Shown: in pieces, positions 1-64,000 of the stretch
Layout of the letters: every line of letters begins with the position of its first letter
Position numbering within the stretch: the first letter of the stretch is position 1
Source of the DNA: Aliiruegeria haliotis
GTDB taxonomy: Bacteria > Pseudomonadota > Alphaproteobacteria > Rhodobacterales > Rhodobacteraceae
Assembly: GCF_003003255.1 (NCBI RefSeq)
Contig: NZ_PVTD01000001.1
Coordinates: forward strand, 434,001-498,000
Direction: 5' to 3'
Length of the DNA stretch: 64,000 nt
Program-made: the position numbers and the translations under genes
Notes under the pieces: generated by a model
Seen by the model: the letters and a program-made list of their open reading frames with translations, nothing else
The model's database searches: none
Told to the model about the DNA's origin: nothing

Positions 1-341
1 GGTACATGCACCGGCATACCAGGATCTGGGATCGCCCGGACGAGTTCTGCCCGCACCGGTTTTCCACGCCGGAGGGCAAGGCGTCCATGCGGGACGCCTA
101 CATTCCGTTCTCGGCAGGGCCGAGGGTCTGCCCCGGCGCGGCCTTCGCCATGCTGGAAGGTCCGCTGATCCTGTCGATGCTGGTGCGTGCCTACCGGTTC
201 GAGCTGGTGCAGGATCGGCCGGCGGTGCCGATCGCGCACCTGACGCTGCGCTCCAGGGACGGTATCTGGCTGAAACTGTCGAAACGTACGCCAAAGGCGC
301 AGGCAGTGCCCGGGCGGGATGATGCAGAGGCGGGTGCCTGA
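1..341 (+). CDS. Cytochrome P450, C-terminal part (5' end outside window)
   Basis: Only about the last 112 residues are present; the frame is already open at the left edge. The heme-binding loop F-S-A-G-P-R-V-C-P-G matches the P450 signature FxxGxRxCxG, so the cysteine is the axial heme ligand. It is preceded by the usual W-D-R-P-D-E-F stretch ahead of the loop and followed by the L-helix. The gene ends in TGA at 339-341. Substrate and P450 family cannot be told from this fragment, and its redox partners are not visible. The family call is firm; the role is unknown. Confidence 0.93.
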   Translation, partial: YMHRHTRIWDRPDEFCPHRFSTPEGKASMRDAYIPFSAGPRVCPGAAFAMLEGPLILSMLVRAYRFELVQDRPAVPIAHLTLRSRDGIWLKLSKRTPKAQAVPGRDDAEAGA

Positions 342-430
342 AAAAAGGCGCGGCACTCTGACGAGGCCGCGCAAGTCGAGGGAAACACGATTGGGGGCGA
401 CGGGGCTGGCAGGCTCCGTCGCGTGCGGCG

Positions 431-724
431 TCACGCGGCCATGGGGCCCCGCAGGAGGCTCCGCGCCTCTGCCATCAGGGCGATCATGATCTCCACATGG
501 CGGGAGGGTGAATAGCTGGCATCCCCTTCCCGCCGGCGCCGATCAAGCTCGGCTTCGGCATCCATGAGCTTTCGCACCGCGCGTTCCGGGGCAGGGGTGC
601 TGTCGCTGCGCATCACCCGCTTGAAATCTCGGCTGTGGTTGTACTCGCCAATACCATGGCGCGCCGCGCGGATCAGCAGGCGAGGGCGGCGCAGCGCGCC
701 TAGGGCTTGGATGAAGTCGGTCAT
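431..724 (-). CDS. DUF6477 family protein
   Basis: A 97-residue soluble, highly charged, mostly helical protein with no signal peptide or membrane segment. The N-terminal stretch with L-R-R-P-R-L-L-I-R-A-A-R and the C-terminal H-V-E-I-M-I-A-L-M-A-E-A-R match, from memory, the DUF6477 family of small Rhodobacterales proteins of unknown function. It is divergent from the HTH/DUF6456 gene at 939, with about 210 bp of AT-rich DNA rich in inverted repeats between them. Function is unknown; family membership supports a Rhodobacteraceae host. Confidence 0.75.
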   Translation of the reverse strand: MTDFIQALGALRRPRLLIRAARHGIGEYNHSRDFKRVMRSDSTPAPERAVRKLMDAEAELDRRRREGDASYSPSRHVEIMIALMAEARSLLRGPMAA

Positions 725-810
725 GTCAGGTCTCTCCGTGAATGTGGCGAAACCGTGGCACAGGTTTGGTCGCTGTTGCGATTCTGTGGAAAAGACCGCG
801 CGCAGTACTT

Positions 811-867
811 AGAATTGTTTGCGAATTTTCAACAATTCTGTCCACAGGTTCTGAAATTAACCTGTGG
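811..867. promoter_or_regulatory. Two inverted repeats in the DUF6477/DUF6456 divergent promoter region
   Basis: Two perfect 9-bp inverted repeats lie side by side. AGAATTGTT (811-819) pairs with AACAATTCT (831-839), and CCACAGGTT (842-850) pairs with AACCTGTGG (859-867). A TTTTCCACA 9-mer on the minus strand near 785-795 resembles a relaxed DnaA box. The stretch is much more AT-rich than the flanking genes. It is probably an operator/promoter region for the two divergent genes, possibly bound by the downstream HTH protein; this binding is inferred. Confidence 0.5.
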
Positions 868-938
868 GTAACCATATCGTCCCTAGGTGGGGCAAGGATC
901 ACACGGAAACGGTGAACAGGAGACGTCAAGGGGGCAGC

Positions 939-2084
939 ATGGATGGCCAATTGAAAGAAGATCTGGCGGGCGGGTTGCCCGGATGGGTTCCAGAGGCCGC
1001 GATGCATTACCTACGGCACACCGAGCAGGGGCTCTCGATACGTGAGGTCGCCCGGGCCGAGGGGTGCCATGCCTCGACGATCCTGCGCCGTATCCGGCGG
1101 TTCGAACAGCGGCGTGACGATCCGCTGGTCGACGAGATCCTGTCCCGGCTGGGGGAGGTGCATTTCAGGACCGAGCAATCGGAACGCCCCGGACCTGAGG
1201 AGATCGACCATATGACCGCCCACTTCACGCCTGCCGATGCACCGCGAACGGTCTGTGACGAGGCCACGATCGCGCGGGAGGGACGCCGTGTCCTGCGCCG
1301 CATGGCCGAACCCGGCGCAATGCTGGCCGTCGCGCCGGACATGGACAAGGCCGCCGTGCTTCGGGAAATGCCTGAAGGCGGCACCAACCGCACGGCCGTT
1401 GTCGACCGCCATGTCGCACAGGCCTTTGCGCTGAAGGAATGGATCAGCTGCAAGAGCGCGGGCCGGGTGACAACCTATGGGATCACCTCCTCCGGGCGTT
1501 CGGCGCTCAAGCGGATGATCAGCGAGGACAGCGTCGGCCGGCAGGGTTTTGCCGAGGCACCGATGCCCTTCGGCGACCAGCACCGGGAATGGGGCCACAA
1601 GGTCGTGCTGGAGGAGGACGAAACGCGCCGTCCGCGCCGGGTACGCTACAACATGGCCGAAAGCCCCGTCGTGTCATTGGCCCGGCGCCGCGACAAGGAT
1701 GGAACGCCCTTCCTGGAGCCCGAACAGGTGGCCGCGGCCGAGCGCCTGCGCGAGGATTTCGAACTGGCCCAGATGGGGCCGCGCGTCACCCAGAACTGGG
1801 AGCGGTTTCTGACAGCCGGCACCCGGGGCGGCTTTGGCGGTGGCGACCCGCTGTCCGGTCCCGAAGGCGCCCGCAAGCGGGTTGAGGCCGCACTCTATGA
1901 GCTTGGGCCAGGACTCGGCGACATGGTGTTGCGGTGTTGCTGCTTCCTTGAAGGGCTGGAAGCCACCGAGAAGACCATGGGATGGTCGGCCCGTTCGGGC
2001 AAGATCGTGCTGCGCATCGGCCTCGCCCGACTGGCCCGCCACTACGAGGAAACCTACGGCCCCGGCCGTGGCATGATCGGCTGA
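939..2084 (+). CDS. Helix-turn-helix protein with DUF6456 domain
   Basis: A 381-residue protein. The N-terminal part (about residues 15-55) reads as a helix-turn-helix with S-I-R-E-V-A-R-A-E-G-C-H-A-S-T-I-L-R-R-I-R-R-F-E. The C-terminal half is the DUF6456 region found in Rhodobacterales proteins. I chose the ATG at 939 because an A/G-rich ribosome site (AAGGGGGC) precedes it; an in-frame upstream start at 864 lacks one and falls inside an inverted repeat. It probably binds DNA, perhaps regulating itself and the divergent DUF6477 gene. A strong hairpin at 2108-2135 closes the unit. Confidence 0.75.
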   Translation: MDGQLKEDLAGGLPGWVPEAAMHYLRHTEQGLSIREVARAEGCHASTILRRIRRFEQRRDDPLVDEILSRLGEVHFRTEQSERPGPEEIDHMTAHFTPADAPRTVCDEATIAREGRRVLRRMAEPGAMLAVAPDMDKAAVLREMPEGGTNRTAVVDRHVAQAFALKEWISCKSAGRVTTYGITSSGRSALKRMISEDSVGRQGFAEAPMPFGDQHREWGHKVVLEEDETRRPRRVRYNMAESPVVSLARRRDKDGTPFLEPEQVAAAERLREDFELAQMGPRVTQNWERFLTAGTRGGFGGGDPLSGPEGARKRVEAALYELGPGLGDMVLRCCCFLEGLEATEKTMGWSARSGKIVLRIGLARLARHYEETYGPGRGMIG

Positions 2085-2107
2085 CCCAACCACTCACGAA
2101 CGATGAC

Positions 2108-2135
2108 AAGGGGCTCCGCAGTTGCGGGGCCCCTT
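2108..2135 (+). terminator. Rho-independent-like terminator after the DUF6456 gene
   Basis: A 12-bp stem AAGGGGCTCCGC/GCGGGGCCCCTT with one G-U wobble and a 4-nt AGTT loop, 23 bp after the stop codon. There is no clear T-tract, which is common in high-GC genomes. Confidence 0.7.
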
Positions 2136-2312
2136 CGCCGTTCGGGCAGGCCGCAGAACGACCGCCTGTGCCGGACGACTTCACAGCGCCCCCAGCGGGT
2201 CGAACCGGTGTGGCGATGGGCAAGGTGGCCGATTGCCGAGCCCTCCTCGGCACGATCCGGTCGGTTGAATTTAGCCACTGGTCGGCGCGACGGGTGCTTC
2301 GGGTTCTCTGGT

Positions 2313-3050
2313 TCACTGCATCCGCAGGGCGCCGTCCAGCCGGATCGTCGTTCCGTTGAGGTAGGGGCAGGCGACGATGAACCGGGCCAGCGCGCAGAAC
2401 TCGCGCGGGTCGCCCAGACGTTTTGGGAAGGTCACGTCGGCGGCAAGCCCGTCCTGCACCTCCTGTGGCAGGCTCATGAGCATCGGGGTCAAGAAAATAC
2501 CCGGCGCAATGGCCATGACGCGAATTCCGTCGCGCGCAAGGTCCCGCGCCATCGGCAGCGACAGCCCCGCGATGCCCGCCTTCGACGCGCTGTAGGCCGC
2601 CTGACCCTTCTGCCCCTCGAATGCGGCGATGGAGGCGGTGTTGATGATCACGCCCCGCTCCTCATCCTCATTCGGGGCGTTGCGCGCCATCTTCGCGGCC
2701 GCGAGCCGGGCGATGTTGAAACTGCCCAGCAGGTTGATGGTCACGGTCCGCTGGAAACCCTCGTAGGAATGCGGGCCGTCGCGGCCAAGGGTCTTCTCCC
2801 CGGTTGCGATTCCGGCACAGTTCACCGCCACGCTCAACCCGCCCATCGTCTCGGCGGCACTGTCGATGGCGGCTGCCGCGGCCTCCGGGTCGGTCACGTC
2901 CACCTTGCGGAACCCCGCGCCGTCGGGCGCCTCCCCAGCAAGGTCGAACACGGTGACCGCCGCACCCGCATCCAGAAACCCCTCCGCCGTGGCACGGCCA
3001 AGTCCCGACGCCCCGCCGGTAACGATGACCTTCGCGTTGCTCACTTCCAT
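2313..3050 (-). CDS. SDR family dehydrogenase, 3-hydroxyacyl-CoA dehydrogenase type II-like
   Basis: A 245-residue classical short-chain dehydrogenase/reductase. It has the nucleotide-binding motif T-G-G-A-S-G-L-G (about residues 11-18), N-C-A-G near 77-80, and the catalytic Ser140, Tyr153 and Lys157 (Y-S-A-S-K). The overall pattern, including P-K-R-L-G-D-P and the C-terminal L-N-G-T-T-I-R-L-D-G-A, resembles the HSD17B10/3-hydroxy-2-methylbutyryl-CoA dehydrogenase group. The ATG at 3050 follows a good ribosome site (GGGAGG). It lies 61 bp downstream of the PEP-mutase-like gene in the same direction, so the two are probably cotranscribed. The exact acyl substrate is not determinable. Confidence 0.88.
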   Translation of the reverse strand: MEVSNAKVIVTGGASGLGRATAEGFLDAGAAVTVFDLAGEAPDGAGFRKVDVTDPEAAAAAIDSAAETMGGLSVAVNCAGIATGEKTLGRDGPHSYEGFQRTVTINLLGSFNIARLAAAKMARNAPNEDEERGVIINTASIAAFEGQKGQAAYSASKAGIAGLSLPMARDLARDGIRVMAIAPGIFLTPMLMSLPQEVQDGLAADVTFPKRLGDPREFCALARFIVACPYLNGTTIRLDGALRMQ

Positions 3051-3111
3051 TCCGATCCTCCCTTTGGCGGTGGTTTCTGCCGATCCGGACGGGCTCTGTC
3101 CAGAGCCTGGC

Positions 3112-3936
3112 TCATGCGCTGCCACGGTCCATCAGCGCGGCCACGGTGCCGCTGTCGATCGACTGCCCGAGCGGGGTGAAATCGCCCTCTGCGAACATGG
3201 CGCGGCTGACATCGGCCATCAGCCGGTGGGTGGCCCGCGCCAGTGAGGACCCAAGCGAGATTCGCGCCACGCCGATCTGCGCGAAACTCTGGCGCGAGAC
3301 GGCCGTGAACGGACCTGCGGCAAGCGCATTGACAGGTTTTTCGGTCGCGGCGCAGATATCCGCAAGGTCTTCCAGCGTCTCCGGCAAGGGCACGTAGAGC
3401 CCGTCCGCACCAGCCTCGTCGAAGGCCCGGATCCTCCGCAAAGCCTCGTCCTGTGCATAATCGCCCGTCATGATTCCGTCGGCACGGGCCAGAAGGAAGA
3501 AATCGCGGGGCAACGCGCGGGCGGCGGCAGCGGCGGCCGCGATCCGTTCGACAGCCAGGTCGAACGCGTAGGCGGTGCCGGCTGGAAAGGCGATGTCCTC
3601 GATGCAGATCCCGGCCAACCCGGCCTCGGCAGCGAGCCGAACTGTGTCCGCCACGGTCTCCGGATCGTCGCCGAAGCCGTTCTCGAAATCACCGGACACG
3701 GGAACATTCACTGCCGCGACCAGGTCGGCGGCATGGGCCAGCGCCTCGTCCCGGGTGACCGTGCCGCCGTCGGGGCGGCCGAGCGTGAAGGCATGCGCGG
3801 CCGAAGAGGTGCCCACGGCCGGCGCGCCGAGTCCGGCCAGCAGCCGGGCCGAGCCCACGTCCCAGGCATTGGCAAGAATGAAGGGATCGCCGCGGCGGTG
3901 CAGGGCGCGGAAGGCGGGGCCGGGATCGTGGGGCAT
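3112..3936 (-). CDS. Isocitrate lyase/PEP mutase family protein
   Basis: A 274-residue TIM-barrel protein of the isocitrate lyase/phosphoenolpyruvate mutase superfamily. Family marks are L-A-N-A-W-D-V near the N-terminus, the Mg-binding region S-G-D-F-E-N-G-F-G, and G-I-C-I-E-D. It lacks the K-K-C-G-H loop of true isocitrate lyase. It fits the oxaloacetate-decarboxylase/carboxyvinyl-phosphonate-mutase-like branch, which cleaves or rearranges 2-oxo acids; the exact reaction is unknown. The start at 3936 is preceded by GAGAGGA. It is the first gene of a two-gene unit with the SDR gene. Confidence 0.85.
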   Translation of the reverse strand: MPHDPGPAFRALHRRGDPFILANAWDVGSARLLAGLGAPAVGTSSAAHAFTLGRPDGGTVTRDEALAHAADLVAAVNVPVSGDFENGFGDDPETVADTVRLAAEAGLAGICIEDIAFPAGTAYAFDLAVERIAAAAAAARALPRDFFLLARADGIMTGDYAQDEALRRIRAFDEAGADGLYVPLPETLEDLADICAATEKPVNALAAGPFTAVSRQSFAQIGVARISLGSSLARATHRLMADVSRAMFAEGDFTPLGQSIDSGTVAALMDRGSA

Positions 3937-4150
3937 GGCAGGGTCCTCTCGGTGTGGCGGATTCCGGGGCGCAGGGCGTGCGCCCGTGGCGGGCAGGTTT
4001 GGCAGCATCGACCCGCGCAGCGTGCCGGGCGTTGGAAGTACGCGCCGGGTGGTTCGGACGCGGGAGGCGTGCTCTGCATGGGGCCCTTGGGGGGGTGGTT
4101 TGTCAAACCCGCAGTGCTAGGTTTCAGGAATGGATATTGGAGAGGATCAG

Positions 4151-4543
4151 ATGCCGAAGTGGTTGGGAGCGATCTGCGCGCTGGTGCTTGCCGGTTGCGC
4201 CGCGCCCGATCCCGGACTGGAGCAGTCCCTCGCCATCGAGACGGGCAGGCGCGCGCCGGCGGTATCCGCCGGACGGACGGTTGCGGGAACGCCCGGGCCT
4301 GTGGCGCCGCAGTCGTTGAACCCCGACTGGGATCCGCGCGACAGGGTGCCGAACACAAACCCGCGAATCGTGACCAACAATGCCTACGGGCCCGGGCGCA
4401 GCTCGGATGTCTACGGGCGGGTGGTCCACCACAACCCGGGCCTGAAGATCGAGGAAAAGGTCTTTGGCTCTGGACGTTTCGAGGACCAGTACGGGCGGCC
4501 GGTCCGCTGTGCCTCAACCGGCATGGGGACGTTCTGCCGCTGA
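4151..4543 (+). CDS. Small putative lipoprotein, unknown function
   Basis: A 130-residue protein with a short hydrophobic signal and lipobox L-A-G-C (Cys around residue 17), so probably an envelope lipoprotein. The mature part is Pro/Gly/Asn/Arg rich with a basic, glycine-rich end containing Y-G-R-P-V-R-C-A and a terminal F-C-R; the two C-terminal cysteines could form a disulfide. The ATG at 4151 has a GGAGAGGA ribosome site. No known domain was recognised. Confidence 0.65.
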   Translation: MPKWLGAICALVLAGCAAPDPGLEQSLAIETGRRAPAVSAGRTVAGTPGPVAPQSLNPDWDPRDRVPNTNPRIVTNNAYGPGRSSDVYGRVVHHNPGLKIEEKVFGSGRFEDQYGRPVRCASTGMGTFCR

Positions 4544-4608
4544 GGAACGGCCCTTGCCCAGGAAGGCGCGGAGTGATTGGCTGCCGGCGTTTCCCACAGG
4601 AGTCGCCC

Positions 4609-5580
4609 ATGCGTTTCACCGTTCCCGAGCTGGAGGCCGCCGCAGCCCTCGTTCACGCGCGGATGCCCCCCACACCGCATCATCACTGGCCGCTCCTGAG
4701 CGAGGCAACCGGGGCCGAGGTCTGGGTGAAACACGAGAATCACGCCCCCACCGGGGCTTTCAAGGTGCGCGGCGGGATCACGTTTATCGACTGGCTGAAG
4801 CGCAGCCGGCCCGGGGTTCCGGGGATCTGCACCGCGACCCGCGGCAACCACGGGCAGAGCCAGGCGCGGGCAGCCACCGCGTCGGGACTGCGGGCGCTGG
4901 TCTACGTTCCGGAGGGCAATTCGGTGGAAAAGAACGCCGCCATGAAGGCGTTCGGGGCCGATCTCGTGGTACATGGGTCGGATTTCGACATGGCGAAGGA
5001 AGAGGCGTTCCGCGTTGCCGCCGAGGAGGGGCTGGAGATTGTGCCACCCTTTCACGAGGAACTGGTGCGCGGTGTGGCCACCTATGGCTTCGAGCTGTTC
5101 AGCGCGCTGCGGGATCTCGACACGGTCTACGTGCCCATTGGCTGCGGGTCGGGGATCTGCGGGACGATCCTTGCCCGGGATGCGCTGGGACTGGCGACCG
5201 AGATCGTGGCCGTGGTGGCGGAAGAGGCGCCCTGTGCCAAGCTCTCGGTGGAGGCTGGCACCCTGGTGGAGACCAACTCGGCCCGGACCATCGCCGACGG
5301 GATGGCCGTGCGGGTGCCGGTGCAGGCGGCCTTCGATATCTATTCGCGCGGTGCCGACCGGGTCGTCGCGGTGAGCGAGGCGGAGATTGCCGAGGCGATG
5401 CGGCTCTATTTCACCGCGACGCACAATGTGGCCGAGGGCGCCGGTGCGGCGGGTCTTGCGGCGCTGAGGCAGGAGCGGGCGCGGATGCAGGGGCGCAAGG
5501 TCGGGCTGGTGCTGAGCGGCGGCAATGTGGATGCGGCGCTGTTCGCGCGCGTGTTGTCCGGCGAGGTGCCGACACTCTAG
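4609..5580 (+). CDS. PLP-dependent threonine/serine dehydratase-like enzyme
   Basis: A 323-residue fold-type II PLP enzyme. The Schiff-base lysine is Lys52 in P-T-G-A-F-K-V-R-G-G. A T-R-G-N-H-G-Q-S loop follows, and the glycine-rich phosphate-binding stretch is I-G-C-G-S-G-I-C-G. The enzyme probably deaminates a hydroxy amino acid to a 2-oxo acid; the length suits catabolic threonine dehydratases without an ACT regulatory domain. The related EutB-type dehydratase of hydroxyectoine use cannot be excluded, but no ectoine genes are nearby. The start at 4609 has a CAGGAG ribosome site. Confidence 0.85.
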   Translation: MRFTVPELEAAAALVHARMPPTPHHHWPLLSEATGAEVWVKHENHAPTGAFKVRGGITFIDWLKRSRPGVPGICTATRGNHGQSQARAATASGLRALVYVPEGNSVEKNAAMKAFGADLVVHGSDFDMAKEEAFRVAAEEGLEIVPPFHEELVRGVATYGFELFSALRDLDTVYVPIGCGSGICGTILARDALGLATEIVAVVAEEAPCAKLSVEAGTLVETNSARTIADGMAVRVPVQAAFDIYSRGADRVVAVSEAEIAEAMRLYFTATHNVAEGAGAAGLAALRQERARMQGRKVGLVLSGGNVDAALFARVLSGEVPTL

Positions 5581-5961
5581 CGGGGGCTCCCCCTCGCTCA
5601 TCGATGCCACAGGCATCTCCGGGCCTTGGGGCGTGGCCGCGCTGCGCGCGGCACGGGCACCGTTCGGTATGGCGCGCACCCTATGTCCGACGGCGTCCAG
5701 AGGCCTCTGGCCCTCGGCACGCCGGGCGGATGAATCGCGCGCGCGCCGGGTCGCAACCGCTTGCGGTTTCGGTCCAGACTGCCTGCACACCGGGCGTCGC
5801 CGCCGCTTCCCACAGATGCCTGGCCCCTGCGCGTGCGGGCCATGCACGGCGGGCCACACGGGTTTGCCGGAGCCTGCGTTGACAGGACCCGGCGCCAGGG
5901 CTAGGCCCGGATCCGACCGCCGGGCGACCCGCCCCCGGCCCACCTTCGCGAAGGATCTGCC
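5581..5961. other. Intergenic stretch without a recognised gene
   Basis: About 380 bp between the dehydratase gene and selD. Short open frames exist on both strands, but their translations are Arg/Pro/Ala-rich and lack codon bias or any recognisable motif. It presumably contains the selD promoter; no clear site was picked out. Confidence 0.5.
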
Positions 5962-7026
5962 ATGACCATCCAGGACACGCCGAACGAACCCCGTCTGACC
6001 TCGCTGTCCCATGGCGGGGGCTGCGGGTGCAAGATCGCCCCGGCGGTCCTGTCGGAGATCCTCAGGCAGACCACCGCCATCACGCTGCCTGAGGAGGTGC
6101 TGGTTGGCGCCGACAATGCGGACGACGCCGCGGTCTATCGGCTCAACGACAGCCAGGCGCTGGTGGCGACGACCGATTTCTTCATGCCGATCGTGGACGA
6201 TGCCTTCGACTTCGGCCGGATCGCGGCGACGAACGCGCTGAGCGATGTCTATGCCATGGGAGGACGTCCGATCATGGCGCTGGCGCTTGTCGGAATGCCG
6301 ATCAACGTGCTCTCGCAGGCCACTATCGCCCGGGTGCTGGAAGGCGGAAACGCCGCCGCGAAGGAGGCCGGCATCCCGGTTGTCGGCGGCCATTCCATCG
6401 ACTCGGTCGAGGCGATCTATGGCCTCGTGGCGCTGGGCCTCGTGCATCCGGATTTGGTGAAGAAGAACGTCGGCGCCCGGCCGGGCGACGTACTTGTGCT
6501 CGGCAAACCGCTTGGCGCTGGGGTGATGTCGGCGGCGCTCAAGGCGAACGAACTCGGCGGGGCCGCGTATGCGCAGATGATCGCAACCACGACGAAGCTC
6601 AACACGCCGGGCCCCGAACTGGCCGAACTCGATGGGGTTCACGGGTTGACGGATGTGACCGGGTTCGGGCTTGGCGGGCACCTTCTGGAGATGCTGCGCG
6701 GGGCGGGGTGTTCGGGGCGGGTGGACTGGGCTTCGGTGCCGGTCATGGCCGGTGTGCGCGAGCTGGCGGAGCGGGGCTTCATCACCGGCGCTTCCGGCCG
6801 AAACTGGGCGAGCTACGGCGCGGAAGTTGCTCTTTCAGAAGGGCTTTCCGAGATTGATCGCGCCCTTCTGACCGACCCGCAGACAAGTGGCGGGTTGATG
6901 GTCGCCTGCGCGCCCTCGGCGCTCGACGGCGTGCTGGAGATTTTCCGCCGCCATGGGTTCGATGGTGCTGGTGTCGTGGGCGAAGTCACCGGGGAGAGCG
7001 ACACCCCCCATTTGACGGTCGGCTGA
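5962..7026 (+). CDS. selD: Selenide, water dikinase
   Basis: A 354-residue selenophosphate synthetase. It makes selenophosphate from selenide and ATP for selenocysteine tRNA and/or selenouridine synthesis. The N-terminal glycine-rich loop G-G-G-C-G-C-K carries the catalytic Cys21 and Lys24, equivalent to Cys17/Lys20 of the E. coli enzyme. The expected T-D-F-F, D-V-Y-A-M-G-G, G-G-H-S-I and D-V-T-G-F-G motifs follow, and D-P-Q-T-S-G-G is near the C-terminus. The catalytic residue is an ordinary TGC cysteine codon, not selenocysteine. selA, selB, selU and tRNA-Sec are not in the window. Confidence 0.97.
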   Translation: MTIQDTPNEPRLTSLSHGGGCGCKIAPAVLSEILRQTTAITLPEEVLVGADNADDAAVYRLNDSQALVATTDFFMPIVDDAFDFGRIAATNALSDVYAMGGRPIMALALVGMPINVLSQATIARVLEGGNAAAKEAGIPVVGGHSIDSVEAIYGLVALGLVHPDLVKKNVGARPGDVLVLGKPLGAGVMSAALKANELGGAAYAQMIATTTKLNTPGPELAELDGVHGLTDVTGFGLGGHLLEMLRGAGCSGRVDWASVPVMAGVRELAERGFITGASGRNWASYGAEVALSEGLSEIDRALLTDPQTSGGLMVACAPSALDGVLEIFRRHGFDGAGVVGEVTGESDTPHLTVG

Positions 7027-7348
7027 GCGGTGCATCCCCGCCCTACGCGGTGAGGCTGCGAACGCCGATCCGCCATTCGTTCCAGCATCGGGAGCGGCGG
7101 GCCATCCGCCTTCGGTTCGGACAACCGCTCAGGGCAACTTGCCGATGCGCCGTCCGGTGCCCTGCAGCACTGCGCCGTCCCGTCGTCTGACCGCCAGTCC
7201 CGATGCGGCGCTACACGGTCGGCCATCCATGTGTCGGGCGGCGTAGGGGACAGCCGCGTCCTATCAACGGTGAAACAGGCCCCACATTCCTTCGCAAGCG
7301 CTGCCGCGGTCACTCGGTCGAGGCGGGGCTGAAGGTCCGCCGTGCAGA
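7027..7348. other. Intergenic stretch without a recognised gene
   Basis: About 320 bp between the 3' ends of the convergent selD and MmcQ-like genes. The open frames look non-coding (Arg/Pro-rich, no motif). No clear terminator hairpin was identified. Confidence 0.5.
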
Positions 7349-7696
7349 TCACACGCCGCCGGACAGCTGCGCCTGCACCTTCTTTGGCAGTTTCGACACG
7401 ATGATGTCGTAGGAGAGACGAATCCGGTGTTCCACCTCGTCACGCTCCACGGCGCCGAAAGGGGCCAGAACCCAGCTACGGTGGAAATAGGGGGCTTTCT
7501 CGAAGGGGCCAGCCTCCCGCAGCATCTCCGCGGTCGGGACATCGGCGCATTTGACCGACACGCCGACACCTTGCGCGCCCATGGCTGCGAAGATCTTGTC
7601 GCCGACCTTCCAGATGTCATGACCGGGGCCAAAGGGGGCGCTCACCTCGGCGCCGGGCAGCGTGGCACAGAAGGCATTGACGTCATCGCGGGTCAT
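7349..7696 (-). CDS. MmcQ/YjbR family protein
   Basis: A 115-residue protein of the MmcQ/YjbR family, small proteins with a CyaY-like fold often described as DNA-binding. Family marks are the N-terminal F-C-A-T-L-P-G-A, the W-K-V-G-D-K-I-F-A segment and the terminal region with A-P-Y-F-H-R-S-W-V. A longer frame continues upstream, but the ATG at 7696 follows a good GGGGAGAT ribosome site and matches the family's usual N-terminus. It is transcribed alone. Confidence 0.85.
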   Translation of the reverse strand: MTRDDVNAFCATLPGAEVSAPFGPGHDIWKVGDKIFAAMGAQGVGVSVKCADVPTAEMLREAGPFEKAPYFHRSWVLAPFGAVERDEVEHRIRLSYDIIVSKLPKKVQAQLSGGV

Positions 7697-8631
7697 CGTG
7701 ATCTCCCCAAGGCTCGGAACCGGAGTGCTCCCTGGCGGGAGTCTACCCCAACTGACGCATTTGGAAACACCTGGTCGGAGGGCTGGCGCGGGCTCCGGTC
7801 GGCCCGGATACCCGCGCGGTTGTGGCTCCGACAGCGGTGCGCAAACCGTCCGGCCCAGGTTGAAGTCGCTGGTCGAGATCGGGGACGTTCTGTCCGAGCA
7901 CCGCCAGAGGACCATCCGGGTGGCCATATACTTGCCCCATACCCGGGCACGTTCCGGGATCGCAGCGCAGGGCGCGCACGTATTCTGCCACTGACAAAGT
8001 GCCTGCTTGCCTTCAACCCAGCGTTTGCGGTCGCACTGGTGCAGAGCCCGCTCGGGGCACACTCCGGCTGTACCAACAGCTCGTTGCAGGAACATTTGGT
8101 GGGCTCGCGTTTGTTTGGAGTGGGGCAAGTGGGCCAGCGCGATTGCGTCCGTCTCCGTAGGCCCGAGCCTGTCTCGGACCAGTGGTGGTCGATGCGGACT
8201 CGCATGCCGAGCCCAAGAAAGGCGGGGTTTTCGGCGCGTGAATTTCCTGCTTCAACACACTGTAGTAAATATAAATTTATCCTTCTCCGCGACTGGAAGC
8301 GGATCGTGCGGCGCGTTCCAATGACCCGCTTCGACCGTGTTCCAGGTGTTGAATTGGCCCTCCTCCGGTGCGTGCGTTTCGCTTCGCCGAGGTGGTACAT
8401 GATGCCAAGTCCGGGGGCCACGACTGACCCAACTCGGTCCCGAACCTGCACTTCGGCGCGTCACCTACCGGGGACCGGCGCCGAAGCAAGGTCGTCAGTG
8501 CAAGTGCGGGACAGGCATTGAGCGTCGCGCTCCCGGGCAAGCCGCATCATCGCCATTGTCCGCGCCGGTGGAGGTGCGTGGCGCGTCGCCGTTGATGGGC
8601 CCCGTCTGGGCGGCGGACAGAGAGGGTCCGC
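7697..8631. other. Long gene-poor stretch (about 930 bp)
   Basis: Several overlapping open frames run through here on both strands, but none has alphaproteobacterial codon bias or a known motif, and they read as Arg/Ser/Pro/Cys-rich noise. A short AT-rich patch (around 8258-8284) breaks the high GC. It could be the eroded remains of a mobile element or gene; no terminal repeats or transposase motifs were found. Confidence 0.45.
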
Positions 8632-9852
8632 CTATGGCTCCCGTCCTTCGATGATGGCGCGATAGACCTCCGGATCGGTCGCCCCTTCGGTTCCGAACAC
8701 CAGCACGCGAGAGGCAGGGCCTAGCCCGAGCGCCGCACTGGCCCCCGGCACCTTGAGCACATTGGCGAGGCCCGCGAGCCCCGCGACGGCACTTTCTCCC
8801 GCAACAATGGCCGGGTCGCCGGAGAGGGGTGCGGCGAGCATCCGCATCTCCCGAATGGCGGAGGTGTCGGGCAGCGCCAGGGCGGCGTCAGCATGCGGCT
8901 CCAGGATTTCCCAGGCGAGGGACGAGACCTCTCCGCAAGCCAGTCCGGCCATGATCGTGTCGAGATCGCCATCGATCACCGAAGGCCGACCGGCGCGGAA
9001 GCTCTCCAGCCAACAGGCCGAGAGGTCGGGGTCGGCCAGAACGATGGCCGGGCGATCCGCCCCCCAGCGGCGCTTTGCCTGCGCGGTCACGGCCGCCGCC
9101 ATACCGCCGACGCCGGTTTGCAGGAAGACATGGGACGGCGGCTGTTCAAGCGCGTCGAAAGCCTCTGCTGCCATGATCTCGTAGCCCTGCATGACGTCCT
9201 TCGGCACCTCCATGTAGCCCGGATAGGAGGTGTCGGAGACCACGAACCAGCCGTCGCGGTCTGCGGTCTCCTGTGCCGCGCGGACACTGTCGTCGTAATT
9301 GCCGTCGGTCCGGCGCACCCCTGCGCCATAAGCCTCGATTGCCGATTTGCGGCCCTCGGAGACGGTGGCGTGGATGAAGATCACGCAATTGCAGCCAAAG
9401 CTCTGCGCGCCCCAGGCAACCGACCGGCCGTGGTTGCCGTCCGTGGCGCAGCAAACTGTGATCCCGGCGGTGATCTCCGCATGGGCGCCGCTAATGATCT
9501 CGGCCATCGGGACGGGGTGGCCAAGCCGGGCCTCGACCTGTTTCTGCAACAGGCGTACCACGGCATAGGCACCCCCGAGCGCCTTGAAACTGCCAAGCCC
9601 GAAACGTCCGCCTTCGTCCTTGTAGTGCAGCGCCGCGATGCCAAGCGTGGCGGCCCGGGCGGGCAAGGCGTGAAGGGGCGTCGGCGCGTAGCCGGGCCAG
9701 GCGGAAATGGTGTCCCGCGCGGCGGTGTATACGGCATCGCTCAGAATCGCGTTCTGTCGCGCGGTCCAGGGCGCGGCGCGATCACCGGCGGCGTTGATCG
9801 TGAGTGTGAAGTCGTCCGCCGAACCCTCGGCGCGGGTGATGTCTTGGGTCAT
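8632..9852 (-). CDS. dpaL: Diaminopropionate ammonia-lyase
   Basis: A 406-residue fold-type II PLP enzyme that converts 2,3-diaminopropionate (D or L) to pyruvate and two ammonia. The PLP lysine is Lys90 in G-L-G-S-F-K-A-L-G-G. Other family marks are the A-T-D-G-N-H-G-R-S substrate loop, the T-G-V-G-G phosphate loop and C-C-A-T-D-G; the length matches DpaL/YgeX. Its ATG overlaps the stop of the upstream coding remnant by 4 bp (ATGA), which suggests translational coupling to a gene that has since decayed. Confidence 0.93.
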   Translation of the reverse strand: MTQDITRAEGSADDFTLTINAAGDRAAPWTARQNAILSDAVYTAARDTISAWPGYAPTPLHALPARAATLGIAALHYKDEGGRFGLGSFKALGGAYAVVRLLQKQVEARLGHPVPMAEIISGAHAEITAGITVCCATDGNHGRSVAWGAQSFGCNCVIFIHATVSEGRKSAIEAYGAGVRRTDGNYDDSVRAAQETADRDGWFVVSDTSYPGYMEVPKDVMQGYEIMAAEAFDALEQPPSHVFLQTGVGGMAAAVTAQAKRRWGADRPAIVLADPDLSACWLESFRAGRPSVIDGDLDTIMAGLACGEVSSLAWEILEPHADAALALPDTSAIREMRMLAAPLSGDPAIVAGESAVAGLAGLANVLKVPGASAALGLGPASRVLVFGTEGATDPEVYRAIIEGREP

Positions 9853-10172
9853 GCGATGTCCGTGAAAGGCCCCGGGCGGCGGCAGGCCGCTCCTTCTTCT
9901 TCGATGTTGTCCAGCAGGGCGTCAAGCATGGCGAAGCCCTCCCCGCCGCAACGCTCGCCGATCAGGTCGCGCACGGTGGGTCGAGCGGCCTCTGCGGCTG
10001 GACCTGTTCCGTGGGCAGGCAGACGGGCGAGGTTGGGTGCGCCCCGATCCGCGCGCGATGGGCAATGGTGGATGGTGCGGCGAGCAGCGCCACACAAGTC
10101 GGCGGGTCGCGTGCAAGCCCCCGGTGAGGGGCAGCGGCAACGGAAGGGCACGCCGCGACGGGCATCGGGCAC
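9849..10172 (-). pseudogene. Decayed gene fragment fused by ATGA to dpaL
   Basis: The last 40-45 codons (about 9849-9985) have clear coding character: strong GC3 bias and an acidic helical end containing A-M-L-D-A-L-L-D-N-I-E-E-E-G. They stop exactly at the dpaL start (ATGA overlap). Further upstream the same frame degenerates into Cys/Arg/Pro-rich sequence, and coding-like pieces appear in other frames, as after a frameshift. I therefore read it as the 3' remnant of the gene once preceding dpaL. The family was not identified. Confidence 0.4.
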
Positions 10173-10505
10173 CAGCAGGACGTGGGATATCGCGTTGGTG
10201 ACCTAGCCCCCTGCACCGGGCGCAGGCTCTGTTCGCATGGCTGGGTCGCGGTAGGGTCCACGCGTGGCGCCCGAGGGGGCTGGCGTTACTGTCAGTGTGG
10301 CAGCGAAACACGTTGCGGCAAGGTTGGGGGTGGCCTGGCAATAGCTGATACGCGGCCTCGGTGGGAAATGGCATGTTCTGGCCGGGTGTGTGTTGCCGAT
10401 TCTGGCGAATGCCATTTAAATTTTCAAATCAACAATTTGCCTGTCAAAATTTGTGTGCTTCGACCGACCAGCCATCGTCGATTCGCCCATGTGGCAAGCC
10501 GATCA
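10173..10505. other. Intergenic stretch with an AT-rich patch
   Basis: No intact gene. An AT-rich core at about 10409-10455 contains small inverted repeats, for example CAAAT-N5-ATTTG and AAATTTT...AAAATTT. It may be the promoter of the decayed gene and dpaL, which run leftwards from here. Confidence 0.4.
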
Positions 10506-11336
10506 TCAGCCAAGTTCGAGCGTGGCGATGGTGTGTATTCCCGCACCCGGTACAGGTGCTGTGCCGCGATACATCCGGGCAGTCGAAAAGGCGCTCGTCA
10601 TGCCGACGGCTTTACAATGCTCGGCCAGCGACGTCATCTCGCGGGGGACATCGATCACCAGCCTCACCTCGGGGTGACGCGCGGCAATCCCGTCGATGAG
10701 TGCCGTCGCGGTCGCCAGATCCTCGGCGACAAGCGGGCCGATCTTCACCCCGTTGCGGCAGTGCCGCCAAGTGGCAAACCCTGCCATCCCGCCGTCCGCG
10801 CCGTCCAGAACAACGCTCTGGCGGCTCTCTTCCGGCCGGAACCAGACAGAGAGGAACCTGTCCATCCCATAGCCATTGGCCGCTGCACAGCGCGCAATCA
10901 TCTCTTGCGTGTCGGCGTCGGTCGCGACACGCAGGCCGGCGCGCGATGCCCCGGGCAGGGTGCCCTCGAAACGGGTGGTCTCGGACGCCGCGACGAAGCC
11001 CGAACGGCGGTAGTTCGCCTGTTGATCCGGCACGCCGTCGAGCCCGACAATCCGCGACCCGGCGTGTTCCAGAGCGTGGTTCCAGAGCGCCAGTCCCACG
11101 CCTTGCCCGCGAAACTCCGGGTGACAGATGTAAAGGCCGAGAAAGGCGAAGCTGTCGGAATGGTTGATCACCGAAATGGCCGCCGCCAGCCGCCCATCCC
11201 GTTCCGCGACAAAGAACCCCTCCGGATCGGCGGCGTGGAAGGCCGGGGCGTCATCGTGCCCGGGATTCCACCCCTCTGCGGCCGCCCATTCGAGGATCGT
11301 CGGCAGTTCCGACCGGGTCATGGTACGCAGCTTCAT
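10506..11336 (-). CDS. GNAT family N-acetyltransferase with C-terminal GNAT-like domain
   Basis: A 276-residue protein. The first half is a GNAT domain with the acetyl-CoA-binding motif R-G-Q-G-V-G near residues 75-80 and F-A-F-L-G-L-Y before it. The second half resembles the extra acetyltransferase-like domain (Acetyltransf_18 type) of YitH-like proteins. Its start overlaps the end of the GntR gene by 4 bp (ATGA), so the two are translationally coupled. The acceptor is unknown; given the neighbours it may be a small amine or amino acid. Confidence 0.85.
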   Translation of the reverse strand: MKLRTMTRSELPTILEWAAAEGWNPGHDDAPAFHAADPEGFFVAERDGRLAAAISVINHSDSFAFLGLYICHPEFRGQGVGLALWNHALEHAGSRIVGLDGVPDQQANYRRSGFVAASETTRFEGTLPGASRAGLRVATDADTQEMIARCAAANGYGMDRFLSVWFRPEESRQSVVLDGADGGMAGFATWRHCRNGVKIGPLVAEDLATATALIDGIAARHPEVRLVIDVPREMTSLAEHCKAVGMTSAFSTARMYRGTAPVPGAGIHTIATLELG

Positions 11337-12025
11337 CGGGGTCCTAGAGCCTCCTTCAGAGAGCTGGGGGCATCTGCGGGCTCGGTCAGGTCGAGCAACG
11401 ACACAAGATCCACCAGGTGGCTTTTCATCAGATCCTCGGCGCGGTCTGCGTCCTGCGCTTCGAGCGCGTCCAGCAACGCGTGGTGCGCGTGGCTTTCGCA
11501 GGTCGCCTGTCTGCGGCGCCAGTAGAGCGCAATGATCAGGGAGGAGCGCGCCACAAGTTGACCGATGAAGGCGGCAATTGTCGCCTGGTTGGCGATCCGC
11601 GCGATCTCGTTGTGGAAGTCACCGGAAAGCCGCAGGGCACGGCCGTGATCCCCGGCGTCAATGGCGGCGTGTTCTTCGTCGATATGGCCCCGCAGCAAGG
11701 CAATATCCCTTGCCGTCGTGCGGATGGCCGCGGAATGCGCGGTGCGTGGCTCCAGCAGGGCGCGGGCCTCGAAAACCTCGCGTGCCTCCCGCACGCTGGG
11801 ACGGGCGACAAAGGCACCGCGATTGGGTTCGATCACCACGAGTTGCTCGTGCGACAGCGATTGCAGCGCACTGCGCACGATGGTGCGGCTGACGCCAAAG
11901 ATCTCTCCGACCTCGTCTTCGTTGAGCTTCATTCCCGGGGACAGTCGGTGCTCGTGTATCGCCGTGGCGAGGCCCTCGGCCACGTCCCGGCCGCGTTGGC
12001 GTGTGGTTTTGCCGATACCGGTCAC
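11333..12025 (-). CDS. GntR family transcriptional regulator (FadR/FCD type)
   Basis: A 230-residue regulator with an N-terminal winged helix (L-N-E-D-E-V-G-E-I-F-G-V-S-R-T-I-V) and a C-terminal all-helical FCD ligand domain containing F-H-N-E-I-A and the metal-type His pattern H-A-H-H near the end. I chose a GTG start at 12025 because AGAGGAGGAAG lies just ahead of it; the ATG at 12079 has no such site. It is divergent from the ABC operon at 12268, and a perfect palindrome in between is the likely operator. Confidence 0.9.
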   Translation of the reverse strand: MTGIGKTTRQRGRDVAEGLATAIHEHRLSPGMKLNEDEVGEIFGVSRTIVRSALQSLSHEQLVVIEPNRGAFVARPSVREAREVFEARALLEPRTAHSAAIRTTARDIALLRGHIDEEHAAIDAGDHGRALRLSGDFHNEIARIANQATIAAFIGQLVARSSLIIALYWRRRQATCESHAHHALLDALEAQDADRAEDLMKSHLVDLVSLLDLTEPADAPSSLKEALGPR

Positions 12026-12112
12026 GAATACTTCCTCCTCTGCAAGCACCTGATAGGGCGTCCGGGTGGATGAGTGCAAGATTCGCCTGACGTGTCGATA
12101 ACTTTGCGATGG

Positions 12113-12124
12113 ATTGTATACAAT
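12113..12124. promoter_or_regulatory. Palindromic GntR-type operator candidate
   Basis: ATTGTATACAAT is a perfect 12-bp palindrome with the TTGTATACAA pattern typical of FCD-subfamily GntR regulators. It lies 87 bp upstream of the GntR start and 143 bp upstream of the divergent ABC operon, so it could control both. The binding protein is inferred from position. Confidence 0.65.
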
Positions 12125-12267
12125 AATAGCCTCCGTTTTGTACGAAGGGCGGGAAAGGGCGCTCGGATGCTGGGCAGTTGCTGTCTGGCGTCCCGCGGAG
12201 GGGCGAACGGGTTTCCGCTTTCCGGGGCTGCCGGCGAATGATCGGGCAACGGCAAGCGGGAGCGAAC

Positions 12268-13251
12268 ATGACCACCGGACAGGATCTCGAACTGGTTTCC
12301 CTCACCAAGCGCTACGGTGAGGCCCTGGCGGTCAACCGGATCGACCACCATTTTCGCGCCGGTTCCTACGCCTGCCTTCTGGGGCCGTCGGGCTGCGGCA
12401 AGTCCACGACCTTGCGGATGATCGCCGGACACGAGGCGCCGACCGACGGCTCGATCGTGCTGGGCGGTTCGGACGTGTCCTGGATGCCGCCGGCACGGCG
12501 CGGCACCGCAATGATGTTCCAGAATTACGCGCTCTTCCCGCATCTGACAGTGATCGACAATGTTGCCTTCAGCCTGAAAATGAAGGGGGTGGAGGCCACC
12601 GTGCGGCGCAAGAAGGCCAGCGCGATGCTGGATCTGGTGGATATGGTCCGCTATGCCGACCGCCGGCCGGACCAGCTGTCGGGCGGACAACAACAGCGCG
12701 TTGCGCTGGCGCGGGCGCTGATCACCAACCCGCAGGTGCTGCTGCTCGATGAACCGCTCTCGGCGCTGGATCCGTTCCTGCGCATCCGCATGCGGGCGGA
12801 GTTGAAGCGGCTTCAGCGTGAGCTGGGCATCACTTTCATCCACGTCACGCACAGCCAGGACGAGGCGTTGGCACTGTCCGACGAGATCGTGGTGATGAAC
12901 AACGCAGTGATCGAACAGGCAGGACCGGCGCGCAATGTCTTCAACCGGCCGCGTACGGAGTTCGTCGCCCGCTTCATGGGCGGGCACAACGTGATCGCGC
13001 TGCCACAGGGGCATTTCGCCATCCGCAGCGACAGGGTTTCCCTGACGGCGGCCACGCAGGGACGGCTCGACGGGCAGGTGACAGGTGTGGAGTACCAGGG
13101 GGGGCACGTGCTCCTGACGGTCCGGGCCGCAGGCGATCAGGAGATCGCCGCCATCGTCCCCGAGGACGCGTATTTCGACAAACCGATGCAGCAGGGCGCG
13201 GATGTGGGCCTGTCGTGGGACGACAGCGCGCTGCATCCGGTCGCGGTCTGA
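12268..13251 (+). CDS. ABC transporter ATP-binding protein (PotA-like)
   Basis: A 327-residue ATPase with Walker [10 protein letters not shown], signature L-S-G-G-Q-Q-Q, Walker B L-L-L-D-E-P and a switch His in [11 protein letters not shown]-terminal TOBE-type domain follows, as in polyamine/opine importer ATPases. It is the first gene of an operon with a periplasmic binding protein, two permeases and a racemase. The ATG at 12268 is preceded by a GGGAG site. The operon was probably built for a small amine, amino acid or ureide; PotABCD similarity alone does not fix the substrate. Confidence 0.92.
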
Positions 13252-13287
13252 CATCGGACGAAACACGAACAGCAACAGGAGAGTGAC

Positions 13288-14571
13288 ATGAAGGATTTCG
13301 AGACCCCTAGGTTGAGTCGGCGCAGCGTCCTGAAAGGCGCTGCGGCGACGGTGACCGCTGCCGGCGCCTCCACGCTCGGCGCGCCGATGATCTGGGCGCA
13401 GAACATCAAGGACGTGACGCTGCGCCAGTTCGGCACCGGCGTGTCCAACCTCAATGAGGTCGCCGACAAGGTGAAGGAAGACCTCGGTTTCACGCTGGAA
13501 ATGACGGCGCTCGATTCCGACGCGGTGACACAGCGCGCCGCGACCCAGCCCGACAGTTTTGATATTGCCGACATCGAGTACTGGATCTGCAAGAAGGTCT
13601 GGCCGACGGGCAATCTTCAGGCGATGGATACCAGCAAGATCAAGAATTACGACAAGATCGTCGGCATCTTTCGCGATGGCAAGCTGACGCCCGATAGCAC
13701 CATCGCCCAGGGCACCGCGCCGCACAGCGTGGGCTTTGTCGACGGGCCGGACGGCAAGGCATTCGTGGACAACGAATCCGGTTGGATGACGCTGATCCCG
13801 ACCATCTACAACGCCGACACGCTCGGCATTCGCCCCGACCTGATCGGTCGCCCGATCGAGAGCTGGACCGAGCTGCTGAACCCGGAGTTTGCGGGCAAGG
13901 CCAGCATCCTCGACATCTCCTCCATCGGCATCATGGATGCGGCGATGGTCTGCGAGGCGATGGGCGAGGTCCAGTACGGCGACAAGGGCAACATGACGAA
14001 GGAGGAGATCGACAAGACGATGGCGATCTTCACCGAGGCCAAGAAATCCGGCCAGTTCCGCGCCTTCTGGAAAACCTTCGACGAGAGCGTCAACCTGATG
14101 GCCTCTGGCGAGGTGGTGATCCAGTCCATGTGGTCGCCTGCCATCACGGCGGTGAAGTCCCGTGGCATCCCCTGCGTCTACCAGCCGCTCAAGGAAGGCT
14201 ATCGCAGCTGGGGCGGCGGCATCGGCCTTTCCAAGTCGCTCAGCGGTCTGGAGCTCGACGCGGCCTATGAATACATCAACTGGTATCTCGACGGCTGGGT
14301 CGGCGGGTTCCTGATGCGGCAGGGATATTACTCGGCCGTTCCGGAAACCTCGAAGAACTTCATGTCCGAGAACGAATGGGGCTACTGGTTCGAGGGCAAG
14401 GAAGCCACCGACGTCATCACCTCGCCCTTCGGCGATCCGCTGGCGCAGGCCGGCGAGACCCGCGACGGCGGTTCCTTCCACGATCGCATGGGCGCAGTGG
14501 CCTGCTGGAACGCCGTAATGGACGAGAACCAGTACATGGTTCGCAAGTGGAACGAGTTCATCGCCGCCTGA
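13288..14571 (+). CDS. ABC transporter periplasmic substrate-binding protein (PotD/F-like), Tat-exported
   Basis: A 427-residue family 1 type binding protein. The N-terminus has a twin-arginine signal (S-R-R-S-V-L-K-G) followed by an Ala-rich stretch and a likely cut after A-Q near residue 38. The mature protein carries the Y-N-A-D-T-L-G and G-G-I-G-L-S-K patterns of polyamine-type binding proteins. It lies 36 bp after the ATPase gene and is followed by a stem-loop at 14590-14622, which may keep its message more abundant than those of the permeases. Confidence 0.9.
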   Translation: MKDFETPRLSRRSVLKGAAATVTAAGASTLGAPMIWAQNIKDVTLRQFGTGVSNLNEVADKVKEDLGFTLEMTALDSDAVTQRAATQPDSFDIADIEYWICKKVWPTGNLQAMDTSKIKNYDKIVGIFRDGKLTPDSTIAQGTAPHSVGFVDGPDGKAFVDNESGWMTLIPTIYNADTLGIRPDLIGRPIESWTELLNPEFAGKASILDISSIGIMDAAMVCEAMGEVQYGDKGNMTKEEIDKTMAIFTEAKKSGQFRAFWKTFDESVNLMASGEVVIQSMWSPAITAVKSRGIPCVYQPLKEGYRSWGGGIGLSKSLSGLELDAAYEYINWYLDGWVGGFLMRQGYYSAVPETSKNFMSENEWGYWFEGKEATDVITSPFGDPLAQAGETRDGGSFHDRMGAVACWNAVMDENQYMVRKWNEFIAA

Positions 14572-14589
14572 CGGTGCCTGACCCGGACC

Positions 14590-14622
14590 CGGGGCGGCGT
14601 CCGACCCTTCCGCGCCGCCCCG
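14590..14622 (+). terminator. Intra-operon stem-loop after the binding-protein gene
   Basis: A 10-bp perfect stem CGGGGCGGCG/CGCCGCCCCG with a 13-nt loop, 18 bp after the stop codon and without a T-tract. It is best read as an attenuator or mRNA-stabilising hairpin between the binding-protein and permease genes. Confidence 0.5.
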
Positions 14623-14674
14623 CTCCCTTCCTGTTTCGCGGAGAAGGGGCGACATTCCTCTCGCCGGAGCTTCG

Positions 14675-15538
14675 ATGCGTAAAATTCTGAGAAACAATCA
14701 CCTTTCAGGCTGGCTGCTGGCCGCGCCCCTGTCGCTCGTGCTGCTGTGCTTCCTCGTGCTGCCGATTGTCATGATCGTGGTAGTTAGCTTCTGGGGGGCG
14801 ACCGAATTTTCCATCTACCCGGCCTTCCAGTTCGACAACTACCAGTTTCTCTTCGGCTCTCCGGTCACGTATTCGGTGTTCCTCAACACCTTTAAATACG
14901 CCGCGATCACATGGGTTTTCACCCTGCTGATCGGCTTCACGGTGGCGTATTTCCTGGCTTTCCATGTCCGCTCTCTCACATGGCAGATCGCGCTGTTCCT
15001 GCTCTGTACCATTCCGTTCTGGACCTCGAACATCATCCGCATGATTTCCTGGATCCCGTTCCTGGGCCGCAACGGGCTGGCGAACTCGACCCTGATCTCC
15101 TGGGGCGTGATCGACGCGCCGGTGGAGTGGCTGCTGTTCTCCGATTTCTCGGTGATCCTGGCCTTCGTGCATCTCTACACGCTGTTCATGGTGGTGCCGA
15201 TCTTCAACACGATGATGCGGATCGACCGGAGCCTGATCGAGGCCGCCTACGACAATGGCGCCTCCGGTTTCCAGACCCTGACCAACGTGATCATTCCGCT
15301 GGCAAAGCCCGGCATCATGATTGGCTCGATCTTTGTGGTCACGCTGGTGATGGGCGATTTCATCACCGTGCGGTTCATGTCCGGCAGCCAGTCGGCGAAT
15401 GTCGGGCGGCTGATTTCAAACGACATCGCGTTGCTGCAATACCCTTCCGCCGCCGCGACTGCCGTGGTGCTGCTGGCGACGGTTCTGCTGATCATCGCGG
15501 TGTTGCTTCGCTTCGTCGATATCCGGAAGGAGCTTTGA
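14675..15538 (+). CDS. ABC transporter permease (PotB-like)
   Basis: A 287-residue inner-membrane permease with about six hydrophobic segments; the first follows a short basic N-terminus. The cytoplasmic EAA loop is visible as E-A-A-Y-D-N-G-A-S-G-F-Q around residues 189-200. It pairs with the next permease (1-bp gap) to form the transmembrane pore for the PotA-like ATPase. The ATG at 14675 was chosen because the hydrophobic segment begins soon after. Confidence 0.9.
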   Translation: MRKILRNNHLSGWLLAAPLSLVLLCFLVLPIVMIVVVSFWGATEFSIYPAFQFDNYQFLFGSPVTYSVFLNTFKYAAITWVFTLLIGFTVAYFLAFHVRSLTWQIALFLLCTIPFWTSNIIRMISWIPFLGRNGLANSTLISWGVIDAPVEWLLFSDFSVILAFVHLYTLFMVVPIFNTMMRIDRSLIEAAYDNGASGFQTLTNVIIPLAKPGIMIGSIFVVTLVMGDFITVRFMSGSQSANVGRLISNDIALLQYPSAAATAVVLLATVLLIIAVLLRFVDIRKEL

Positions 15539-15539
15539 G

Positions 15540-16382
15540 ATGTCCGCCAAACGTCCGCGCAGTTTCTACATCCTCGCCGGTTTCTTCGCGCTGTTCCTGC
15601 TGTTCCTCTACGGGCCGACGCTGACCATCGCGATCCTGTCCTTCCAGGGGCCGGAGGGCGGGCTGACCTTCCCGATGCGCGGCGTCTCGACCCACTGGTT
15701 CGCGGATCTCTTCCGGCAACAGGCGGTGGGCGACATCTGGGGGAGCTTCTCGCGGTCGCTGGTGCTCGGGCTGATGGTCATGGTCACGACGATCGTGGTC
15801 TCGGTCATGGGCGGGCTGGCCTTTCGCAAGCGGTTCGCGGGTTCGACCGTGATCTTCTACCTCGTGATCACCTCGCTGGTGATCCCCTCCATCCTCGTGT
15901 CGCTGGGCGTCGGTTTGATCTTCTCGCAATCGGGGCTGAACGTGCACTGGTCCACCTCCGGCTACGGCGCGCAGCTTACGTGGACACTGCCCTTCGGCCT
16001 GCTGATCATGTTCGCGGTCTTCAACCGCTTCGATCCCAGCTACGAAGAGGCCGCACGCGACCTCGGGGCCAGCGCCTGGCAAACGATCCGTCACGTGGTG
16101 CTGCCGATCATCGCGCCCTCTCTCATCGGCGTGGCGCTTTTCGGTTTCACGCTCAGCTATGACGAATTTGCCCGGACGCTGCTGACCTCCGGCAGCTACA
16201 ACACCCTGCCGCTGGAAATCTACGGCATGACAACCAACGTCACGACGCCGGTGATCTTTGCCCTCGGCACGCTGACCACAATCTTCTCTTTCCTCGTGAT
16301 CGCGGTGTTCCTGCTGGCGGTCTGGGTGCAGTCCCGCCGCCGTGCGCAAAGCGGCTCCGACGCCGGGCAGGGCATGCTCTGA
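15540..16382 (+). CDS. ABC transporter permease (PotC-like)
   Basis: A 280-residue partner permease with about six membrane segments and an EAA loop E-E-A-A-R-D-L-G-A-S-A-W-Q. It starts 1 bp after the previous permease and ends with a TGA directly abutting the racemase ATG. Both permease genes share the codon usage of the operon. Confidence 0.9.
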   Translation: MSAKRPRSFYILAGFFALFLLFLYGPTLTIAILSFQGPEGGLTFPMRGVSTHWFADLFRQQAVGDIWGSFSRSLVLGLMVMVTTIVVSVMGGLAFRKRFAGSTVIFYLVITSLVIPSILVSLGVGLIFSQSGLNVHWSTSGYGAQLTWTLPFGLLIMFAVFNRFDPSYEEAARDLGASAWQTIRHVVLPIIAPSLIGVALFGFTLSYDEFARTLLTSGSYNTLPLEIYGMTTNVTTPVIFALGTLTTIFSFLVIAVFLLAVWVQSRRRAQSGSDAGQGML

Positions 16383-17024
16383 ATGCCGCGCGTTCTGCTG
16401 ATAAACCCCAACAGCACCGAGACGATGACGGCCTCGATGCTGGCCTCGGCCCGCGCGGTTGCGCCGTCCGTCGACTTCACCGGCTGGACATCGAGGGCCG
16501 CCCCGGCGGCGATCCAGGGGCCGGACGATGGCAGGCGCGCCGAGCCGCCGTTGCTGAAGCTGGTGGCGCGGGCCGGGGCGCGGTTCGACTGCATCATCAT
16601 CGGCTGTTTCGACGATACCGGGCTGGCGGCGGCAAGCGACCTCGCGGAGTGTCCCGTGCTGGGGATCGGTCAGGCGGCGTTCTGCATGGCGATGCTGCGC
16701 GGGCTTCGGTTCTCGGTGGTGACGACGTTGCCGGTTTCGGTCCCGGTGATCGAGGAAAACATCCGGCGCTACGGGATGGCTCCCTGGCTTGACCGGGTGC
16801 GGGCGAGCGAGCTGTCGGTTCTGGAGACCGAGGGCGAGGGTGCCGCGCCGTGTGACACGATCGCCCGGGAGGCGGAACTGGCGATTGCCGAGGATGAGAG
16901 CCAGTGCATCATCCTTGGCTGTGGGGGCATGTCGCGGCTGGCGGCCGAGGTGCGGGCACGGGTCTCCGTGCCGGTGATCGACGGCGTCGAGGCCGCGGCG
17001 AGGTTGAGCTCGGCCCTGACGTAA
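16383..17024 (+). CDS. Hydantoin/Asp-Glu racemase family protein
   Basis: A 213-residue member of the Asp/Glu/hydantoin racemase family. The N-terminus has I-N-P-N-S-T-E-T-M, and the two catalytic cysteines lie in I-G-C-F-D-D-T-G and L-G-C-G-G-M. These enzymes epimerise the chiral carbon of hydantoins, allantoin or acidic amino acids. It follows the permease with no gap, so it belongs to the transporter operon, suggesting the imported molecule is a chiral ureide or amino acid. No hydantoinase lies in the operon. Confidence 0.88.
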   Translation: MPRVLLINPNSTETMTASMLASARAVAPSVDFTGWTSRAAPAAIQGPDDGRRAEPPLLKLVARAGARFDCIIIGCFDDTGLAAASDLAECPVLGIGQAAFCMAMLRGLRFSVVTTLPVSVPVIEENIRRYGMAPWLDRVRASELSVLETEGEGAAPCDTIAREAELAIAEDESQCIILGCGGMSRLAAEVRARVSVPVIDGVEAAARLSSALT

Positions 17025-17433
17025 ATGCGGCCGGGAGCCGGGATGCGAGGGCGTGGGTGCGGAAGCTGACGCGACCTGTCGCGCGGCCCCGCGTGGGGGT
17101 CCCACGTCTTCGTGGCGGCTTGAGTGAATGGCCCGAGCGCCTCTTGCTGCGCCGCGATCAACACGCCCCAAGGGGAGATACTCGCAGGGATCTCCACGTC
17201 GCGCGAAGAACACCGGTGTCCTTTGCGCTTCGTGGGCGGGATGGTGCGGACGGGATCGGCGGAGATGGCGCTATCTATGGATACCACCGGTGGCGCGGGC
17301 GACATTTCGTGCAAGCCCTGCAAGTTCTGCGCGGATCCGCAGCGGGTCGGGTCGACCGTCCCGTTCCGGTCCGCTGCGGCACAAGGGGCGCTCATCGTGC
17401 AGTGGCTGCTTGCCGACGGGCGCGGCGCGGCGG
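17025..17433. other. Convergent intergenic region without a recognised gene
   Basis: About 410 bp between the racemase stop and the allophanate hydrolase stop. Open frames are present but show no motif or codon bias. No hairpin with a T-tract was seen. Confidence 0.5.
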
Positions 17434-19227
17434 TCAGCCTGTGCGGGCGATGTATGCCCGCCAGTCGCCGATGTTGGTGATGTCCTCCCCGCCCTCGGTT
17501 CCAACCGCCTCGCAGAGGAAACCCTGCACCGTCGATCCGTCCTCCAGGTCGATCGTCCCAAGGCCCAGCGGCGCGGGGATACCTTTCAGGAAGCTGCCAA
17601 CCTGGTCACAGGGGACGTCCCAGATTTCGAGCGCGATCGGCGCGCCGGTGCCGGGCTTCCCGCGCAGGAGGCCCGGGCGGCGCGGCGGGCCGCCGGCCAG
17701 CGCGAACAACCGGTAGGCGTCGCTGGTGCGGGCGGTGCGCCGGAACACGGCGTTGCGCTCCGTCAGTTGGTGGTTGAGGGGCAGGCCCGTCATGTGGGCG
17801 CCGCAGACCGCGAGCCCCTGGCTCGTCGGAGCGGCGGGCGGCAGCGTAGCCGGGGCGGGGGTCGCCCATGTGGTGGCGCCCAGTGCCCGGTTGCCAGCAG
17901 CTTCGAGATCCAGTGCGAGCGCGGCCACGAGCGCGTCCTTGCCTGCTTCGGCAAGCAGGGTCACGCTGCCCGGGCGCCCGTCGCTGCGGGCCGGGGTCGG
18001 CACCGCGATGCCGCACATGTCCAGAAGGTTCACGAAATTCGTGTAGGTGCCGAAGTTCGAGTTCGGCGTGACCGGGTCGGCCTCCAGATCGGCGGTGCTG
18101 TAGAAGGTCGGGATGGTCGGCACGCAGAGCGCATCGATCCCCGCAAGGGCGGGTTCCGCCGCGCGGGCAAGTTCCTTCAGCCGGTATATGCCGCGGAAGG
18201 CATCCGCGGCGGACAAGGCCTCTGCCTTGCAGATGATCGCCCGTGTCACCGGGTGGATGGCCTCCGGTTTCCGCCGCAGCAACTCCTCGATCACGGTATA
18301 CCGTTCCGCCACCCAGGCACCCTCATAGAGCATCTCGGCCACGGCATAGAGCGGCGCGAAGTCGATCTCCCGGATCTCGGCGCCGTGGCCGCGCAACAGG
18401 TCGACCGCTTCGGCAAATGACGCCGCCTGCACCGTGTCGCCTAGAAACCGTATGCTGTCTGCGCTCGGAATGCCGATCACGGGGGCCGCCGGTGGGGCGG
18501 TCAATGCCGGTGCGGGGCAGGGTTTTGCGAAGGCATCCGCCGGATCGTGCGCGCAGCAGACCTGGAAGGCGGCATAGGCGTCCTGCACCGTCAGCGCGAA
18601 AATCGAGATGGTCTCGATGGAGCGGCAGGCCGGGACGACACCGCTTGCCGAAAGCGCGCCCAGGGTGGGTTTCAGCCCGACGATATTGTTCAGCGCCGCC
18701 GGCACCCGGCCGGATCCGGCGGTGTCGGTGCCGAGCGCGAGCGCAACGATCCCATGGCCGACCGCCACGCCGGAGCCGCCCGAGGAGCCGCCGGGAACAA
18801 TTTCAGGATCGATGGAGTTCAGCGGCGCGCCGTATGGGGTGCGCACTCCGACAAGGCCGGTGGCGAACTGGTCGAGGTTGGTCTTGCCGACAAACAGCCC
18901 GCCCGCCGCCTTCAGCCGGGCGACGACGAAGGCATCGCCATCGGGGGTATAGGCGTAGTCCGGGCAGGCCGCCGTCGTCGGAAAGCCCGCGACATCGATA
19001 TTGTCCTTCACCGCGAAGGGCACACCCCAGAGCGGTTTCGACGGGTCGAAGGGCCCGAGCGCCCGGGCGGCCTCCAGGGCTTCGGCCTCGGTGGGCATGG
19101 CGAGGAAGATCGCGGGATCGCCAACGGCGGCAATACGAGCGTAGACCTGTCGGATCACCGCCTCCGGGCTGACCCCTCTGGCGTAGGCCGCGTGCAGACC
19201 GTGGAGGGTCATCGGGATATCGGACAT
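17434..19227 (-). CDS. atzF: Allophanate hydrolase
   Basis: A 597-residue amidase-signature enzyme that splits allophanate to ammonia and CO2. The Ser-cisSer-Lys triad is visible: Lys74 (A-V-K-D-N-I-D), Ser148 (G-G-S-S-G-G-S) and nucleophile Ser172 (D-T-A-G-S-G-R), with the usual 24-residue spacing of the two serines. The last 120-130 residues form the extra C-terminal allophanate-hydrolase domain that separates it from plain amidases. No urea carboxylase gene is adjacent, so it probably takes allophanate from biuret made by the BiuH-like enzyme at 24596. A copy of the LysR-flanking element lies 79 bp upstream. Confidence 0.9.
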   Translation of the reverse strand: MSDIPMTLHGLHAAYARGVSPEAVIRQVYARIAAVGDPAIFLAMPTEAEALEAARALGPFDPSKPLWGVPFAVKDNIDVAGFPTTAACPDYAYTPDGDAFVVARLKAAGGLFVGKTNLDQFATGLVGVRTPYGAPLNSIDPEIVPGGSSGGSGVAVGHGIVALALGTDTAGSGRVPAALNNIVGLKPTLGALSASGVVPACRSIETISIFALTVQDAYAAFQVCCAHDPADAFAKPCPAPALTAPPAAPVIGIPSADSIRFLGDTVQAASFAEAVDLLRGHGAEIREIDFAPLYAVAEMLYEGAWVAERYTVIEELLRRKPEAIHPVTRAIICKAEALSAADAFRGIYRLKELARAAEPALAGIDALCVPTIPTFYSTADLEADPVTPNSNFGTYTNFVNLLDMCGIAVPTPARSDGRPGSVTLLAEAGKDALVAALALDLEAAGNRALGATTWATPAPATLPPAAPTSQGLAVCGAHMTGLPLNHQLTERNAVFRRTARTSDAYRLFALAGGPPRRPGLLRGKPGTGAPIALEIWDVPCDQVGSFLKGIPAPLGLGTIDLEDGSTVQGFLCEAVGTEGGEDITNIGDWRAYIARTG

Positions 19228-19305
19228 GCTCGGTTCCTTCGCTCGTTGTCGCACCGGGCAGGCCGGGCCTTGCGCACAGGTTCGATGTTGCAGCGCCCAA
19301 CGCAA

Positions 19306-19343
19306 CTGCTAAGAATTCACAAAAGCGATGCAAAAAATGCACC
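19306..19343 (-). promoter_or_regulatory. LysR operator candidate, copy A (facing atzF)
   Basis: One arm of a 38-bp inverted repeat (34 of 38 positions identical) flanking the lysR gene. Read towards atzF it contains TGCATTTTTTGCA (19329-19341), which fits the LysR-type T-N11-A box with dyad TGCA halves. The conserved part continues into an AATTC-TTAGCAG stretch. It also abuts the lysR start (14 bp), so autoregulation is likely. Confidence 0.75.
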
Positions 19344-19357
19344 GGACGAGGCGGGCG

Positions 19358-20254
19358 ATGAAACACCTTCAGACATTTCGCTACATCGAGGGCGTCGTGC
19401 GCGCCGGGTCGATCCGCAAGGCGGCAGATGACATGAACATCACCGCGTCTGCGCTCAACCGCCGGATACAGCGGTTCGAGGAGGAGTTCGGCTCGGAAAT
19501 CTTCGAGCGCCTGCCGCGCGGGGTCCGGCTCAACCCGGCCGGGGAATTGCTGGTCCAGCATTTCCGGGCGCAGGAATCGGACCTGCGGCGGGTCCAGAGC
19601 CAGGTTGCCGACCTCTCCGGCGAGCGACGCGGCCATGTGAGCGTCGCCTGTTCACAGGCGCTCATCCCCTATTTCCTGCCTCGGCAGATCGCTGCCTACC
19701 GAACCCATCACCCGGGCGTCAGTTTCTCGGTGACGGTGCGGGATCGTGAGGCGGCGGAACGGGACCTTGCCACCTTCAGCAGCGACCTGGCGCTGGTTTT
19801 CGAGCCTGTGCACCTTGTCGATTTCGAAGTGCTCATGGCGGTGCCGCAGATCATTCACGTGCTGATCCGGGAGGGGCACCCGCTGGCGAACCGGGAGGAG
19901 GTGCGGTTGCGAGATTGCCTCGATCATCCGCATGTGCTGCCGACACGACACTACGGCGTCAGGGCCTTGCTGGAGGATGCGGCGACGCGCGGGTCGCGGC
20001 CGCTGCGGCCCATCGCCGAATCCGACAGCTTCGACTTCATGCGCCACTACGTGGCCCACGAGGACGCGGTTGCCTTCCAGATCCCGATCGGCTTGCAGCC
20101 GCGCCCCGAGGATGGGTTGGCGGTCCGCCCGATCTCCACGCGCGATGTGCCCGCGGGCAGCCTGCTCCTTGGGCAGATGCGAGGACGCACGCTGCCGGTG
20201 GCCTCCGCCCGCTTCGCGCAGGGATTGGCGAAGGCGCTGGAGGCCTTTCGATAG
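19358..20254 (+). CDS. LysR family transcriptional regulator
   Basis: A 298-residue regulator with an N-terminal winged helix (G-S-I-R-K-A-A-D-D-M-N-I-T-A-S-A-L-N-R-R-I) and a C-terminal periplasmic-binding-like effector domain. Start codons at 19328 and 19337 are possible, but both lie inside the conserved operator; the ATG at 19358 has a GAGGCGGG site and begins M-K-H-L-Q-T-F-R, as is usual. It lies between atzF and the BMP/biuret operon with operator copies on both sides. The effector may be biuret, allophanate or the imported substrate. Confidence 0.9.
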   Translation: MKHLQTFRYIEGVVRAGSIRKAADDMNITASALNRRIQRFEEEFGSEIFERLPRGVRLNPAGELLVQHFRAQESDLRRVQSQVADLSGERRGHVSVACSQALIPYFLPRQIAAYRTHHPGVSFSVTVRDREAAERDLATFSSDLALVFEPVHLVDFEVLMAVPQIIHVLIREGHPLANREEVRLRDCLDHPHVLPTRHYGVRALLEDAATRGSRPLRPIAESDSFDFMRHYVAHEDAVAFQIPIGLQPRPEDGLAVRPISTRDVPAGSLLLGQMRGRTLPVASARFAQGLAKALEAFR

Positions 20255-20291
20255 TCCAAACTTCCAGCGCTGACGGCAGCTTGCCTAGAGT

Positions 20292-20329
20292 GGTGCATTT
20301 TTTGCATCGCTTTGAGGAATTATTAGCAG
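20292..20329 (+). promoter_or_regulatory. LysR operator candidate, copy B (facing the BMP/biuret operon)
   Basis: The second arm of the 38-bp inverted repeat. The 22-bp core at 20292-20313 is the exact reverse complement of 19322-19343 and holds TGCATTTTTTGCA at 20294-20306. It lies 90 bp upstream of the BMP gene start, nearly the same distance as copy A from atzF, and in the same orientation relative to the gene it would control. Confidence 0.75.
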
Positions 20330-20418
20330 ACGCCAACAGCGCTCGGGCGGTCTACCGTTTCCGAGAACCGAACATGTGCCGCCGGACCCGGCGCACGGGC
20401 AGCAGTTGGAGCAATGCC

Positions 20419-21540
20419 ATGACCACTTTCAGAAACCTCGATCGCAGGAGCTTCCTCGGGACAACGGCGGCGGCGCTCGGCGCGGCGGCTCTTGGCGGGC
20501 TGGCGCGGCCAGCGCAGGCGGCGGGCGACCTGTCCGTGGGCTTCATCTATGTCGGGCCGAAGGATGATTTCGGCTACAACCAAGCCCATGCGGAAGGCGC
20601 CGCGGCGGTCAAGGCGATGGCAGGCGTGACCGTTCTGGAAGAGGAGAACGTGCCGGAGAGCCAGGATGTCCAGAACACCATGGAATCCATGATCAATTTC
20701 GATGGGGCGACGTTGCTCTTCCCGACCTCCTTCGGCTATTTCAATCCCCATATCCTGGAACTGGCGCCGAAATATCAGGACGTCCGGTTCGAGCATTGCG
20801 GCGGTCTCTGGGCCGAGGGCAATCCGACCAACGCAGGCTCCTACTTCGGCTACATCGGTATGGGGCAGTACCTCAACGGCATCGCCGCCGGTCATGCCAC
20901 CAAGAGCAAGAAGATCGGCTTCGTCGCCGCCAAGCCGATCCCGCAGGTTCTCAACAATATCAATTCCTTCCTGCTGGGAGCCCGGGCGGTCGACCCGGAG
21001 ATCACCTGCCAGGTCATCTTCACCGGAGAATGGTCGCTGGCGGTCAAGGAGGCGGAGGCCACCAACGCACTGGCCGACCAGGGCTGCGACGTCATCACCT
21101 GCCACGTCGACGGACCGAAAGTGGTCTGCGAGACGGCGGTCTCGCGAGGCGCTTATGTCTGTGGCTACCATGCCGACCAGAGCCCCCTTGCCGGCGACAT
21201 GTATCTTACCGGGGCGGAGTGGAACTGGGCGGGCGTCTACACCGACCTCGTCGCCAGTTTCATGGCCGGGGAGGAGATCCCGAACTTCCTGCGCGGTGGG
21301 CTCGCGGACGGGTTCATCAAGATGAGCCCGCTCGGTCCTGCCGTTTCCGATGCCGGCCGTGCCCAGTTCGAGGCCGTGAAGGCAGAGATCATGGCCGGTG
21401 GGTTCGCGGCGATCAAGGGGCCGCTGAAGGACAACGCGGGCAATATCATCGCGGCCGACGGCGAAGCTTTCGTGGAGACGGATGTGAAGCTGGAGAGCAT
21501 GGACTACCTCGTCGACGGTGTCATGGGGTCCACCAGCTGA
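20419..21540 (+). CDS. BMP family ABC transporter substrate-binding protein, Tat-exported
   Basis: A 373-residue basic-membrane-protein (BMP/Med, PnrA-like) family binding protein, a family known for nucleoside and purine-related ligands. A twin-arginine signal (D-R-R-S-F-L-G) leads to a cut near A-Q-A at about residue 34. Family marks are F-I-Y-V-G-P-K-D-D-F-G-Y-N, then E-E-N-V-P-E and F-P-T-S-F-G-Y near the first ligand loop. The frame is open further upstream, but this ATG starts the signal peptide. It opens the operon with two permeases, ATPase and catabolic enzymes. Confidence 0.92.
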   Translation: MTTFRNLDRRSFLGTTAAALGAAALGGLARPAQAAGDLSVGFIYVGPKDDFGYNQAHAEGAAAVKAMAGVTVLEEENVPESQDVQNTMESMINFDGATLLFPTSFGYFNPHILELAPKYQDVRFEHCGGLWAEGNPTNAGSYFGYIGMGQYLNGIAAGHATKSKKIGFVAAKPIPQVLNNINSFLLGARAVDPEITCQVIFTGEWSLAVKEAEATNALADQGCDVITCHVDGPKVVCETAVSRGAYVCGYHADQSPLAGDMYLTGAEWNWAGVYTDLVASFMAGEEIPNFLRGGLADGFIKMSPLGPAVSDAGRAQFEAVKAEIMAGGFAAIKGPLKDNAGNIIAADGEAFVETDVKLESMDYLVDGVMGSTS

Positions 21541-21541
21541 C

Positions 21542-22651
21542 ATGAGCGCCGCCGACCAGATACCGACACGGGCGCATCTGCCCGGAGCCCGGATCCTTGC
21601 GGGTCTGGCGCTTCGGGCGGAGGCCGTGGCGATCCCGCTCGCCGCGCTCCTCGCTGGCTTCGCAGCCTTCAGCCTGTTCCTGCTGGTGATGGGGAAATCG
21701 CCGGCGGAGTTCTACGGGCTGGTCTGGAAGGCGGGGTTCTCCTCGGCCTTTTCCTGGCAGAACACCCTGTCGCGCGTCGCCCCGCTGGTTCTGGCCGCGC
21801 TCTGCGTGGCGCTGCCGGCGCGCCTCGGGCTCGTCGTCATCGGCGGCGAGGGCGCGATCGTGCTCGGCGGGCTGGCAGCAGCGGTGACCGGAACGGCGGT
21901 CGCGGGCGTGCCCGGCTATGCCGGGTTGATCCTGATGGCGCTGGCCGCGATGGCCATCGGCGGCTTCTGGATCGGTGCCATTGGCGCGTTGCGAATTCGA
22001 CGCGGGGTGAACGAGACCATCTCCTCGCTGTTGATGGCCTATATCGCCATCGCGCTGTTCAACTACTTCGTCGAGGGCCCTTTCCGCGATCCGGCGAGCC
22101 TGAACAAACCCTCCACCGCGCCGTTGGCAGAGGCGCTCAGGGTCGGTGACATGCCCTGGATCGCCGCCCATTGGGGCGTCGTGGCGGGTGTGCTGGCCTG
22201 CCTGGTGAGCTGGGTCCTGATCGACCGAACGACGCTTGGCTTCGCGGCGCGCATCGCCGGGGACAACGTCCGGGCCGCGCAGGTGCAGGGCCTGCCGGTG
22301 GCGCGTCTGGTCATCGGTTTCACAGCGCTTGGCGGCGCGTTCGCCGGGCTTGCGGGCTTCTTCGAGGTCGCCGCCGTGCACGGCTCCGCCAATGCCTCGC
22401 TGATCGCGGGCTATGGCTATACCGGTATCCTCGTGGCCTTTCTTGCCCGTCACAACCCGCTGGCGATTCTGCCGGTCGCGGTGCTGCTGGGCGGGTTCGA
22501 GGCTTCCAGCGGACTGATCCAGCGCCGGATGGACCTGCCGGATGCCACGATCCTGGTGTTCGAGGGCATGGTCTTTGTCATCATCCTTCTCAGCGAGGCG
22601 CTCTATGGACGGTTTCGTATCTTCACACCCGCCTTCTGGGAGCGCCGCTGA
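21542..22651 (+). CDS. ABC transporter permease (NupB/YufP-like)
   Basis: A 369-residue inner-membrane permease of the branched-chain/nucleoside (BPD_transp_2) type with about 8-10 hydrophobic segments. The conserved G-G-E-G-A-I-V-L-G-G segment near residues 104-113 and G-G-A-F-A-G-L-A-G are typical. It starts 1 bp after the BMP stop and ends in TGATG, overlapping the next permease by 1 bp. Confidence 0.9.
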   Translation: MSAADQIPTRAHLPGARILAGLALRAEAVAIPLAALLAGFAAFSLFLLVMGKSPAEFYGLVWKAGFSSAFSWQNTLSRVAPLVLAALCVALPARLGLVVIGGEGAIVLGGLAAAVTGTAVAGVPGYAGLILMALAAMAIGGFWIGAIGALRIRRGVNETISSLLMAYIAIALFNYFVEGPFRDPASLNKPSTAPLAEALRVGDMPWIAAHWGVVAGVLACLVSWVLIDRTTLGFAARIAGDNVRAAQVQGLPVARLVIGFTALGGAFAGLAGFFEVAAVHGSANASLIAGYGYTGILVAFLARHNPLAILPVAVLLGGFEASSGLIQRRMDLPDATILVFEGMVFVIILLSEALYGRFRIFTPAFWERR

Positions 22652-23577
22652 TGGACTCGGTTGAAATCGGCCTTTGGGGCGTGCCGCTGGCCATCCTCGG
22701 CGGTGCCATCCGGGTCTCGACCCCCTTCATCTTCGTCTCCCTCGGTGAATGCCTGACCGAACGGTCGGGGCGGATCAACCTCGGGCTGGAGGGCACGCTG
22801 GTGTTCGGCGCGATGAGCGGCTACGCCATCGCCTACGAAACCGGCTCGCCCTTCGCCGGCGTTCTGGCCGCGGCGGTTTCGGGGGCCTGTTTCGGACTGC
22901 TCCACGGCTGGATCTGCAAGTTCAAGGGTGTGAACGACATCGCCGTGGGCATTGCGATGATGCTGCTCGGCATGGGGCTCGCCTTCTTTTTCGGCAAGCC
23001 CTACATCCAGCCCGTTGCGCCCGATCTGCCGTCGATCAACTTCGGCTGGTGGTCGGATGTGCCGCAGGTGCGCGCGGCGTTGCAGGTCAACGTGTTGTTC
23101 ATTCTGGGCGGACTGCTGGCGCTGGCCATGGCGTGGATGTTCCGCAGCACACGGGTCGGGCTGACGGTGCGGGTCGTGGGCGACAGCACAGACGCGGCTC
23201 GCGCGATGGGGCTCGATCCCGACCGGGTGCGGCTGCTTTCCACCGCGATGGGCGGCGCGCTTGCCGGGGTCGGCGGGGCCTATCTGTCGCTTTTTTACCC
23301 GGGAAGCTGGACGGAGGGGATCTCCTCCGGGCAGGGCCTGATGGCCATCGCGCTGGTGATTTTTGCCCGCTGGAACCCGGTAAACTGTTTCTGGGCGTCG
23401 CTCCTCTTCGGTGGGGCGGGTGCGCTTGGACCGGCCCTGCAATCGATCGGCATTTCAGAGGGATACTACCTCTTCTTCGCGGCACCCTATGTGCTGACAC
23501 TGGGCCTGCTGATCCTGACCTCCTCCCCCGACCGCGCCATGCAGGGCGCGCCGCTCGAACTCAGCCTCACGAAGTAA
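22651..23577 (+). CDS. ABC transporter permease (NupC/YufQ-like)
   Basis: A 308-residue partner permease with about eight hydrophobic segments. It has the N-terminal E-R-S-G-R-I-N-L-G-L-E-G motif of nucleoside-type permeases, and G-D-S-T-D-A-A-R-A-M-G-L in the cytoplasmic coupling loop. It overlaps the upstream gene by 1 bp and precedes the formamidase gene by 11 bp. Confidence 0.9.
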   Translation: MDSVEIGLWGVPLAILGGAIRVSTPFIFVSLGECLTERSGRINLGLEGTLVFGAMSGYAIAYETGSPFAGVLAAAVSGACFGLLHGWICKFKGVNDIAVGIAMMLLGMGLAFFFGKPYIQPVAPDLPSINFGWWSDVPQVRAALQVNVLFILGGLLALAMAWMFRSTRVGLTVRVVGDSTDAARAMGLDPDRVRLLSTAMGGALAGVGGAYLSLFYPGSWTEGISSGQGLMAIALVIFARWNPVNCFWASLLFGGAGALGPALQSIGISEGYYLFFAAPYVLTLGLLILTSSPDRAMQGAPLELSLTK

Positions 23578-23588
23578 GGAACCACAAG

Positions 23589-24596
23589 ATGAACGGCCTA
23601 GGCGGTCTGAACAAATCGGAAAACGGCCTGGTAATCGGCCTTGTGCAGTTGCAGCTGCCGGTGGTGGAAACCAAAGCCCAGCTGACCGCGCAGACCGCCC
23701 GTGTGGTCGAGCTGGTGGCCAAGGCGCGGCGCAACCTTGCCACGATGGATCTGGTGGTGTTCCCGGAATACATGCTGCACGGCCTGTCGATGGACACCAA
23801 CCCCGAGATCATGTGCTCCATGGACGGCGCGGAGGTGGCGGCGCTGAAACAGGCCTGTATCGACAACGCGATCTGGGGCTGTTTCTCGATCATGGAGGCC
23901 AATCCCGGCGGCAATCCCTACAACACCGGCCTGATCATCGACGACACCGGCGAGGTGCAGCTCTACTACCGCAAGATGCACCCCTGGGTGCCGGTCGAGC
24001 CGTGGGAGCCGGGGGACACCGGCATTCCGGTCTGCACCGGCCCCGGCGGTGCGAAGATCGGGCTGATCATCTGCCACGACGGCATGTTCCCGGAAATGGC
24101 GCGCGAGGCGGCCTACAAGGGGGCGGAGATCATGATCCGCACCGCAGGCTACACGGCGCCGATCCGGGAGGCATGGCGTTTCACCAACCGCGCCAACAGC
24201 TTCTGCAACCTGATGGTCACGGCAAATGTCTGCATGTGCGGATCGGACGGCACGTTCGACAGCATGGGCGAGGGCATGATCGTGGACTTCGATGGCAGCG
24301 TCCTGGCACACGGGCAGACCGGCCGCCCCGACGAGATCATAACCGCGGAGGTGCGCCCCGATCTGGTGCGGGAAGCGCGGCTCGGCTGGGGCGTCGAGAA
24401 CAACCCGTACCAGTTTGGTCACCGCGGCTATGTCGCCGTGAAGGGTGGGGCGCAGGACTGCCCCTATACCTACATGACCGACCTCGCGGCGGGCGCCTAC
24501 CGCGTGCCATGGGAGGACGATGTCGCCGTGACCGACGGCACGGTCTGCGGCTTCCCCGCGCCATCCCGAAGCTTCGGTGAAAAGGACCCCAGCTGA
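23589..24596 (+). CDS. amiF: Formamidase (nitrilase superfamily, AmiF type)
   Basis: A 335-residue cytoplasmic carbon-nitrogen hydrolase closely resembling Helicobacter AmiF, which hydrolyses formamide to formate and ammonia. The Glu-Lys-Cys triad is Glu60 (V-V-F-P-E-Y), Lys129 (Y-Y-R-K-M-H-P-W) and Cys162 (I-C-H-D-G-M). Further marks are F-S-I-M-E-A-N-P and [12 protein letters not shown]. Its stop overlaps the biuret hydrolase start (TGATG). In this setting the substrate may be formamide itself or a formyl/carbamoyl fragment from a larger nitrogen compound. Confidence 0.9.
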
Positions 24597-25276
24597 TGCC
24601 AACGATCGACAGTCACCCCTATGCCTGGCCATACAACGGCGATCTGCGGCCCGGCAACACCGCCCTGATCGTGATCGACATGCAGACCGATTTCTGCGGT
24701 ACCGGCGGCTATGTGGATGCGATGGGCTATGACCTGTCGCTGACACAAGCTCCCATCGCGCCGATCAAGGCCCTGATGGCGGGTATGCGTGCGAAGGGCT
24801 ACCACATCATCCACACTCGCGAAGGGCACCGGCCCGACCTTTCCGATCTGCCCGCGAACAAGCGCTGGCGCAGTCAACAGATCGGCGCGGGCATCGGCGA
24901 TCCCGGCCCCTGCGGCAAGATCCTTGTGCGCGGAGAACCCGGCTGGGACATCATCCCGGAGCTGTATCCGCTGCCCGGAGAGGTCATCATCGACAAGCCC
25001 GGGAAGGGCAGTTTCTGCGCTACGGACCTGGAGCTGATCCTGCGCATGCGGGGGATCGAGAACCTGATCCTGACCGGGATCACCACCGACGTCTGTGTCT
25101 CCACCACCATGCGCGAAGCCAATGACCGGGGTTTCGAATGCGTGATCGCGGAGGATTGCTGCGGTGCCACCGATCCCGGAAACCATGCCGCCGCCATCAA
25201 GATGGTGACCATGCAGGGCGGCGTCTTTGGCGCGGTGAGCGACAGCGCCAGCCTGATCGCCGGGTTGCCGGGATGA
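24596..25276 (+). CDS. biuH: Biuret amidohydrolase (isochorismatase-like cysteine hydrolase)
   Basis: A 226-residue isochorismatase-fold cysteine hydrolase. The triad is Asp28 (V-I-D-M-Q-T-D-F), Lys134 (I-D-K-P-G-K-G-S-F) and Cys167 (T-T-D-V-C-V-S-T-T). These sit at a constant offset of 8 from Asp36, Lys142 and Cys175 of Rhizobium BiuH as I remember them. The N-terminal [18 protein letters not shown] and W-D-I-I-P-E-L-Y-P stretches are also BiuH-like. It would hydrolyse biuret to allophanate and ammonia, feeding the allophanate hydrolase at 17434. It overlaps the ABC ATPase gene by 4 bp. Confidence 0.87.
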
Positions 25277-26805
25277 CCCGCACGCTGACGACAGAGGCCG
25301 GGGCGATCAGCGTCGAGGCGTTGCACATGACCATGCGGTTCGGGGAGTTCACCGCGCTCGACGACGTCTCGATCAACATCCAGGCGGGGTCGTTTCACGC
25401 GCTGCTGGGCGAAAACGGCGCCGGAAAGTCGACGCTGGTGAAGTGTATCATGGGCTTTTACCACGCCACCGCGGGAGAACTGCTGGTTGCTGGCCGCGAA
25501 GCCTTCATGACCGATCCGAAGATCGCACAGTCGCTGGGGCTCGGCATGGTGTACCAGCATTTCACGCTGGTCCCGTCGCTGACGGCGGCGGAAAACCTGG
25601 TGATCAGCCGCGCCGACGCGCCCGGCGTGATCAACTGGCGCCGCGAGCGGGAGAAGCTCGCGCAGTTCATGGCGACGATGCCGTTCTCGGTTCCGCTGGA
25701 TCTGCCGGTCAGCCGGCTCGCCGCGGGCGAGAAACAGAAGCTGGAGATCCTCAAGCAACTTTATCTCGGCAACCGGTTCCTCATCCTCGACGAGCCGACG
25801 TCGGTGCTGACCCCGGCGGAAGCCGACGAGGTGCTGGGCCATGTCCGCGCCCTGACCCGGGCCGGCGAGATCACCGTGCTGATGATCACCCACAAGTTCC
25901 GCGAGGTCACCGCCTTTGCCGACGAGGTGTCGATCCTGCGGCGCGGGCGCTACGTGGGCGGTGGCAAGGTCGGCGAGATGTCGGTCGAGGAGATGAGCCG
26001 CGCCATGATGGGCACGGCCCCGGAGGTCAGCAAGCGGCCCCGTGCGGCGACCAACGGGCGGGAGATCATGCGCCTGAGCGGTGTGGAGGCACAGGACCGC
26101 ACCGGCCTGAAGACCATACGGATCGACGAGATCAGCCTGAAGTCGGGTGAGATCCTCGGGGTCGCCGGGATCTCCGGCAACGGGCAGATGGAGTTGATGG
26201 AGGTCCTGACCGGGCAACGCCGCATGACCGGCGGCGAGATCACGGTGAACGGCCAGCCCTTCGCCGCAACACGCGCCGAGGCCAGGGCGCACAAGCTGCG
26301 CTACCTGCCTGAGGAGCCGCTGCGCAATGCCTGCGCCCCGCGGATGAGCGTAGCGGAGAACCTTGCCTTCCGGACCTTCGACACGGGCGGGAACGGGCGC
26401 ACCCGCTTCTGGAAGGACGACCGTGCCATTGCGCGCAACGCGTCCACGCTGATCGAGGATTTCAAGGTCAAGACATCCTCGCCCGCGGCCCGGATCGCGT
26501 CGCTCTCGGGCGGCAATGTCCAGCGCGCGGTGCTGGGCCGGGAACTGACGGGCGAGGTGGACGCGCTGATCGTGTCCAACCCGTGCTTCGGGCTGGACTT
26601 CGCCGCCGTCTCCTCGATCCGCGACCGGTTGGTCGAGGCCCGCAACAACGGCACGGCGATCCTGCTGATCAGCGAGGATCTCGACGAGATCATGGAGCTT
26701 TCCGACCGGATCCTCGTGATGTCCGAGGGGCGGGTGGCCTTCGAGACGCCGATCGCATCCGCGGATGTCTCCGAGATCGGGCAACACATGGCGGGGCATG
26801 GCTGA
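25273..26805 (+). CDS. ABC transporter ATP-binding protein, double ATPase (NupA/YufO-like)
   Basis: A 510-residue fused ATPase. The first half has Walker [10 protein letters not shown] and Walker B F-L-I-L-D-E-P-T. The second half has a degenerate Walker A-like G-I-S-G-N-G-Q and a signature-like L-S-G-G-N-V-Q, with S-N-P-C-F-G-L-D replacing the usual Walker B tail; this asymmetry is normal for sugar/nucleoside double ATPases. It overlaps biuH (ATGA) and the next hydrolase (TGATG), so the importer and enzymes are translated from one message. Confidence 0.92.
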
Positions 26806-27470
26806 TGGCACGGATCCCGGCACAGCCCTTCGACTTCGCCATCGACCCGGCGCAGGTCGCGCTGGTGGTGATCGACATGCAGCGCGATTTCGTGGAACCG
26901 GGCGGCTTCGGCGCCAGCCTTGGCAACGACGTGGCGCCCCTTCAGGCCATCATTCCGACGGTTCGGCGGCTGCTCGACGGGTTCCGGGCCGCGGGGCTGC
27001 CGGTTTACCACACGCGGGAATGCCACCGGGCGGATCTTTCGGACTGCCCGCCCTCCAAGCGCTTGCGTGGTGACCCGGCGTTGCGGATCGGCGACGACGG
27101 ACCGATGGGCCGTATCCTGATCGCCGGTGCCCCCGGCGCCGAAATCGTACCGGAACTGGCGCCGCTGCCGGGCGAAGTGGTGATCGACAAGCCGGGCAAG
27201 GGGGCGTTTTACGCGACCGGCCTGTCCGAGGTGCTGGCCACCCGGAAAATCCGCCAACTGGTCGTGGCGGGTGTCACCACAGAGGTCTGCGTGCAGACGA
27301 CCATGCGGGAGGCCAACGACAGGGGGTTCGACTGCATTCTCGCGACCGACGCGACCGAGAGCTATTTCCCCGCCTTCAAGGCGGCGGCCATCGACATGAT
27401 CACCGCACAGGGCGGGATCGTCGGATGGGCCGCGCCGACCGACGCGATCCTGGGAGGGTTGGATGGCTGA
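26805..27470 (+). CDS. Second isochorismatase-like cysteine hydrolase, BiuH-related
   Basis: A 221-residue cysteine hydrolase of the same family as the biuret hydrolase gene 1.5 kb upstream, but clearly divergent. Triad positions are Asp24, Lys129 and Cys162 (T-T-E-V-C-V-Q-T-T). It keeps [10 protein letters not shown] and D-K-P-G-K-G-A-F but has F-Y-A-T-G where BiuH has F-C-A-T-D. It probably cleaves a related ureido or carbamoyl amide upstream or downstream of biuret; ureidoacrylate- or N-carbamoyl-type substrates are alternatives. It overlaps the flanking genes by 1 and 8 bp. Confidence 0.85.
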
Positions 27471-27798
27471 GAGCATGAGCATCGCGGAGCTGCTGCCAGA
27501 GGGCTGGGCCTCCCTGGAGTTCGAGCCGTTCAGTGACGGGGTCGAGATCTGTCGCCTGTTCAGTGGCGGGCCCGACGTAGCGCTCTTGCGGTACTGCGAG
27601 GGCGCGTCGGTGCGGCGGCACCGTCACACGGGACTGGAAACCATCCTTGTCCTCTCCGGCAGCCAGAGCGACGAGCGCGGGACCTACCCGGCCGGGTCGA
27701 TCGTTTTCAATCCGGTGGGCACCGACCACAGGGTCTGGTCGACCGATGGGTGTACCGTGTTGATCCAGTGGGAAAAACCGGTCGAGTTTCTCGAATAG
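27463..27798 (+). CDS. Cupin domain protein
   Basis: A 111-residue single-domain cupin. The metal-type motif appears as [10 protein letters not shown], followed by [12 protein letters not shown] and the second-motif His in G-T-D-H-R-V-W. It overlaps the previous gene by 8 bp and is the last gene of the eight-gene operon; a stem-loop follows. It could be an isomerase, a lyase or an accessory sensor; function is unknown. Confidence 0.8.
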
Positions 27799-27835
27799 GT
27801 GGACACGGTGTGCTGATCGGTGCCGCCGGGTTTGC

Positions 27836-27862
27836 CCGGGTGACCGGGATCAGGTCACCCGG
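27836..27862. terminator. Bidirectional terminator between convergent operons
   Basis: A 10-bp perfect stem CCGGGTGACC/GGTCACCCGG with a 7-nt loop. It lies 37 bp after the cupin stop and overlaps the last codons and stop of the convergent FAH-family gene, so it can serve both directions. Confidence 0.6.
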
Positions 27863-28536
27863 ACCGCGAGCGTCCCGAGGCCGTCCACTGAGGCCTCCAG
27901 CCTGTCACCGCGCGCCACCGGCCCCACGCCTGACGGGGTGCCGGAGAGGATCACGTCGCCAGCCGCCAGCTCGAAGTAGGTCGACAGGTAGGAGATCATT
28001 TCCGCCACTTTCCAGATCATCTGGTTCAGGTTGCCCTTTTGGCGGAGCTCCCCGTTCACCTTCAACTGCACCGCGCCGGTGTCGGGATGACCGACCGAGT
28101 CCACGGTATGGATCGGACCAACCGGCGCGGAGCGTTCGAACGCCTTGCCGATTTCCCACGGTCGTCCCATTTTCTTCATCTGCCCCTGAAGATCGCGTCG
28201 CGTCATATCCAGCGCCACGCCATAGCCATAAACGTGGTCCAGCGCCCGACCCTGCGGGATGTCGCGCCCACCGGAGTGCAGCGCCACCAGCATCTCGACC
28301 TCGTGATGGACATCGCTCGATTGCGGCGGGTAGGGGAAGTCTCCTGACGGATCGAGGTTGTCGGGGTTTTTCTGGAAGAAGAACGGCGGTTCCCGGTCGG
28401 GGTCATGGCCCATCTCGATGGCGTGGGCGGCATAGTTGCGGCCGATGCAATAGACGCGGCGCACCGGAAAGGTGGCCTTGGTTCCCACCACGGGCAGGCC
28501 CACGACGGGCGGCAGATCTATCACGTGGGGCGTCAT
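27850..28536 (-). CDS. Fumarylacetoacetate hydrolase family protein
   Basis: A 228-residue single-domain FAH-fold protein. Family marks are Y-C-I-G-R-N-Y-A-A-H-A-I-E-M, the metal ligands in H-H-E-V-E-M (Glu/Glu) and the Asp in Y-G-V-A-L-D-M-T-R-R-D, and I-L-S-G-T-P-S-G-V-G. The size and the K-A-F-E-R-S-A-P-V-G segment suit fumarylpyruvate/acylpyruvate hydrolases that cut C-C bonds in aromatic or 2-oxo acid breakdown. It is transcribed alone, convergent with the biuret operon. Confidence 0.88.
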   Translation of the reverse strand: MTPHVIDLPPVVGLPVVGTKATFPVRRVYCIGRNYAAHAIEMGHDPDREPPFFFQKNPDNLDPSGDFPYPPQSSDVHHEVEMLVALHSGGRDIPQGRALDHVYGYGVALDMTRRDLQGQMKKMGRPWEIGKAFERSAPVGPIHTVDSVGHPDTGAVQLKVNGELRQKGNLNQMIWKVAEMISYLSTYFELAAGDVILSGTPSGVGPVARGDRLEASVDGLGTLAVRVT

Positions 28537-29131
28537 GGCGGTCTCCGTGGATGGGGTCGGGGGCGTATGCGGCGAGTGTGGACCAGCTTGGCGGTGTTGA
28601 GCAATCCGAAGCCTGTCAGGGGCAGGCGGTGTTGCGGAGTTGCGATCGGCCTCCTTGGCAGGCTGACCGTCGACCTGCCTTGGTTTTCCTGCGCGCGAGG
28701 CATTTTTGAAGGTGCAGGGACGGACTTCCCGGCGCTCCGTTCGTGGGCGGAGGAGGGCCGCGCTTGTTCTGCCGGGCGGCGGTTGTCGGCTCGCTGCGGC
28801 ATGTAGCGCGTGCTCCCGTGGTTGTTCCTCACGGGAATGCGAAGGTTCACGCCAACACTGGTGCCGATCGCTTCGTCATCGGCTCACCGGGGCCGTGACC
28901 CTGCGACCGCCTGCGCCGTCGCGATGCCGGAACCGCTGGCGGACCGGTGAGTAGGAGTGGCGGCGGCAGCGGCCCGATGGTCGCGTTCTGCGAAGGCCGC
29001 GCGGACCGCCCGTGGGCACGGCCTGACCGTTGGATTTGTCGCCGCCACGGGCTTCCGCCGGTCGGAGTTCGCAGGTTAGGTTGCGGGCCAGATACCCGCC
29101 CGGAGAGCGGGACGATTCGGAGGCCAATCCC
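28537..29131. other. Intergenic stretch without a recognised gene
   Basis: About 595 bp between the divergent FAH and ThDP genes. It presumably contains both promoters. Open frames here are Arg/Pro/Gly-rich and carry no motif. A GGAGG ribosome site for the ThDP gene is at its right edge. Confidence 0.5.
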
Positions 29132-30844
29132 ATGCCCAACCACGATCGAACCCCGTCGGCGCCCGGGCCGGCTGTCCGACACGGTGGACGTATCCTCGCT
29201 GACCAGCTCGCGATTCTCGGGGCGGAGAAGGTCTTCTGCGTGCCCGGGGAGAGTTTCCTCGGCCTGCTGGACGGGCTCTATGACCATCGCGACCGCATCG
29301 ACGTGGTCACTTGCCGTCACGAATCCGGCGCCGCCAACATGGCCGATGCCTATGGCAAGCTGACCGGTCGGCCGGGAATCTGCGCCGTGACCCGCGGCCC
29401 CGGTGCCACCAACGCTTCCAATGGGGTACACACGGCCTTCCAGGACAGTACGCCGATGATCCTTCTGGTGGGGCAGGTCTCGCGGAAGATGATGGACCGC
29501 GAGGCCTTTCAGGAAATCGACTACCGCCGGATGTTCGGCGAGATGGCCAAGTGGATTGCGCAGATCGACGATGTCGCCCGCATCCCCGAATACCTGTCCC
29601 GTGCCTGGCACGTGGCCATGTCGGGCCGCCCGGGGCCGGTCGTGCTCGCACTTCCGGAGGATGTCCTCTCCGCCCGCGCCATGGTCGACGATGCACGGCC
29701 GGCCAGTGTTGCGCGCGGCGCGCCGGAGTCGTCCGCAATCGCGCGCCTTGGCGATATGCTGTCGGAGGCCCGGAAACCGCTGCTCGTGCTTGGCGGGCCG
29801 GGCTGGAGCGCGCAGGCCGCCCGGCTGGCCGCGGACGTCGCGGACCGGTTCGACCTGCCCGTCGCGACGACGTTCCGCTGCCAGGACTACATCGACAACG
29901 GCCATCCCAATTATGGCGGCGTCATCGGCATCGCGCCGGTGCCGGAGTTGGCCCGGAAGGTGCGCGAGGAGGTCGACCTGCTGATCACGGTCGGCAGCCG
30001 CTGGGGAGAGATGACGACCCAGGGCTATACCCTGATCGACAGTCCGGTCCCGCAGATGCGCCTGGTGCATGTCCACCCCGGCCCGGAGGAGCTGGGCCAT
30101 GTCTATGCCCCGGATCTCTCCATTGCCAGCGGCGCGGAGGCATTCCTTGGCGCGATGCTGGACCTGAAGGTCGGCCATCGCGCCGATCCCGGCTGGACAC
30201 GGGGGTTCCGGGCCGACTACGAGGCCTTCCTTACCCCCACACAGGTGCCCGGCGCGCTCAATATGGGAGAGGTCATCCGGCACCTTTCCAACACGCTGCC
30301 AGCGGACACGATCTATACCAATGGTGCCGGGAACTATGCCGTCTGGCTGCACAGGTTTCATTCCCACCGGGGCTACCGCACGCAACTGGCACCGACGTCT
30401 GGCTCCATGGGCTACGCGGTGCCGGCCGCCGTGGCGGCGAAACTGGTGCATCCGGATCGCAGCGTCGTTTCCGTTTCCGGCGACGGCTGTTTCCTGATGA
30501 CGGCACAGGAGCTCGCCACCGCGCGCGCGCAGGGCCTCGCCATCATCTATCTCGTGGTGAACAACGGCATGTACGGCACGATCCGTATGCATCAGGAGCG
30601 CAACCATCCCGGGCGGGTGATTTCCACGGCGCTGACGAACCCCGATTTCGTTGCCTTTGCCGGGGCCTTCGGGATCCCGGGCGAGGTCGTCACCGAAACG
30701 GAGGCGTTCGCCGCCGCCCTTGACCGGGCACGCGCCTCCGACGACGGATACCTCATCGAACTCAGGGTTGATCCCGAGGCACTGACACCCACCCAATCGC
30801 TCTCTGCCGCTCGCGCGCAGGGAGAGGCTGAAAAAACAGGATAG
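29132..30844 (+). CDS. Thiamine-diphosphate-dependent enzyme (acetolactate synthase-like)
   Basis: A 570-residue ThDP enzyme with the three-domain layout of acetolactate synthase and relatives. The catalytic Glu is in C-R-H-E-S-G-A near residues 57-63, a central FAD/nucleotide-like domain follows, and the ThDP motif runs from G-D-G-C-F-L-M-T to L-V-V-N-N-G-M-Y-G. It is not linked to an ilvN regulatory subunit or branched-chain genes, so it is probably a catabolic 2-oxo-acid decarboxylase, carboligase or oxalyl/sulfo-type enzyme rather than IlvB. The NIPSNAP gene follows 4 bp later. Confidence 0.87.
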   Translation: MPNHDRTPSAPGPAVRHGGRILADQLAILGAEKVFCVPGESFLGLLDGLYDHRDRIDVVTCRHESGAANMADAYGKLTGRPGICAVTRGPGATNASNGVHTAFQDSTPMILLVGQVSRKMMDREAFQEIDYRRMFGEMAKWIAQIDDVARIPEYLSRAWHVAMSGRPGPVVLALPEDVLSARAMVDDARPASVARGAPESSAIARLGDMLSEARKPLLVLGGPGWSAQAARLAADVADRFDLPVATTFRCQDYIDNGHPNYGGVIGIAPVPELARKVREEVDLLITVGSRWGEMTTQGYTLIDSPVPQMRLVHVHPGPEELGHVYAPDLSIASGAEAFLGAMLDLKVGHRADPGWTRGFRADYEAFLTPTQVPGALNMGEVIRHLSNTLPADTIYTNGAGNYAVWLHRFHSHRGYRTQLAPTSGSMGYAVPAAVAAKLVHPDRSVVSVSGDGCFLMTAQELATARAQGLAIIYLVVNNGMYGTIRMHQERNHPGRVISTALTNPDFVAFAGAFGIPGEVVTETEAFAAALDRARASDDGYLIELRVDPEALTPTQSLSAARAQGEAEKTG

Positions 30845-30848
30845 CCGG

Positions 30849-31199
30849 ATGATCGTCGAAGAACGGATCTACACGTTGCAGATCGGCGCCGTGCCGGAAT
30901 ACCTCAGGCTCTACGAGGCGGAAGGGCTTGCTATCCAGCGCCCGATCCTTGGCCGCATGGTGGGCTATTTCCGCACCGAGATCGGGCCGCAGCACCAGAT
31001 CGTGCACATGTGGGCCTACAAGGATCTTGCGGAGCGGTCAGAACGCCGGGCGCGGCTGCTCGCCGATCAGCGCTGGATCGACTACGCGAAAAAGACCCGG
31101 CCGCTCCAGATAAGCCAGGAGAACAAGATACTCGTACCCGCGCCCTTCAGCCCCTGGGCGGAGGACGATCCAGCGCTCGATATGGCCACTGACCGCTGA
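30849..31199 (+). CDS. NIPSNAP family protein
   Basis: A 116-residue ferredoxin-like-fold protein of the NIPSNAP family. It begins I-V-E-E-R-I-Y-T-L-Q-I-G, and the family's V-H-M-W-A-Y-K-D-L-A-E-R segment is present. Members are often fused to or paired with metabolic enzymes and have no established activity. The 4-bp gap to the ThDP enzyme suggests the two proteins act together. Confidence 0.88.
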   Translation: MIVEERIYTLQIGAVPEYLRLYEAEGLAIQRPILGRMVGYFRTEIGPQHQIVHMWAYKDLAERSERRARLLADQRWIDYAKKTRPLQISQENKILVPAPFSPWAEDDPALDMATDR

Positions 31200-31819
31200 T
31201 GCCGGCGGGGGACGCCATTCCGGCCGGGGCGATCCTGCGTTTCGTGCGACGACACACTGCCGAGTCCAGAAAAGCAGAATTGAGGTAGGTCCCGCGCGAA
31301 AACGCCTTCCGACAGGATGGCGGAGCCTTTGACCGCGTACAAGCAAGGCCTCTTGCGCACCGGTCGCGCGACAGCGGTGGCAGTCGCACCGAAGCCCGTT
31401 CGAGCGAGCCCAGTGCCGGGTTCAGAGCGCATCGCCTTGCCGTTGAGCCGCGTCGAAGCACGGCCCGCTTGGGCAAACGTCAATTGCTATCGCTGCCGCG
31501 CCAACATCTGCGCGAGAGCGCGACCGGTACAGGCGGCGGTCCGATGGGGCCCGGCAATTGGCGCGCACCTTCGTTGCAGGGTGCATCCGTTCCAAACGCT
31601 GACGCCGAAACCAACCACACACGCGGATCGGCGCAAGACCGGGGGCAGTACCCTTGCCCCATCTGTTCGGAGCCCGGTCCCACCTCGCAGCGTGTTAGAT
31701 TTTCTGGCCGGGTCTCCCACTGGCTTCGGCAATGGCGGCAGTCCGGTCGTTCCGCACTTCCGGAGCCATTTCGGGGCATTGTCCGGTCTCACTGGCATTG
31801 GGCCCCACGGACCGCCCTA
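31200..31819. other. Intergenic stretch without a recognised gene
   Basis: About 620 bp between the 3' ends of the convergent NIPSNAP and AraC genes. The open frames lack motifs and codon bias. No obvious repeat or terminator was identified. Confidence 0.45.
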
Positions 31820-32581
31820 TCAGGAGACGTCCTGCAGGGTGGGGCGCTGCGGTTTGCGCATGGATATGGGGGACCGGCCGAACTGGCGTTTGAACGCCTT
31901 GGAGAACCCTTCCGGCGATCGGAAACCATAGCGGTGGGCCACACGTTCAACGCGCGCCCCGAGCGCGAGGTCCTGGCTGGCGAGCGTCAGCCGCCAGCGC
32001 CTGAGATAGGCCGCGGGCGTTTCCCCCACGCGGGCCTGGAACAACTCCATGAAGCGGCTGCGCGACAGGCCCGCCTCCCGTGCGAGATCGTCGCTGGTCC
32101 AGAGCCGCTCCGGCTGGTCATGGATGGCGACGATGCTGCGGCTCAACCGGGCGTCGGACAGGCCGGCAAGCAGGCCGGATTCGACCGATCCCGCTTCGAT
32201 TTGCCCGCGCAGGATCCGGACCAGCAATACTTCGGTCAGCCGTCCGATCACGGTTTCCGACCCGCATCGCGGGCTGCGGATCTCGGTGTCGATCAGCGAC
32301 AGAAGCTGCACCGTGCCTTCGTCGCCCGCGAGGTCGTGAACCATCAGGTCCGGCAACGCGAGGAATAGCGGGTTCGCCGCGCCCCCCCAATCGACACGCG
32401 CGGCGAGCAGGATGTCGCTCTCCGGGTCCTCGGGCGCCACGGGATGGGCGCCAAGGTACAGTTTGCCCGGGCCGTGCGTGGCGGGGCGGGTTGCCACGAG
32501 CGTGGCCTCGCTCAGCGGGGCAAGCCGTGCGGACACCCGGAACCGGGCCATGAGGGTCGTCAGGCGATCAAATCTCTCCAT
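31820..32581 (-). CDS. AraC family transcriptional regulator (cupin_6 type)
   Basis: A 253-residue regulator. The N-terminal two-thirds resembles the cupin_6 sensor domain (G-P-G-K-L-Y-L-G and E-S-D-I-L-L-A-A-R-V), and the C-terminus has two HTH motifs (D-D-L-A-R-E-A-G-L-S-R-S-R-F and V-A-H-R-Y-G-F-R-S-P-E-G-F-S). It is divergent from the peroxiredoxin gene with about 107 bp between starts, so it may sense an oxidant or aldehyde and control that gene. The chosen ATG has a weak ribosome site; an upstream in-frame start (32659) is possible. Confidence 0.87.
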   Translation of the reverse strand: MERFDRLTTLMARFRVSARLAPLSEATLVATRPATHGPGKLYLGAHPVAPEDPESDILLAARVDWGGAANPLFLALPDLMVHDLAGDEGTVQLLSLIDTEIRSPRCGSETVIGRLTEVLLVRILRGQIEAGSVESGLLAGLSDARLSRSIVAIHDQPERLWTSDDLAREAGLSRSRFMELFQARVGETPAAYLRRWRLTLASQDLALGARVERVAHRYGFRSPEGFSKAFKRQFGRSPISMRKPQRPTLQDVS

Positions 32582-32688
32582 TTCGGACTTTTGGCCCGAT
32601 TTTTGGATCTTTTCAAATGGAAATATCGGGCAGATTGTCCGGGACACGCACCCGATCACGCCCGTGATCCGACATCAAAGGACCTTCC

Positions 32689-33225
32689 ATGCTGCTTCCC
32701 CGCCAGAAAACTCCCGACCTCAAGCTGCCAACACTGTCCCATGGAGACTTCGACCTCTCCGCGGACTCCTCCGAGCGCGGCACCATCATCTGTTTCTACC
32801 GGGGCTTGCATTGCCCGATCTGCGCGACCTACCTCGGCGAGTTGCAGAAGCAGACGCCCGCCTTCGCCGAACGTGGCGTGTCCACGATCGCCATCAGTTC
32901 GGATGGTCGCGACCGCGCACAGGACATGGCCGACAAGATCGGCGCCGATGGGCTACGCATTGCCTATGACCTGCCGCTGGACGTGGCGCGGGAATGGGGC
33001 CTCTATATCTCGACCTCGCGCGGCAAGACCTCCATCGGCATCGACGAACCGGCGCTCTTCTCCGAGCCGGGCCTGTTCATGGTGACGCCGCAGCAGACGC
33101 TCTACTATGGATCGGTGCAGACGATGCCCTTCTCCCGGCCGCATTTCTCCGAACTTGTCGGTGCGCTCGATTTCGCGATCAAGAACGACTATCCGGCACG
33201 CGGAGAATACACCGGCGCAGTCTGA
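32689..33225 (+). CDS. Peroxiredoxin-like protein (AhpC/TSA family)
   Basis: A 178-residue thioredoxin-fold protein. The active-site region is F-Y-R-G-L-H-C-P-I-C (Cys42, Cys45), a CxxC form of the peroxiredoxin loop rather than the classic TxxC. The AhpC/TSA scaffold follows with T-I-A-I-S-S-D. It probably reduces peroxides or disulfides in the cytoplasm, as no signal peptide is present. It is divergent from the AraC gene, which may regulate it. Confidence 0.85.
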   Translation: MLLPRQKTPDLKLPTLSHGDFDLSADSSERGTIICFYRGLHCPICATYLGELQKQTPAFAERGVSTIAISSDGRDRAQDMADKIGADGLRIAYDLPLDVAREWGLYISTSRGKTSIGIDEPALFSEPGLFMVTPQQTLYYGSVQTMPFSRPHFSELVGALDFAIKNDYPARGEYTGAV

Positions 33226-33245
33226 CGTCTGCGACTGGCGCTTTG

Positions 33246-33268
33246 CCCGGCGCCCTCGCGGTGCCGGG
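33246..33268 (+). terminator. Stem-loop after the peroxiredoxin gene
   Basis: A 9-bp stem CCCGGCGCC/GGTGCCGGG with one wobble and a 5-nt loop, 20 bp after the stop codon. There is no T-tract. Confidence 0.45.
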
Positions 33269-33453
33269 TCACAGGAGCGCGGAAGGGGGCGTCTTGCCCC
33301 GTCCGCGCCGCCGCTGCTCACGGAACCTTGAGAGAAATTGGCCCAGTGGCGCCTCCGCCCGGCCTCGGAATCCACCGGTGGCGTGCTATCCTCCCGACGA
33401 ACAGCGCGCGACTGTCCGGTCGCGTCGCGGAGATTTTGCAAGGAGGTGCCCCA

Positions 33454-33942
33454 ATGCCCAAGGCCGCAGTCACCCGTCGTTCACTCCTCATCTCAGGGGG
33501 CGCGGTCCTTGCGACCGGCGGCTCCGGGTTGCTGGTTCCGGCGCGGGCAAAGGGCCTTGCCCCGACGCCGTCGATGCGCGGAGGGGCCAATAACTACCGT
33601 GCCGGCGCGCCGATCGTGGACCGGATCGGCGGCGGCGGCTTCTGGATGACCGGCACCGTGCGCCGTGCCGGCGACGGGGTGCCGCTCGCCGGACAACGTA
33701 TCCAGATATGGGCGCACACAACCGAAGGCCACGAGCGCGACCCGCACAGCCATGGTGCCACGCTCACCGATGGCAACGGCGTGTTCCGGCTGGAGATGCC
33801 ACAGATCGTCCCGGCTTTCGGTCAGCCCCACGGGCATCTTGCCTATGACAGTGAAGAGTTCGAGACGGTTTTCCTCCGCCCGGTGATGCGCCGCTCCAGC
33901 GACACCACGCTGGAGGCGCATTTCGTCCTTCAACCCGCCTGA
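33454..33942 (+). CDS. Tat-exported intradiol dioxygenase-like protein
   Basis: A 162-residue protein with a twin-arginine signal (V-T-R-R-S-L-L-I-S) and a beta-sandwich domain of the protocatechuate 3,4-dioxygenase family (Q-R-I-Q-I-W-A-H, T-D-G-N-G-V-F-R, P-H-G-H-L-A-Y). Only the P-H-G-H pair resembles the iron ligands; the two usual tyrosines are not evident, so dioxygenase activity is doubtful. The ATG at 33454 has an excellent AAGGAGGTG site. It precedes the ferric-reductase-like gene by 18 bp and probably forms a unit with it. Confidence 0.8.
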   Translation: MPKAAVTRRSLLISGGAVLATGGSGLLVPARAKGLAPTPSMRGGANNYRAGAPIVDRIGGGGFWMTGTVRRAGDGVPLAGQRIQIWAHTTEGHERDPHSHGATLTDGNGVFRLEMPQIVPAFGQPHGHLAYDSEEFETVFLRPVMRRSSDTTLEAHFVLQPA

Positions 33943-33960
33943 ACCGGACATCGCTGTGGC

Positions 33961-34575
33961 ATGATACCGGCGCGCCGGATCCTGACGTGGCTGGCGGTTG
34001 CGGTGGCTGTCGTCGTGCCGGTGGCGCTCGCGGCGACCAGCCCGCTGCTGCAATGGCGCGATCCCGTCTACATCGCGGCCGGGTTTGCGGGGATCGGCGC
34101 GATGGCGCTGCTGCTGCTTCAACCGTTGCTGGCGGGTGGGGTCCTGCCGGGGATGCGCCCCATTCAGAACCGGCGCTGGCATCGCCGGGTCGGCGTGCTG
34201 ATCATTCTGGCGACTGCTGTTCACGTTGCCGGGCTATGGATGACCAGCCCGCCGGACGTGGTCGATGCCCTCTTGTTCAGATCGCCGACGCCGTTCTCCG
34301 TCTGGGGGGTGCTGGCGATGTGGGCGCTTCTTGGCGCGGCGCTTCTGGCGGGGTTGCGGCGCCGGCTGCGATGGCGGTGGCGTATCTGGCGGCTCGCCCA
34401 CACGTCGCTTGCAATCGTGGTCGTCACCGGCAGCGTGGTACATGCGTTGCGGATCGAAGGGACGATGGAGACCTGGTCGAAAGCGGTGCTCTGCGGTCTG
34501 GTTCTTGCCGCGACGGCGCGGACAATGATCGCGCTGCGGATCTGGGCGGTGGGACCAGTCCAGCCGAAGGAGTGA
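33961..34575 (+). CDS. Ferric reductase-like transmembrane protein
   Basis: A 204-residue inner-membrane protein with about six hydrophobic segments of the ferric-reductase-like (FRD/YedZ-MsrQ) type. Candidate heme histidines are in W-H-R-R-V-G-V, A-V-H-V-A-G, L-A-H-T-S-L and V-V-H-A-L. There is no flavin domain, so it is a membrane heme electron carrier rather than a full reductase. It is coupled to the exported dioxygenase-like gene and may pass electrons to that periplasmic protein. Confidence 0.82.
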   Translation: MIPARRILTWLAVAVAVVVPVALAATSPLLQWRDPVYIAAGFAGIGAMALLLLQPLLAGGVLPGMRPIQNRRWHRRVGVLIILATAVHVAGLWMTSPPDVVDALLFRSPTPFSVWGVLAMWALLGAALLAGLRRRLRWRWRIWRLAHTSLAIVVVTGSVVHALRIEGTMETWSKAVLCGLVLAATARTMIALRIWAVGPVQPKE

Positions 34576-34774
34576 AACGTCCTTGCTTGTGCTGGTCAGG
34601 CACCGGATAGGCGTGCTGCCTCTCGCGGTGTGTGGGTCAAGTGCGACGGATCCGGGATCAATTCGGGGTAGGGCAGCAAGGAATCCGGGCGACACCCATG
34701 CACGCCCCGCACCCGCGCGGCGTCGGGGCGACCACCCATGTGGGCGTTTTTTGTCGTCGAAAGGGGAGCCGCGC

Positions 34775-35932
34775 CTAGGGAGAGCTCACCTGTCCCCGCC
34801 GCCAGACCGAGAGAAGACGGCCGGTCGGGTCAAGGTGCACGAGGTCTGCCGGAGCCCCTGCCATCAGCGTGCCGATCCCGCCCGGGGCGCCAATCAGGCC
34901 CGCGGGAATGGAGGTCGCCATGGCCAGCGCCTGTGCAGGCGCGACGCCGATCGAAAGCAAGTTGCTGATGGCGGTCGGGAAGTCGAGGTCGGCTCCGGCA
35001 AGGGTGCCGTCGGCAAGCGTGAGGCGGCCGTTTTCGCGCCGGATCGTTCGCGCGTTAAGAGTGAATTCCGCCTGATCCGTGCCGGCCGGGGCCATCGCGT
35101 CTGTGACAAGGAAGATCTGTCCCGGGCCGACCTTGGCGGCAAGCGCGATCTGCACGACATCCGGGTGCACATGGACGAAATCGGCGATCAGACCGGCGGA
35201 GAAGTCGGGGCGCCGCAGCGCGGCTCCGACGACGCCGGGGTCGCGATGCCCCAGCGGGCTCATGGCATTGAACAGGTGGGTGACGCATCGCGCACCGGAC
35301 TCTGCCGCGGTGCGGGCGGCTTCGAAGGTGCAATTCGAATGGCCAATCGACACAAGGATCCCGGCGTCGGCGAGGCGCCGCATCTGCGCCGGAGTGACGC
35401 TTTCCGGCGCGCAGGTGTGCAGCAGCACCGGAAGTTGCGCGGCGGCCGCGCACAGGGCGGCCTCGTCCTCATCGGTCATCGCGCGGATGAGAGACGGATC
35501 ATGTGCACCCTTGCGCGCAATCGACAGGTGCGGCCCTTCGAGGTGCAGGCCGACGATCCCGGGAACACCCTGTCGGATGGCCTCCGAGGTGGCGGCAATT
35601 GCGGCGCGGGTGATCTCCGGCGTGTCGGTGATCAGCGTCGGCAGCAGGGCAGTGGTGCCAAGCGAGGCGTGGGCCTCCGCCATGGTGCGCAGCGTCTCGA
35701 CCGTCGGGGCGTCGTTGAACATCACCCCGCCGCCGCCGTTGACCTGAAGGTCGATGAAGCCCGGCGCGAGCGTGCCGCCGCCGAGGTCCTCGCGCGTGTG
35801 ATCCGGCGGGATCGCGTCGCAGGGAACGATCCCCTCGACGCGTCCGTCCGCGACCAGCAGGGCCGCACCATCGTGCAGCGTGCTTCCGTCGAAGATGCGG
35901 GCGCCGACGATCGCCCGGCCCGGCTGGCTCAT
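34775..35932 (-). CDS. nagA: N-acetylglucosamine-6-phosphate deacetylase
   Basis: A 385-residue amidohydrolase that converts GlcNAc-6-P to glucosamine-6-P and acetate. The expected marks are F-I-D-L-Q-V-N-G near residue 60, the metal/catalytic H-L-E-G-P-H (Glu132), H-S-N-C-T-F, T-H-L-F-N-A-M-S-P and the catalytic Asp in V-T-D-A-M. It overlaps the SIS-deaminase gene by 4 bp (ATGA) and is the last gene of the four-gene leftward operon. Confidence 0.95.
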   Translation of the reverse strand: MSQPGRAIVGARIFDGSTLHDGAALLVADGRVEGIVPCDAIPPDHTREDLGGGTLAPGFIDLQVNGGGGVMFNDAPTVETLRTMAEAHASLGTTALLPTLITDTPEITRAAIAATSEAIRQGVPGIVGLHLEGPHLSIARKGAHDPSLIRAMTDEDEAALCAAAAQLPVLLHTCAPESVTPAQMRRLADAGILVSIGHSNCTFEAARTAAESGARCVTHLFNAMSPLGHRDPGVVGAALRRPDFSAGLIADFVHVHPDVVQIALAAKVGPGQIFLVTDAMAPAGTDQAEFTLNARTIRRENGRLTLADGTLAGADLDFPTAISNLLSIGVAPAQALAMATSIPAGLIGAPGGIGTLMAGAPADLVHLDPTGRLLSVWRRGQVSSP

Positions 35933-36960
35933 AGCGTTTCCGTCACTTTCTTGAGGTGGCGCGGGGCGTCGGGGTCGATGCCGAGCCCGGTCGCGAACTG
36001 CTCCACCATGGCGTAGAAGGACACGATCAGGCTGATCGGATCGGTCAGCGGGTGCGCGGTGCGGACATGCTCCAGCCGGCTGGCGGTGCTGGCGCGGGCG
36101 GAGGTGACAAACACCTTCGCGCCCTTTGCGGCAAGCGCATCGGCAATGTCGGTCAGCGCGCTTTCGGCGGCGTCGGCGGCCGCGAAACACAGAACCGGGA
36201 ACCCCTCGTCGACAATCGAGACCGGCCCGTGCAGGACCTCGGCGGAAGAGTAGCTTTCCGCATGAAGCTGGCAGGTTTCCTTGAACTTCAGCGCCGCCTC
36301 GTTGGAAATCGCCCAGGCCGGGCCACGCCCGAGGGTGAACAACGATTGCTCGGCTCCGATGCTCTCGGCGACCTCCGACCAGTCGGTCCGCGTCGCGCCA
36401 TCGAGCAGGTCGGGCAGGCGGTGAATCGCGCGGCGCAGCGCGTCGTCCTGCTTCCATTCCGCCATCAGCATCAGCCCGGCGACGATGGAGGTCACAAAGG
36501 TCTTGGTGGCGGCGACACTGCGCTCCGGACCGGCCTGGATGTCCAGCGTATGGGCGCAAACCTCCGCCAGCGGCGAGCCGGGATTGTTGGTGATCGCCAC
36601 GGTGCAGGCGCCGTCCCGCTCTGCCGTGCGCGCCAGTTCGACGATGTCGGGGCTCTTGCCGGATTGCGACACCGCGAGACAGAGCGACCGGGCGAGCTTC
36701 AGTTCCGCGCCGTAGATCGATGCGATGGACGGCCCCACAGAGGCGACCGGCACCCCCAGAATCAGCTCGGAAACATACTTGAGGTAGGTGCAGGCGTGGT
36801 CGGAGGAGCCACGGGCCACCGTCACCGCGAAAGCGGGGTCGAGGTCGCGCGCGGCGGCTGCGGCGGCCTGGACGGCCTCGGGGGCGGCCAGAAGCCGTTC
36901 GACGGCGTCCGGGATCTCCCGGATCTCGCGCCGCATCTGGGTGCCTGGAGCGTTCATCAT
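35929..36960 (-). CDS. SIS-domain glucosamine-6-phosphate deaminase-like protein (NagB-II/GlmS-like)
   Basis: A 343-residue protein with two SIS sugar-phosphate-binding domains matching the isomerase half of GlmS: G-S-S-D-H-A, S-Q-S-G-K-S-P-D, the hallmark S-V-A-A-T-K-T-F, E-V-L-H-G-P and a C-terminal D-P-D-A-P-R-H-L-K-K-V-T. The glutaminase domain is absent, so it most likely deaminates glucosamine-6-P to fructose-6-P plus ammonia. Two adjacent ATGs are possible starts; the upstream one is used. It follows the GntR gene by a few bases. Confidence 0.88.
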   Translation of the reverse strand: MMNAPGTQMRREIREIPDAVERLLAAPEAVQAAAAAARDLDPAFAVTVARGSSDHACTYLKYVSELILGVPVASVGPSIASIYGAELKLARSLCLAVSQSGKSPDIVELARTAERDGACTVAITNNPGSPLAEVCAHTLDIQAGPERSVAATKTFVTSIVAGLMLMAEWKQDDALRRAIHRLPDLLDGATRTDWSEVAESIGAEQSLFTLGRGPAWAISNEAALKFKETCQLHAESYSSAEVLHGPVSIVDEGFPVLCFAAADAAESALTDIADALAAKGAKVFVTSARASTASRLEHVRTAHPLTDPISLIVSFYAMVEQFATGLGIDPDAPRHLKKVTETL

Positions 36961-36965
36961 CTGTC

Positions 36966-37730
36966 CTATCTGTTGGCAAGCCGCAGTTCGGCCACGAAAT
37001 CGTAGGCGTCCCCGCGATAGGTTGAGCGTGTGTATTCGACGACCCGCCCGTTTTCGAGGTAGCTGGTGCGTTCGATCTTGAGCCCGGCGGAATTGGGGTC
37101 GAGGCCGAGAAGCCCGGCTTCCTCCGCGTCGAGGTTGATGGCGGAGATCTTCTGCAATGCCCGCACGGGGTGATTCCCCGCGGCCTCCAGAACCTCGTAG
37201 AGGGAGGTGTTTACCGAGGCCGGGTCCGGCAGGATGTCGAGCGGCAGGGAGGCGCGTTCGATCGCCATCGGCCGGTCGCCGGCAAGTCGCAGCCGCGCGA
37301 GGCGCGCCACGGAATCGCCCGAGGACAGCGCCAGTGCCACGACCTCCTGTGGCGACGGAAAGAAAATGCCCTTTTCGAGCCAGGTCGCCCGGGATTCAAG
37401 CCCGCGCCGTGCCATGTCCTCTGTGAAGGAGGTGAGCCGGGACAGGGATTGCTCCACCCGGCGGTTGGGCTCGGTGCCGGTGACGAAGGATCCCGCCCCC
37501 TGACGCTGGACGACGATCCCCTTCTCGACCAGTTCCTGGATTGCCTTGCGGACGGTGACGCGGGACAGGTGAGTAAGGCTGGCGAGTTCACGTTCGGGGG
37601 GCAGGGGGCCATCGTTCGGGAAGACGCCGGTGGCAATTCCCTCCTCGATCCGCTTGCGCAGGCGGACGTAGCGGGGGCCGACCATGGTCTCCATCCAGGC
37701 CCCCGGATCGAGGAATTCTGCCACGTTCAT
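36966..37730 (-). CDS. GntR/HutC family regulator with UTRA domain
   Basis: A 254-residue repressor-type protein with a winged helix (P-P-E-R-E-L-A-S-L-T-H-L-S-R-V-T-V-R-K-A-I) and a C-terminal UTRA ligand domain (L-K-I-E-R-T-S-Y, V-E-Y-T-R-S-T-Y-R-G-D). NagR/DasR relatives sense glucosamine-6-P or GlcNAc-6-P. It is encoded inside the amino-sugar operon, overlapping the kinase gene by 4 bp, so it very likely controls this locus through the GGTAT direct repeats at 38598 and 38753. Confidence 0.9.
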   Translation of the reverse strand: MNVAEFLDPGAWMETMVGPRYVRLRKRIEEGIATGVFPNDGPLPPERELASLTHLSRVTVRKAIQELVEKGIVVQRQGAGSFVTGTEPNRRVEQSLSRLTSFTEDMARRGLESRATWLEKGIFFPSPQEVVALALSSGDSVARLARLRLAGDRPMAIERASLPLDILPDPASVNTSLYEVLEAAGNHPVRALQKISAINLDAEEAGLLGLDPNSAGLKIERTSYLENGRVVEYTRSTYRGDAYDFVAELRLANR

Positions 37731-38593
37731 CGCGCGGTCTCCTGCTGTCTGCGGGCCAGCGCAAGCGCGCCGTCGAGGGCGGTGCCCAGCGGCGCGACCG
37801 TGTCCAGCCCGAGCCAGCGCCCATAGGCCGGGCCGAGGCCACCCGTCAGGCACAGAACCTCGTCGGTCGTCTTGCCAAGGCGGTCGAGGCCACGGCGGAT
37901 ATACTCCGCCCCCTCGGTCATCAGCCCTGCGGCCAACGGGTCGCCTGCCTCGGCTGCCTCAACCAGTTTCCGCGCCAGCCTGCCGTAATCCGCGGGACGT
38001 GCCCGCAGGGAGAACTGTACCACCGCGCCGGGATCGCCGCCGTGCTGGTCCAGCAGCAGTCTTGCGAAGGGGGTCATCTCGGCCAGTCCGTCGACCGCAA
38101 GCATCAGTTCCTCGAAAGAGCGGCGCATCAACCAGGCGCCGGAGGCCTGGTCGCCGATGTAGAATCCCCAGCCGCCGAGCCCGGTGATCCGGTCGCCGGC
38201 CTGCCGGCCCACGAAGGAGCCGGTGCCGATGGCCGCAACGGCACCTTCCCGGTCGCCAAGGGCGCCTGCGATCATGGTCGGGCGATCGTCGGTGACCGTG
38301 ACCTGCCGGAGGGGCAGGGCGGCGGCGACGTCCGCCGCGATGGCCGGGCTCATCACCCCGGCAAGGCCGACATGGGCAGGGGCGTTTTCAAGGACCGCAA
38401 CAGGGATCCCGGCGCGGTCCGCCAGTTGCGCCAGCGCAGCCGTTACCGTGGCCGTTGCGCCATCGAAATCGGTCGAGACATTCGCCGATCCCAGTTGCAC
38501 CTCGTGCCGTTTCCCGTCTGCCAGAAGCGCAGCGCGGCAGGAGGTGCCGCCACCATCGACGCCAAGGAATAGGGAGGGAAAGGACTCAATCAT
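37727..38593 (-). CDS. BadF/BadG-type sugar kinase (N-acetylglucosamine kinase-like)
   Basis: A 288-residue ASKHA-fold kinase. It starts with the phosphate-1 loop L-G-V-D-G-G-G-T-S, then A-A-I-G-T-G-S-F as phosphate-2 and L-T-G-G-L-G as the adenosine site. This fits the BadF/N-acetylglucosamine kinase family, which phosphorylates GlcNAc or related amino sugars after import. It is the first gene of the leftward operon; its start lies 5 bp from a GGTAT direct repeat, which overlaps the weak ribosome site, so repression could act at this point. Confidence 0.87.
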   Translation of the reverse strand: MIESFPSLFLGVDGGGTSCRAALLADGKRHEVQLGSANVSTDFDGATATVTAALAQLADRAGIPVAVLENAPAHVGLAGVMSPAIAADVAAALPLRQVTVTDDRPTMIAGALGDREGAVAAIGTGSFVGRQAGDRITGLGGWGFYIGDQASGAWLMRRSFEELMLAVDGLAEMTPFARLLLDQHGGDPGAVVQFSLRARPADYGRLARKLVEAAEAGDPLAAGLMTEGAEYIRRGLDRLGKTTDEVLCLTGGLGPAYGRWLGLDTVAPLGTALDGALALARRQQETAR

Positions 38594-38597
38594 GTAG

Positions 38598-38613
38598 ATA
38601 CCTATATAATACC
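38598..38613 (-). promoter_or_regulatory. GGTAT-N6-GGTAT direct repeat, left copy
   Basis: On the minus strand GGTAT-TATATA-GGTAT, just upstream of the kinase start. The same arrangement, GGTAT-N6-GGTAT, occurs upstream of the divergent murQ operon. It is the probable operator of the UTRA regulator encoded two genes downstream. Confidence 0.6.
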
Positions 38614-38752
38614 TATAAGAGTCCGGGAAGCCCCTTCTTGGTGCGATTGTCGGGATTATCGGTAGGTATCGGGTCTTGAGGTTTTGCAATTGCTCGGAAT
38701 CCTGCGGGTTTTCGCTCTGCCGAACCTCGGGGCGAAAAAATGGTAGACAACT

Positions 38753-38768
38753 GGTATTGAAAAGGTAT
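38753..38768 (+). promoter_or_regulatory. GGTAT-N6-GGTAT direct repeat, right copy
   Basis: GGTAT-TGAAAA-GGTAT, ending 33 bp before the murQ start codon, with a TCG following the second half. It has the same spacing and the same orientation relative to its gene as the left copy. A further GGTAGGTATC lies nearby at about 38660-38670. Confidence 0.6.
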
Positions 38769-38801
38769 CGTAGTCAAAAGCACGCGACAGGGGAGAATCG
38801 C

Positions 38802-39695
38802 ATGCCGCTGCCAACGACCGAAACCCTGCACCCCGATGCCGCGGGCCTCGATGCCCGCCCGCTTTCGGAGGCTGCGACGATTCTGCATGCCGGCCAGGCT
38901 GCCGCGCTTGCCGCGGTTGCTCCGGCGGTGCAGGACATCGCCCGCGGTGCCGAGTTGATGGCGGACACGCTGCGCAATGGCGGTCGGCTGGTCTATGTTG
39001 CGGCGGGGTCCTCGGGGCTCATGGCGCTTGCGGATGCGGCCGAGCTCGGTGCGACCTTCGGCATTTCCGCGGACCGGATCGTCCTGCACATGGCGGGAGG
39101 GGTGCCGGTGGACGCCTGCATGCCCGGGGATACCGAGGACGATGCGGATGCCGCGACGGCGGCGGCCCGGGATGTTCGCGAAGAGGATCTGATCGTCACG
39201 CTCAGTGCAAGCGGCACGACGCCCTATCCGCTGTCCTTCATCGAGGCCGCACGGCCGAAAGGCGCCCGCGTGATCGCGATCGCCAACAATTCAGACACGC
39301 CATTGCTGAAGGCCGCCGACGTGGCGATCCTGCTGGCCACACCGCCGGAGGTGATCTCTGGATCGACCCGGCTCGGGGCGGGGACGGCGCAGAAAGTCGC
39401 GCTCAACATGATGTCGACCCTCATGGGGATTGCGCTTGGCCATGTCCACGACGGGATGATGGTCAACGTGGTCGCCGACAATGCAAAGCTCCGCGGCAGG
39501 GCGGCCGGAATCGTCTCGCAGATCGCCGGCGTTTCGGCGGAGGAGGCGTCCCGGTGCCTCGAACGCTGCAACGGAAAGGTGAAGCCCGCGGTCCTTCTGG
39601 CTGCGGGAGCCATGACAACGGATGCAGCGGAAGCGCTGCTCCACACCACGGGGGGGCGCCTGCGCGCCGCCTTGCAGGAACTTGAAACTGCCTGA
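38802..39695 (+). CDS. murQ: N-acetylmuramic acid 6-phosphate etherase
   Basis: A 297-residue SIS-domain lyase that removes D-lactate from MurNAc-6-P to give GlcNAc-6-P. The two catalytic glutamates are kept at Glu81 (D-A-A-E-L-G-A-T-F-G) and Glu112 (G-D-T-E-D-D), each two residues before the E. coli positions 83 and 114. Some surrounding motifs differ from the E. coli enzyme (A-G-S-S-G-L-M instead of A-G-T-S-G-R-L), so substrate details may vary. The ATG at 38802 is preceded by GGGGAGA. It opens the rightward sugar operon. Confidence 0.87.
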   Translation: MPLPTTETLHPDAAGLDARPLSEAATILHAGQAAALAAVAPAVQDIARGAELMADTLRNGGRLVYVAAGSSGLMALADAAELGATFGISADRIVLHMAGGVPVDACMPGDTEDDADAATAAARDVREEDLIVTLSASGTTPYPLSFIEAARPKGARVIAIANNSDTPLLKAADVAILLATPPEVISGSTRLGAGTAQKVALNMMSTLMGIALGHVHDGMMVNVVADNAKLRGRAAGIVSQIAGVSAEEASRCLERCNGKVKPAVLLAAGAMTTDAAEALLHTTGGRLRAALQELETA

Positions 39696-39728
39696 ACGAA
39701 ACAAGGCCAACAAGGAGGTTACACCAAC

Positions 39729-40985
39729 ATGAAAAAGACGATGTCCTTCGTGACGCTGATGGCGTCCACCGCGCTCGTTGCGGGGGCGGCAAGCGCCGCC
39801 GATGTCACGCTCACCATCGAGAGCTGGCGCAACGATGACCTTGCCCTCTGGCAGGAGAAGATCATTCCCGCCTTCGAGGCCGCCAATCCCGGCATCAAGG
39901 TCGAGTTCACGCCCTCCGCGCCGGCCGAATACAACGCCGTGCTGAACTCCAAGCTGGACGCGGGCTCGGCTGGCGACCTGATCACCTGCCGTCCGTTCGA
40001 CGCGTCCCTGGCGCTCTACGATGCCGGCCACCTGGCCGACCTGAGCGACCTCGAAGGCATGGCCAACTTTTCGGACGTTGCCAAATCCGCCTGGCAGACC
40101 GACGACGGCTCCGCCACCTTCTGCGTTCCGATGGCCTCCGTGATCCACGGTTTCATCTACAACAAGGAAGCCTTCGAAGAGGTTGGCGTCGAGGTGCCGA
40201 CGACCGAAGCCGAGTTCTTCGCGGTGCTGGACAAGATCAAGGAGGACGGCACCTATATCCCGATGGCGATGGGCACCAACGACCAGTGGGAAGCCGCGAC
40301 AATGGGCTACAACAACATCGGCCCGAACTACTGGAAGGGCGAGGAAGGCCGGCTGGCGCTGATCAAGGGCGAACAGAAGCTGACCGATCCGCAATGGGTC
40401 GCCCCCTACGAGCATCTTGCCAAATGGAAGGACTACCTGGGCGACGGGTTCGAAGCCCAGACCTATCCGGACAGCCAGAATATCTTTACCCTTGGCCGCG
40501 CCGCAATCTACCCGGCCGGCTCCTGGGAGATCTCGGGCTTCAACGCGCAGGCCGATTTCGAGATGGGCGCCTTCAAGCCGCCGGTCCTGAACGCCGGTGA
40601 CACCTGCTACATCTCGGATCACACCGATATCGCGATGGGCCTCAATGCCGCTTCCGCCAATACCGAGGCTGCACGGACCTTCCTCGACTGGATGGGCACC
40701 GAGGAGTTCGCCACGATCTATGCCAACGCGCTGCCAGGCTTCTTCTCGCTGTCGAACCACGAGATCGCTATGGAAGACCCGTTGGCGCAGGAATTCGTTT
40801 CCTGGCGTGGAGAGTGCGAGTCGACGATCCGCTCGACCTATCAGATCCTGTCGCGCGGCACGCCCAACCTCGAAAACGAGACCTGGAACGCTTCCGCGCA
40901 GGTGATCAAGGGCGCAGAAAGCCCGGCCGACGCCGGCAAGCGCCTGCAGGATGGGCTGGCCAGCTGGTACGAACCTCAGCAGTAG
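39729..40985 (+). CDS. Sugar ABC transporter substrate-binding protein (family 1)
   Basis: A 418-residue extracellular solute-binding protein with a Sec signal (Lys-rich start, hydrophobic core, cut after A-S-A near residue 23). The mature N-terminus V-T-L-T-I-E-S-W-R-N-D-D and Y-N-K-E-A-F-E-E-V-G-V are typical of carbohydrate binding proteins. Given the neighbours it probably binds an amino sugar or muropeptide-derived disaccharide. An AAGGAGG ribosome site precedes the ATG. A strong hairpin follows, before a 315-bp gap to the permeases. Confidence 0.92.
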   Translation: MKKTMSFVTLMASTALVAGAASAADVTLTIESWRNDDLALWQEKIIPAFEAANPGIKVEFTPSAPAEYNAVLNSKLDAGSAGDLITCRPFDASLALYDAGHLADLSDLEGMANFSDVAKSAWQTDDGSATFCVPMASVIHGFIYNKEAFEEVGVEVPTTEAEFFAVLDKIKEDGTYIPMAMGTNDQWEAATMGYNNIGPNYWKGEEGRLALIKGEQKLTDPQWVAPYEHLAKWKDYLGDGFEAQTYPDSQNIFTLGRAAIYPAGSWEISGFNAQADFEMGAFKPPVLNAGDTCYISDHTDIAMGLNAASANTEAARTFLDWMGTEEFATIYANALPGFFSLSNHEIAMEDPLAQEFVSWRGECESTIRSTYQILSRGTPNLENETWNASAQVIKGAESPADAGKRLQDGLASWYEPQQ

Positions 40986-40997
40986 AAACCTGCAAAC

Positions 40998-41021
40998 GGG
41001 CGCCCGGCTGTCCGGGCGCCC
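40998..41021 (+). terminator. Intra-operon terminator/attenuator
   Basis: A perfect 10-bp stem GGGCGCCCGG/CCGGGCGCCC with a CTGT loop, 12 bp after the binding-protein stop. It probably limits read-through into the permease genes so that the binding protein is made in excess. Confidence 0.65.
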
Positions 41022-41041
41022 TCCCCACCGAAAGTTCGGGA

Positions 41042-41154
41042 GCCTCCGGCGGGGATATTTTGGGAAAAGTGATTGGGCCAGCTGCGTTGCACCCGACAAG
41101 CGGTGTGGAGCGCCCCATGCCCATCATCTTTCCGCAAATATCCCCGCCGGAGGC
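41042..41154. repeat. 19-bp inverted repeat pair in the transporter intergenic region
   Basis: The 19-mer starting GCCTCCGGCGGGGATA at 41042-41060 is exactly repeated in inverse at 41136-41154, with 75 bp between. The core resembles a short dispersed intergenic repeat I recall from many Rhodobacterales genomes; that resemblance is from memory. No coding potential lies between the arms. Confidence 0.75.
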
Positions 41155-41299
41155 AGCGAAACGTCAGCCAGAGGCGATCCGTTCATGCTATATCAACCAA
41201 CATCCGCCAAGCTCGGCGTTGCGGTACAGGCGGGGACGCCGATGACCGCGAAAGGTGATGGCACTCCGGCGCCTTGGCTGGAGCCGGAGTGTTTTCCCC

Positions 41300-42223
41300 A
41301 TGGCTGAGCAACGTTCCTCGCGGCTTCGCTGGCATATCGTCGTGTTCCTCGCGCCTGCCGTGATTGTCTACACCGCGGTGATGATCTTCCCGCTGTTCAA
41401 CACGCTGCGACTGGCGCTTTACACCGAGGTCGAGCAGCAACGGGTCTTCGTCGGCCTGCAGAACTTCTACACGCTCTTTGGCGATGCGATCTGGTCGGAG
41501 CAGTTCTGGAACGCGCTCGGCAACAACTTCTGGTTCTTCTTCATCCACATGATCGTTCAGAACCCCATTGGTGTCTTGCTGGCAGCGATCCTGAGCCATC
41601 CGCGCCTGCGGTTTGCGCATCTCTATCGGTCCGCGATCTTCATTCCGACGATCCTCTCCTTCGTGATCGTGGGCTTCGCCTGGAAACTGATCCTGTCGCC
41701 GATCTGGGGCATCGCGCCCTCGATGCTGGACGCGGTCGGGCTCAAGTCTCTCTATGCCCCTTGGCTGGGCAAGGAGGAATACGCGCTCACCACGCTGGCG
41801 CTGGTGTCCGTCTGGCAGTTCGTTGGCATCCCGATGATGCTGATCTACGCCGCGCTGCTGTCGATCCCCGAGGAAATCCTCGAAGCGGGCGAATGCGACG
41901 GCATCACCGGTATGGCCGCCTTCTGGAAGATCAAGCTGCCGCTGATCCTGCCCTCGATCGGGATCATCTCCATCCTGACCTTTGTCGGCAACTTCAATGC
42001 CTTCGACCTGATCTATGCGGCGCAAGGCGCCCTGGCCGGTCCGGATTTCTCCACCGATATCCTCGGCACCTTCCTCTACCGCACCTTCTTCGGGTTCCAG
42101 CTGCAACTGGGAGATCCGCACATGGGGTCTGCCATCGCCACGGCCATGTTCGTCATCATCCTGATCGGTGTCTGCATCTACCTTTTCGGCATCCAGACGC
42201 GGCTGCGCCGCTACCAGTTCTGA
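41300..42223 (+). CDS. Sugar ABC transporter permease (MalF/UgpA-like)
   Basis: A 307-residue permease with about six hydrophobic segments; the first (W-H-I-V-V-F-L-A-P-A) starts near residue 11. The EAA loop is E-A-G-E-C-D-G-I-T-G-M-A-A-F-W. It works with the next permease and the ATPase at 44104. An ATG at 41300 with GGAG upstream was chosen over in-frame upstream starts. Confidence 0.92.
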   Translation: MAEQRSSRLRWHIVVFLAPAVIVYTAVMIFPLFNTLRLALYTEVEQQRVFVGLQNFYTLFGDAIWSEQFWNALGNNFWFFFIHMIVQNPIGVLLAAILSHPRLRFAHLYRSAIFIPTILSFVIVGFAWKLILSPIWGIAPSMLDAVGLKSLYAPWLGKEEYALTTLALVSVWQFVGIPMMLIYAALLSIPEEILEAGECDGITGMAAFWKIKLPLILPSIGIISILTFVGNFNAFDLIYAAQGALAGPDFSTDILGTFLYRTFFGFQLQLGDPHMGSAIATAMFVIILIGVCIYLFGIQTRLRRYQF

Positions 42224-42235
42224 GGAGCCAGACCC

Positions 42236-43075
42236 ATGAACAAGGCACGCCGTAACCCGCTCAACACCGCAGCCGCCCACGCGATCCTGCTGACCTATAC
42301 GTTGATTGCGCTGTTTCCGGTCTTCGTGATCGTCATCAACTCCTTCAAGACACGGAAAGCGATCTTCCGCGAGCCGCTCGCATTGCCATCGCCGGAGACC
42401 TTCTCGACCATCGGCTACGAGACCGTGTTCAAGCAGGGGGACTTCTTCCTCTACTTCCAGAACTCGATGATCGTGACTGTCTGCTCGCTGTTTCTCGTGC
42501 TGCTTTTCGGTGCCATGGCGGCCTTCGCGCTGGCTGAGTACCGGTTCAAGGGCAACACGCTGATGGGGCTCTATCTCGCGCTTGGCATCATGATCCCGAT
42601 CCGGATCGGCACCGTGGCGATCCTGGAGATGATGGTCGCGACCGGGTTGGTCAACACGCTGCTGGCACTGATCCTCGTCTACACAGCGCAGGGGCTGCCG
42701 CTTGCGGTCTTCATTCTCAGCGAATTCATGAAGCAGGTTTCGGATGACCTCAAAAACGCGGGGCGGATCGACGGGTTGTCGGAATACACGATCTTCTTCC
42801 GTCTCGTCGTGCCGCTGGTGCGTCCGGCCATGGCAACGGTTGCCGTGTTCAACATGATCCCGATCTGGAACGACCTCTGGTTCCCGCTGATCCTGGCACC
42901 GGCGGAGGCGACCAAGACGCTGACCCTCGGGTCCCAGGTCTTCATTGGCCAGTTCGTGACCGACTGGAACGCGGTGTTGTCGGCGCTCTCGATGGCGATT
43001 CTGCCTGTCATGATCCTCTATGTCATCTTCTCGCGGCAACTGATCCGCGGCATCACTTCGGGAGCCGTCAAATGA
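42236..43075 (+). CDS. Sugar ABC transporter permease (MalG/UgpE-like)
   Basis: A 279-residue permease with about six membrane segments and an EAA-type loop (K-N-A-G-R-I-D-G-L-S-E-Y-T-I-F). It ends I-R-G-I-T-S-G-A-V-K, the common C-terminus of this family. It overlaps the dehydrogenase gene by 4 bp (ATGA). Confidence 0.92.
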   Translation: MNKARRNPLNTAAAHAILLTYTLIALFPVFVIVINSFKTRKAIFREPLALPSPETFSTIGYETVFKQGDFFLYFQNSMIVTVCSLFLVLLFGAMAAFALAEYRFKGNTLMGLYLALGIMIPIRIGTVAILEMMVATGLVNTLLALILVYTAQGLPLAVFILSEFMKQVSDDLKNAGRIDGLSEYTIFFRLVVPLVRPAMATVAVFNMIPIWNDLWFPLILAPAEATKTLTLGSQVFIGQFVTDWNAVLSALSMAILPVMILYVIFSRQLIRGITSGAVK

Positions 43076-44091
43076 TCCGAACGCTGATCGCAGGCCTTGG
43101 CAACATGGGCCTCAGCCACGCGCTCGCCCACCACCACCATTCCGACAGCGAGATCGTCGGGTTGGTCGACCGCTCCGGTCGCGACGTGCCAGAGGCGCTT
43201 GCCGGCTATCCCCGCTTCGCCAGCTTCGAGGAGGCGCTGACAGAGACCCAACCCGACCTCGTCTGCATCGCCACCTATTCCGACAGCCACGCCGACTATG
43301 CCGTAGCAGCGATGGAAACCGGGGCACATGTCTTTGTCGAGAAGCCGCTCGCAACCAGTGTTGCGGACGCGCAACGGGTCGCGGACACCGCCGCGCGGCT
43401 CGGCAGAAAGCTGATGGTGGGGTATATCCTGCGTCACCACCCCTCCTGGATCCGGCTGATCGAGGAGGCGCGCGCCCTCGGCGGGCCCTATGTCTTCCGT
43501 CTCAACCTGAACCAGCAATCCGACGGCGAGACCTGGGCGACACACAAGCAGCTCATGCAGACCACGTCGCCCATCGTCGATTGCGGCGTCCACTATGTCG
43601 ATGTCATGTGCCAGGTGACGGATGGCGCGCCGGTGCGGGTGCATGGGATGGGGCTGCGCCTCTCGGACGAGATCGCGCCGGACATGTACAACTACGGGCA
43701 CTTCCAGGTCGTTTTCGACGACGGTTCCATCGGCTGGTACGAAGCGGGGTGGGGGCCGATGATGTCGGAGACCGCCCACTTCGTGAAAGATATCGTCTCG
43801 CCCAATGGCGCGGTCTCCATCGTCACGTTGTCCGACCATGATTCCGACTCCGTCGAGGGGCACACCAAGGTCGGCACGCTCAAGATCCACCGCGAAGGCG
43901 GCGACGAGCTGGTCGATTTTCCCGGCGAGCCCGGGCACCAGGAGCTGTGTGACGCCGAACAGGCCTTCATGCTCCGCGCCATTGCCGAGGACCTCGACCT
44001 TTCCCGCCACGCCAGTGACGCGGTGCAATCGCTCCGCATCTGCCTTGCCGCCGACGAGAGCATCCGCTCCGGCCGCGCGATCGACCTTTGA
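43072..44091 (+). CDS. Gfo/Idh/MocA family oxidoreductase
   Basis: A 339-residue NAD(P)-dependent dehydrogenase-like protein. The N-terminal Rossmann motif is A-G-L-G-N-M-G, and the family's E-K-P-L lysine motif lies near residue 92, with the C-H-Y-V-D-type region appearing as D-C-G-V-H-Y-V-D. Members oxidise or isomerise sugars and amino sugars. Encoded between permease and ATPase genes, it probably handles the imported sugar or its lactyl/anhydro derivative; the exact reaction is unknown. Confidence 0.9.
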   Translation: MIRTLIAGLGNMGLSHALAHHHHSDSEIVGLVDRSGRDVPEALAGYPRFASFEEALTETQPDLVCIATYSDSHADYAVAAMETGAHVFVEKPLATSVADAQRVADTAARLGRKLMVGYILRHHPSWIRLIEEARALGGPYVFRLNLNQQSDGETWATHKQLMQTTSPIVDCGVHYVDVMCQVTDGAPVRVHGMGLRLSDEIAPDMYNYGHFQVVFDDGSIGWYEAGWGPMMSETAHFVKDIVSPNGAVSIVTLSDHDSDSVEGHTKVGTLKIHREGGDELVDFPGEPGHQELCDAEQAFMLRAIAEDLDLSRHASDAVQSLRICLAADESIRSGRAIDL

Positions 44092-44103
44092 AGGAGCCGC
44101 CCG

Positions 44104-45102
44104 ATGACTGCCCTGAAACTCACCAATGTCTGCAAGAGCTTTGGCCAGGTCGATGTGCTCAAGAATATCGATCTGGAGGTGGAGGAAGGCGAGTTCGTCG
44201 TCTTCGTCGGCCCGTCCGGCTGCGGCAAGTCCACGCTTCTGCGCGTGATCGCCGGGCTGGAGGATGCGACCGAAGGCACCGTCGAGATCGGTGGCCAGAT
44301 CGTCAACCAGATCCCGCCGGCGAAGCGTGGCATTGCCATGGTCTTCCAGTCCTACGCGCTCTACCCGCACCTGAGCGTGCAGGGGAACATGGCGCTGGGG
44401 CTCAAGCAGGAGAAGCAGCCTCGGCAGGTGATCGACGAGCGGGTCGCCATGGCGGGGCGCATGTTGTCGCTGGAGGACTACCTCGACCGTCGCCCGTCGG
44501 AGCTGTCTGGTGGGCAACGGCAGCGGGTCGCCATCGGGCGCGCCATCGTGCGGGAGCCGAAGCTGTTCCTGTTCGACGAGCCGCTCTCGAACCTCGATGC
44601 GGCGCTGCGCATGAACACCCGGATCGAGATCGCGCGCCTGCACCGGCAGCTTGCCGCCTCGATGGTCTATGTCACGCACGACCAGACCGAGGCGATGACG
44701 CTGGCCGACAAGATCGTCGTGTTGCGGGACGGTCGCGTGGAGCAGATCGGCAGCCCGATGGAGCTCTACAATGATCCTGCCAACCAGTTCGTGGCCGGGT
44801 TCCTCGGCGCGCCGTCGATGAACTTCCTGTCCGCGGCGCGGATCGGCGAAAGCGGGGATCACAGCGTTGGCGTGCGGCCCGAGAACATCCGCCTGGGGAC
44901 CGAGGGTCGGGTGTCCGGCAGGGTGACCCACGTGGAGAAACTGGGCGGCGATACGAACGTTCTGGTCGAGCTGGCCGATGGTGAGGTGGTGACGGTCCGC
45001 CTGTTCGGACAGCACGATGTCTCTCCGGAGACCTCCGTTGGGTTGCTCTTCGACGAAACGGATCTCTACCGCTTCTCGGCCGCCGGGGAGCGCCTGCGCT
45101 AG
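44104..45102 (+). CDS. Sugar ABC transporter ATP-binding protein (UgpC/MsmX-like)
   Basis: A 332-residue ATPase with Walker [10 protein letters not shown], the L-S-G-G-Q-R-Q signature, Walker B F-L-F-D-E-P-L-S-N-L-D and a switch H-D-Q-T-E-A. The C-terminal TOBE domain carries V-G-V-R-P-E-N-I-R, typical of carbohydrate importers. It is the last gene of the murQ operon. Confidence 0.94.
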   Translation: MTALKLTNVCKSFGQVDVLKNIDLEVEEGEFVVFVGPSGCGKSTLLRVIAGLEDATEGTVEIGGQIVNQIPPAKRGIAMVFQSYALYPHLSVQGNMALGLKQEKQPRQVIDERVAMAGRMLSLEDYLDRRPSELSGGQRQRVAIGRAIVREPKLFLFDEPLSNLDAALRMNTRIEIARLHRQLAASMVYVTHDQTEAMTLADKIVVLRDGRVEQIGSPMELYNDPANQFVAGFLGAPSMNFLSAARIGESGDHSVGVRPENIRLGTEGRVSGRVTHVEKLGGDTNVLVELADGEVVTVRLFGQHDVSPETSVGLLFDETDLYRFSAAGERLR

Positions 45103-45127
45103 CAGCCCGTCCGGGCGCATGCCCTGT

Positions 45128-46183
45128 TCAGGACGGTGCGAATCCGTGGATCAACTGGCGCAGACCGAGCCATGCGCCGATCATGATCGCGGCAAGTGTC
45201 AGCGGCGCGGAGAAGGCCAGCAGGGAGAAGGCCGAGAGGCCCTGTCCCACGGAGCAGCCGACAGCGATGGCCCCGCCGAATCCCATCAGCACGGCCCCAC
45301 CGATCTGGCGGCGCAACTCGCGCGGGTCCTCACAGGCCTCCCAGCGGAAATGACCGCGCCGGATGGAGCCGATCAACGCGCCGCAGAGCACGCCCGCGAC
45401 AGACCCGACGCCGAAGTTCAGCTTCATCCCCGAAGCGAGCATGACATAGAGCACCGTGTCGCCGAGCGGGGCGGAAAAGGTATGGCTCTCGACCGGCACG
45501 GCGCCAAGGCTCCGGTCGGCGACGAAGGCCGTCGCGGCCCAGCCAGCAACGATGGAGAAGCCGACCACGGTGGCCCAGCCCATGGCTCGCCTGTCTGATC
45601 GCATTCGCGCCGGCGCCAGCCCGGCGATGGCGATGGCAACACCGATCCCAAGGCCGAGAAAGACAGGAGACAAGCCCGTTGCACCGGACAGAAGGTGGGC
45701 AAAGCCTGCCGGGGTCCCGGTGCCGACCAGCCCGTCGGGAAAGAGCGTGACCCGGAGCGAGGCGAAAGGGCCGGAGATCGCGGCATAGGCGGAGATGGCC
45801 ATCACCAGCACCACAACGAAGGCACGCAGATCCCCCCCGCCGACCCGGGCCAGAACGCCGTAACCGCAGTTCCCGGCCAGCGCCATTCCATAGCCGAAGA
45901 CCAGGCCGCCGGTGACATGCGCGACGGGGTTCCAGCCCCGGTTCAGGTAGAAACTTGCCTCCGGGTCCAAGAGGCCGACCCCGGCCAGTCCGAAGGCGCC
46001 CATGATGGCCACACCGAGAGCCACGGCCCACATCCGCATGCGGATATCGGAACCGCCATAAAACGCGTCTTCAATGGCGCCCAGCGTGCAGAAACGGCCA
46101 ATGCGGGCGGCGAGGCCAAGCCCCAATCCCCCGGCAAATCCAAGGATCGCGACCAGTGCGGCGTCGCCTAGCCCTTCGCCCAT
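45128..46183 (-). CDS. YeeE/YedE family sulfur-transport-like membrane protein (first copy, SoxT-like)
   Basis: A 351-residue inner-membrane protein with about nine or ten hydrophobic segments. Conserved cysteines lie in G-R-F-C-T-L-G, G-N-C-G-Y-G and V-G-C-S-V-G-Q-G, the pattern of YeeE/YedE (TsuA-like) thiosulfate or sulfur transporters. The start at 46183 is chosen for its GGAGGAGGAG site. It lies 178 bp downstream of soxS in the same direction, like the soxT position in some sox clusters, and probably moves a sulfur compound across the inner membrane. Confidence 0.87.
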   Translation of the reverse strand: MGEGLGDAALVAILGFAGGLGLGLAARIGRFCTLGAIEDAFYGGSDIRMRMWAVALGVAIMGAFGLAGVGLLDPEASFYLNRGWNPVAHVTGGLVFGYGMALAGNCGYGVLARVGGGDLRAFVVVLVMAISAYAAISGPFASLRVTLFPDGLVGTGTPAGFAHLLSGATGLSPVFLGLGIGVAIAIAGLAPARMRSDRRAMGWATVVGFSIVAGWAATAFVADRSLGAVPVESHTFSAPLGDTVLYVMLASGMKLNFGVGSVAGVLCGALIGSIRRGHFRWEACEDPRELRRQIGGAVLMGFGGAIAVGCSVGQGLSAFSLLAFSAPLTLAAIMIGAWLGLRQLIHGFAPS

Positions 46184-46361
46184 GTCTCCTCCTCCCATGC
46201 CGGCGGACCGGGCGGGACATCTGCTGCGTCCATCGTCCCGAGCCTCTGTGCAGCCCCCGCGCCTTGGGCGGGTGTCTGCTGTGGCAACGGGAGTATCTTG
46301 TGCCGCCGCAGACCGGTCAAGAGCGGGCCTTGGGCAAGGGCGCAGCAGCAGGAGGGACGCT

Positions 46362-46745
46362 TCACGGGTCGGGCGTGTAGTCGGTCGCCTCTACCAGAAG
46401 TTGTTGCAGGACGCTCCAGAAGAAATCCTCTCCCGGGTAGCCTTCAAGCCGCGCCAGTTCCTGTCCGGCGTCGTCAACGATCACGAAGGTCGGGGTGAAG
46501 TTGACCCGCCGCGCCAGCATCAGGGCGTCCATCTCGTCGCTTCCGAGGGTCACACGGCGCAACGGCGCGAAGGCGCCTTCCGACGTCTTCGGATAGATCG
46601 GTGCAATCTCGGCATTCCATTGGGCGCAATAGTGACAGCCCGCCTGCTCGATCATCACGAGGTCTTCGGAGAGTGCCGGGCAGGGCGCGAGGGCAAAAGC
46701 CGCGCTGACAAGCAGGCCGCGCGGGAGGAGGGGGATCGGTCGCAT
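46362..46745 (-). CDS. soxS: SoxS, periplasmic thioredoxin
   Basis: A 127-residue thioredoxin-like protein with an N-terminal signal and active site C-H-Y-C (Cys37, Cys40), followed by the cis-Pro region F-T-P-T-F-V-I. SoxS in Paracoccus keeps the SoxY/SoxYZ cysteine chemistry reduced and is needed for full sox activity. It is divergent from soxV with an operator-like site between them. An ATG at 46745 is used; a GTG two codons upstream is also possible. Confidence 0.87.
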   Translation of the reverse strand: MRPIPLLPRGLLVSAAFALAPCPALSEDLVMIEQAGCHYCAQWNAEIAPIYPKTSEGAFAPLRRVTLGSDEMDALMLARRVNFTPTFVIVDDAGQELARLEGYPGEDFFWSVLQQLLVEATDYTPDP

Positions 46746-46781
46746 GGTCACCGCATTGACTGGATCACTTTGCGTAACCTA

Positions 46782-46797
46782 ATTTGAATATGTGAAT
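46782..46797. promoter_or_regulatory. Near-match SoxR/SqrR-type operator, soxS-soxV
   Basis: ATTT-N8-GAAT, one mismatch from the ATTC-N8-GAAT seen before soxX, located in the 72-bp gap between the divergent soxS and soxV starts. As I recall, SoxR of Paracoccus binds in exactly this intergenic region. Confidence 0.55.
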
Positions 46798-46817
46798 GAG
46801 ACAAGGGAGGGGACTGC

Positions 46818-47549
46818 GTGCCCGATGTAAGCTGGGCAGGGGCCGTGTTGGCCGGTCTGCTGTCGTTTCTGTCACCCTGCATCCTGCCGATCGTGCCCTT
46901 CTACCTGTCCTACATGGCTGGGGTGGGGATGAACCAGATCACGGAGGAAGGCGAGGTACCGCCCGGCGTACGCCGCCGCGCCGTGATCTCCGCGATCTTC
47001 TTCTCTGCTGGAATCATCACGATTTTCATGGCTCTCGGCGCCTCGGCCTCCGCCTTCGGGCAGATGGTCTCGCAATACATGGACACGCTGCGGATCGTGG
47101 CGGCGGTGATCATCATCGCGATGGGGCTGCACTTCCTTGGCGTGATCCGGATCGGGATCCTGTATCGCCAGTTCCGGGCGGAGGCGGGGGACACCGCGAA
47201 CATGTCCTTCCTCGGCGCCTACGTGATCGGCCTTGCCTTCGCCTTTGGCTGGACACCCTGCGTCGGCCCGGTGCTGGCCACAATCCTGATGCTGGCGATG
47301 CAAGAGGCAAACGCCACGCGAGGTGCCTTCATGCTGCTGGCCTATGGCGTCGGGATGACGGCACCTTTCGTGTTGGCCGCCTTTTTCATCGGGCCGTTCA
47401 TGCGCTGGATGAAGGGTTTCCGCAGACACCTGCCGGTGGTCGAGAAGATCATGGGCCTGCTGCTGGTCACCTTCGGGATCCTGATCGGCACCAACTCGGT
47501 GAACCTGATCGCGCAATGGATGCTGAATTTCATGCCCACCATCGGGTGA
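46818..47549 (+). CDS. soxV: SoxV, CcdA-like transmembrane thiol carrier
   Basis: A 243-residue membrane protein with six hydrophobic segments of the CcdA/DsbD type. Redox cysteines are Cys21 (L-S-P-C-I-L-P) and Cys148 (W-T-P-C-V-G-P). It carries electrons across the membrane to SoxW/SoxS. A GTG start at 46818 is chosen because GGGAGGGG precedes it at good spacing and the first membrane helix begins right after. Confidence 0.92.
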   Translation: MPDVSWAGAVLAGLLSFLSPCILPIVPFYLSYMAGVGMNQITEEGEVPPGVRRRAVISAIFFSAGIITIFMALGASASAFGQMVSQYMDTLRIVAAVIIIAMGLHFLGVIRIGILYRQFRAEAGDTANMSFLGAYVIGLAFAFGWTPCVGPVLATILMLAMQEANATRGAFMLLAYGVGMTAPFVLAAFFIGPFMRWMKGFRRHLPVVEKIMGLLLVTFGILIGTNSVNLIAQWMLNFMPTIG

Positions 47550-47575
47550 TGGGGGCGATTTCGGGAGGAATAGAC

Positions 47576-48148
47576 ATGCTGAAACGTCTCTTGGGGGCAA
47601 TGGCCGCACTTCTGCTCGCGGCTCCTCTGGCGCTGGCCGAAGTGGGCGAGGACGGGCTGCACAAGGCCGACTGGATGCGGGACACCTTCAAGGACCTGGC
47701 CGAGGACCTTGAAGAGGCAAACGCCGAGGGCAAGCGGTTGATGCTGATCTTCGAGCAACGCGGCTGTATCTATTGCCGGCAGATGCACGAGGAGGTCTTC
47801 CCGAAGCCCGAGATCGCCTCCTATATCGAGGAAAACTACTTCGTCGTGCAGATGAACCTCTATGGTGACGTCGAAGTCACCGATTTCGATGGTGACACCG
47901 GCACGGAGAAGGAGATGGCCCGGAAGTGGGGAATCATGTTCACGCCGACGATTCTCTTTTTCGGTGAGGACCTGCCGGACGGGCAGACCGCGGCCCAGGC
48001 GGCGGTCGCCATGATGCCCGGCGCCTTCAAGGCGGGGACCACTCTCGACATGCTCACATGGGTCCGCGAAAAGCTCTATGAGAGCGATTCAGAGGACGCG
48101 GAGTTCCAGCGCTACCACGCGCGGAAAATTGCGGAACGCGCAGGATAA
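47576..48148 (+). CDS. soxW: SoxW, periplasmic thioredoxin
   Basis: A 190-residue thioredoxin-fold protein with a cleavable signal (cut after L-A near residue 21) and active site C-I-Y-C (Cys64, Cys67). The F-T-P-T-I-L-F-F cis-Pro segment follows. It receives electrons from SoxV. GGGAGGAA sits ahead of the start, 27 bp after soxV. An imperfect stem-loop closes the soxVW unit. Confidence 0.9.
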   Translation: MLKRLLGAMAALLLAAPLALAEVGEDGLHKADWMRDTFKDLAEDLEEANAEGKRLMLIFEQRGCIYCRQMHEEVFPKPEIASYIEENYFVVQMNLYGDVEVTDFDGDTGTEKEMARKWGIMFTPTILFFGEDLPDGQTAAQAAVAMMPGAFKAGTTLDMLTWVREKLYESDSEDAEFQRYHARKIAERAG

Positions 48149-48160
48149 TAAGGCAAAGGT

Positions 48161-48194
48161 GAACAATCCTTGCGCCTTGACGCAACTATTGTTC
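48161..48194 (+). terminator. Stem-loop after soxW
   Basis: GAACAAT-cc-TTGCG, loop CCTTGA, then CGCAA-ct-ATTGTTC: two paired blocks of 7 and 5 bp with a symmetric 2-nt mismatch, starting 13 bp after the soxW stop and followed by a T-rich stretch. It is probably the terminator of soxVW. Confidence 0.55.
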
Positions 48195-48237
48195 GACCAG
48201 CTTTTGCTTTTCAAACTTATCGTACTCAAGCGACAAA

Positions 48238-48253
48238 ATTCAGATAGTTGAAT
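48238..48253. promoter_or_regulatory. ATTC-N8-GAAT operator before soxX
   Basis: ATTC-AGATAGTT-GAAT, an exact copy of the site I recall for the SqrR/SoxR/BigR group of ArsR-type sulfide/persulfide repressors. It is about 100 bp upstream of the soxX start, in AT-rich promoter DNA, matching the second SoxR-binding region (soxW-soxX) known in Paracoccus. Confidence 0.7.
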
Positions 48254-48348
48254 TTGTTGTTGCTATCGCGCGAACCTGTGCGCTACGGTATGCCGAGCGA
48301 ACGGAAGAAACACGCAGCTTTCGCGATAGTGTCGCTACGGGAGGATAC

Positions 48349-48831
48349 ATGAAACGCGCATTCCACGCGGCCTTGGCCGCATGCATTCTTGCACCCAGTG
48401 CACAGGCCGAGAGCGTCGCCCCGGGCGACGTATCCTACGACGAGGCCGGTGCCGTCGCCGCGTCGCTGACCGGCCAGCCGGGCAATGCTGAGGAGGGGGC
48501 CAAGGTCTTTTCCACCAAGTCGGTCGGCAACTGCGTCTCCTGCCACGAGGTCACCGCGCTGGCGGACGTGCCGTTTCAGGGCAACGTCGGGCCTTCGCTG
48601 GACGGCGTGGCGGACCGGTGGACGGAGCATGAGATCCGCGGGATCGTGGCCGACGCCAAAAAGACCTACGACGGCACGGTCATGCCGTCCTTCTACAAGG
48701 TCTCGGGTTTCATCCGCCCGGGCAAGGCCTACACCGGCAAGGCGATCCCGGCCGAGGAAATCACCCCGCTGCTGTCGGCACAGCAGATCGAGGATGTCGT
48801 CGCCTTCCTGGTGACGCTCAAGGACGAGTAA
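48349..48831 (+). CDS. soxX: SoxX, monoheme cytochrome c subunit
   Basis: A 160-residue periplasmic cytochrome with a signal peptide cut near A-Q-A and one heme site C-V-S-C-H (62-66). The likely axial Met is Met112 in V-M-P-S-F-Y. It pairs with SoxA to attach thiosulfate to SoxY. GGGAGG precedes the start. It is the first gene of the main sox operon, downstream of the ATTC-N8-GAAT site. Confidence 0.95.
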   Translation: MKRAFHAALAACILAPSAQAESVAPGDVSYDEAGAVAASLTGQPGNAEEGAKVFSTKSVGNCVSCHEVTALADVPFQGNVGPSLDGVADRWTEHEIRGIVADAKKTYDGTVMPSFYKVSGFIRPGKAYTGKAIPAEEITPLLSAQQIEDVVAFLVTLKDE

Positions 48832-48884
48832 TCGAACGCCCGGATCGCGAGGTCCGGACCAACAGACAACCCAAGGAGAGAGAA

Positions 48885-49301
48885 ATGAGCTTCTCACGTC
48901 GCGAGACACTGGTGCTCGGCCTTGGCGCGGTTGCCCTGGGCTTCATGCCCTTCCGTGCGAACGCTGCCGCCGAAGACGCCATCGCCGCCTTTACCGGCGG
49001 TGCGGAGGCCGGAGAGGGGGGAGTCACCCTGACCGCCCCCGAGATCGCCGAGAACGGCAACACGGTTCCGATCTCGGTCGATGCGCCGGGCGCGGTGTCG
49101 ATCCTGGTCCTTGCCAGCGGCAACCCGACCCCGGGCGTGGCCCAGTTCAATTTCGGTGAGTTGGCAGGCTCCCAGTCGGCCTCCACGCGCATCCGGCTTG
49201 CCGGCACGCAGGACGTGGTGGCGGTGGCGAAGATGGCCGACGGCAGCTTCGTGAAGACAGCCTCGACCGTGAAGGTCACCATCGGCGGCTGCGGCGGCTG
49301 A
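48885..49301 (+). CDS. soxY: SoxY, sulfur carrier subunit
   Basis: A 138-residue periplasmic protein with a twin-arginine signal (S-R-R-E-T-L) and the characteristic C-terminal G-G-C-G-G swinging arm whose cysteine carries the sulfur intermediates. Export through Tat allows co-transport with SoxZ. It is 53 bp after soxX. Confidence 0.97.
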   Translation: MSFSRRETLVLGLGAVALGFMPFRANAAAEDAIAAFTGGAEAGEGGVTLTAPEIAENGNTVPISVDAPGAVSILVLASGNPTPGVAQFNFGELAGSQSASTRIRLAGTQDVVAVAKMADGSFVKTASTVKVTIGGCGG

Positions 49302-49331
49302 TCCCCAAGAGATTCCAAGGAGAACAGACAG

Positions 49332-49661
49332 ATGGCAGAAGGTGTAAAGCCCCGCGTCAAGGTGCCGAAGAAAGCCGCCGCCGGTGATACGATCACCATC
49401 AAGACGCTGATTTCGCACAAGATGGAAAGCGGTCAGCGCAAGGGTAAGGACGGCAACCTTGTTCCGCGCTCGATCATCAACCGCTTCACCGCCGAGTTCA
49501 ACGGCACGCCGGTGATCGACGTCACCATGGAGCCCGCGATCTCGACCAACCCGTATGTGGAATTCGAGGCTGTCGTCCCGGAGGAGGGTGAGTTCAAGTT
49601 CACCTGGTACGATGACGACGGCTCTGTCTACGACACGGCAAAGAAGATCGCGATCGGCTGA
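49332..49661 (+). CDS. soxZ: SoxZ, sulfur carrier partner subunit
   Basis: A 109-residue beta-sandwich protein without its own signal peptide, consistent with piggy-back export bound to SoxY. Family marks are P-R-V-K-V-P-K, I-S-H-K-M-E-S-G and F-K-F-T-W-Y-D-D. It follows soxY by 30 bp. Confidence 0.97.
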   Translation: MAEGVKPRVKVPKKAAAGDTITIKTLISHKMESGQRKGKDGNLVPRSIINRFTAEFNGTPVIDVTMEPAISTNPYVEFEAVVPEEGEFKFTWYDDDGSVYDTAKKIAIG

Positions 49662-49741
49662 TCGCCGCCCTTCGGGGCCTGCAGGAACGCCTGTCCCGGC
49701 GGGAATGATCGGGGCGGGTCTACCCACAGGGAGGACACCAG

Positions 49742-50593
49742 ATGAATTTCAAGGCAATGACGGCGCTCGCGGGTGCGCTTGCCCTGTCGGCCGGTCTCGC
49801 CAACGCAGATGCGGACGAGGATACGCTGACCATCAACGGCGAGATCGAGATCGTGACCAGGACCGCGGCGCCGGACCATGTGGACGGGCTGTCGGAAGTG
49901 ATTTCCGGATGGCATTTCCGCGCCGACGAGACGCAGGCGCTGGAGATGGATGATTTCGACAATCCGGGCATGCTCGGCGTCGAGGCGGCCATGGAGGTCT
50001 GGGAAACGGCCGAGGGGTCGGAGGGCAAGGCCTGTGCCGATTGCCACGAGAGCGTCGAAGAGACGATGAAGGGCGTGCGTGCGGTATATCCGAAGTACAA
50101 CGAGGCCGCGGGAGAGGTGCAGACGCTGGAGATGGTGATCAACGATTGCCGGACCGAGCGCATGGGCGCCGAGGCTTGGAACTACACCGGCGCCGACATC
50201 ACCAACATGGTGGCGCTGATTTCGTCGGTGTCCCGCGGGATGCCGGTGAACGTGGCCATCGACGGGCCGGCCGCCGAGATGTGGGAGCAGGGCAAGGAAC
50301 TCTACTATACCCGCACCGGCCAGTTGGAACTGTCCTGCGCCAATTGCCACGAAGACAACTACGGCAACATGATCCGGGCCGACCACCTCAGCCAGGGCCA
50401 GATCAACGGTTTCCCAACCTACCGTCTGAAGAATGCCAAGCTGAACTCGGTCCATGCCCGCTTCAAGGGATGCGTGCGCGACACGCGGGCAGAGACCTAC
50501 GCGCCTGGCAGTCCGGAGTTCGTCGCGCTGGAGCTCTACGTCGCTTCTCGTGGCAATGGCCTCTCTGTCGAAGGACCTTCGGTCCGCAACTGA
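49742..50593 (+). CDS. soxA: SoxA, diheme cytochrome c subunit
   Basis: A 283-residue exported cytochrome with two CxxCH sites (C-A-D-C-H at 98-102, C-A-N-C-H at 199-203) and the active-site cysteine ligand Cys244 in F-K-G-C-V-R-D-T, which forms a persulfide. It catalyses the first step with SoxX, joining thiosulfate to the SoxY cysteine. A strong terminator follows, so soxB may also have its own promoter. Confidence 0.95.
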   Translation: MNFKAMTALAGALALSAGLANADADEDTLTINGEIEIVTRTAAPDHVDGLSEVISGWHFRADETQALEMDDFDNPGMLGVEAAMEVWETAEGSEGKACADCHESVEETMKGVRAVYPKYNEAAGEVQTLEMVINDCRTERMGAEAWNYTGADITNMVALISSVSRGMPVNVAIDGPAAEMWEQGKELYYTRTGQLELSCANCHEDNYGNMIRADHLSQGQINGFPTYRLKNAKLNSVHARFKGCVRDTRAETYAPGSPEFVALELYVASRGNGLSVEGPSVRN

Positions 50594-50606
50594 TCTGATG
50601 GAACTT

Positions 50607-50638
50607 CCCGCGCCGTCCTCTGGCGGCGCGGGTTTTTT
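50607..50638 (+). terminator. Rho-independent terminator between soxA and soxB
   Basis: A 9-bp stem CCCGCGCCG/CGGCGCGGG with an 8-nt loop followed by six T residues, 14 bp after the soxA stop. This is the only clear T-tract terminator inside the main sox cluster and should reduce read-through into soxBCDEF. Confidence 0.75.
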
Positions 50639-50715
50639 CCGACCTGAAATATTCAACAAAGCGCATGTTTGTCGCATGGACAGGATGAACGGCGCATCAA
50701 GAAGGATCGACTCGC

Positions 50716-52419
50716 ATGATCTCGCGCCGTGATTTTCTGCAGGTCTCGATGGCCACAACCGCCATCGTTGGCGCCTCGGGCTTCGGCAACTTCTCCCGGC
50801 TGGCCGCGCAGCAGCGGCTGACCCAGGATGAGCTCCTGCAGTTCGACACCTTCGGCAATGTGACCCTGATCCACATCACCGATATTCACGCGCAGATGAA
50901 GCCGATCTACTTCCGTGAACCGGAGATCAACCTTGGCGTCGGCGATGCGCGCGGGAAGATCCCGCATGTGACCGGCGCCGCATTCCGAAAGATGTACGGG
51001 ATCGAGGACGGGTCGGAGGCTGCCTATGCGCTGACCTTCAACGACTTCGCCGCCCTCGGGAAGGAGTACGGCAAGGTTGGCGGGTTGGACCGCGTGGCGA
51101 CCGTAGTCAACGCGATCCGGGCAGACCGTCCCGATGCGATCCTGCTCGACGGTGGCGACACTTGGCACGGCTCCTACACCTGCTATCAGACCGAAGGCCA
51201 GGACATGGTCAACGTGATGAACAAGCTGGCGCCCGACGCAATGACCTTCCACTGGGAGTTCACGCTGGGCAGCGACAGGGTGCACGAGATCCTTGAGGAT
51301 CTGCCGTTCGCGGCACTTGGCCAGAACATCTTCGACAAGGAATGGGACGAGCCGTCGGAGAATTTCGAAAGCTACCAGGTCTTCGAACGCGGCGGCACGA
51401 AGATCGCCGTCATCGGTCAGGCTTTCCCCTACATGCCCATCGCCAATCCCGGCTGGATGTTCCCCGAATACTCCTTCGGTATCCGCGACGAGCGCATGCA
51501 GGAGCAGGTGGACGAAGCCCGCGCCGAAGGGGCGGAGCTGATCGTGGTGCTCTCGCACAACGGCTTCGACGTGGACAAGAAGATGGCCAGCAAGGTCAGC
51601 GGGATCGACGTGATCCTGTCCGGTCACACCCATGACGCCGTGCCCGAGCCGGTGCTGGTGGGAGAGACGATCATCGTTGCCAGCGGCTCGAACGGCAAGT
51701 TCGTCTCCCGCGTCGACCTCGATGTGCGCGACGGTCGGATGATGGGGTTCCGGCACAAGCTGATCCCGATCCTGTCCGACGTGATCACGCCGGATGCCGA
51801 GATGACCGCGCTGATCGACGAGCAACGCGCGCCATACCTCGCCGAACTGGAAGAAGTCATTGGGCAGCTCGACATGGACTCCGTCCTCTACCGGCGCGGC
51901 AACTTCAACGGCACCTGGGACGACCTGATCTGCGATGCGCTGATCTCGGAGCGGGAGGCGGACATCGCAATGTCGCCGGGCGTCCGCTGGGGGCCGTCGA
52001 TCCTGCCGGGGCAGGACATCACCCGGGAGGACATCTGGAACGTGACCTCGATGACCTACGGCAAGGCCTACCGCACGGAAATGACCGGAGAATTCATCCA
52101 TGTCATCCTTGAGGACGTGGCCGACAACCTGTTCAACACCGACCCCTACTACCAGCAGGGCGGCGACATGGTCCGCATCGGCGGCATGGGCTACGACATC
52201 GATATCTCCAAACCGCAGGGCAGCCGTATTTCCAACATGACGCTGTTGAAGACCGGCGAGGCCATCGACCCGGCCAAGTCCTACATGGTCGCGGGTTGGG
52301 CCAGCGTGAACGAGGGCACCGAGGGGCCGCTGATCTGGGACGTGGTCGAGGACCACATTCGCAAGATCGGTACCGTCTCCACCCCGCCGAACACATCCGT
52401 CACCGTCACTGGCGTCTGA
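50716..52419 (+). CDS. soxB: SoxB, thiosulfohydrolase
   Basis: A 567-residue Tat-exported (S-R-R-D-F-L) dinuclear metal hydrolase of the 5'-nucleotidase-like fold that releases sulfate from SoxY-bound sulfur. Metal and active-site motifs are H-I-T-D-I-H-A-Q, D-G-G-D-T-W-H-G, F-H-W-E-F-T and S-G-H-T-H-D. The usual S-H-N-G motif is present. It is 122 bp after soxA, beyond the terminator. Confidence 0.97.
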   Translation: MISRRDFLQVSMATTAIVGASGFGNFSRLAAQQRLTQDELLQFDTFGNVTLIHITDIHAQMKPIYFREPEINLGVGDARGKIPHVTGAAFRKMYGIEDGSEAAYALTFNDFAALGKEYGKVGGLDRVATVVNAIRADRPDAILLDGGDTWHGSYTCYQTEGQDMVNVMNKLAPDAMTFHWEFTLGSDRVHEILEDLPFAALGQNIFDKEWDEPSENFESYQVFERGGTKIAVIGQAFPYMPIANPGWMFPEYSFGIRDERMQEQVDEARAEGAELIVVLSHNGFDVDKKMASKVSGIDVILSGHTHDAVPEPVLVGETIIVASGSNGKFVSRVDLDVRDGRMMGFRHKLIPILSDVITPDAEMTALIDEQRAPYLAELEEVIGQLDMDSVLYRRGNFNGTWDDLICDALISEREADIAMSPGVRWGPSILPGQDITREDIWNVTSMTYGKAYRTEMTGEFIHVILEDVADNLFNTDPYYQQGGDMVRIGGMGYDIDISKPQGSRISNMTLLKTGEAIDPAKSYMVAGWASVNEGTEGPLIWDVVEDHIRKIGTVSTPPNTSVTVTGV

Positions 52420-52487
52420 GCCGGTCGATCCGTACAGGCTGCCGGCCCGGCCGGCGGCAGAACGAAACCGAAAGAGGGACATCACCG

Positions 52488-53771
52488 ATGACCACCAAGG
52501 GAAAGCGCAGGGACGGCGGCATCTCCCCGTCGCGTCGACAGTTCCTGAGCGGTGCGGCCGCGGCCGGTGCCGGCGCTGTGGCGGCCACCGCCGCGAAGGC
52601 AGCGGGGCCCGACCCGCTGATCACTGACGTGCAGGACTGGGCCACCTCAACCGGCGCCGGCGTCGATGCCACGCCCTACGGCCTGCCCATCGAGTTCGAG
52701 AGCGACGTCGTGCGCCGCAACGTGGAATGGCTGACCGCTGACACGATCTCCTCAATCAATTTCACCCCGATTCACGCGCTTGACGGCACCATCACGCCGC
52801 AGGGCTGCGCCTTCGAGCGGCACCATTCCGGCGCCATCGAACTGCGCAAGGAAGACTACCGGCTGATGATCAACGGCCTCGTCGATACGCCGCTGGTCTT
52901 CACCTACGAAGACCTGGAGCGCTTCCCGAGGGAGAACCGGATCTACTTCTGCGAATGCGCGGCCAATACCGGGATGGAATGGGCCGGTGCGCAGCTTAAC
53001 GGCGCCCAGTTCACCCATGGCATGATCCACAACATGGAGTATTCCGGGGTGCCCCTGCGCACGCTGCTGAACGAGGCCGGCGTCAAGACCGAGGGCAAGT
53101 GGGTCTATGTCGAGGGGGCGGACGCTTCCTCCAACGGCCGGTCGATCCCGCTTGAAAAGGCGATGGACGATTGCCTTGTGGCCTTCAAGGCCAACGGCGA
53201 GGCTCTGCGGATGGAACATGGTTATCCGGCCCGGCTGGTCGTGCCCGGCTGGGAGGGCAACATGTGGGTCAAGTGGCTGCGCCGGGTGGAGATCACCGAC
53301 GGCCCTGTCGAAAGCCGCGAAGAGACCTCCAAATACACCGACACGCTGGAAGACGGGACCTCGCGCAAGTGGACCTGGGAGATGGACGCCAAGTCGGTCA
53401 TCACTTCGCCCAGCCCGCAGATGCCGATCCGGCACGGCCACGGTCCCTTGGTCATCACCGGACTGGCCTGGTCCGGGAGGGGCGCGATCACCGGGGTGGA
53501 CGTGACTGTCGATGGCGGCAGGACCTGGACAAAGGCGCGGCTCGGCGCGCCCGGTCAGGACAAGGCACTGACCCGGTTCTATCTCGATCATGTCTGGACC
53601 GGGGAGGAGATGTTCCTGCAATCCCGCGCCCGGGACGAGACAGGTTATGTCCAGCCGACCAAGGCGCAGCTGCGCGAGGTGCGCGGGCTGAACTCCATCT
53701 ATCACAACAACTGCATCCAGACCTGGTGGGTCAACGCGAACGGGGAGGCAGAGAATGTCGAAATTTCCTAA
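52488..53771 (+). CDS. soxC: SoxC, molybdenum sulfane dehydrogenase subunit
   Basis: A 427-residue Tat-exported (S-R-R-Q-F-L) protein of the sulfite-oxidase family. The molybdenum-ligating cysteine lies in Y-F-C-E-C-A-A-N-T-G, and the C-terminal dimerisation domain (P-I-R-H-G-H-G, V-D-G-G-R-T-W) follows. With SoxD it oxidises the SoxY-bound sulfane sulfur, so thiosulfate is taken fully to sulfate without sulfur globules. It overlaps soxD by 17 bp. Confidence 0.95.
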   Translation: MTTKGKRRDGGISPSRRQFLSGAAAAGAGAVAATAAKAAGPDPLITDVQDWATSTGAGVDATPYGLPIEFESDVVRRNVEWLTADTISSINFTPIHALDGTITPQGCAFERHHSGAIELRKEDYRLMINGLVDTPLVFTYEDLERFPRENRIYFCECAANTGMEWAGAQLNGAQFTHGMIHNMEYSGVPLRTLLNEAGVKTEGKWVYVEGADASSNGRSIPLEKAMDDCLVAFKANGEALRMEHGYPARLVVPGWEGNMWVKWLRRVEITDGPVESREETSKYTDTLEDGTSRKWTWEMDAKSVITSPSPQMPIRHGHGPLVITGLAWSGRGAITGVDVTVDGGRTWTKARLGAPGQDKALTRFYLDHVWTGEEMFLQSRARDETGYVQPTKAQLREVRGLNSIYHNNCIQTWWVNANGEAENVEIS

Positions 53772-55230
53772 CCAGTTGGCCCTGGTGGGCGTGGTCGGCG
53801 TCTCGGCCATCGCCCTGTCGGTCGGCCTGAGCGAACGCGCGGCCCACACGGCAGACCTCGCCGCGCACGAGGCCGAGATGCACGCGGCAGCCGCGCAATC
53901 CTCCGTCGTCGAACACGAGACGCAGGAGGCCGCGCCGCAGGTCGCCGCAGACGACACACCGGAGGTTGCGGCGGAAGCGACCGCGACCGCCGAAGCAGCG
54001 GTGGCCCCGGGAGAGGCCGCCACCGAAGAGATCGCCGCCGCGCCCGCCGGGACTGCGGCTGCCGATGCCGCGGCGACCGCCTCCGCTGTCGTGATCGACG
54101 GCAGCACCGACACGCTCGACGGGCAGGGGGATACCACGGCCATGGTCGGCGAAGACACCGCCGCGCCACAGGGCAAGTTCGGCCTCGGCCGTGCGGCTCT
54201 CCCCGAGGAAATCGCCGCCTGGGATGTCGACATCATGCCCGATGGCCGAGGTCTGCCCGAGGGATCGGGCGATGTCTGGACCGGGGAGGAGGTCTTTGCC
54301 GACAATTGCGCCGTCTGCCATGGCGATTTCGCCGAAGGTGTGGACAACTGGCCCAAGCTTGCCGGTGGTATGGACACGCTGGACCACGAGGATCCGCTGA
54401 AGACTGTCGGATCCTACTGGCCTTATCTCTCCACGACTTTCGACTACGTGCGCAGGTCCATGCCGTTCGGTGCCGCGCAGACGATGAGCGACGATGATGT
54501 CTATGCCATCACCGCCTACATCCTCTATTCGAACGATCTCGTGGACGAGGATTTCACATTGTCGAAGGAGACGTTCTTCGATGTCGAGATGCCCAATGCC
54601 GGCGGTTTCATCGTCGATGACCGGGCGGAGACGGAGTACCCGCTGTTCAGCCAGGACCCGTGCATGGAGAATTGCAAGGAGAGCGTGGAGATCACCATGC
54701 GCGCCGCCGTTCTCGATGTGACCCCTGACGAGGACGGCGAGGACACCGGCGAGGAGGCGGCCGTCGCCCCGGCTGCCGACGACGGCACGCAAGTGGCTTC
54801 GGCCGATCCGGTGACGCTGGCGCCGGCTGCGGCGGCGCCAGCCGACACGGCCGCGGCGACCGAGGCGGCCCCTGAGGCCACCGAGGGCGCCGCCCCTGCC
54901 AGCGAGGTCGATCCGGCGCTGGTCGCCTCGGGGGAAAAGGTGTTCAAGAAGTGCAAGGCCTGCCACCAGGTTGGTGACGGAGCGAAGAACAAGGTCGGCC
55001 CGGTCCTGAACGGGATCGTCGGCCGTGCGGCGGGCACCGGCGATAGGTTCAAGTATTCCAAGGCCATGGTCGAAGCCGGCGCGGGCGGAATGGTCTGGGA
55101 TGAAGCAAATCTTGCGGGCTATCTGGCCGCGCCCAAGACCTTCCTGAAGGGCAACAAGATGGCCTTCGCCGGGTTGAAGAAGGATGACGACATCGCGGCG
55201 ATCACCGCCTTTCTGAAGTCGCATCCGTGA
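53755..55230 (+). CDS. soxD: SoxD, diheme cytochrome c subunit with long Ala/Glu-rich linkers
   Basis: A 491-residue exported cytochrome, clearly longer than the usual roughly 380-400. Heme sites are C-A-V-C-H (185-189) and C-K-A-C-H (400-404). The extra length is two low-complexity Ala/Glu/Pro/Thr-rich linkers, about residues 39-138 after the signal and 333-384 between the two heme domains. It is the electron-accepting partner of SoxC. It overlaps soxC by 17 bp and soxE by 1 bp. Confidence 0.93.
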   Translation: MSKFPNQLALVGVVGVSAIALSVGLSERAAHTADLAAHEAEMHAAAAQSSVVEHETQEAAPQVAADDTPEVAAEATATAEAAVAPGEAATEEIAAAPAGTAAADAAATASAVVIDGSTDTLDGQGDTTAMVGEDTAAPQGKFGLGRAALPEEIAAWDVDIMPDGRGLPEGSGDVWTGEEVFADNCAVCHGDFAEGVDNWPKLAGGMDTLDHEDPLKTVGSYWPYLSTTFDYVRRSMPFGAAQTMSDDDVYAITAYILYSNDLVDEDFTLSKETFFDVEMPNAGGFIVDDRAETEYPLFSQDPCMENCKESVEITMRAAVLDVTPDEDGEDTGEEAAVAPAADDGTQVASADPVTLAPAAAAPADTAAATEAAPEATEGAAPASEVDPALVASGEKVFKKCKACHQVGDGAKNKVGPVLNGIVGRAAGTGDRFKYSKAMVEAGAGGMVWDEANLAGYLAAPKTFLKGNKMAFAGLKKDDDIAAITAFLKSHP

Positions 55231-55943
55231 TGATCGGGCTGCGGATCCTTGCGGGGCTTGCCGTGGCCTTGCTCGCGCCGGCGGGATCGTCCGGCGCGAG
55301 CGAGTTCGGCGACGTGGAGCGCGGGGCGGAATACTGGAAACAGTGCCGGACCTGCCACCGCATCGGACCCAATGCGTCCAACAAGGTCGGGCCGAACCTC
55401 AATTACATCTTCGGCCGAGCCTTCGGTGCCGCCGAGGGCTATCGCTATTCCAATGCGATGCGGGCCGCGGGCGCGGCCGGGCGGGTCTGGGACCTCGACC
55501 AGCTTGATGCCTACATCACCGACCCCCGAGGCTTTCTGAAGGGCACCAAGATGACCTTCAAGGGCATCCGGGACCCGCAGGAACGCGCAGATGTGCTGGC
55601 GTGGTTGCGTGCCAATTCCGACAACCCGCAGGACATCCCCGAAGCCGCGCCCACCGCCATCGGCACCGACCACAACGTCGATCCCGCAATCCTCGCGATC
55701 CAGGGCGACCCGGAGTACGGCGAGTACCTTTCCAGCGAGTGCCTGACCTGCCACCGCGCCGATGGAGAGATGGAAGGCATCCCGTCCGTCACCGGCTGGC
55801 CGGAGGACAGCTTCGTCATCGCCATGCATGCCTACCGGGACAAGGCCCGTGACCATCCGGTGATGCAGATGCTGGCGGGGCGTCTGAATAACGAGGAAAT
55901 CGCGGCACTGGCCGCCTATTTCGCCGCGCTCGGCGTGGATTGA
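55230..55943 (+). CDS. soxE: SoxE, diheme cytochrome c
   Basis: A 237-residue exported diheme cytochrome with C-R-T-C-H (39-43) and C-L-T-C-H (171-175). In sox clusters SoxE is the cytochrome partner of the SoxF flavoprotein, resembling flavocytochrome c sulfide dehydrogenase. The ATG overlaps the soxD stop (TGATG), so the two are tightly coupled. Confidence 0.9.
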   Translation: MIGLRILAGLAVALLAPAGSSGASEFGDVERGAEYWKQCRTCHRIGPNASNKVGPNLNYIFGRAFGAAEGYRYSNAMRAAGAAGRVWDLDQLDAYITDPRGFLKGTKMTFKGIRDPQERADVLAWLRANSDNPQDIPEAAPTAIGTDHNVDPAILAIQGDPEYGEYLSSECLTCHRADGEMEGIPSVTGWPEDSFVIAMHAYRDKARDHPVMQMLAGRLNNEEIAALAAYFAALGVD

Positions 55944-55997
55944 CCCCGCAAGGGGAGCCGCCGGCCCCATGCCGGCACCTGAGGGAGGACACGACCC

Positions 55998-57269
55998 ATG
56001 AAACTGAACAGACGCCATTTTATCGGCACTTCTGCCGCGCTCACCGCGTCGCTGGCGGCGCCTTCGGTCTGGGGCGACAGCCATGGCAAGCCGAAGGTTG
56101 TCGTGATCGGCGGCGGGGCAGGGGGCGCGACGGCGGCACGCTACCTCGCCAAGGACAGCGACGGTGGTCTGAATGTGACACTCGTCGAGCCGTCGCGGGA
56201 CTACTATACCTGCTTCTTCTCCAACCTGGTTCTCGGCGGTTTCCGGGACATCGCCTCCATCCGGCATTCCTATGGCACGCTGGCGGCACAATTCGGCGTC
56301 AATGTCGTGCATGACTGGGCGACCGGTATCGACCGCGATGCAAAGACGGTGACGCTCGCCGGGGGCGCGGTGCTGCCCTATGACCGGCTGGTGGTCTCTC
56401 CGGGCATCGACTTCGTCGAGGGCTCGGTGCCCGGCTGGGATCTCACGACCCAGAATGCCATGCCCCACGCCTACAAGGCCGGGTCGCAGACCGAACTGCT
56501 GAAGGCGCAGATCGAGGCGATGCCGGAGGGGGGGCTGTTCTGCATGGTGGCGCCGCCCAACCCGTTCCGCTGTCCGCCGGGGCCTTATGAGCGGATCTCC
56601 ATGGTTGCGCACAGGCTGTCGCAGGTGAACCCGACCGCCAAGATCCTGATCGCCGACCCGAAGGAGAAATTCTCCAAGCAGGCACTGTTCGAAGAGGGTT
56701 GGGATACCCACTACGGCGGGATGATCGAGCGCCTGGGTCCCGATTTCGGTGGCGGCAACGTCTCCGTGGATGCGGAGGCGATGACCGTGGACATCGACGG
56801 CGAGGTGGCCGAGGTCGACGTCTGCAACGTGATCCCGGCGCAGAAGGCCGGGCGGATCGCGGAGCTTGCCGGACTTGCCGACGACACGGGATTCTGCCCT
56901 GTGGTTTCCGCCTCAATGCAGAGCCGCCTCGACGAGAACATCCACGTTCTGGGCGACGCCACGAACCAGGGCGACATGCCGAAGTCCGGCTTTGCCGCCA
57001 ACAGCCAGGCCAAGGTCGCCGCAATGGCGATCCGGGGCGCGCTCACCGGGTCAAAGGTCTTCCCGGCGAAGTTCACCAACACCTGCTGGTCGCTGGTCTC
57101 CACCGACAACGGCATCAAGGTCGGGGCCACCTACGAGGCCACGGAGGAGAAGATTGCCAAGGTGGACGGCTTCATCAGCCAGACCGGCGAGGAAGCCGAC
57201 CTGCGCAAGGCGACCTACGAGGAATCGCTGGGTTGGTATTCCGGCATCACCGCCGACATGTTCGGCTGA
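55998..57269 (+). CDS. soxF: SoxF, flavoprotein of the FCSD family
   Basis: A 423-residue Tat-exported (N-R-R-H-F-I-G) FAD protein. The FAD fingerprint is V-V-I-G-G-G-A-G-G-A-T-A, and redox-active cysteines are visible in Y-T-C-F-F-S and T-N-T-C-W-S. The C-terminal FCSD dimerisation segment is also present. It probably oxidises sulfide with SoxE or assists the thiosulfate system. It is 54 bp after soxE. Confidence 0.93.
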   Translation: MKLNRRHFIGTSAALTASLAAPSVWGDSHGKPKVVVIGGGAGGATAARYLAKDSDGGLNVTLVEPSRDYYTCFFSNLVLGGFRDIASIRHSYGTLAAQFGVNVVHDWATGIDRDAKTVTLAGGAVLPYDRLVVSPGIDFVEGSVPGWDLTTQNAMPHAYKAGSQTELLKAQIEAMPEGGLFCMVAPPNPFRCPPGPYERISMVAHRLSQVNPTAKILIADPKEKFSKQALFEEGWDTHYGGMIERLGPDFGGGNVSVDAEAMTVDIDGEVAEVDVCNVIPAQKAGRIAELAGLADDTGFCPVVSASMQSRLDENIHVLGDATNQGDMPKSGFAANSQAKVAAMAIRGALTGSKVFPAKFTNTCWSLVSTDNGIKVGATYEATEEKIAKVDGFISQTGEEADLRKATYEESLGWYSGITADMFG

Positions 57270-57352
57270 CAGCATCGGGGCGGTGCGGGCGCGGCCGGTG
57301 GCCGCGCACCGTCCCCCGGACCACACTCGACATCCTTTCAACGGAGACACTC

Positions 57353-57787
57353 ATGAAACATCTTCTGACCAGCGCCGTTGCGACCCTCGCCCTCTGCGGC
57401 GCAGCCTTCGCCGGAGACGCGATGATCACCGATTTCGACGGCGAATTCGAAGACGCCACATTTGCCGTGGAGAGCGCGATCGTCGGCCAGGGGCTTGTCA
57501 TCGACTACGTCAGCCACACCGGCGACATGCTCAACCGCACCGGCGCCGACGTAGGCTCGGACAAGAGGATCTTCGACGCCGCCGACATCTTCCTTTTCTG
57601 CTCCGCCAAGGTGTCGCGTTCGGTGATGGAGGCCGACCCGATGAACATCGCCTATTGCCCATATTCCATCTTCGTCACCGACGTGGATGGCAAGGTTCAG
57701 ATCGGCCATCCCACCTATCCCGACGGAGCCATGCAGGAGGTTCAGGCCCTTCTGTCCGACATCGTTGCCGAAGCCGCGGGCGATTGA
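57353..57787 (+). CDS. DUF302 family periplasmic protein
   Basis: A 144-residue exported protein with a Sec signal cut after A-F-A near residue 22. The rest has the DUF302 pattern of short repeated alpha/beta elements, with two cysteines in F-L-F-C-S-A-K and I-A-Y-C-P-Y-S. It is encoded between soxF and soxG, in the sox operon, and followed by a stem-loop. DUF302 proteins are found near sulfur-oxidation genes but have no proven role; a sulfur-binding or redox function is inferred only from position. Confidence 0.8.
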   Translation: MKHLLTSAVATLALCGAAFAGDAMITDFDGEFEDATFAVESAIVGQGLVIDYVSHTGDMLNRTGADVGSDKRIFDAADIFLFCSAKVSRSVMEADPMNIAYCPYSIFVTDVDGKVQIGHPTYPDGAMQEVQALLSDIVAEAAGD

Positions 57788-57818
57788 GGGGGCGCCCGCG
57801 CTGAAATCTCGGCGCGAT

Positions 57819-57851
57819 CCCGGGGTGGCCGCTCCGGCAGGCCGCCCCGGG
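57819..57851 (+). terminator. Stem-loop after the DUF302 gene
   Basis: A 12-bp stem CCCGGGGTGGCC/GGCCGCCCCGGG with one wobble and a 9-nt loop, followed by CTTTG. It may end most transcripts from soxXYZ-F and leave soxGH at a lower level. Confidence 0.6.
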
Positions 57852-57908
57852 CTTTGATCCGGAGCCGCGCTCCCGCCGCAATCCGAAACGAACCCGCGAG
57901 ATCTGCCG

Positions 57909-58826
57909 ATGCACATCACCCGCCGTACCTTCCTGACAGGCGCCGCCAGCCTTCCGATGCTGGCCGCGCTGCCCAGGCCGAGCCTTGCCGAAATCCGCAT
58001 CGGTGAGGCCACGCTGACGACGGTCAGCGACGGCCACCTCGTCCTGCCCGCGGATTTCATATTTGGCCCGATGCCGCAGGATCAGCTTGACCCGGTCCTG
58101 CGTGACCTCGGCGTCGATCCCGCCGGCCCCCTGAAGCCGGAATGCAACCTGACCCTCTATCGGGACGGGTCCAACACGGTCCTCTTCGATGCAGGTTCCG
58201 GCCCGGATTTCATGCCGACCGCCGGGAAGATCCTCGACGGTCTGGAGGCTGTCGGGCTGACCCCGGAGGACATCACGCATGTCGTCTTCACCCACGCCCA
58301 TCCCGATCACATCTGGGGGGTGCTGGACGATTTCGACGACCCGCTTTTTGTGAACGCCATCCACATGATGGGCCGGGCCGAGTGGGACTACTGGTGGAAC
58401 CCGGAGACAGTGAACACCATTGGCGCGGCGCGGACCACGTTCGCGGTCGGCGCCCGACGCCGGATGGAGGCCATCGAGGGTTCGGTGGCGATGTTCGACG
58501 ACGGACAGGAGATTCTTCCGGGCATCGCCGCGGTGGCAAGCCACGGCCACACGCCGGGCCACATGAGTTTCGAGATTCGCAACGGATCCGAGGCGGCGAT
58601 GGTGCTGGGCGATGCAATCGGCAATCACCACGTCGCGTTTCGCAAGCCCGGCTGGCACAGCGGATCCGATCAGGACGCGGAGATGGCGGCAGAAACCCGG
58701 CGCAGCCTCTTCGACCGCCTGACCGCCGAGAGGATGCGCCTCGTGGGGTTCCACTTGCCGGGCGGCGGGATCGGTCGGGCAGACCATTTCGACGACGGTT
58801 TCATCTTTCTACCAGGAGACGCATGA
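57909..58826 (+). CDS. soxG: SoxG, metallo-beta-lactamase fold hydrolase
   Basis: A 305-residue Tat-exported (T-R-R-T-F-L) protein of the metallo-beta-lactamase superfamily. The full metal motif T-H-A-H-P-D-H is at residues 128-134, with further ligands in G-H-T-P-G-H and L-G-D-A-I. The gene order after soxF matches the soxGH pair of Paracoccus pantotrophus. Its activity is unknown; thiol-ester or persulfide hydrolysis is a guess from fold. It overlaps soxH by 4 bp. Confidence 0.85.
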   Translation: MHITRRTFLTGAASLPMLAALPRPSLAEIRIGEATLTTVSDGHLVLPADFIFGPMPQDQLDPVLRDLGVDPAGPLKPECNLTLYRDGSNTVLFDAGSGPDFMPTAGKILDGLEAVGLTPEDITHVVFTHAHPDHIWGVLDDFDDPLFVNAIHMMGRAEWDYWWNPETVNTIGAARTTFAVGARRRMEAIEGSVAMFDDGQEILPGIAAVASHGHTPGHMSFEIRNGSEAAMVLGDAIGNHHVAFRKPGWHSGSDQDAEMAAETRRSLFDRLTAERMRLVGFHLPGGGIGRADHFDDGFIFLPGDA

Positions 58827-59773
58827 TGCGCATTGCCATCGCCGCGACCCTTGCGGCTTTTGCCCTTCCGGCGGTCGCCCACGAGGACATTGCGGACCTC
58901 TATCCCGGCTCGCCGCTTTACTCGAAGCCGGTGGAGTTCATTCCCAACGTCTGGTCCGCCATCGGCGCAACCGCCCCGCCGACATATGAAAACAGCGGAC
59001 ATAACAACAACCTGAGCTTCATCGTGACCGGCGACGGGGTGGTCGTGATCAACGGCGGCGCTGCCTATGTGCTGGCCGAAGCGCTGCATGAGGAGATCCG
59101 GGCGATCACCGACCAGCCGGTGAAACTGGTGATCGACGAGAACGGGCAGGGCCACGCGATGCTCGGCAATTCCTACTGGCAGGAGCAGGGCGTGCCGATC
59201 CTGGCCCACGTGGAGGCCGCGCAGGAGTTCGAGGACCGCGGCGAGGCGATCCTGGACGACATGAAACGCTACAACCGCGACAAGGCGGAGGGCACCTTTG
59301 TCGCGCTGCCAACGCAGACATTCGAGGACAGCCACGTCATCGAGATGGGCGACTACCGCATCGAGGTGCTGCACCTCGGCCCCGCGCATGGTCCCGGTGA
59401 CACCCAAGTCTGGCTGCCGGAGCAGAGCCTCGTGATCGCCGGTGACATGGCCTTTCACGAACGCATGCTGCCGATCTTCGCAGACACGATGACCGCCGAC
59501 TGGATCGAGACCTGGGAGACCGGCTTCGAGGCGCTCGGCGCCACCTACGTGATCCCCGGCCACGGCCACCCGACGAACATGGACCAGGTGCGCCGCTACA
59601 CCCGTGACTACCTCGTCTACCTGCGGGAGAAGATCGGTGCGCATCTGGATGCGGGCGGCGACCTAGCGGAAGCCTATTACGTCGACCAGTCGCCCTATGC
59701 CCAACTCGATACCTTCGAGGAACTGGCGACAAAAAACGCAGGCCGGGTCTACGAGCAGATGGAGTTCGAATGA
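58823..59773 (+). CDS. soxH: SoxH, metallo-beta-lactamase fold protein with altered metal motif
   Basis: A 316-residue exported (Sec signal) metallo-beta-lactamase-fold protein. The normal HxHxDH motif is replaced by E-N-G-Q-G-H (106-111), so only the last His is kept. Later ligands G-P-A-H-G-P-G-D, A-G-D-M-A and I-P-G-H-G-H remain. Metal binding is therefore incomplete or unusual. A start at 58823 or 58826 is possible; the first overlaps soxG by 4 bp. Its size is close to the roughly 317 residues I recall for SoxH. Confidence 0.83.
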   Translation: MMRIAIAATLAAFALPAVAHEDIADLYPGSPLYSKPVEFIPNVWSAIGATAPPTYENSGHNNNLSFIVTGDGVVVINGGAAYVLAEALHEEIRAITDQPVKLVIDENGQGHAMLGNSYWQEQGVPILAHVEAAQEFEDRGEAILDDMKRYNRDKAEGTFVALPTQTFEDSHVIEMGDYRIEVLHLGPAHGPGDTQVWLPEQSLVIAGDMAFHERMLPIFADTMTADWIETWETGFEALGATYVIPGHGHPTNMDQVRRYTRDYLVYLREKIGAHLDAGGDLAEAYYVDQSPYAQLDTFEELATKNAGRVYEQMEFE

Positions 59774-59841
59774 CCCGGGCAGGCAGGGCTGAACGGCGTC
59801 GAGCAGGCTGAGCGGCAGCCACGCAGAAGGACAAGGGTGTC

Positions 59842-60906
59842 ATGGAGATGCTGATCGACAGGTTTGGCGAAGACTGGCTGATGCTGGCCTCTGGCGTGCT
59901 GGTCGGCCTGATCTTCGGCGCCGCCGCCTACCAGTCCCGGTTCTGCCTGCGCGCCGCGACGGTGGAGGTGGCGAACCGCCAGCTTGGCCCGAAGCTCGGC
60001 ATCTGGCTGGTGGCTTTCTTCGCGGCCCTTGCCACGGTGCAGGCGGCCCTCCTGCTGAGGGTCCTGGACGTCAGCGCGGCACGGCAACTCACCGGGACCG
60101 GCAGCCTTTCGGGGGCAATCATCGGTGGGCTTCTCTTCGGGTGCGGGATGATCCTGGCCCGGGGATGCGCCAGCCGCCTGTTGGTGCTGTCGGCCTCCGG
60201 CAACTTGCGGGCCATCGTTACCGGGCTGGTGCTGACACTCAGCGCCCAGGCCTCCCTGCGCGGCGTGCTGTCCCCCCTGCGCGAGACGCTCGCGGGGCTC
60301 TGGACAGTCTCCGGGATCGATTTTCGGCGCCTTGTCGACCCTGAAACCGAGGTCTTCCCGGTTATCGTGGCAGCCTGCGTCATCGCCTTCCTGGCGTCGG
60401 TGGCTTATGGGCTGTCCCGCCGCGTGCGGGCATGGGACCTGCTGGCGGCGGCTGTCGTCGGGCTGGCGATCTCTCTCGGCTGGTGGCTGACCTGGTTGAT
60501 TGCCAATGCCTCCTTCGAGGTGGTGCAGGTCCAGTCGGTCACATTCACCGGCCCATCGACCGACACCCTCATGGCGCTGGTCAACGAGAGCGTCATGCCG
60601 CTGAGTTTCGGGCTGGGGCTGGTGCCGGGCGTCTTTGCCGGCGCCATGGTCGTGTCCGTCTTGAAGGGCGAGGCGCGGATACAGCGGTTCGAAACCGACA
60701 CGCCGATGGAACGTTATCTCGTTGGCGGCGTGCTGATGGGCTTTGGCAGCATGCTTGCCGGTGGCTGTGCTGTCGGCGCGGGCATGGCGGGCGGGTCTGT
60801 CTTTGCGCTGACCGCCTGGCTTGCCGTGTTCTGCATGTGGATCGGTGCGGTCGCGACCCAATTGAGCCTGCACCGCCCGCTTGCGGCACGGGCCAGCCCC
60901 GGCTAG
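59842..60906 (+). CDS. YeeE/YedE family sulfur-transport-like membrane protein (second copy)
   Basis: A 354-residue inner-membrane protein with about nine hydrophobic segments and cysteine motifs S-R-F-C-L-R-A, A-R-G-C-A-S-R and G-G-C-A-V-G-A-G. It differs from the first copy at 45128 in its second motif (A-R-G-C instead of G-N-C-G-Y-G). It is 68 bp downstream of soxH, in the same direction, so it is likely part of the sox operon and imports or exports thiosulfate or another sulfur compound. Confidence 0.87.
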   Translation: MEMLIDRFGEDWLMLASGVLVGLIFGAAAYQSRFCLRAATVEVANRQLGPKLGIWLVAFFAALATVQAALLLRVLDVSAARQLTGTGSLSGAIIGGLLFGCGMILARGCASRLLVLSASGNLRAIVTGLVLTLSAQASLRGVLSPLRETLAGLWTVSGIDFRRLVDPETEVFPVIVAACVIAFLASVAYGLSRRVRAWDLLAAAVVGLAISLGWWLTWLIANASFEVVQVQSVTFTGPSTDTLMALVNESVMPLSFGLGLVPGVFAGAMVVSVLKGEARIQRFETDTPMERYLVGGVLMGFGSMLAGGCAVGAGMAGGSVFALTAWLAVFCMWIGAVATQLSLHRPLAARASPG

Positions 60907-61219
60907 GCCGAATGCCCCAGGGCGGGGCCCCGCGCGCCCCTGCCGCGAATGCCGTTCGAGCGGCCATGAGCGCCCTCGGCCGCGCCCGATCCGGTCTCCG
61001 GTCCGGTGGATCGGAAAAGATGTATCAAATCCGCAAATTGCCGTGCTAGGCTGCCCGGAATGCCCGGGGGCTGCACGATTTCCTCGCCGTACCGGAGGCC
61101 GCGCGCGGCGGCTGTCTGGACGGAATTGCCGAGTGATTTGTCACGTGTTTCTTTCAAAGCTGTAGTCTGGGCAGGCCATGCCGCATTGCGGGTCACATTG
61201 AACGGGAAGGACGAACACG
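60907..61219. other. Intergenic stretch without a recognised gene
   Basis: About 310 bp between the YeeE-like gene and the nuclease gene. The right third is less GC-rich and probably carries the nuclease promoter. Open frames on both strands lack any motif. Confidence 0.5.
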
Positions 61220-64000
61220 GTGTCGATCATTTTCAGGGAAGACTTTGAGACCGACGGAAACGGCGTGCGCTATTTCACGGCCACGCCGGAGTTCAGCGAT
61301 GGCTTTTTCGACTTTTTCCTGCGGACCGACGGCGCGGGTATCGGGTCCGCCTACGAGGTCAGCGGTCAGTCGGGCGCATCCTTCTTCGCCGCGCAAGACA
61401 TCGACGGAGAGGGCGGGCCGGGGTCGACCATGATCGTGTTCTCCGGCATCGACATCTCGGGCTACAGCGACCTCGTCTTCTCCGGTTTGTTCGCCGAAGA
61501 CGATTCCAGCGACGGCAACGAGGATTGGGATGCCGATTCGAACGTGCTGATCGAGGTCCGCATTGACGGCGGCGGCTGGGTCCCCGTCCTCCAGTTCGCA
61601 GAGAGCGGCGGGACGAACAGCGCGCCGGGGCTCGATACAGATTTCGACGGCGTGGCGGACGGGGCGGCGCTGACCGACGTCTTCACTGCCTATGCGGCGG
61701 CAATCGGGGGTACGGGCTCCGTGCTGGACTTGCGCCTGTCGATCGACGGGCTGTCTGCCGGAGACGAGGATATCGCCTTTGACAACCTGATGCTCAGCGG
61801 GACCCCGGCGGCGCCCGCGGTGCTGGACGAGACATTTGACGACGCCAGCAAGTTCACCACCTCCGTCGGTTTCTTCTCTGACGGATCCGCTGACTACCTT
61901 GGGCTCTCCGACGGGGCGGGCGGAGGCGATTTCGGCGGCGATCCGATCCCGTCCCAACGCAAGAGCTACACCGGCAACGATGGCGCCTACCTGACGGGCA
62001 TGGACCTCGACGGCGAAGGCGCCACGCTGCCGATCACGGTTGAATGGACCGGCCTCGACATCGCCGGGCTTCAGGATCTGGTATTCACCGGCGACTTCGC
62101 CGAAGCCTTTGATTCCCCGGGCGATATCGACGACAGCGACTACATCCGCCTCGTCGCGGTGATCGACGGCGGCCCGGAGCAGGAATTGCTGGATTTCCGC
62201 GGAGCGGATTTCACCTCCGGCGACTTCAACGGCAACTTCCGGCTCGACACGGACGGCGACGATGTCGGGGACGGCGCCGTGCTGTCCGACGCGCTGACGG
62301 AGTTCGCGGCAAACATCGCGGGAACCGGCCTGACCCTGGATCTGCGGCTGGAGGTCTCGGTCAATGCCGGCGACGAGGACTTTGCTGTCGACAATTTCAG
62401 GATCGTCGGCACCAGCGGCGGCACGGTTACCCCGGCCGTGATCGCGGACGCCGGCGACGGTCTTTTGGTGGATGAGAATGGCACGCTCACGGACAGCTTT
62501 ACCCTGGCGCTGAGCACAGTGCCCGGCGATGCCGTGACGGTGACAATCGCCGGCGACGGCCAGAGCCTCGTCAGCCTCGATGGCGTGAACTTCTCCGAGA
62601 CCCTGAATGTCGTGCTGTCCGACACCGACGCGGAGACGGTGCAGGTCCGGGCGGTGGACGATGCCATCGGAGAGACCATTCCGCACCTGGGCGCATTGTC
62701 GTTCACGGTTTCGAGCGCCGACCCGGAGTATGACGGGCTGGAACTGAGCGATCTGGGCGTGTCGGTTCAGGACAATGACGTGATGAAGATCCACACTGTT
62801 CAGGGCAGCGGAGCGGCCTCCGCGCTCGACGACCATGTCGTGACAGTGGAAGCGATCGTCACCAGCCTCGTGAAAACCAATTCGGGGAGTGTCGTGGGAT
62901 ACTTCCTGCAGGAGGAGGACGCCGACGCCGATGGCGATGCGGCGACGTCCGAAGGGATCTACGTCTTTGACTTCGGCGCCACGGTCTCGGTCGGCGACCA
63001 CCTGCGGGTGACCGCTCGCGTGGACGAGTTCAACGGCCTGACCGAACTGACCTCCGTCGAGGAAACCCTGGTGCTGTCGACCGGCAACGCTTTGCCCACG
63101 ACAAGCGTCATCACCATTGGCATGTCCGACGGCTTCGAGGCCTACGAGGGCATGCGCGTCGAGTTGATCTCCGGCTCGACTGACCCGTTGACGGTGATCG
63201 AGAACTTCAACCTCGGCCGCTTCGGATCGGTGGTCATGTCGGAGGGCAACCAGTACCAGCCGACCCAGCTTTTCGATGCGCAGTCCCAAGCCACCGAGGT
63301 CGCCGACCTCGCCGCCGCCAATGCCGCCAACCGCATCACCATCGACGACGGCATCACCAGCCAGAACCCGGATATCTACCGGCTGATCGACAGCGGCGAC
63401 GGTACGCCGCTCGAAGCCGGGGATCCAATCACGGAGGCTGGACCGACCCTGCGGCTCGGCGCGCAGACGGAGACCGTTGTTGGCGTGCTGGACTACAGCT
63501 TCGGCCAGTTCCGTCTGAATGCCGACGGGCCACTCGACACGATCGCGGGCACCAACGAAGGCGCCCGGGAACCCGACGTTCCCGAGGTGGGTGGCGAGTT
63601 GAAAGTGGCGAGTTTCAACGTGTTGAACTATTTCACCACGCTGGACCAGCCCGGCGCCGGAACCGGGCCGGACGGCACGCTTGACCCGCGCGGTGCGGAC
63701 GATGCAGGCGAGCTGGTGCGCCAGACCGCCAAGATCGTCGCCGCCCTGACCGAGCTCGACGCCGATATCATTGGCCTGCAGGAGCTGGAGAACAACGGTT
63801 TCGGCACCGGCAGCGCGATTGCCACGCTGGTCGATGAACTCAACACCGCCCTCGGCGCCGAGGTCTATGCCTTCGTCGATCCGGGAGACGATTTCGTCGG
63901 CACGGACGCGATCATGACGGGCATCATCTACAAGGCAGACAGCGTCAGCCTTGTGGGTGCCGACACGCTGACCTTCGCGGAAGCCTCGGCTGCGACAACG
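61220..64000 (+). CDS. Large secreted endonuclease of the ExeM/NucH type, 3' end outside window
   Basis: An uninterrupted frame of at least 927 codons runs to the right edge without a stop. A GTG at 61220 with GGGAAGG upstream is the best start; no Sec signal is evident, so type I secretion is likely. Two similar acidic Gly/Asp-rich modules, each about 195 residues, are followed by a Calx-beta-like region (about 405-515), an OB-fold (from about 523, I-H-T-V-Q-G-S-G) and an endonuclease/exonuclease/phosphatase domain from about residue 795 (V-A-S-F-N-V-L-N-Y-F, then L-Q-E-L-E-N-N-G). Such enzymes degrade extracellular DNA. Confidence 0.87.
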   Translation, partial: MSIIFREDFETDGNGVRYFTATPEFSDGFFDFFLRTDGAGIGSAYEVSGQSGASFFAAQDIDGEGGPGSTMIVFSGIDISGYSDLVFSGLFAEDDSSDGNEDWDADSNVLIEVRIDGGGWVPVLQFAESGGTNSAPGLDTDFDGVADGAALTDVFTAYAAAIGGTGSVLDLRLSIDGLSAGDEDIAFDNLMLSGTPAAPAVLDETFDDASKFTTSVGFFSDGSADYLGLSDGAGGGDFGGDPIPSQRKSYTGNDGAYLTGMDLDGEGATLPITVEWTGLDIAGLQDLVFTGDFAEAFDSPGDIDDSDYIRLVAVIDGGPEQELLDFRGADFTSGDFNGNFRLDTDGDDVGDGAVLSDALTEFAANIAGTGLTLDLRLEVSVNAGDEDFAVDNFRIVGTSGGTVTPAVIADAGDGLLVDENGTLTDSFTLALSTVPGDAVTVTIAGDGQSLVSLDGVNFSETLNVVLSDTDAETVQVRAVDDAIGETIPHLGALSFTVSSADPEYDGLELSDLGVSVQDNDVMKIHTVQGSGAASALDDHVVTVEAIVTSLVKTNSGSVVGYFLQEEDADADGDAATSEGIYVFDFGATVSVGDHLRVTARVDEFNGLTELTSVEETLVLSTGNALPTTSVITIGMSDGFEAYEGMRVELISGSTDPLTVIENFNLGRFGSVVMSEGNQYQPTQLFDAQSQATEVADLAAANAANRITIDDGITSQNPDIYRLIDSGDGTPLEAGDPITEAGPTLRLGAQTETVVGVLDYSFGQFRLNADGPLDTIAGTNEGAREPDVPEVGGELKVASFNVLNYFTTLDQPGAGTGPDGTLDPRGADDAGELVRQTAKIVAALTELDADIIGLQELENNGFGTGSAIATLVDELNTALGAEVYAFVDPGDDFVGTDAIMTGIIYKADSVSLVGADTLTFAEASAATT

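Follow-up and report, generated by a model that had tools for sequence, protein, structure and literature searches.

The locus at positions 17434-27798 of the 64,000-nucleotide stretch of Aliiruegeria haliotis DNA analysed here (the window) is best read as a LysR-linked gene set for obtaining nitrogen from triuret and biuret by an already published pathway, a reading to which we would give a probability of about 0.9 for the triuret/biuret core only. The TrtA-BiuH-AtzF triuret pathway was published in 2020 for Herbaspirillum sp. BH-1 and R. leguminosarum 3841, and proceeds from triuret through carboxybiuret, biuret and allophanate to NH3 and CO2 (PMC7948467). Left to itself, carboxybiuret decays with a half-life of about 20 min (PMC7948467). 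In the window, an ABC importer consisting of a BMP protein, two permeases and an ATPase would take in a small planar ureide; TrtA would convert triuret to carboxybiuret with removal of one ammonia; carboxybiuret would lose CO2 to give biuret, spontaneously or perhaps aided by the cupin; and BiuH and AtzF would convert biuret to allophanate and allophanate to ammonia and CO2, respectively. The initial annotation had suggested that the pathway is undescribed and that its upstream substrate is unexplained. Neither suggestion survives, since TrtA is present and the route starts from triuret (PMC7948467), and clusters combining importer and hydrolase genes, in which bmpA-nupABC adjoins trtA, biuH and atzF, were reported from nitrifiers in 2025 (PMC12625717). 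Its idea that the substrate could be a carbamoylated ureide derived from oxidised purines fared better and is likely to hold, triuret being a known product of uric acid oxidation (PMC7948467).

Gene starts were picked from ORF translations, and the listed genes are real and correctly placed, with atzF on the minus strand and lysR through the cupin gene all on the plus strand. Gene identities, order, conservation, residues and boxes were observed here, while the reactions of TrtA, BiuH and AtzF are those of the literature. The second isochorismatase-like enzyme (26805-27470, plus strand; Pfam Isochorismatase) is, by its sequence, the triuret hydrolase TrtA, because its best match is TrtA (PDB 6XIX, E 8.5e-89, versus E 2.5e-63 for the best BiuH; 63% identity without internal gaps) and all 11 of the residues named for TrtA (PMC7948467) are present: the triad D24/K129/C162 together with E72, K132, Q202, F29, F35, N41, E160 and I205. 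It scores below the BiuH equivalog cut-off (255.8 versus 370). Earlier recognition of this gene as a second BiuH-related cysteine hydrolase was correct as to its presence and missed its identity. The adjoining biuH (24596-25276, plus strand; Isochorismatase) is assigned from similar evidence as a biuret hydrolase: its product is 82% identical to the Rhizobium enzyme (PDB 6AZO, E 1.5e-130), passes the equivalog cut-off (NF050097, 419 bits versus 370) and carries the BiuH-type residues Y53, D173, Q215 and V218, and its triad keeps the constant offset from the Rhizobium enzyme that had been claimed for it, namely -8 (positions 36, 142 and 175 corresponding to window D28, K134 and C167). The divergent atzF (17434-19227, minus strand) is likewise assigned as an allophanate hydrolase gene, encoding a full-length, two-domain protein (Pfam Amidase and C-terminal AH_C) that passes its equivalog cut-off (TIGR02713, 749.6 bits versus 511) and best matches PDB 4GYR over residues 4-594 (E 2.2e-160). 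Searching the genome with the cyanuric acid hydrolase (AtzD) model PF09663 yielded 0 matches, but the model also matched none of the control genomes; with another tool the same Pfam model scored an AtzD-type protein of locus L061 at 451 bits.

TrtA loci numbered 80, and gene presence was counted on the 65 with enough flanking sequence. The BMP gene, biuH and the ATPase gene were each present in 64, the cupin gene in 53, atzF in 45 and amiF in 36; no atzF was seen within the fetched stretch in 20. In R. johnstonii 3841 (L068) the plus-strand genes follow the order seen in the window, BMP-P1-P2-amiF-biuH-ATPase-trtA-cupin, where P1 and P2 are the permease genes; atzF was not found within the 20.6 kb fetched for it, and PMC7948467 speaks of an operon with AtzF. 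This strain is also the source of the characterised BiuH. An alternative is an undescribed pathway that mainly serves some formylated or carbamoylated ureide, not triuret, and in which the two BiuH-like enzymes would follow a step not yet known. The firm tie of amiF to biuH described below would fit such a scheme, as would the fact that the triuret route needs no formamidase and the slight activity of TrtA on formylurea (PMC7948467). However, all 11 named TrtA residues are in place, of all substrates tried with characterised TrtA, triuret is preferred more than 100-fold, the rate on formylurea being just 0.29% of the triuret rate (PMC7948467), and 29 of the 65 loci lack amiF yet keep importer, biuH and trtA; we therefore consider this alternative very improbable. 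Because the amiF-less loci retain these genes, the core evidently works without amiF.

The importer comprises the BMP-type periplasmic binding protein (20419-21540, plus strand; Pfam Bmp), P1 (21542-22651, plus strand) and P2 (22651-23577, plus strand), both with Pfam BPD_transp_2, and an ATPase with two ABC_tran stretches (25273-26805, plus strand). The best PDB match of the binding protein is AtzT (6PI5, E 2.3e-58), a guanine/2-hydroxyatrazine binding protein of the same BMP-type family (PMC6834077), with which it has Tyr45, Trp194, Ser97, Phe98 and Asn169 in common. The aromatic clamp and the Ser97/Phe98 pair are thus kept (window Y45, W194, S97, F98), W194, S97 and F98 occurring in 72/72 BMP rows and Y45 in 69/72 (Trp in two, a gap in one). 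In AtzT, Glu165 contacts guanine (PMC6834077), and this base-reading trait of the AtzT kind is missing from the window protein, in which the position is Gln. Gln also occupies it in 70 of the 72 rows (Ser in two) and in 10/10 operon copies of the family sample, versus Glu in AtzT, in 3S99 and in 18 of 19 generic BMP paralogues, the nineteenth being gapped there. Two further differences from AtzT, Asn218 to His and Asn220 to Asp, had looked operon-specific in a comparison with AtzT alone and were rejected, as H218 and D220 are common in generic paralogues and 3S99; after this control only E165Q stands, with Tyr at position 45 versus the Trp usual in generic copies.

These residues bear on whether the importer is an ordinary purine/nucleoside importer, such that the operon takes in purines and not ureides. 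AtzT, the nearest solved protein, binds guanine at about 110 nM (PMC6834077), its Ser97, Phe98 and Trp194 recur in the window protein, generic BMPs and the purine-bound 3S99 have the same H218 and D220 as that protein, and PMC12625717 labels a homologous importer a nucleoside transporter; against this, the guanine-contacting residue is exchanged in nearly every operon copy and conserved in the generic ones, and the operon is without a purine-degrading gene. On balance we regard purine uptake as rather unlikely and infer a ureide as the import substrate. The importer keeps, as judged from the alignments, the clamp of purine-binding AtzT with Glu165 replaced by Gln, for which no earlier description was found; the earlier designation of the importer as nucleobase-type holds for the clamp and not for this one base-reading residue.

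The formamidase gene amiF (23589-24596, plus strand) encodes a nitrilase-superfamily protein (CN_hydrolase) that passes its family cut-off (NF009803, 562 bits versus 406) and matches the PDB formamidases 2DYU of H. pylori and 5G3O of B. cereus with 44% and 49% identity, respectively. All three have the Glu-Lys-Cys triad and the Trp137/Tyr192 wall in common; E60, K133 and C166 (H. pylori AmiF numbering), as well as W137 and Y192, are identical in 91/91 AmiF rows (77 distinct sequences), so that the triad is intact, as the initial annotation had stated. Unlike the H. pylori and B. cereus enzymes named in this comparison, the window AmiF lies within a ureide operon. The neighbourhood search for amiF near BiuH homologues that had been advised bore this out: among 46 sampled amiF-bearing genomes, all from one phylum, biuH was present in every one, directly after amiF in 38 and at most 9 kb away in six, and in the window's family, where 394 genomes yielded 23 amiF, every one of these stands in the order P2-amiF-biuH. 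amiF is therefore a member of the triuret/biuret operon, a membership for which no earlier description was found and whose place in the gene set no literature found explains.

What AmiF does there is less clear-cut. It may be a plain formamide scavenger that shares the operon since formamide is met in the same habitats or enters by the same importer, its chemistry being independent of BiuH and TrtA, and we put this at slightly below an even chance. At its catalytic and wall positions it matches a strict formamidase (PMC10781810), amiF is optional (36 of 65 loci), one genome (G486) has amiF and biuH on different contigs, and no BiuH or TrtA residue at a known active-site position tracks amiF. 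Indeed, loci with and without amiF were separated at 0 positions among known catalytic or substrate residues of BiuH (64 rows), TrtA (65) and BMP (64); the lowest p values, uncorrected for relatedness, were 2.5e-4 (602 tests), 3.2e-4 (815) and 9.3e-6 (1407), respectively. Fixed differences between these AmiF proteins and the H. pylori and B. cereus enzymes were considered as marks of the operon and discarded as uninformative, because the biuH-unlinked AmiF of G486 (L140), 79% identical to the window AmiF, sits in the same close group. A free-standing scavenger would, however, be expected now and then in a genome that lacks biuH, which was seen in 0 of the 46 genomes, and the invariant gene order in the window's family also argues for a closer link.

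Within the gene set AmiF would be an accessory formamidase, most probably one that finishes formylated ureides: BiuH or TrtA would cleave formylurea to N-formylcarbamate, which would decarboxylate to formamide, and AmiF would convert this to formate and ammonia. We infer such coupling only tentatively, and think it on the doubtful side. No literature report of formylurea as a BiuH substrate and no paper joining formylurea with formamidase was found, the lone match for formamidase with biuret appeared irrelevant, and the word biuret is absent from the accessible text of a paper that names both allophanate hydrolase and formamidase (PMC13209695). The small cupin encoded at 27463-27798 (plus strand; Cupin_7) has an intact metal-ligand pattern, H53, H55, E59 and H89 being found in 60/60 rows, and is possibly a decarboxylase; in cupin-less loci, inspection by eye of the ORFs downstream of trtA for a replacement gene showed only repeats within lineages. 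In its broadest and, in our estimate, unlikely form, the proposal is that the operon gathers open-chain ureides in general (triuret, biuret, formylurea) from nucleobase oxidation, with AmiF clearing formamide and the Glu-to-Gln change having shifted the BMP importer from purines to ureides. If so, ureide catabolism would include AmiF as a step of its own, and the cupin would decarboxylate carboxybiuret, perhaps also N-formylcarbamate.

Two identical palindromic boxes beside lysR (19358-20254, plus strand; Pfam HTH_1 and LysR_substrate), at each of which the LysR protein would probably act together with a ligand, suggest that atzF and the importer operon are controlled together. Putative box 1 lies between atzF and lysR (19327-19343, minus strand), some 100 bp ahead of the start of atzF, and putative box 2 (20292-20308, plus strand) some 110 bp ahead of that of the BMP gene. 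An inverted repeat of 47 nt with 83% complementarity stands on both sides of lysR, and the core GGTGCATTTTTTGCATC has exactly 2 copies in the genome assembly, both flanking lysR. This agrees with the earlier claim of a regulatory element common to atzF and the importer operon. Shuffling of the window gave a mean of 0.79 matches (at most one mismatch) versus the 4 observed, which are two palindromic sites each counted on both strands; since 4 was reached in 5/100 shuffles, that test is weak alone, and the case for the boxes rests instead on the genome-wide count and on conservation in relatives. One relative (L033) keeps both boxes, at 20/22 positions on the atzF side and 21/22 on the BMP side. 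Among the 19 loci with a related lysR, a box that outscores the best one in the 61 loci lacking such a gene was seen in only 6. None of the 25 NCBIfam matches listed for the regulator reaches its cut-off, the best being CidR (88.6 versus 415). No earlier description of paired boxes flanking lysR was found. Two neighbouring genes, an FAH gene (27850-28536) and an Asp/Glu racemase-family gene (16383-17024), were left out of the system because, at the cut-offs applied, none of the 80 loci showed a counterpart of either.

Triuret and biuret are nitrogen-rich fertiliser impurities. As triuret is in addition a uric acid oxidation product, the locus bears on how bacteria living in soil or associated with plants use nitrogen. 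Robinson 2018, Cameron 2011 and Aukema 2020 are reportedly the source papers on BiuH families and TrtB, and may describe parts of what is set out here, as may supplementary figure S1 of PMC7948467. The genes and families of the LysR-linked biuret/allophanate regulon with BMP-type importer and formamidase are as first annotated; the seemingly new pathway is the published one, and the testable points left are the formamidase among triuret genes, the importer ligand and the cupin at the carboxybiuret step.

Compared with the pathway of PMC7948467, the window has the same three enzymes with their named residues and the layout of R. johnstonii 3841; it differs in that atzF is divergent, behind lysR with its paired boxes, and in that amiF and the cupin gene lie in the operon. 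Neither formamidase nor cupin occurs in the covered text of that paper, and neither is mentioned in the main text of PMC12625717 as available. The nitrifier clusters trtA-biuH-atzF-bmpA-nupABC bring importer and the three hydrolases together as in the window, and some of them carry trtB, allFGHK or an FAH-family gene (PMC12625717).

The atzF gene (17434-19227, minus strand) is followed on the plus strand (19358-27798) by lysR, the gene for a BMP-type periplasmic binding protein, two permease genes, amiF, biuH, an ABC ATPase gene, trtA and a cupin gene, in this order, with gene starts picked from translations. From the BMP gene through the cupin, neighbouring reading frames overlap or lie no more than 11 bp apart, and a single transcript is therefore likely. 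Pfam/NCBIfam families are Amidase and AH_C (AtzF), LysR, Bmp, two BPD_transp_2, CN_hydrolase (formamidase model, 562 bits against a cut-off of 406), Isochorismatase (BiuH equivalog, 419 bits against 370), ABC_tran, a further Isochorismatase (255.8, under the BiuH cut-off of 370) and Cupin_7, which confirms the gene content recorded in the initial annotation. The first isochorismatase-like protein is 82% identical to 6AZO, carries Y53, D173, Q215 and V218, and is assigned from sequence as the biuret hydrolase BiuH; the constant offset of its triad from the Rhizobium enzyme, noticed earlier, holds at 8 positions. The nearest match of the second is the Herbaspirillum triuret hydrolase TrtA (6XIX, E 8.5e-89; best BiuH, 2.5e-63), with 63% identity and no internal gaps. 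In the available portion of PMC7948467, eleven TrtA residues are given a part in catalysis, in contacting the substrate or in telling triuret from biuret, and the window protein carries all of them (D24, F29, F35, N41, E72, K129, K132, E160, C162, Q202 and I205). This second protein, not recognised as TrtA in the initial annotation, is thus a predicted TrtA. Together, TrtA, BiuH and the two-domain allophanate hydrolase AtzF constitute the published route from triuret through carboxybiuret, biuret and allophanate to NH3 and CO2 (PMC7948467, partial text); the suggestion of an undescribed pathway with an unexplained upstream substrate is accordingly set aside, both being already known.

Relatives were collected by scanning a two-sequence TrtA alignment against genome contigs, and the best 80 of at least 577 confirmed relatives, which take in Rhizobium, Mesorhizobium, Rhodobacteraceae, Reyranella and Aquabacterium, were used, gene order being read from tblastn with the window proteins. 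After exclusion of 15 loci that fell short of 7 kb of upstream or 3 kb of downstream sequence, BMP, biuH and ATPase genes were each found in 64 of the 65 counted loci; 53 of the 65 have the cupin, 45 atzF and 36 amiF. The sample of 394 genomes from the window's family contains 41 with a TrtA/BiuH-like match at an E value of 1e-50 or lower; the sole other listed genome of the window's genus (G007) has none at that threshold and no AmiF match, and the operon is therefore patchily distributed.

Formamidases are known from H. pylori and B. cereus. A formamidase model run on three samples found amiF in 23 of 394 family, 15 of 398 phylum and 12 of 385 class genomes, leaving 46 amiF genomes once those common to samples were dropped. 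All 46 carry biuH. The amiF gene lies immediately before biuH in 38 (23 of 23 in the family) and within 9 kb of it in six (G428, G501, G586, G630, G667 and G759); in G1027 it follows two permeases near a contig end, with biuH on another contig, and in G486 the two genes are likewise on separate contigs. A hypergeometric estimate that ignores relatedness gives 2e-26 for all 23 family amiF genomes falling among the 41 TrtA/BiuH-positive ones; adjacency is the stronger argument. In the samples searched, amiF belongs to the triuret/biuret operon. At the G486 locus (L162), amiF (7827-8843, minus strand) adjoins a large ORF that by eye resembles a molybdopterin oxidoreductase, possibly a formate-handling pair.

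Oxidised nucleobases give rise to formylurea and biuret. Uric acid is named as a possible source of triuret, and TrtA is described as cutting the C-N bond at one end of its substrate, the resulting carbamate then losing CO2 (PMC7948467, partial text). The same cut on formylurea would give N-formylcarbamate and from it formamide, the AmiF substrate, and we infer that AmiF may handle formamide left from formylurea cleavage. Two AmiF wall residues are said to let in formamide only (PMC10781810, partial text); these and the triad are identical in 91 of 91 rows (77 distinct sequences), linked and unlinked copies included. TrtA does free ammonia from formylurea, but the low rate, 0.29% of that with triuret (PMC7948467, partial text), counts against such a coupling. 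So do the 29 of 65 counted loci (from the best 80 of at least 577) that lack amiF, and the lack of any difference at known BiuH and TrtA active-site residues between loci with and without it. No report of BiuH with formylurea was found either, the word being absent from PMC5806882.

Among solved proteins, the window BMP protein comes closest to AtzT, in which guanine is sandwiched by Tyr45 and Trp194 and also held by Glu165, Asn218, Asn220, Ser97 and Phe98 (PMC6834077, partial text). Numbering was transferred on the condition that eight named residues agree, and a single offset satisfied it. The comparison took in 72 BMP rows sharing 50% identity or more, which represent 71 distinct genes; TrtA loci with biuH supplied 65 of the rows and wider amiF loci seven. 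Ser97, Phe98 and Trp194 are invariant in them and Tyr45 is present in 69 (Trp in two, a gap in one), while Gln stands at position 165 in 70 and Ser in two; a BMP protein of 29% identity held apart from these (L097) has Ala. DNA of 30 of the BMP matches listed for 120 family genomes gave Gln165 in 10 of 10 operon copies, Glu in 18 of 19 generic paralogues (a gap in the 19th), as in AtzT and 3S99, and Leu in one intermediate protein (L176). Gln165 is read as a putative retuning away from purines, without pointing to a particular ligand. His218 and Asp220 were dropped as operon-specific changes, both being common to generic copies. At another locus, L164, a BMP-permease-permease-biuH-ATPase operon is followed (14605-18001) by a small ORF that by eye resembles a deaminase, and by portions of another ABC importer (35% identity to the window ATPase, 30% to permease 1), an arrangement hinting at a nucleobase link.

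LysR sites typically follow a T-N11-A palindrome. The lysR gene is bracketed by a 47-nt inverted repeat, 83% complementary, containing two putative boxes of this pattern with the core GGTGCATTTTTTGCATC, at 19327-19343 (about 100 bp before atzF) and 20292-20308 (about 110 bp before the BMP gene). Five sites in the assembly fit the looser pattern GGTGCA-N5-TGCAYC (control pattern, one), and of these five only the two boxes share spacer and full core; a window-only shuffle test is weak, the box count being attained in 5 of 100 shuffles. The related locus L033 retains both boxes at 21 and 20 of 22 positions. A related lysR is present in 19 loci; six of these beat the best score (16/22) among the 61 loci without one, and 13 fall short. 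In a Geminicoccus MAG (L061, 2459-10685), atzF, lysR, biuH, trtA and cupin adjoin an NMT1-type ABC transporter, an Amidohydro_1 protein and a protein of the cyanuric acid hydrolase (AtzD) family (PF09663). Four LysR-type boxes with at most one mismatch precede both units there (eight matches on two strands against 0.13 expected; 0 of 200 shuffles), which suggests a putative regulator for the use of ureides and of cyanuric acid, one that may join the latter to triuret use.

His53, His55, Glu59 and His89 of the cupin are conserved in 60 of 60 rows, and a natural guess is that it serves as the carboxybiuret decarboxylase in place of TrtB. Convergent with its gene is a fumarylacetoacetate hydrolase-family (FAH) gene (27850-28536). 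At 29030-31199, a gene for a thiamine-diphosphate enzyme precedes one of the NIPSNAP family. On the other side, at 12178-17024, the genes of an ABC transporter (ATPase carrying TOBE_2, SBP_bac_8 protein and two BPD_transp_1 permeases) stand immediately before an Asp/Glu/hydantoin racemase-family gene. By tblastn at the cut-offs used, neither the racemase-family nor the FAH gene gave a counterpart in the 80 triuret loci (best 80 of at least 577); for ammonia-oxidising archaea, PMC12625717 (partial text) reports FAH genes in the neighbourhood of biuH.

What is added to the known pathway is the amiF association, the altered residue in the importer pocket and the pair of boxes flanking lysR, for which no description was found in the literature searched, most subscription papers lying outside its reach. 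R. johnstonii 3841, from which the characterised BiuH comes, has on pRL10 (L068) the order BMP-permease-permease-amiF-biuH-ATPase-trtA-cupin, matching the window's plus strand; tblastn with the window proteins found neither lysR nor atzF in the 20.6 kb fetched around it, unlike the operon of PMC7948467, of which AtzF is stated to be part in the text available. In nitrifiers, bmpA-nupABC has already been reported beside trtA, biuH and atzF (PMC12625717, partial text).
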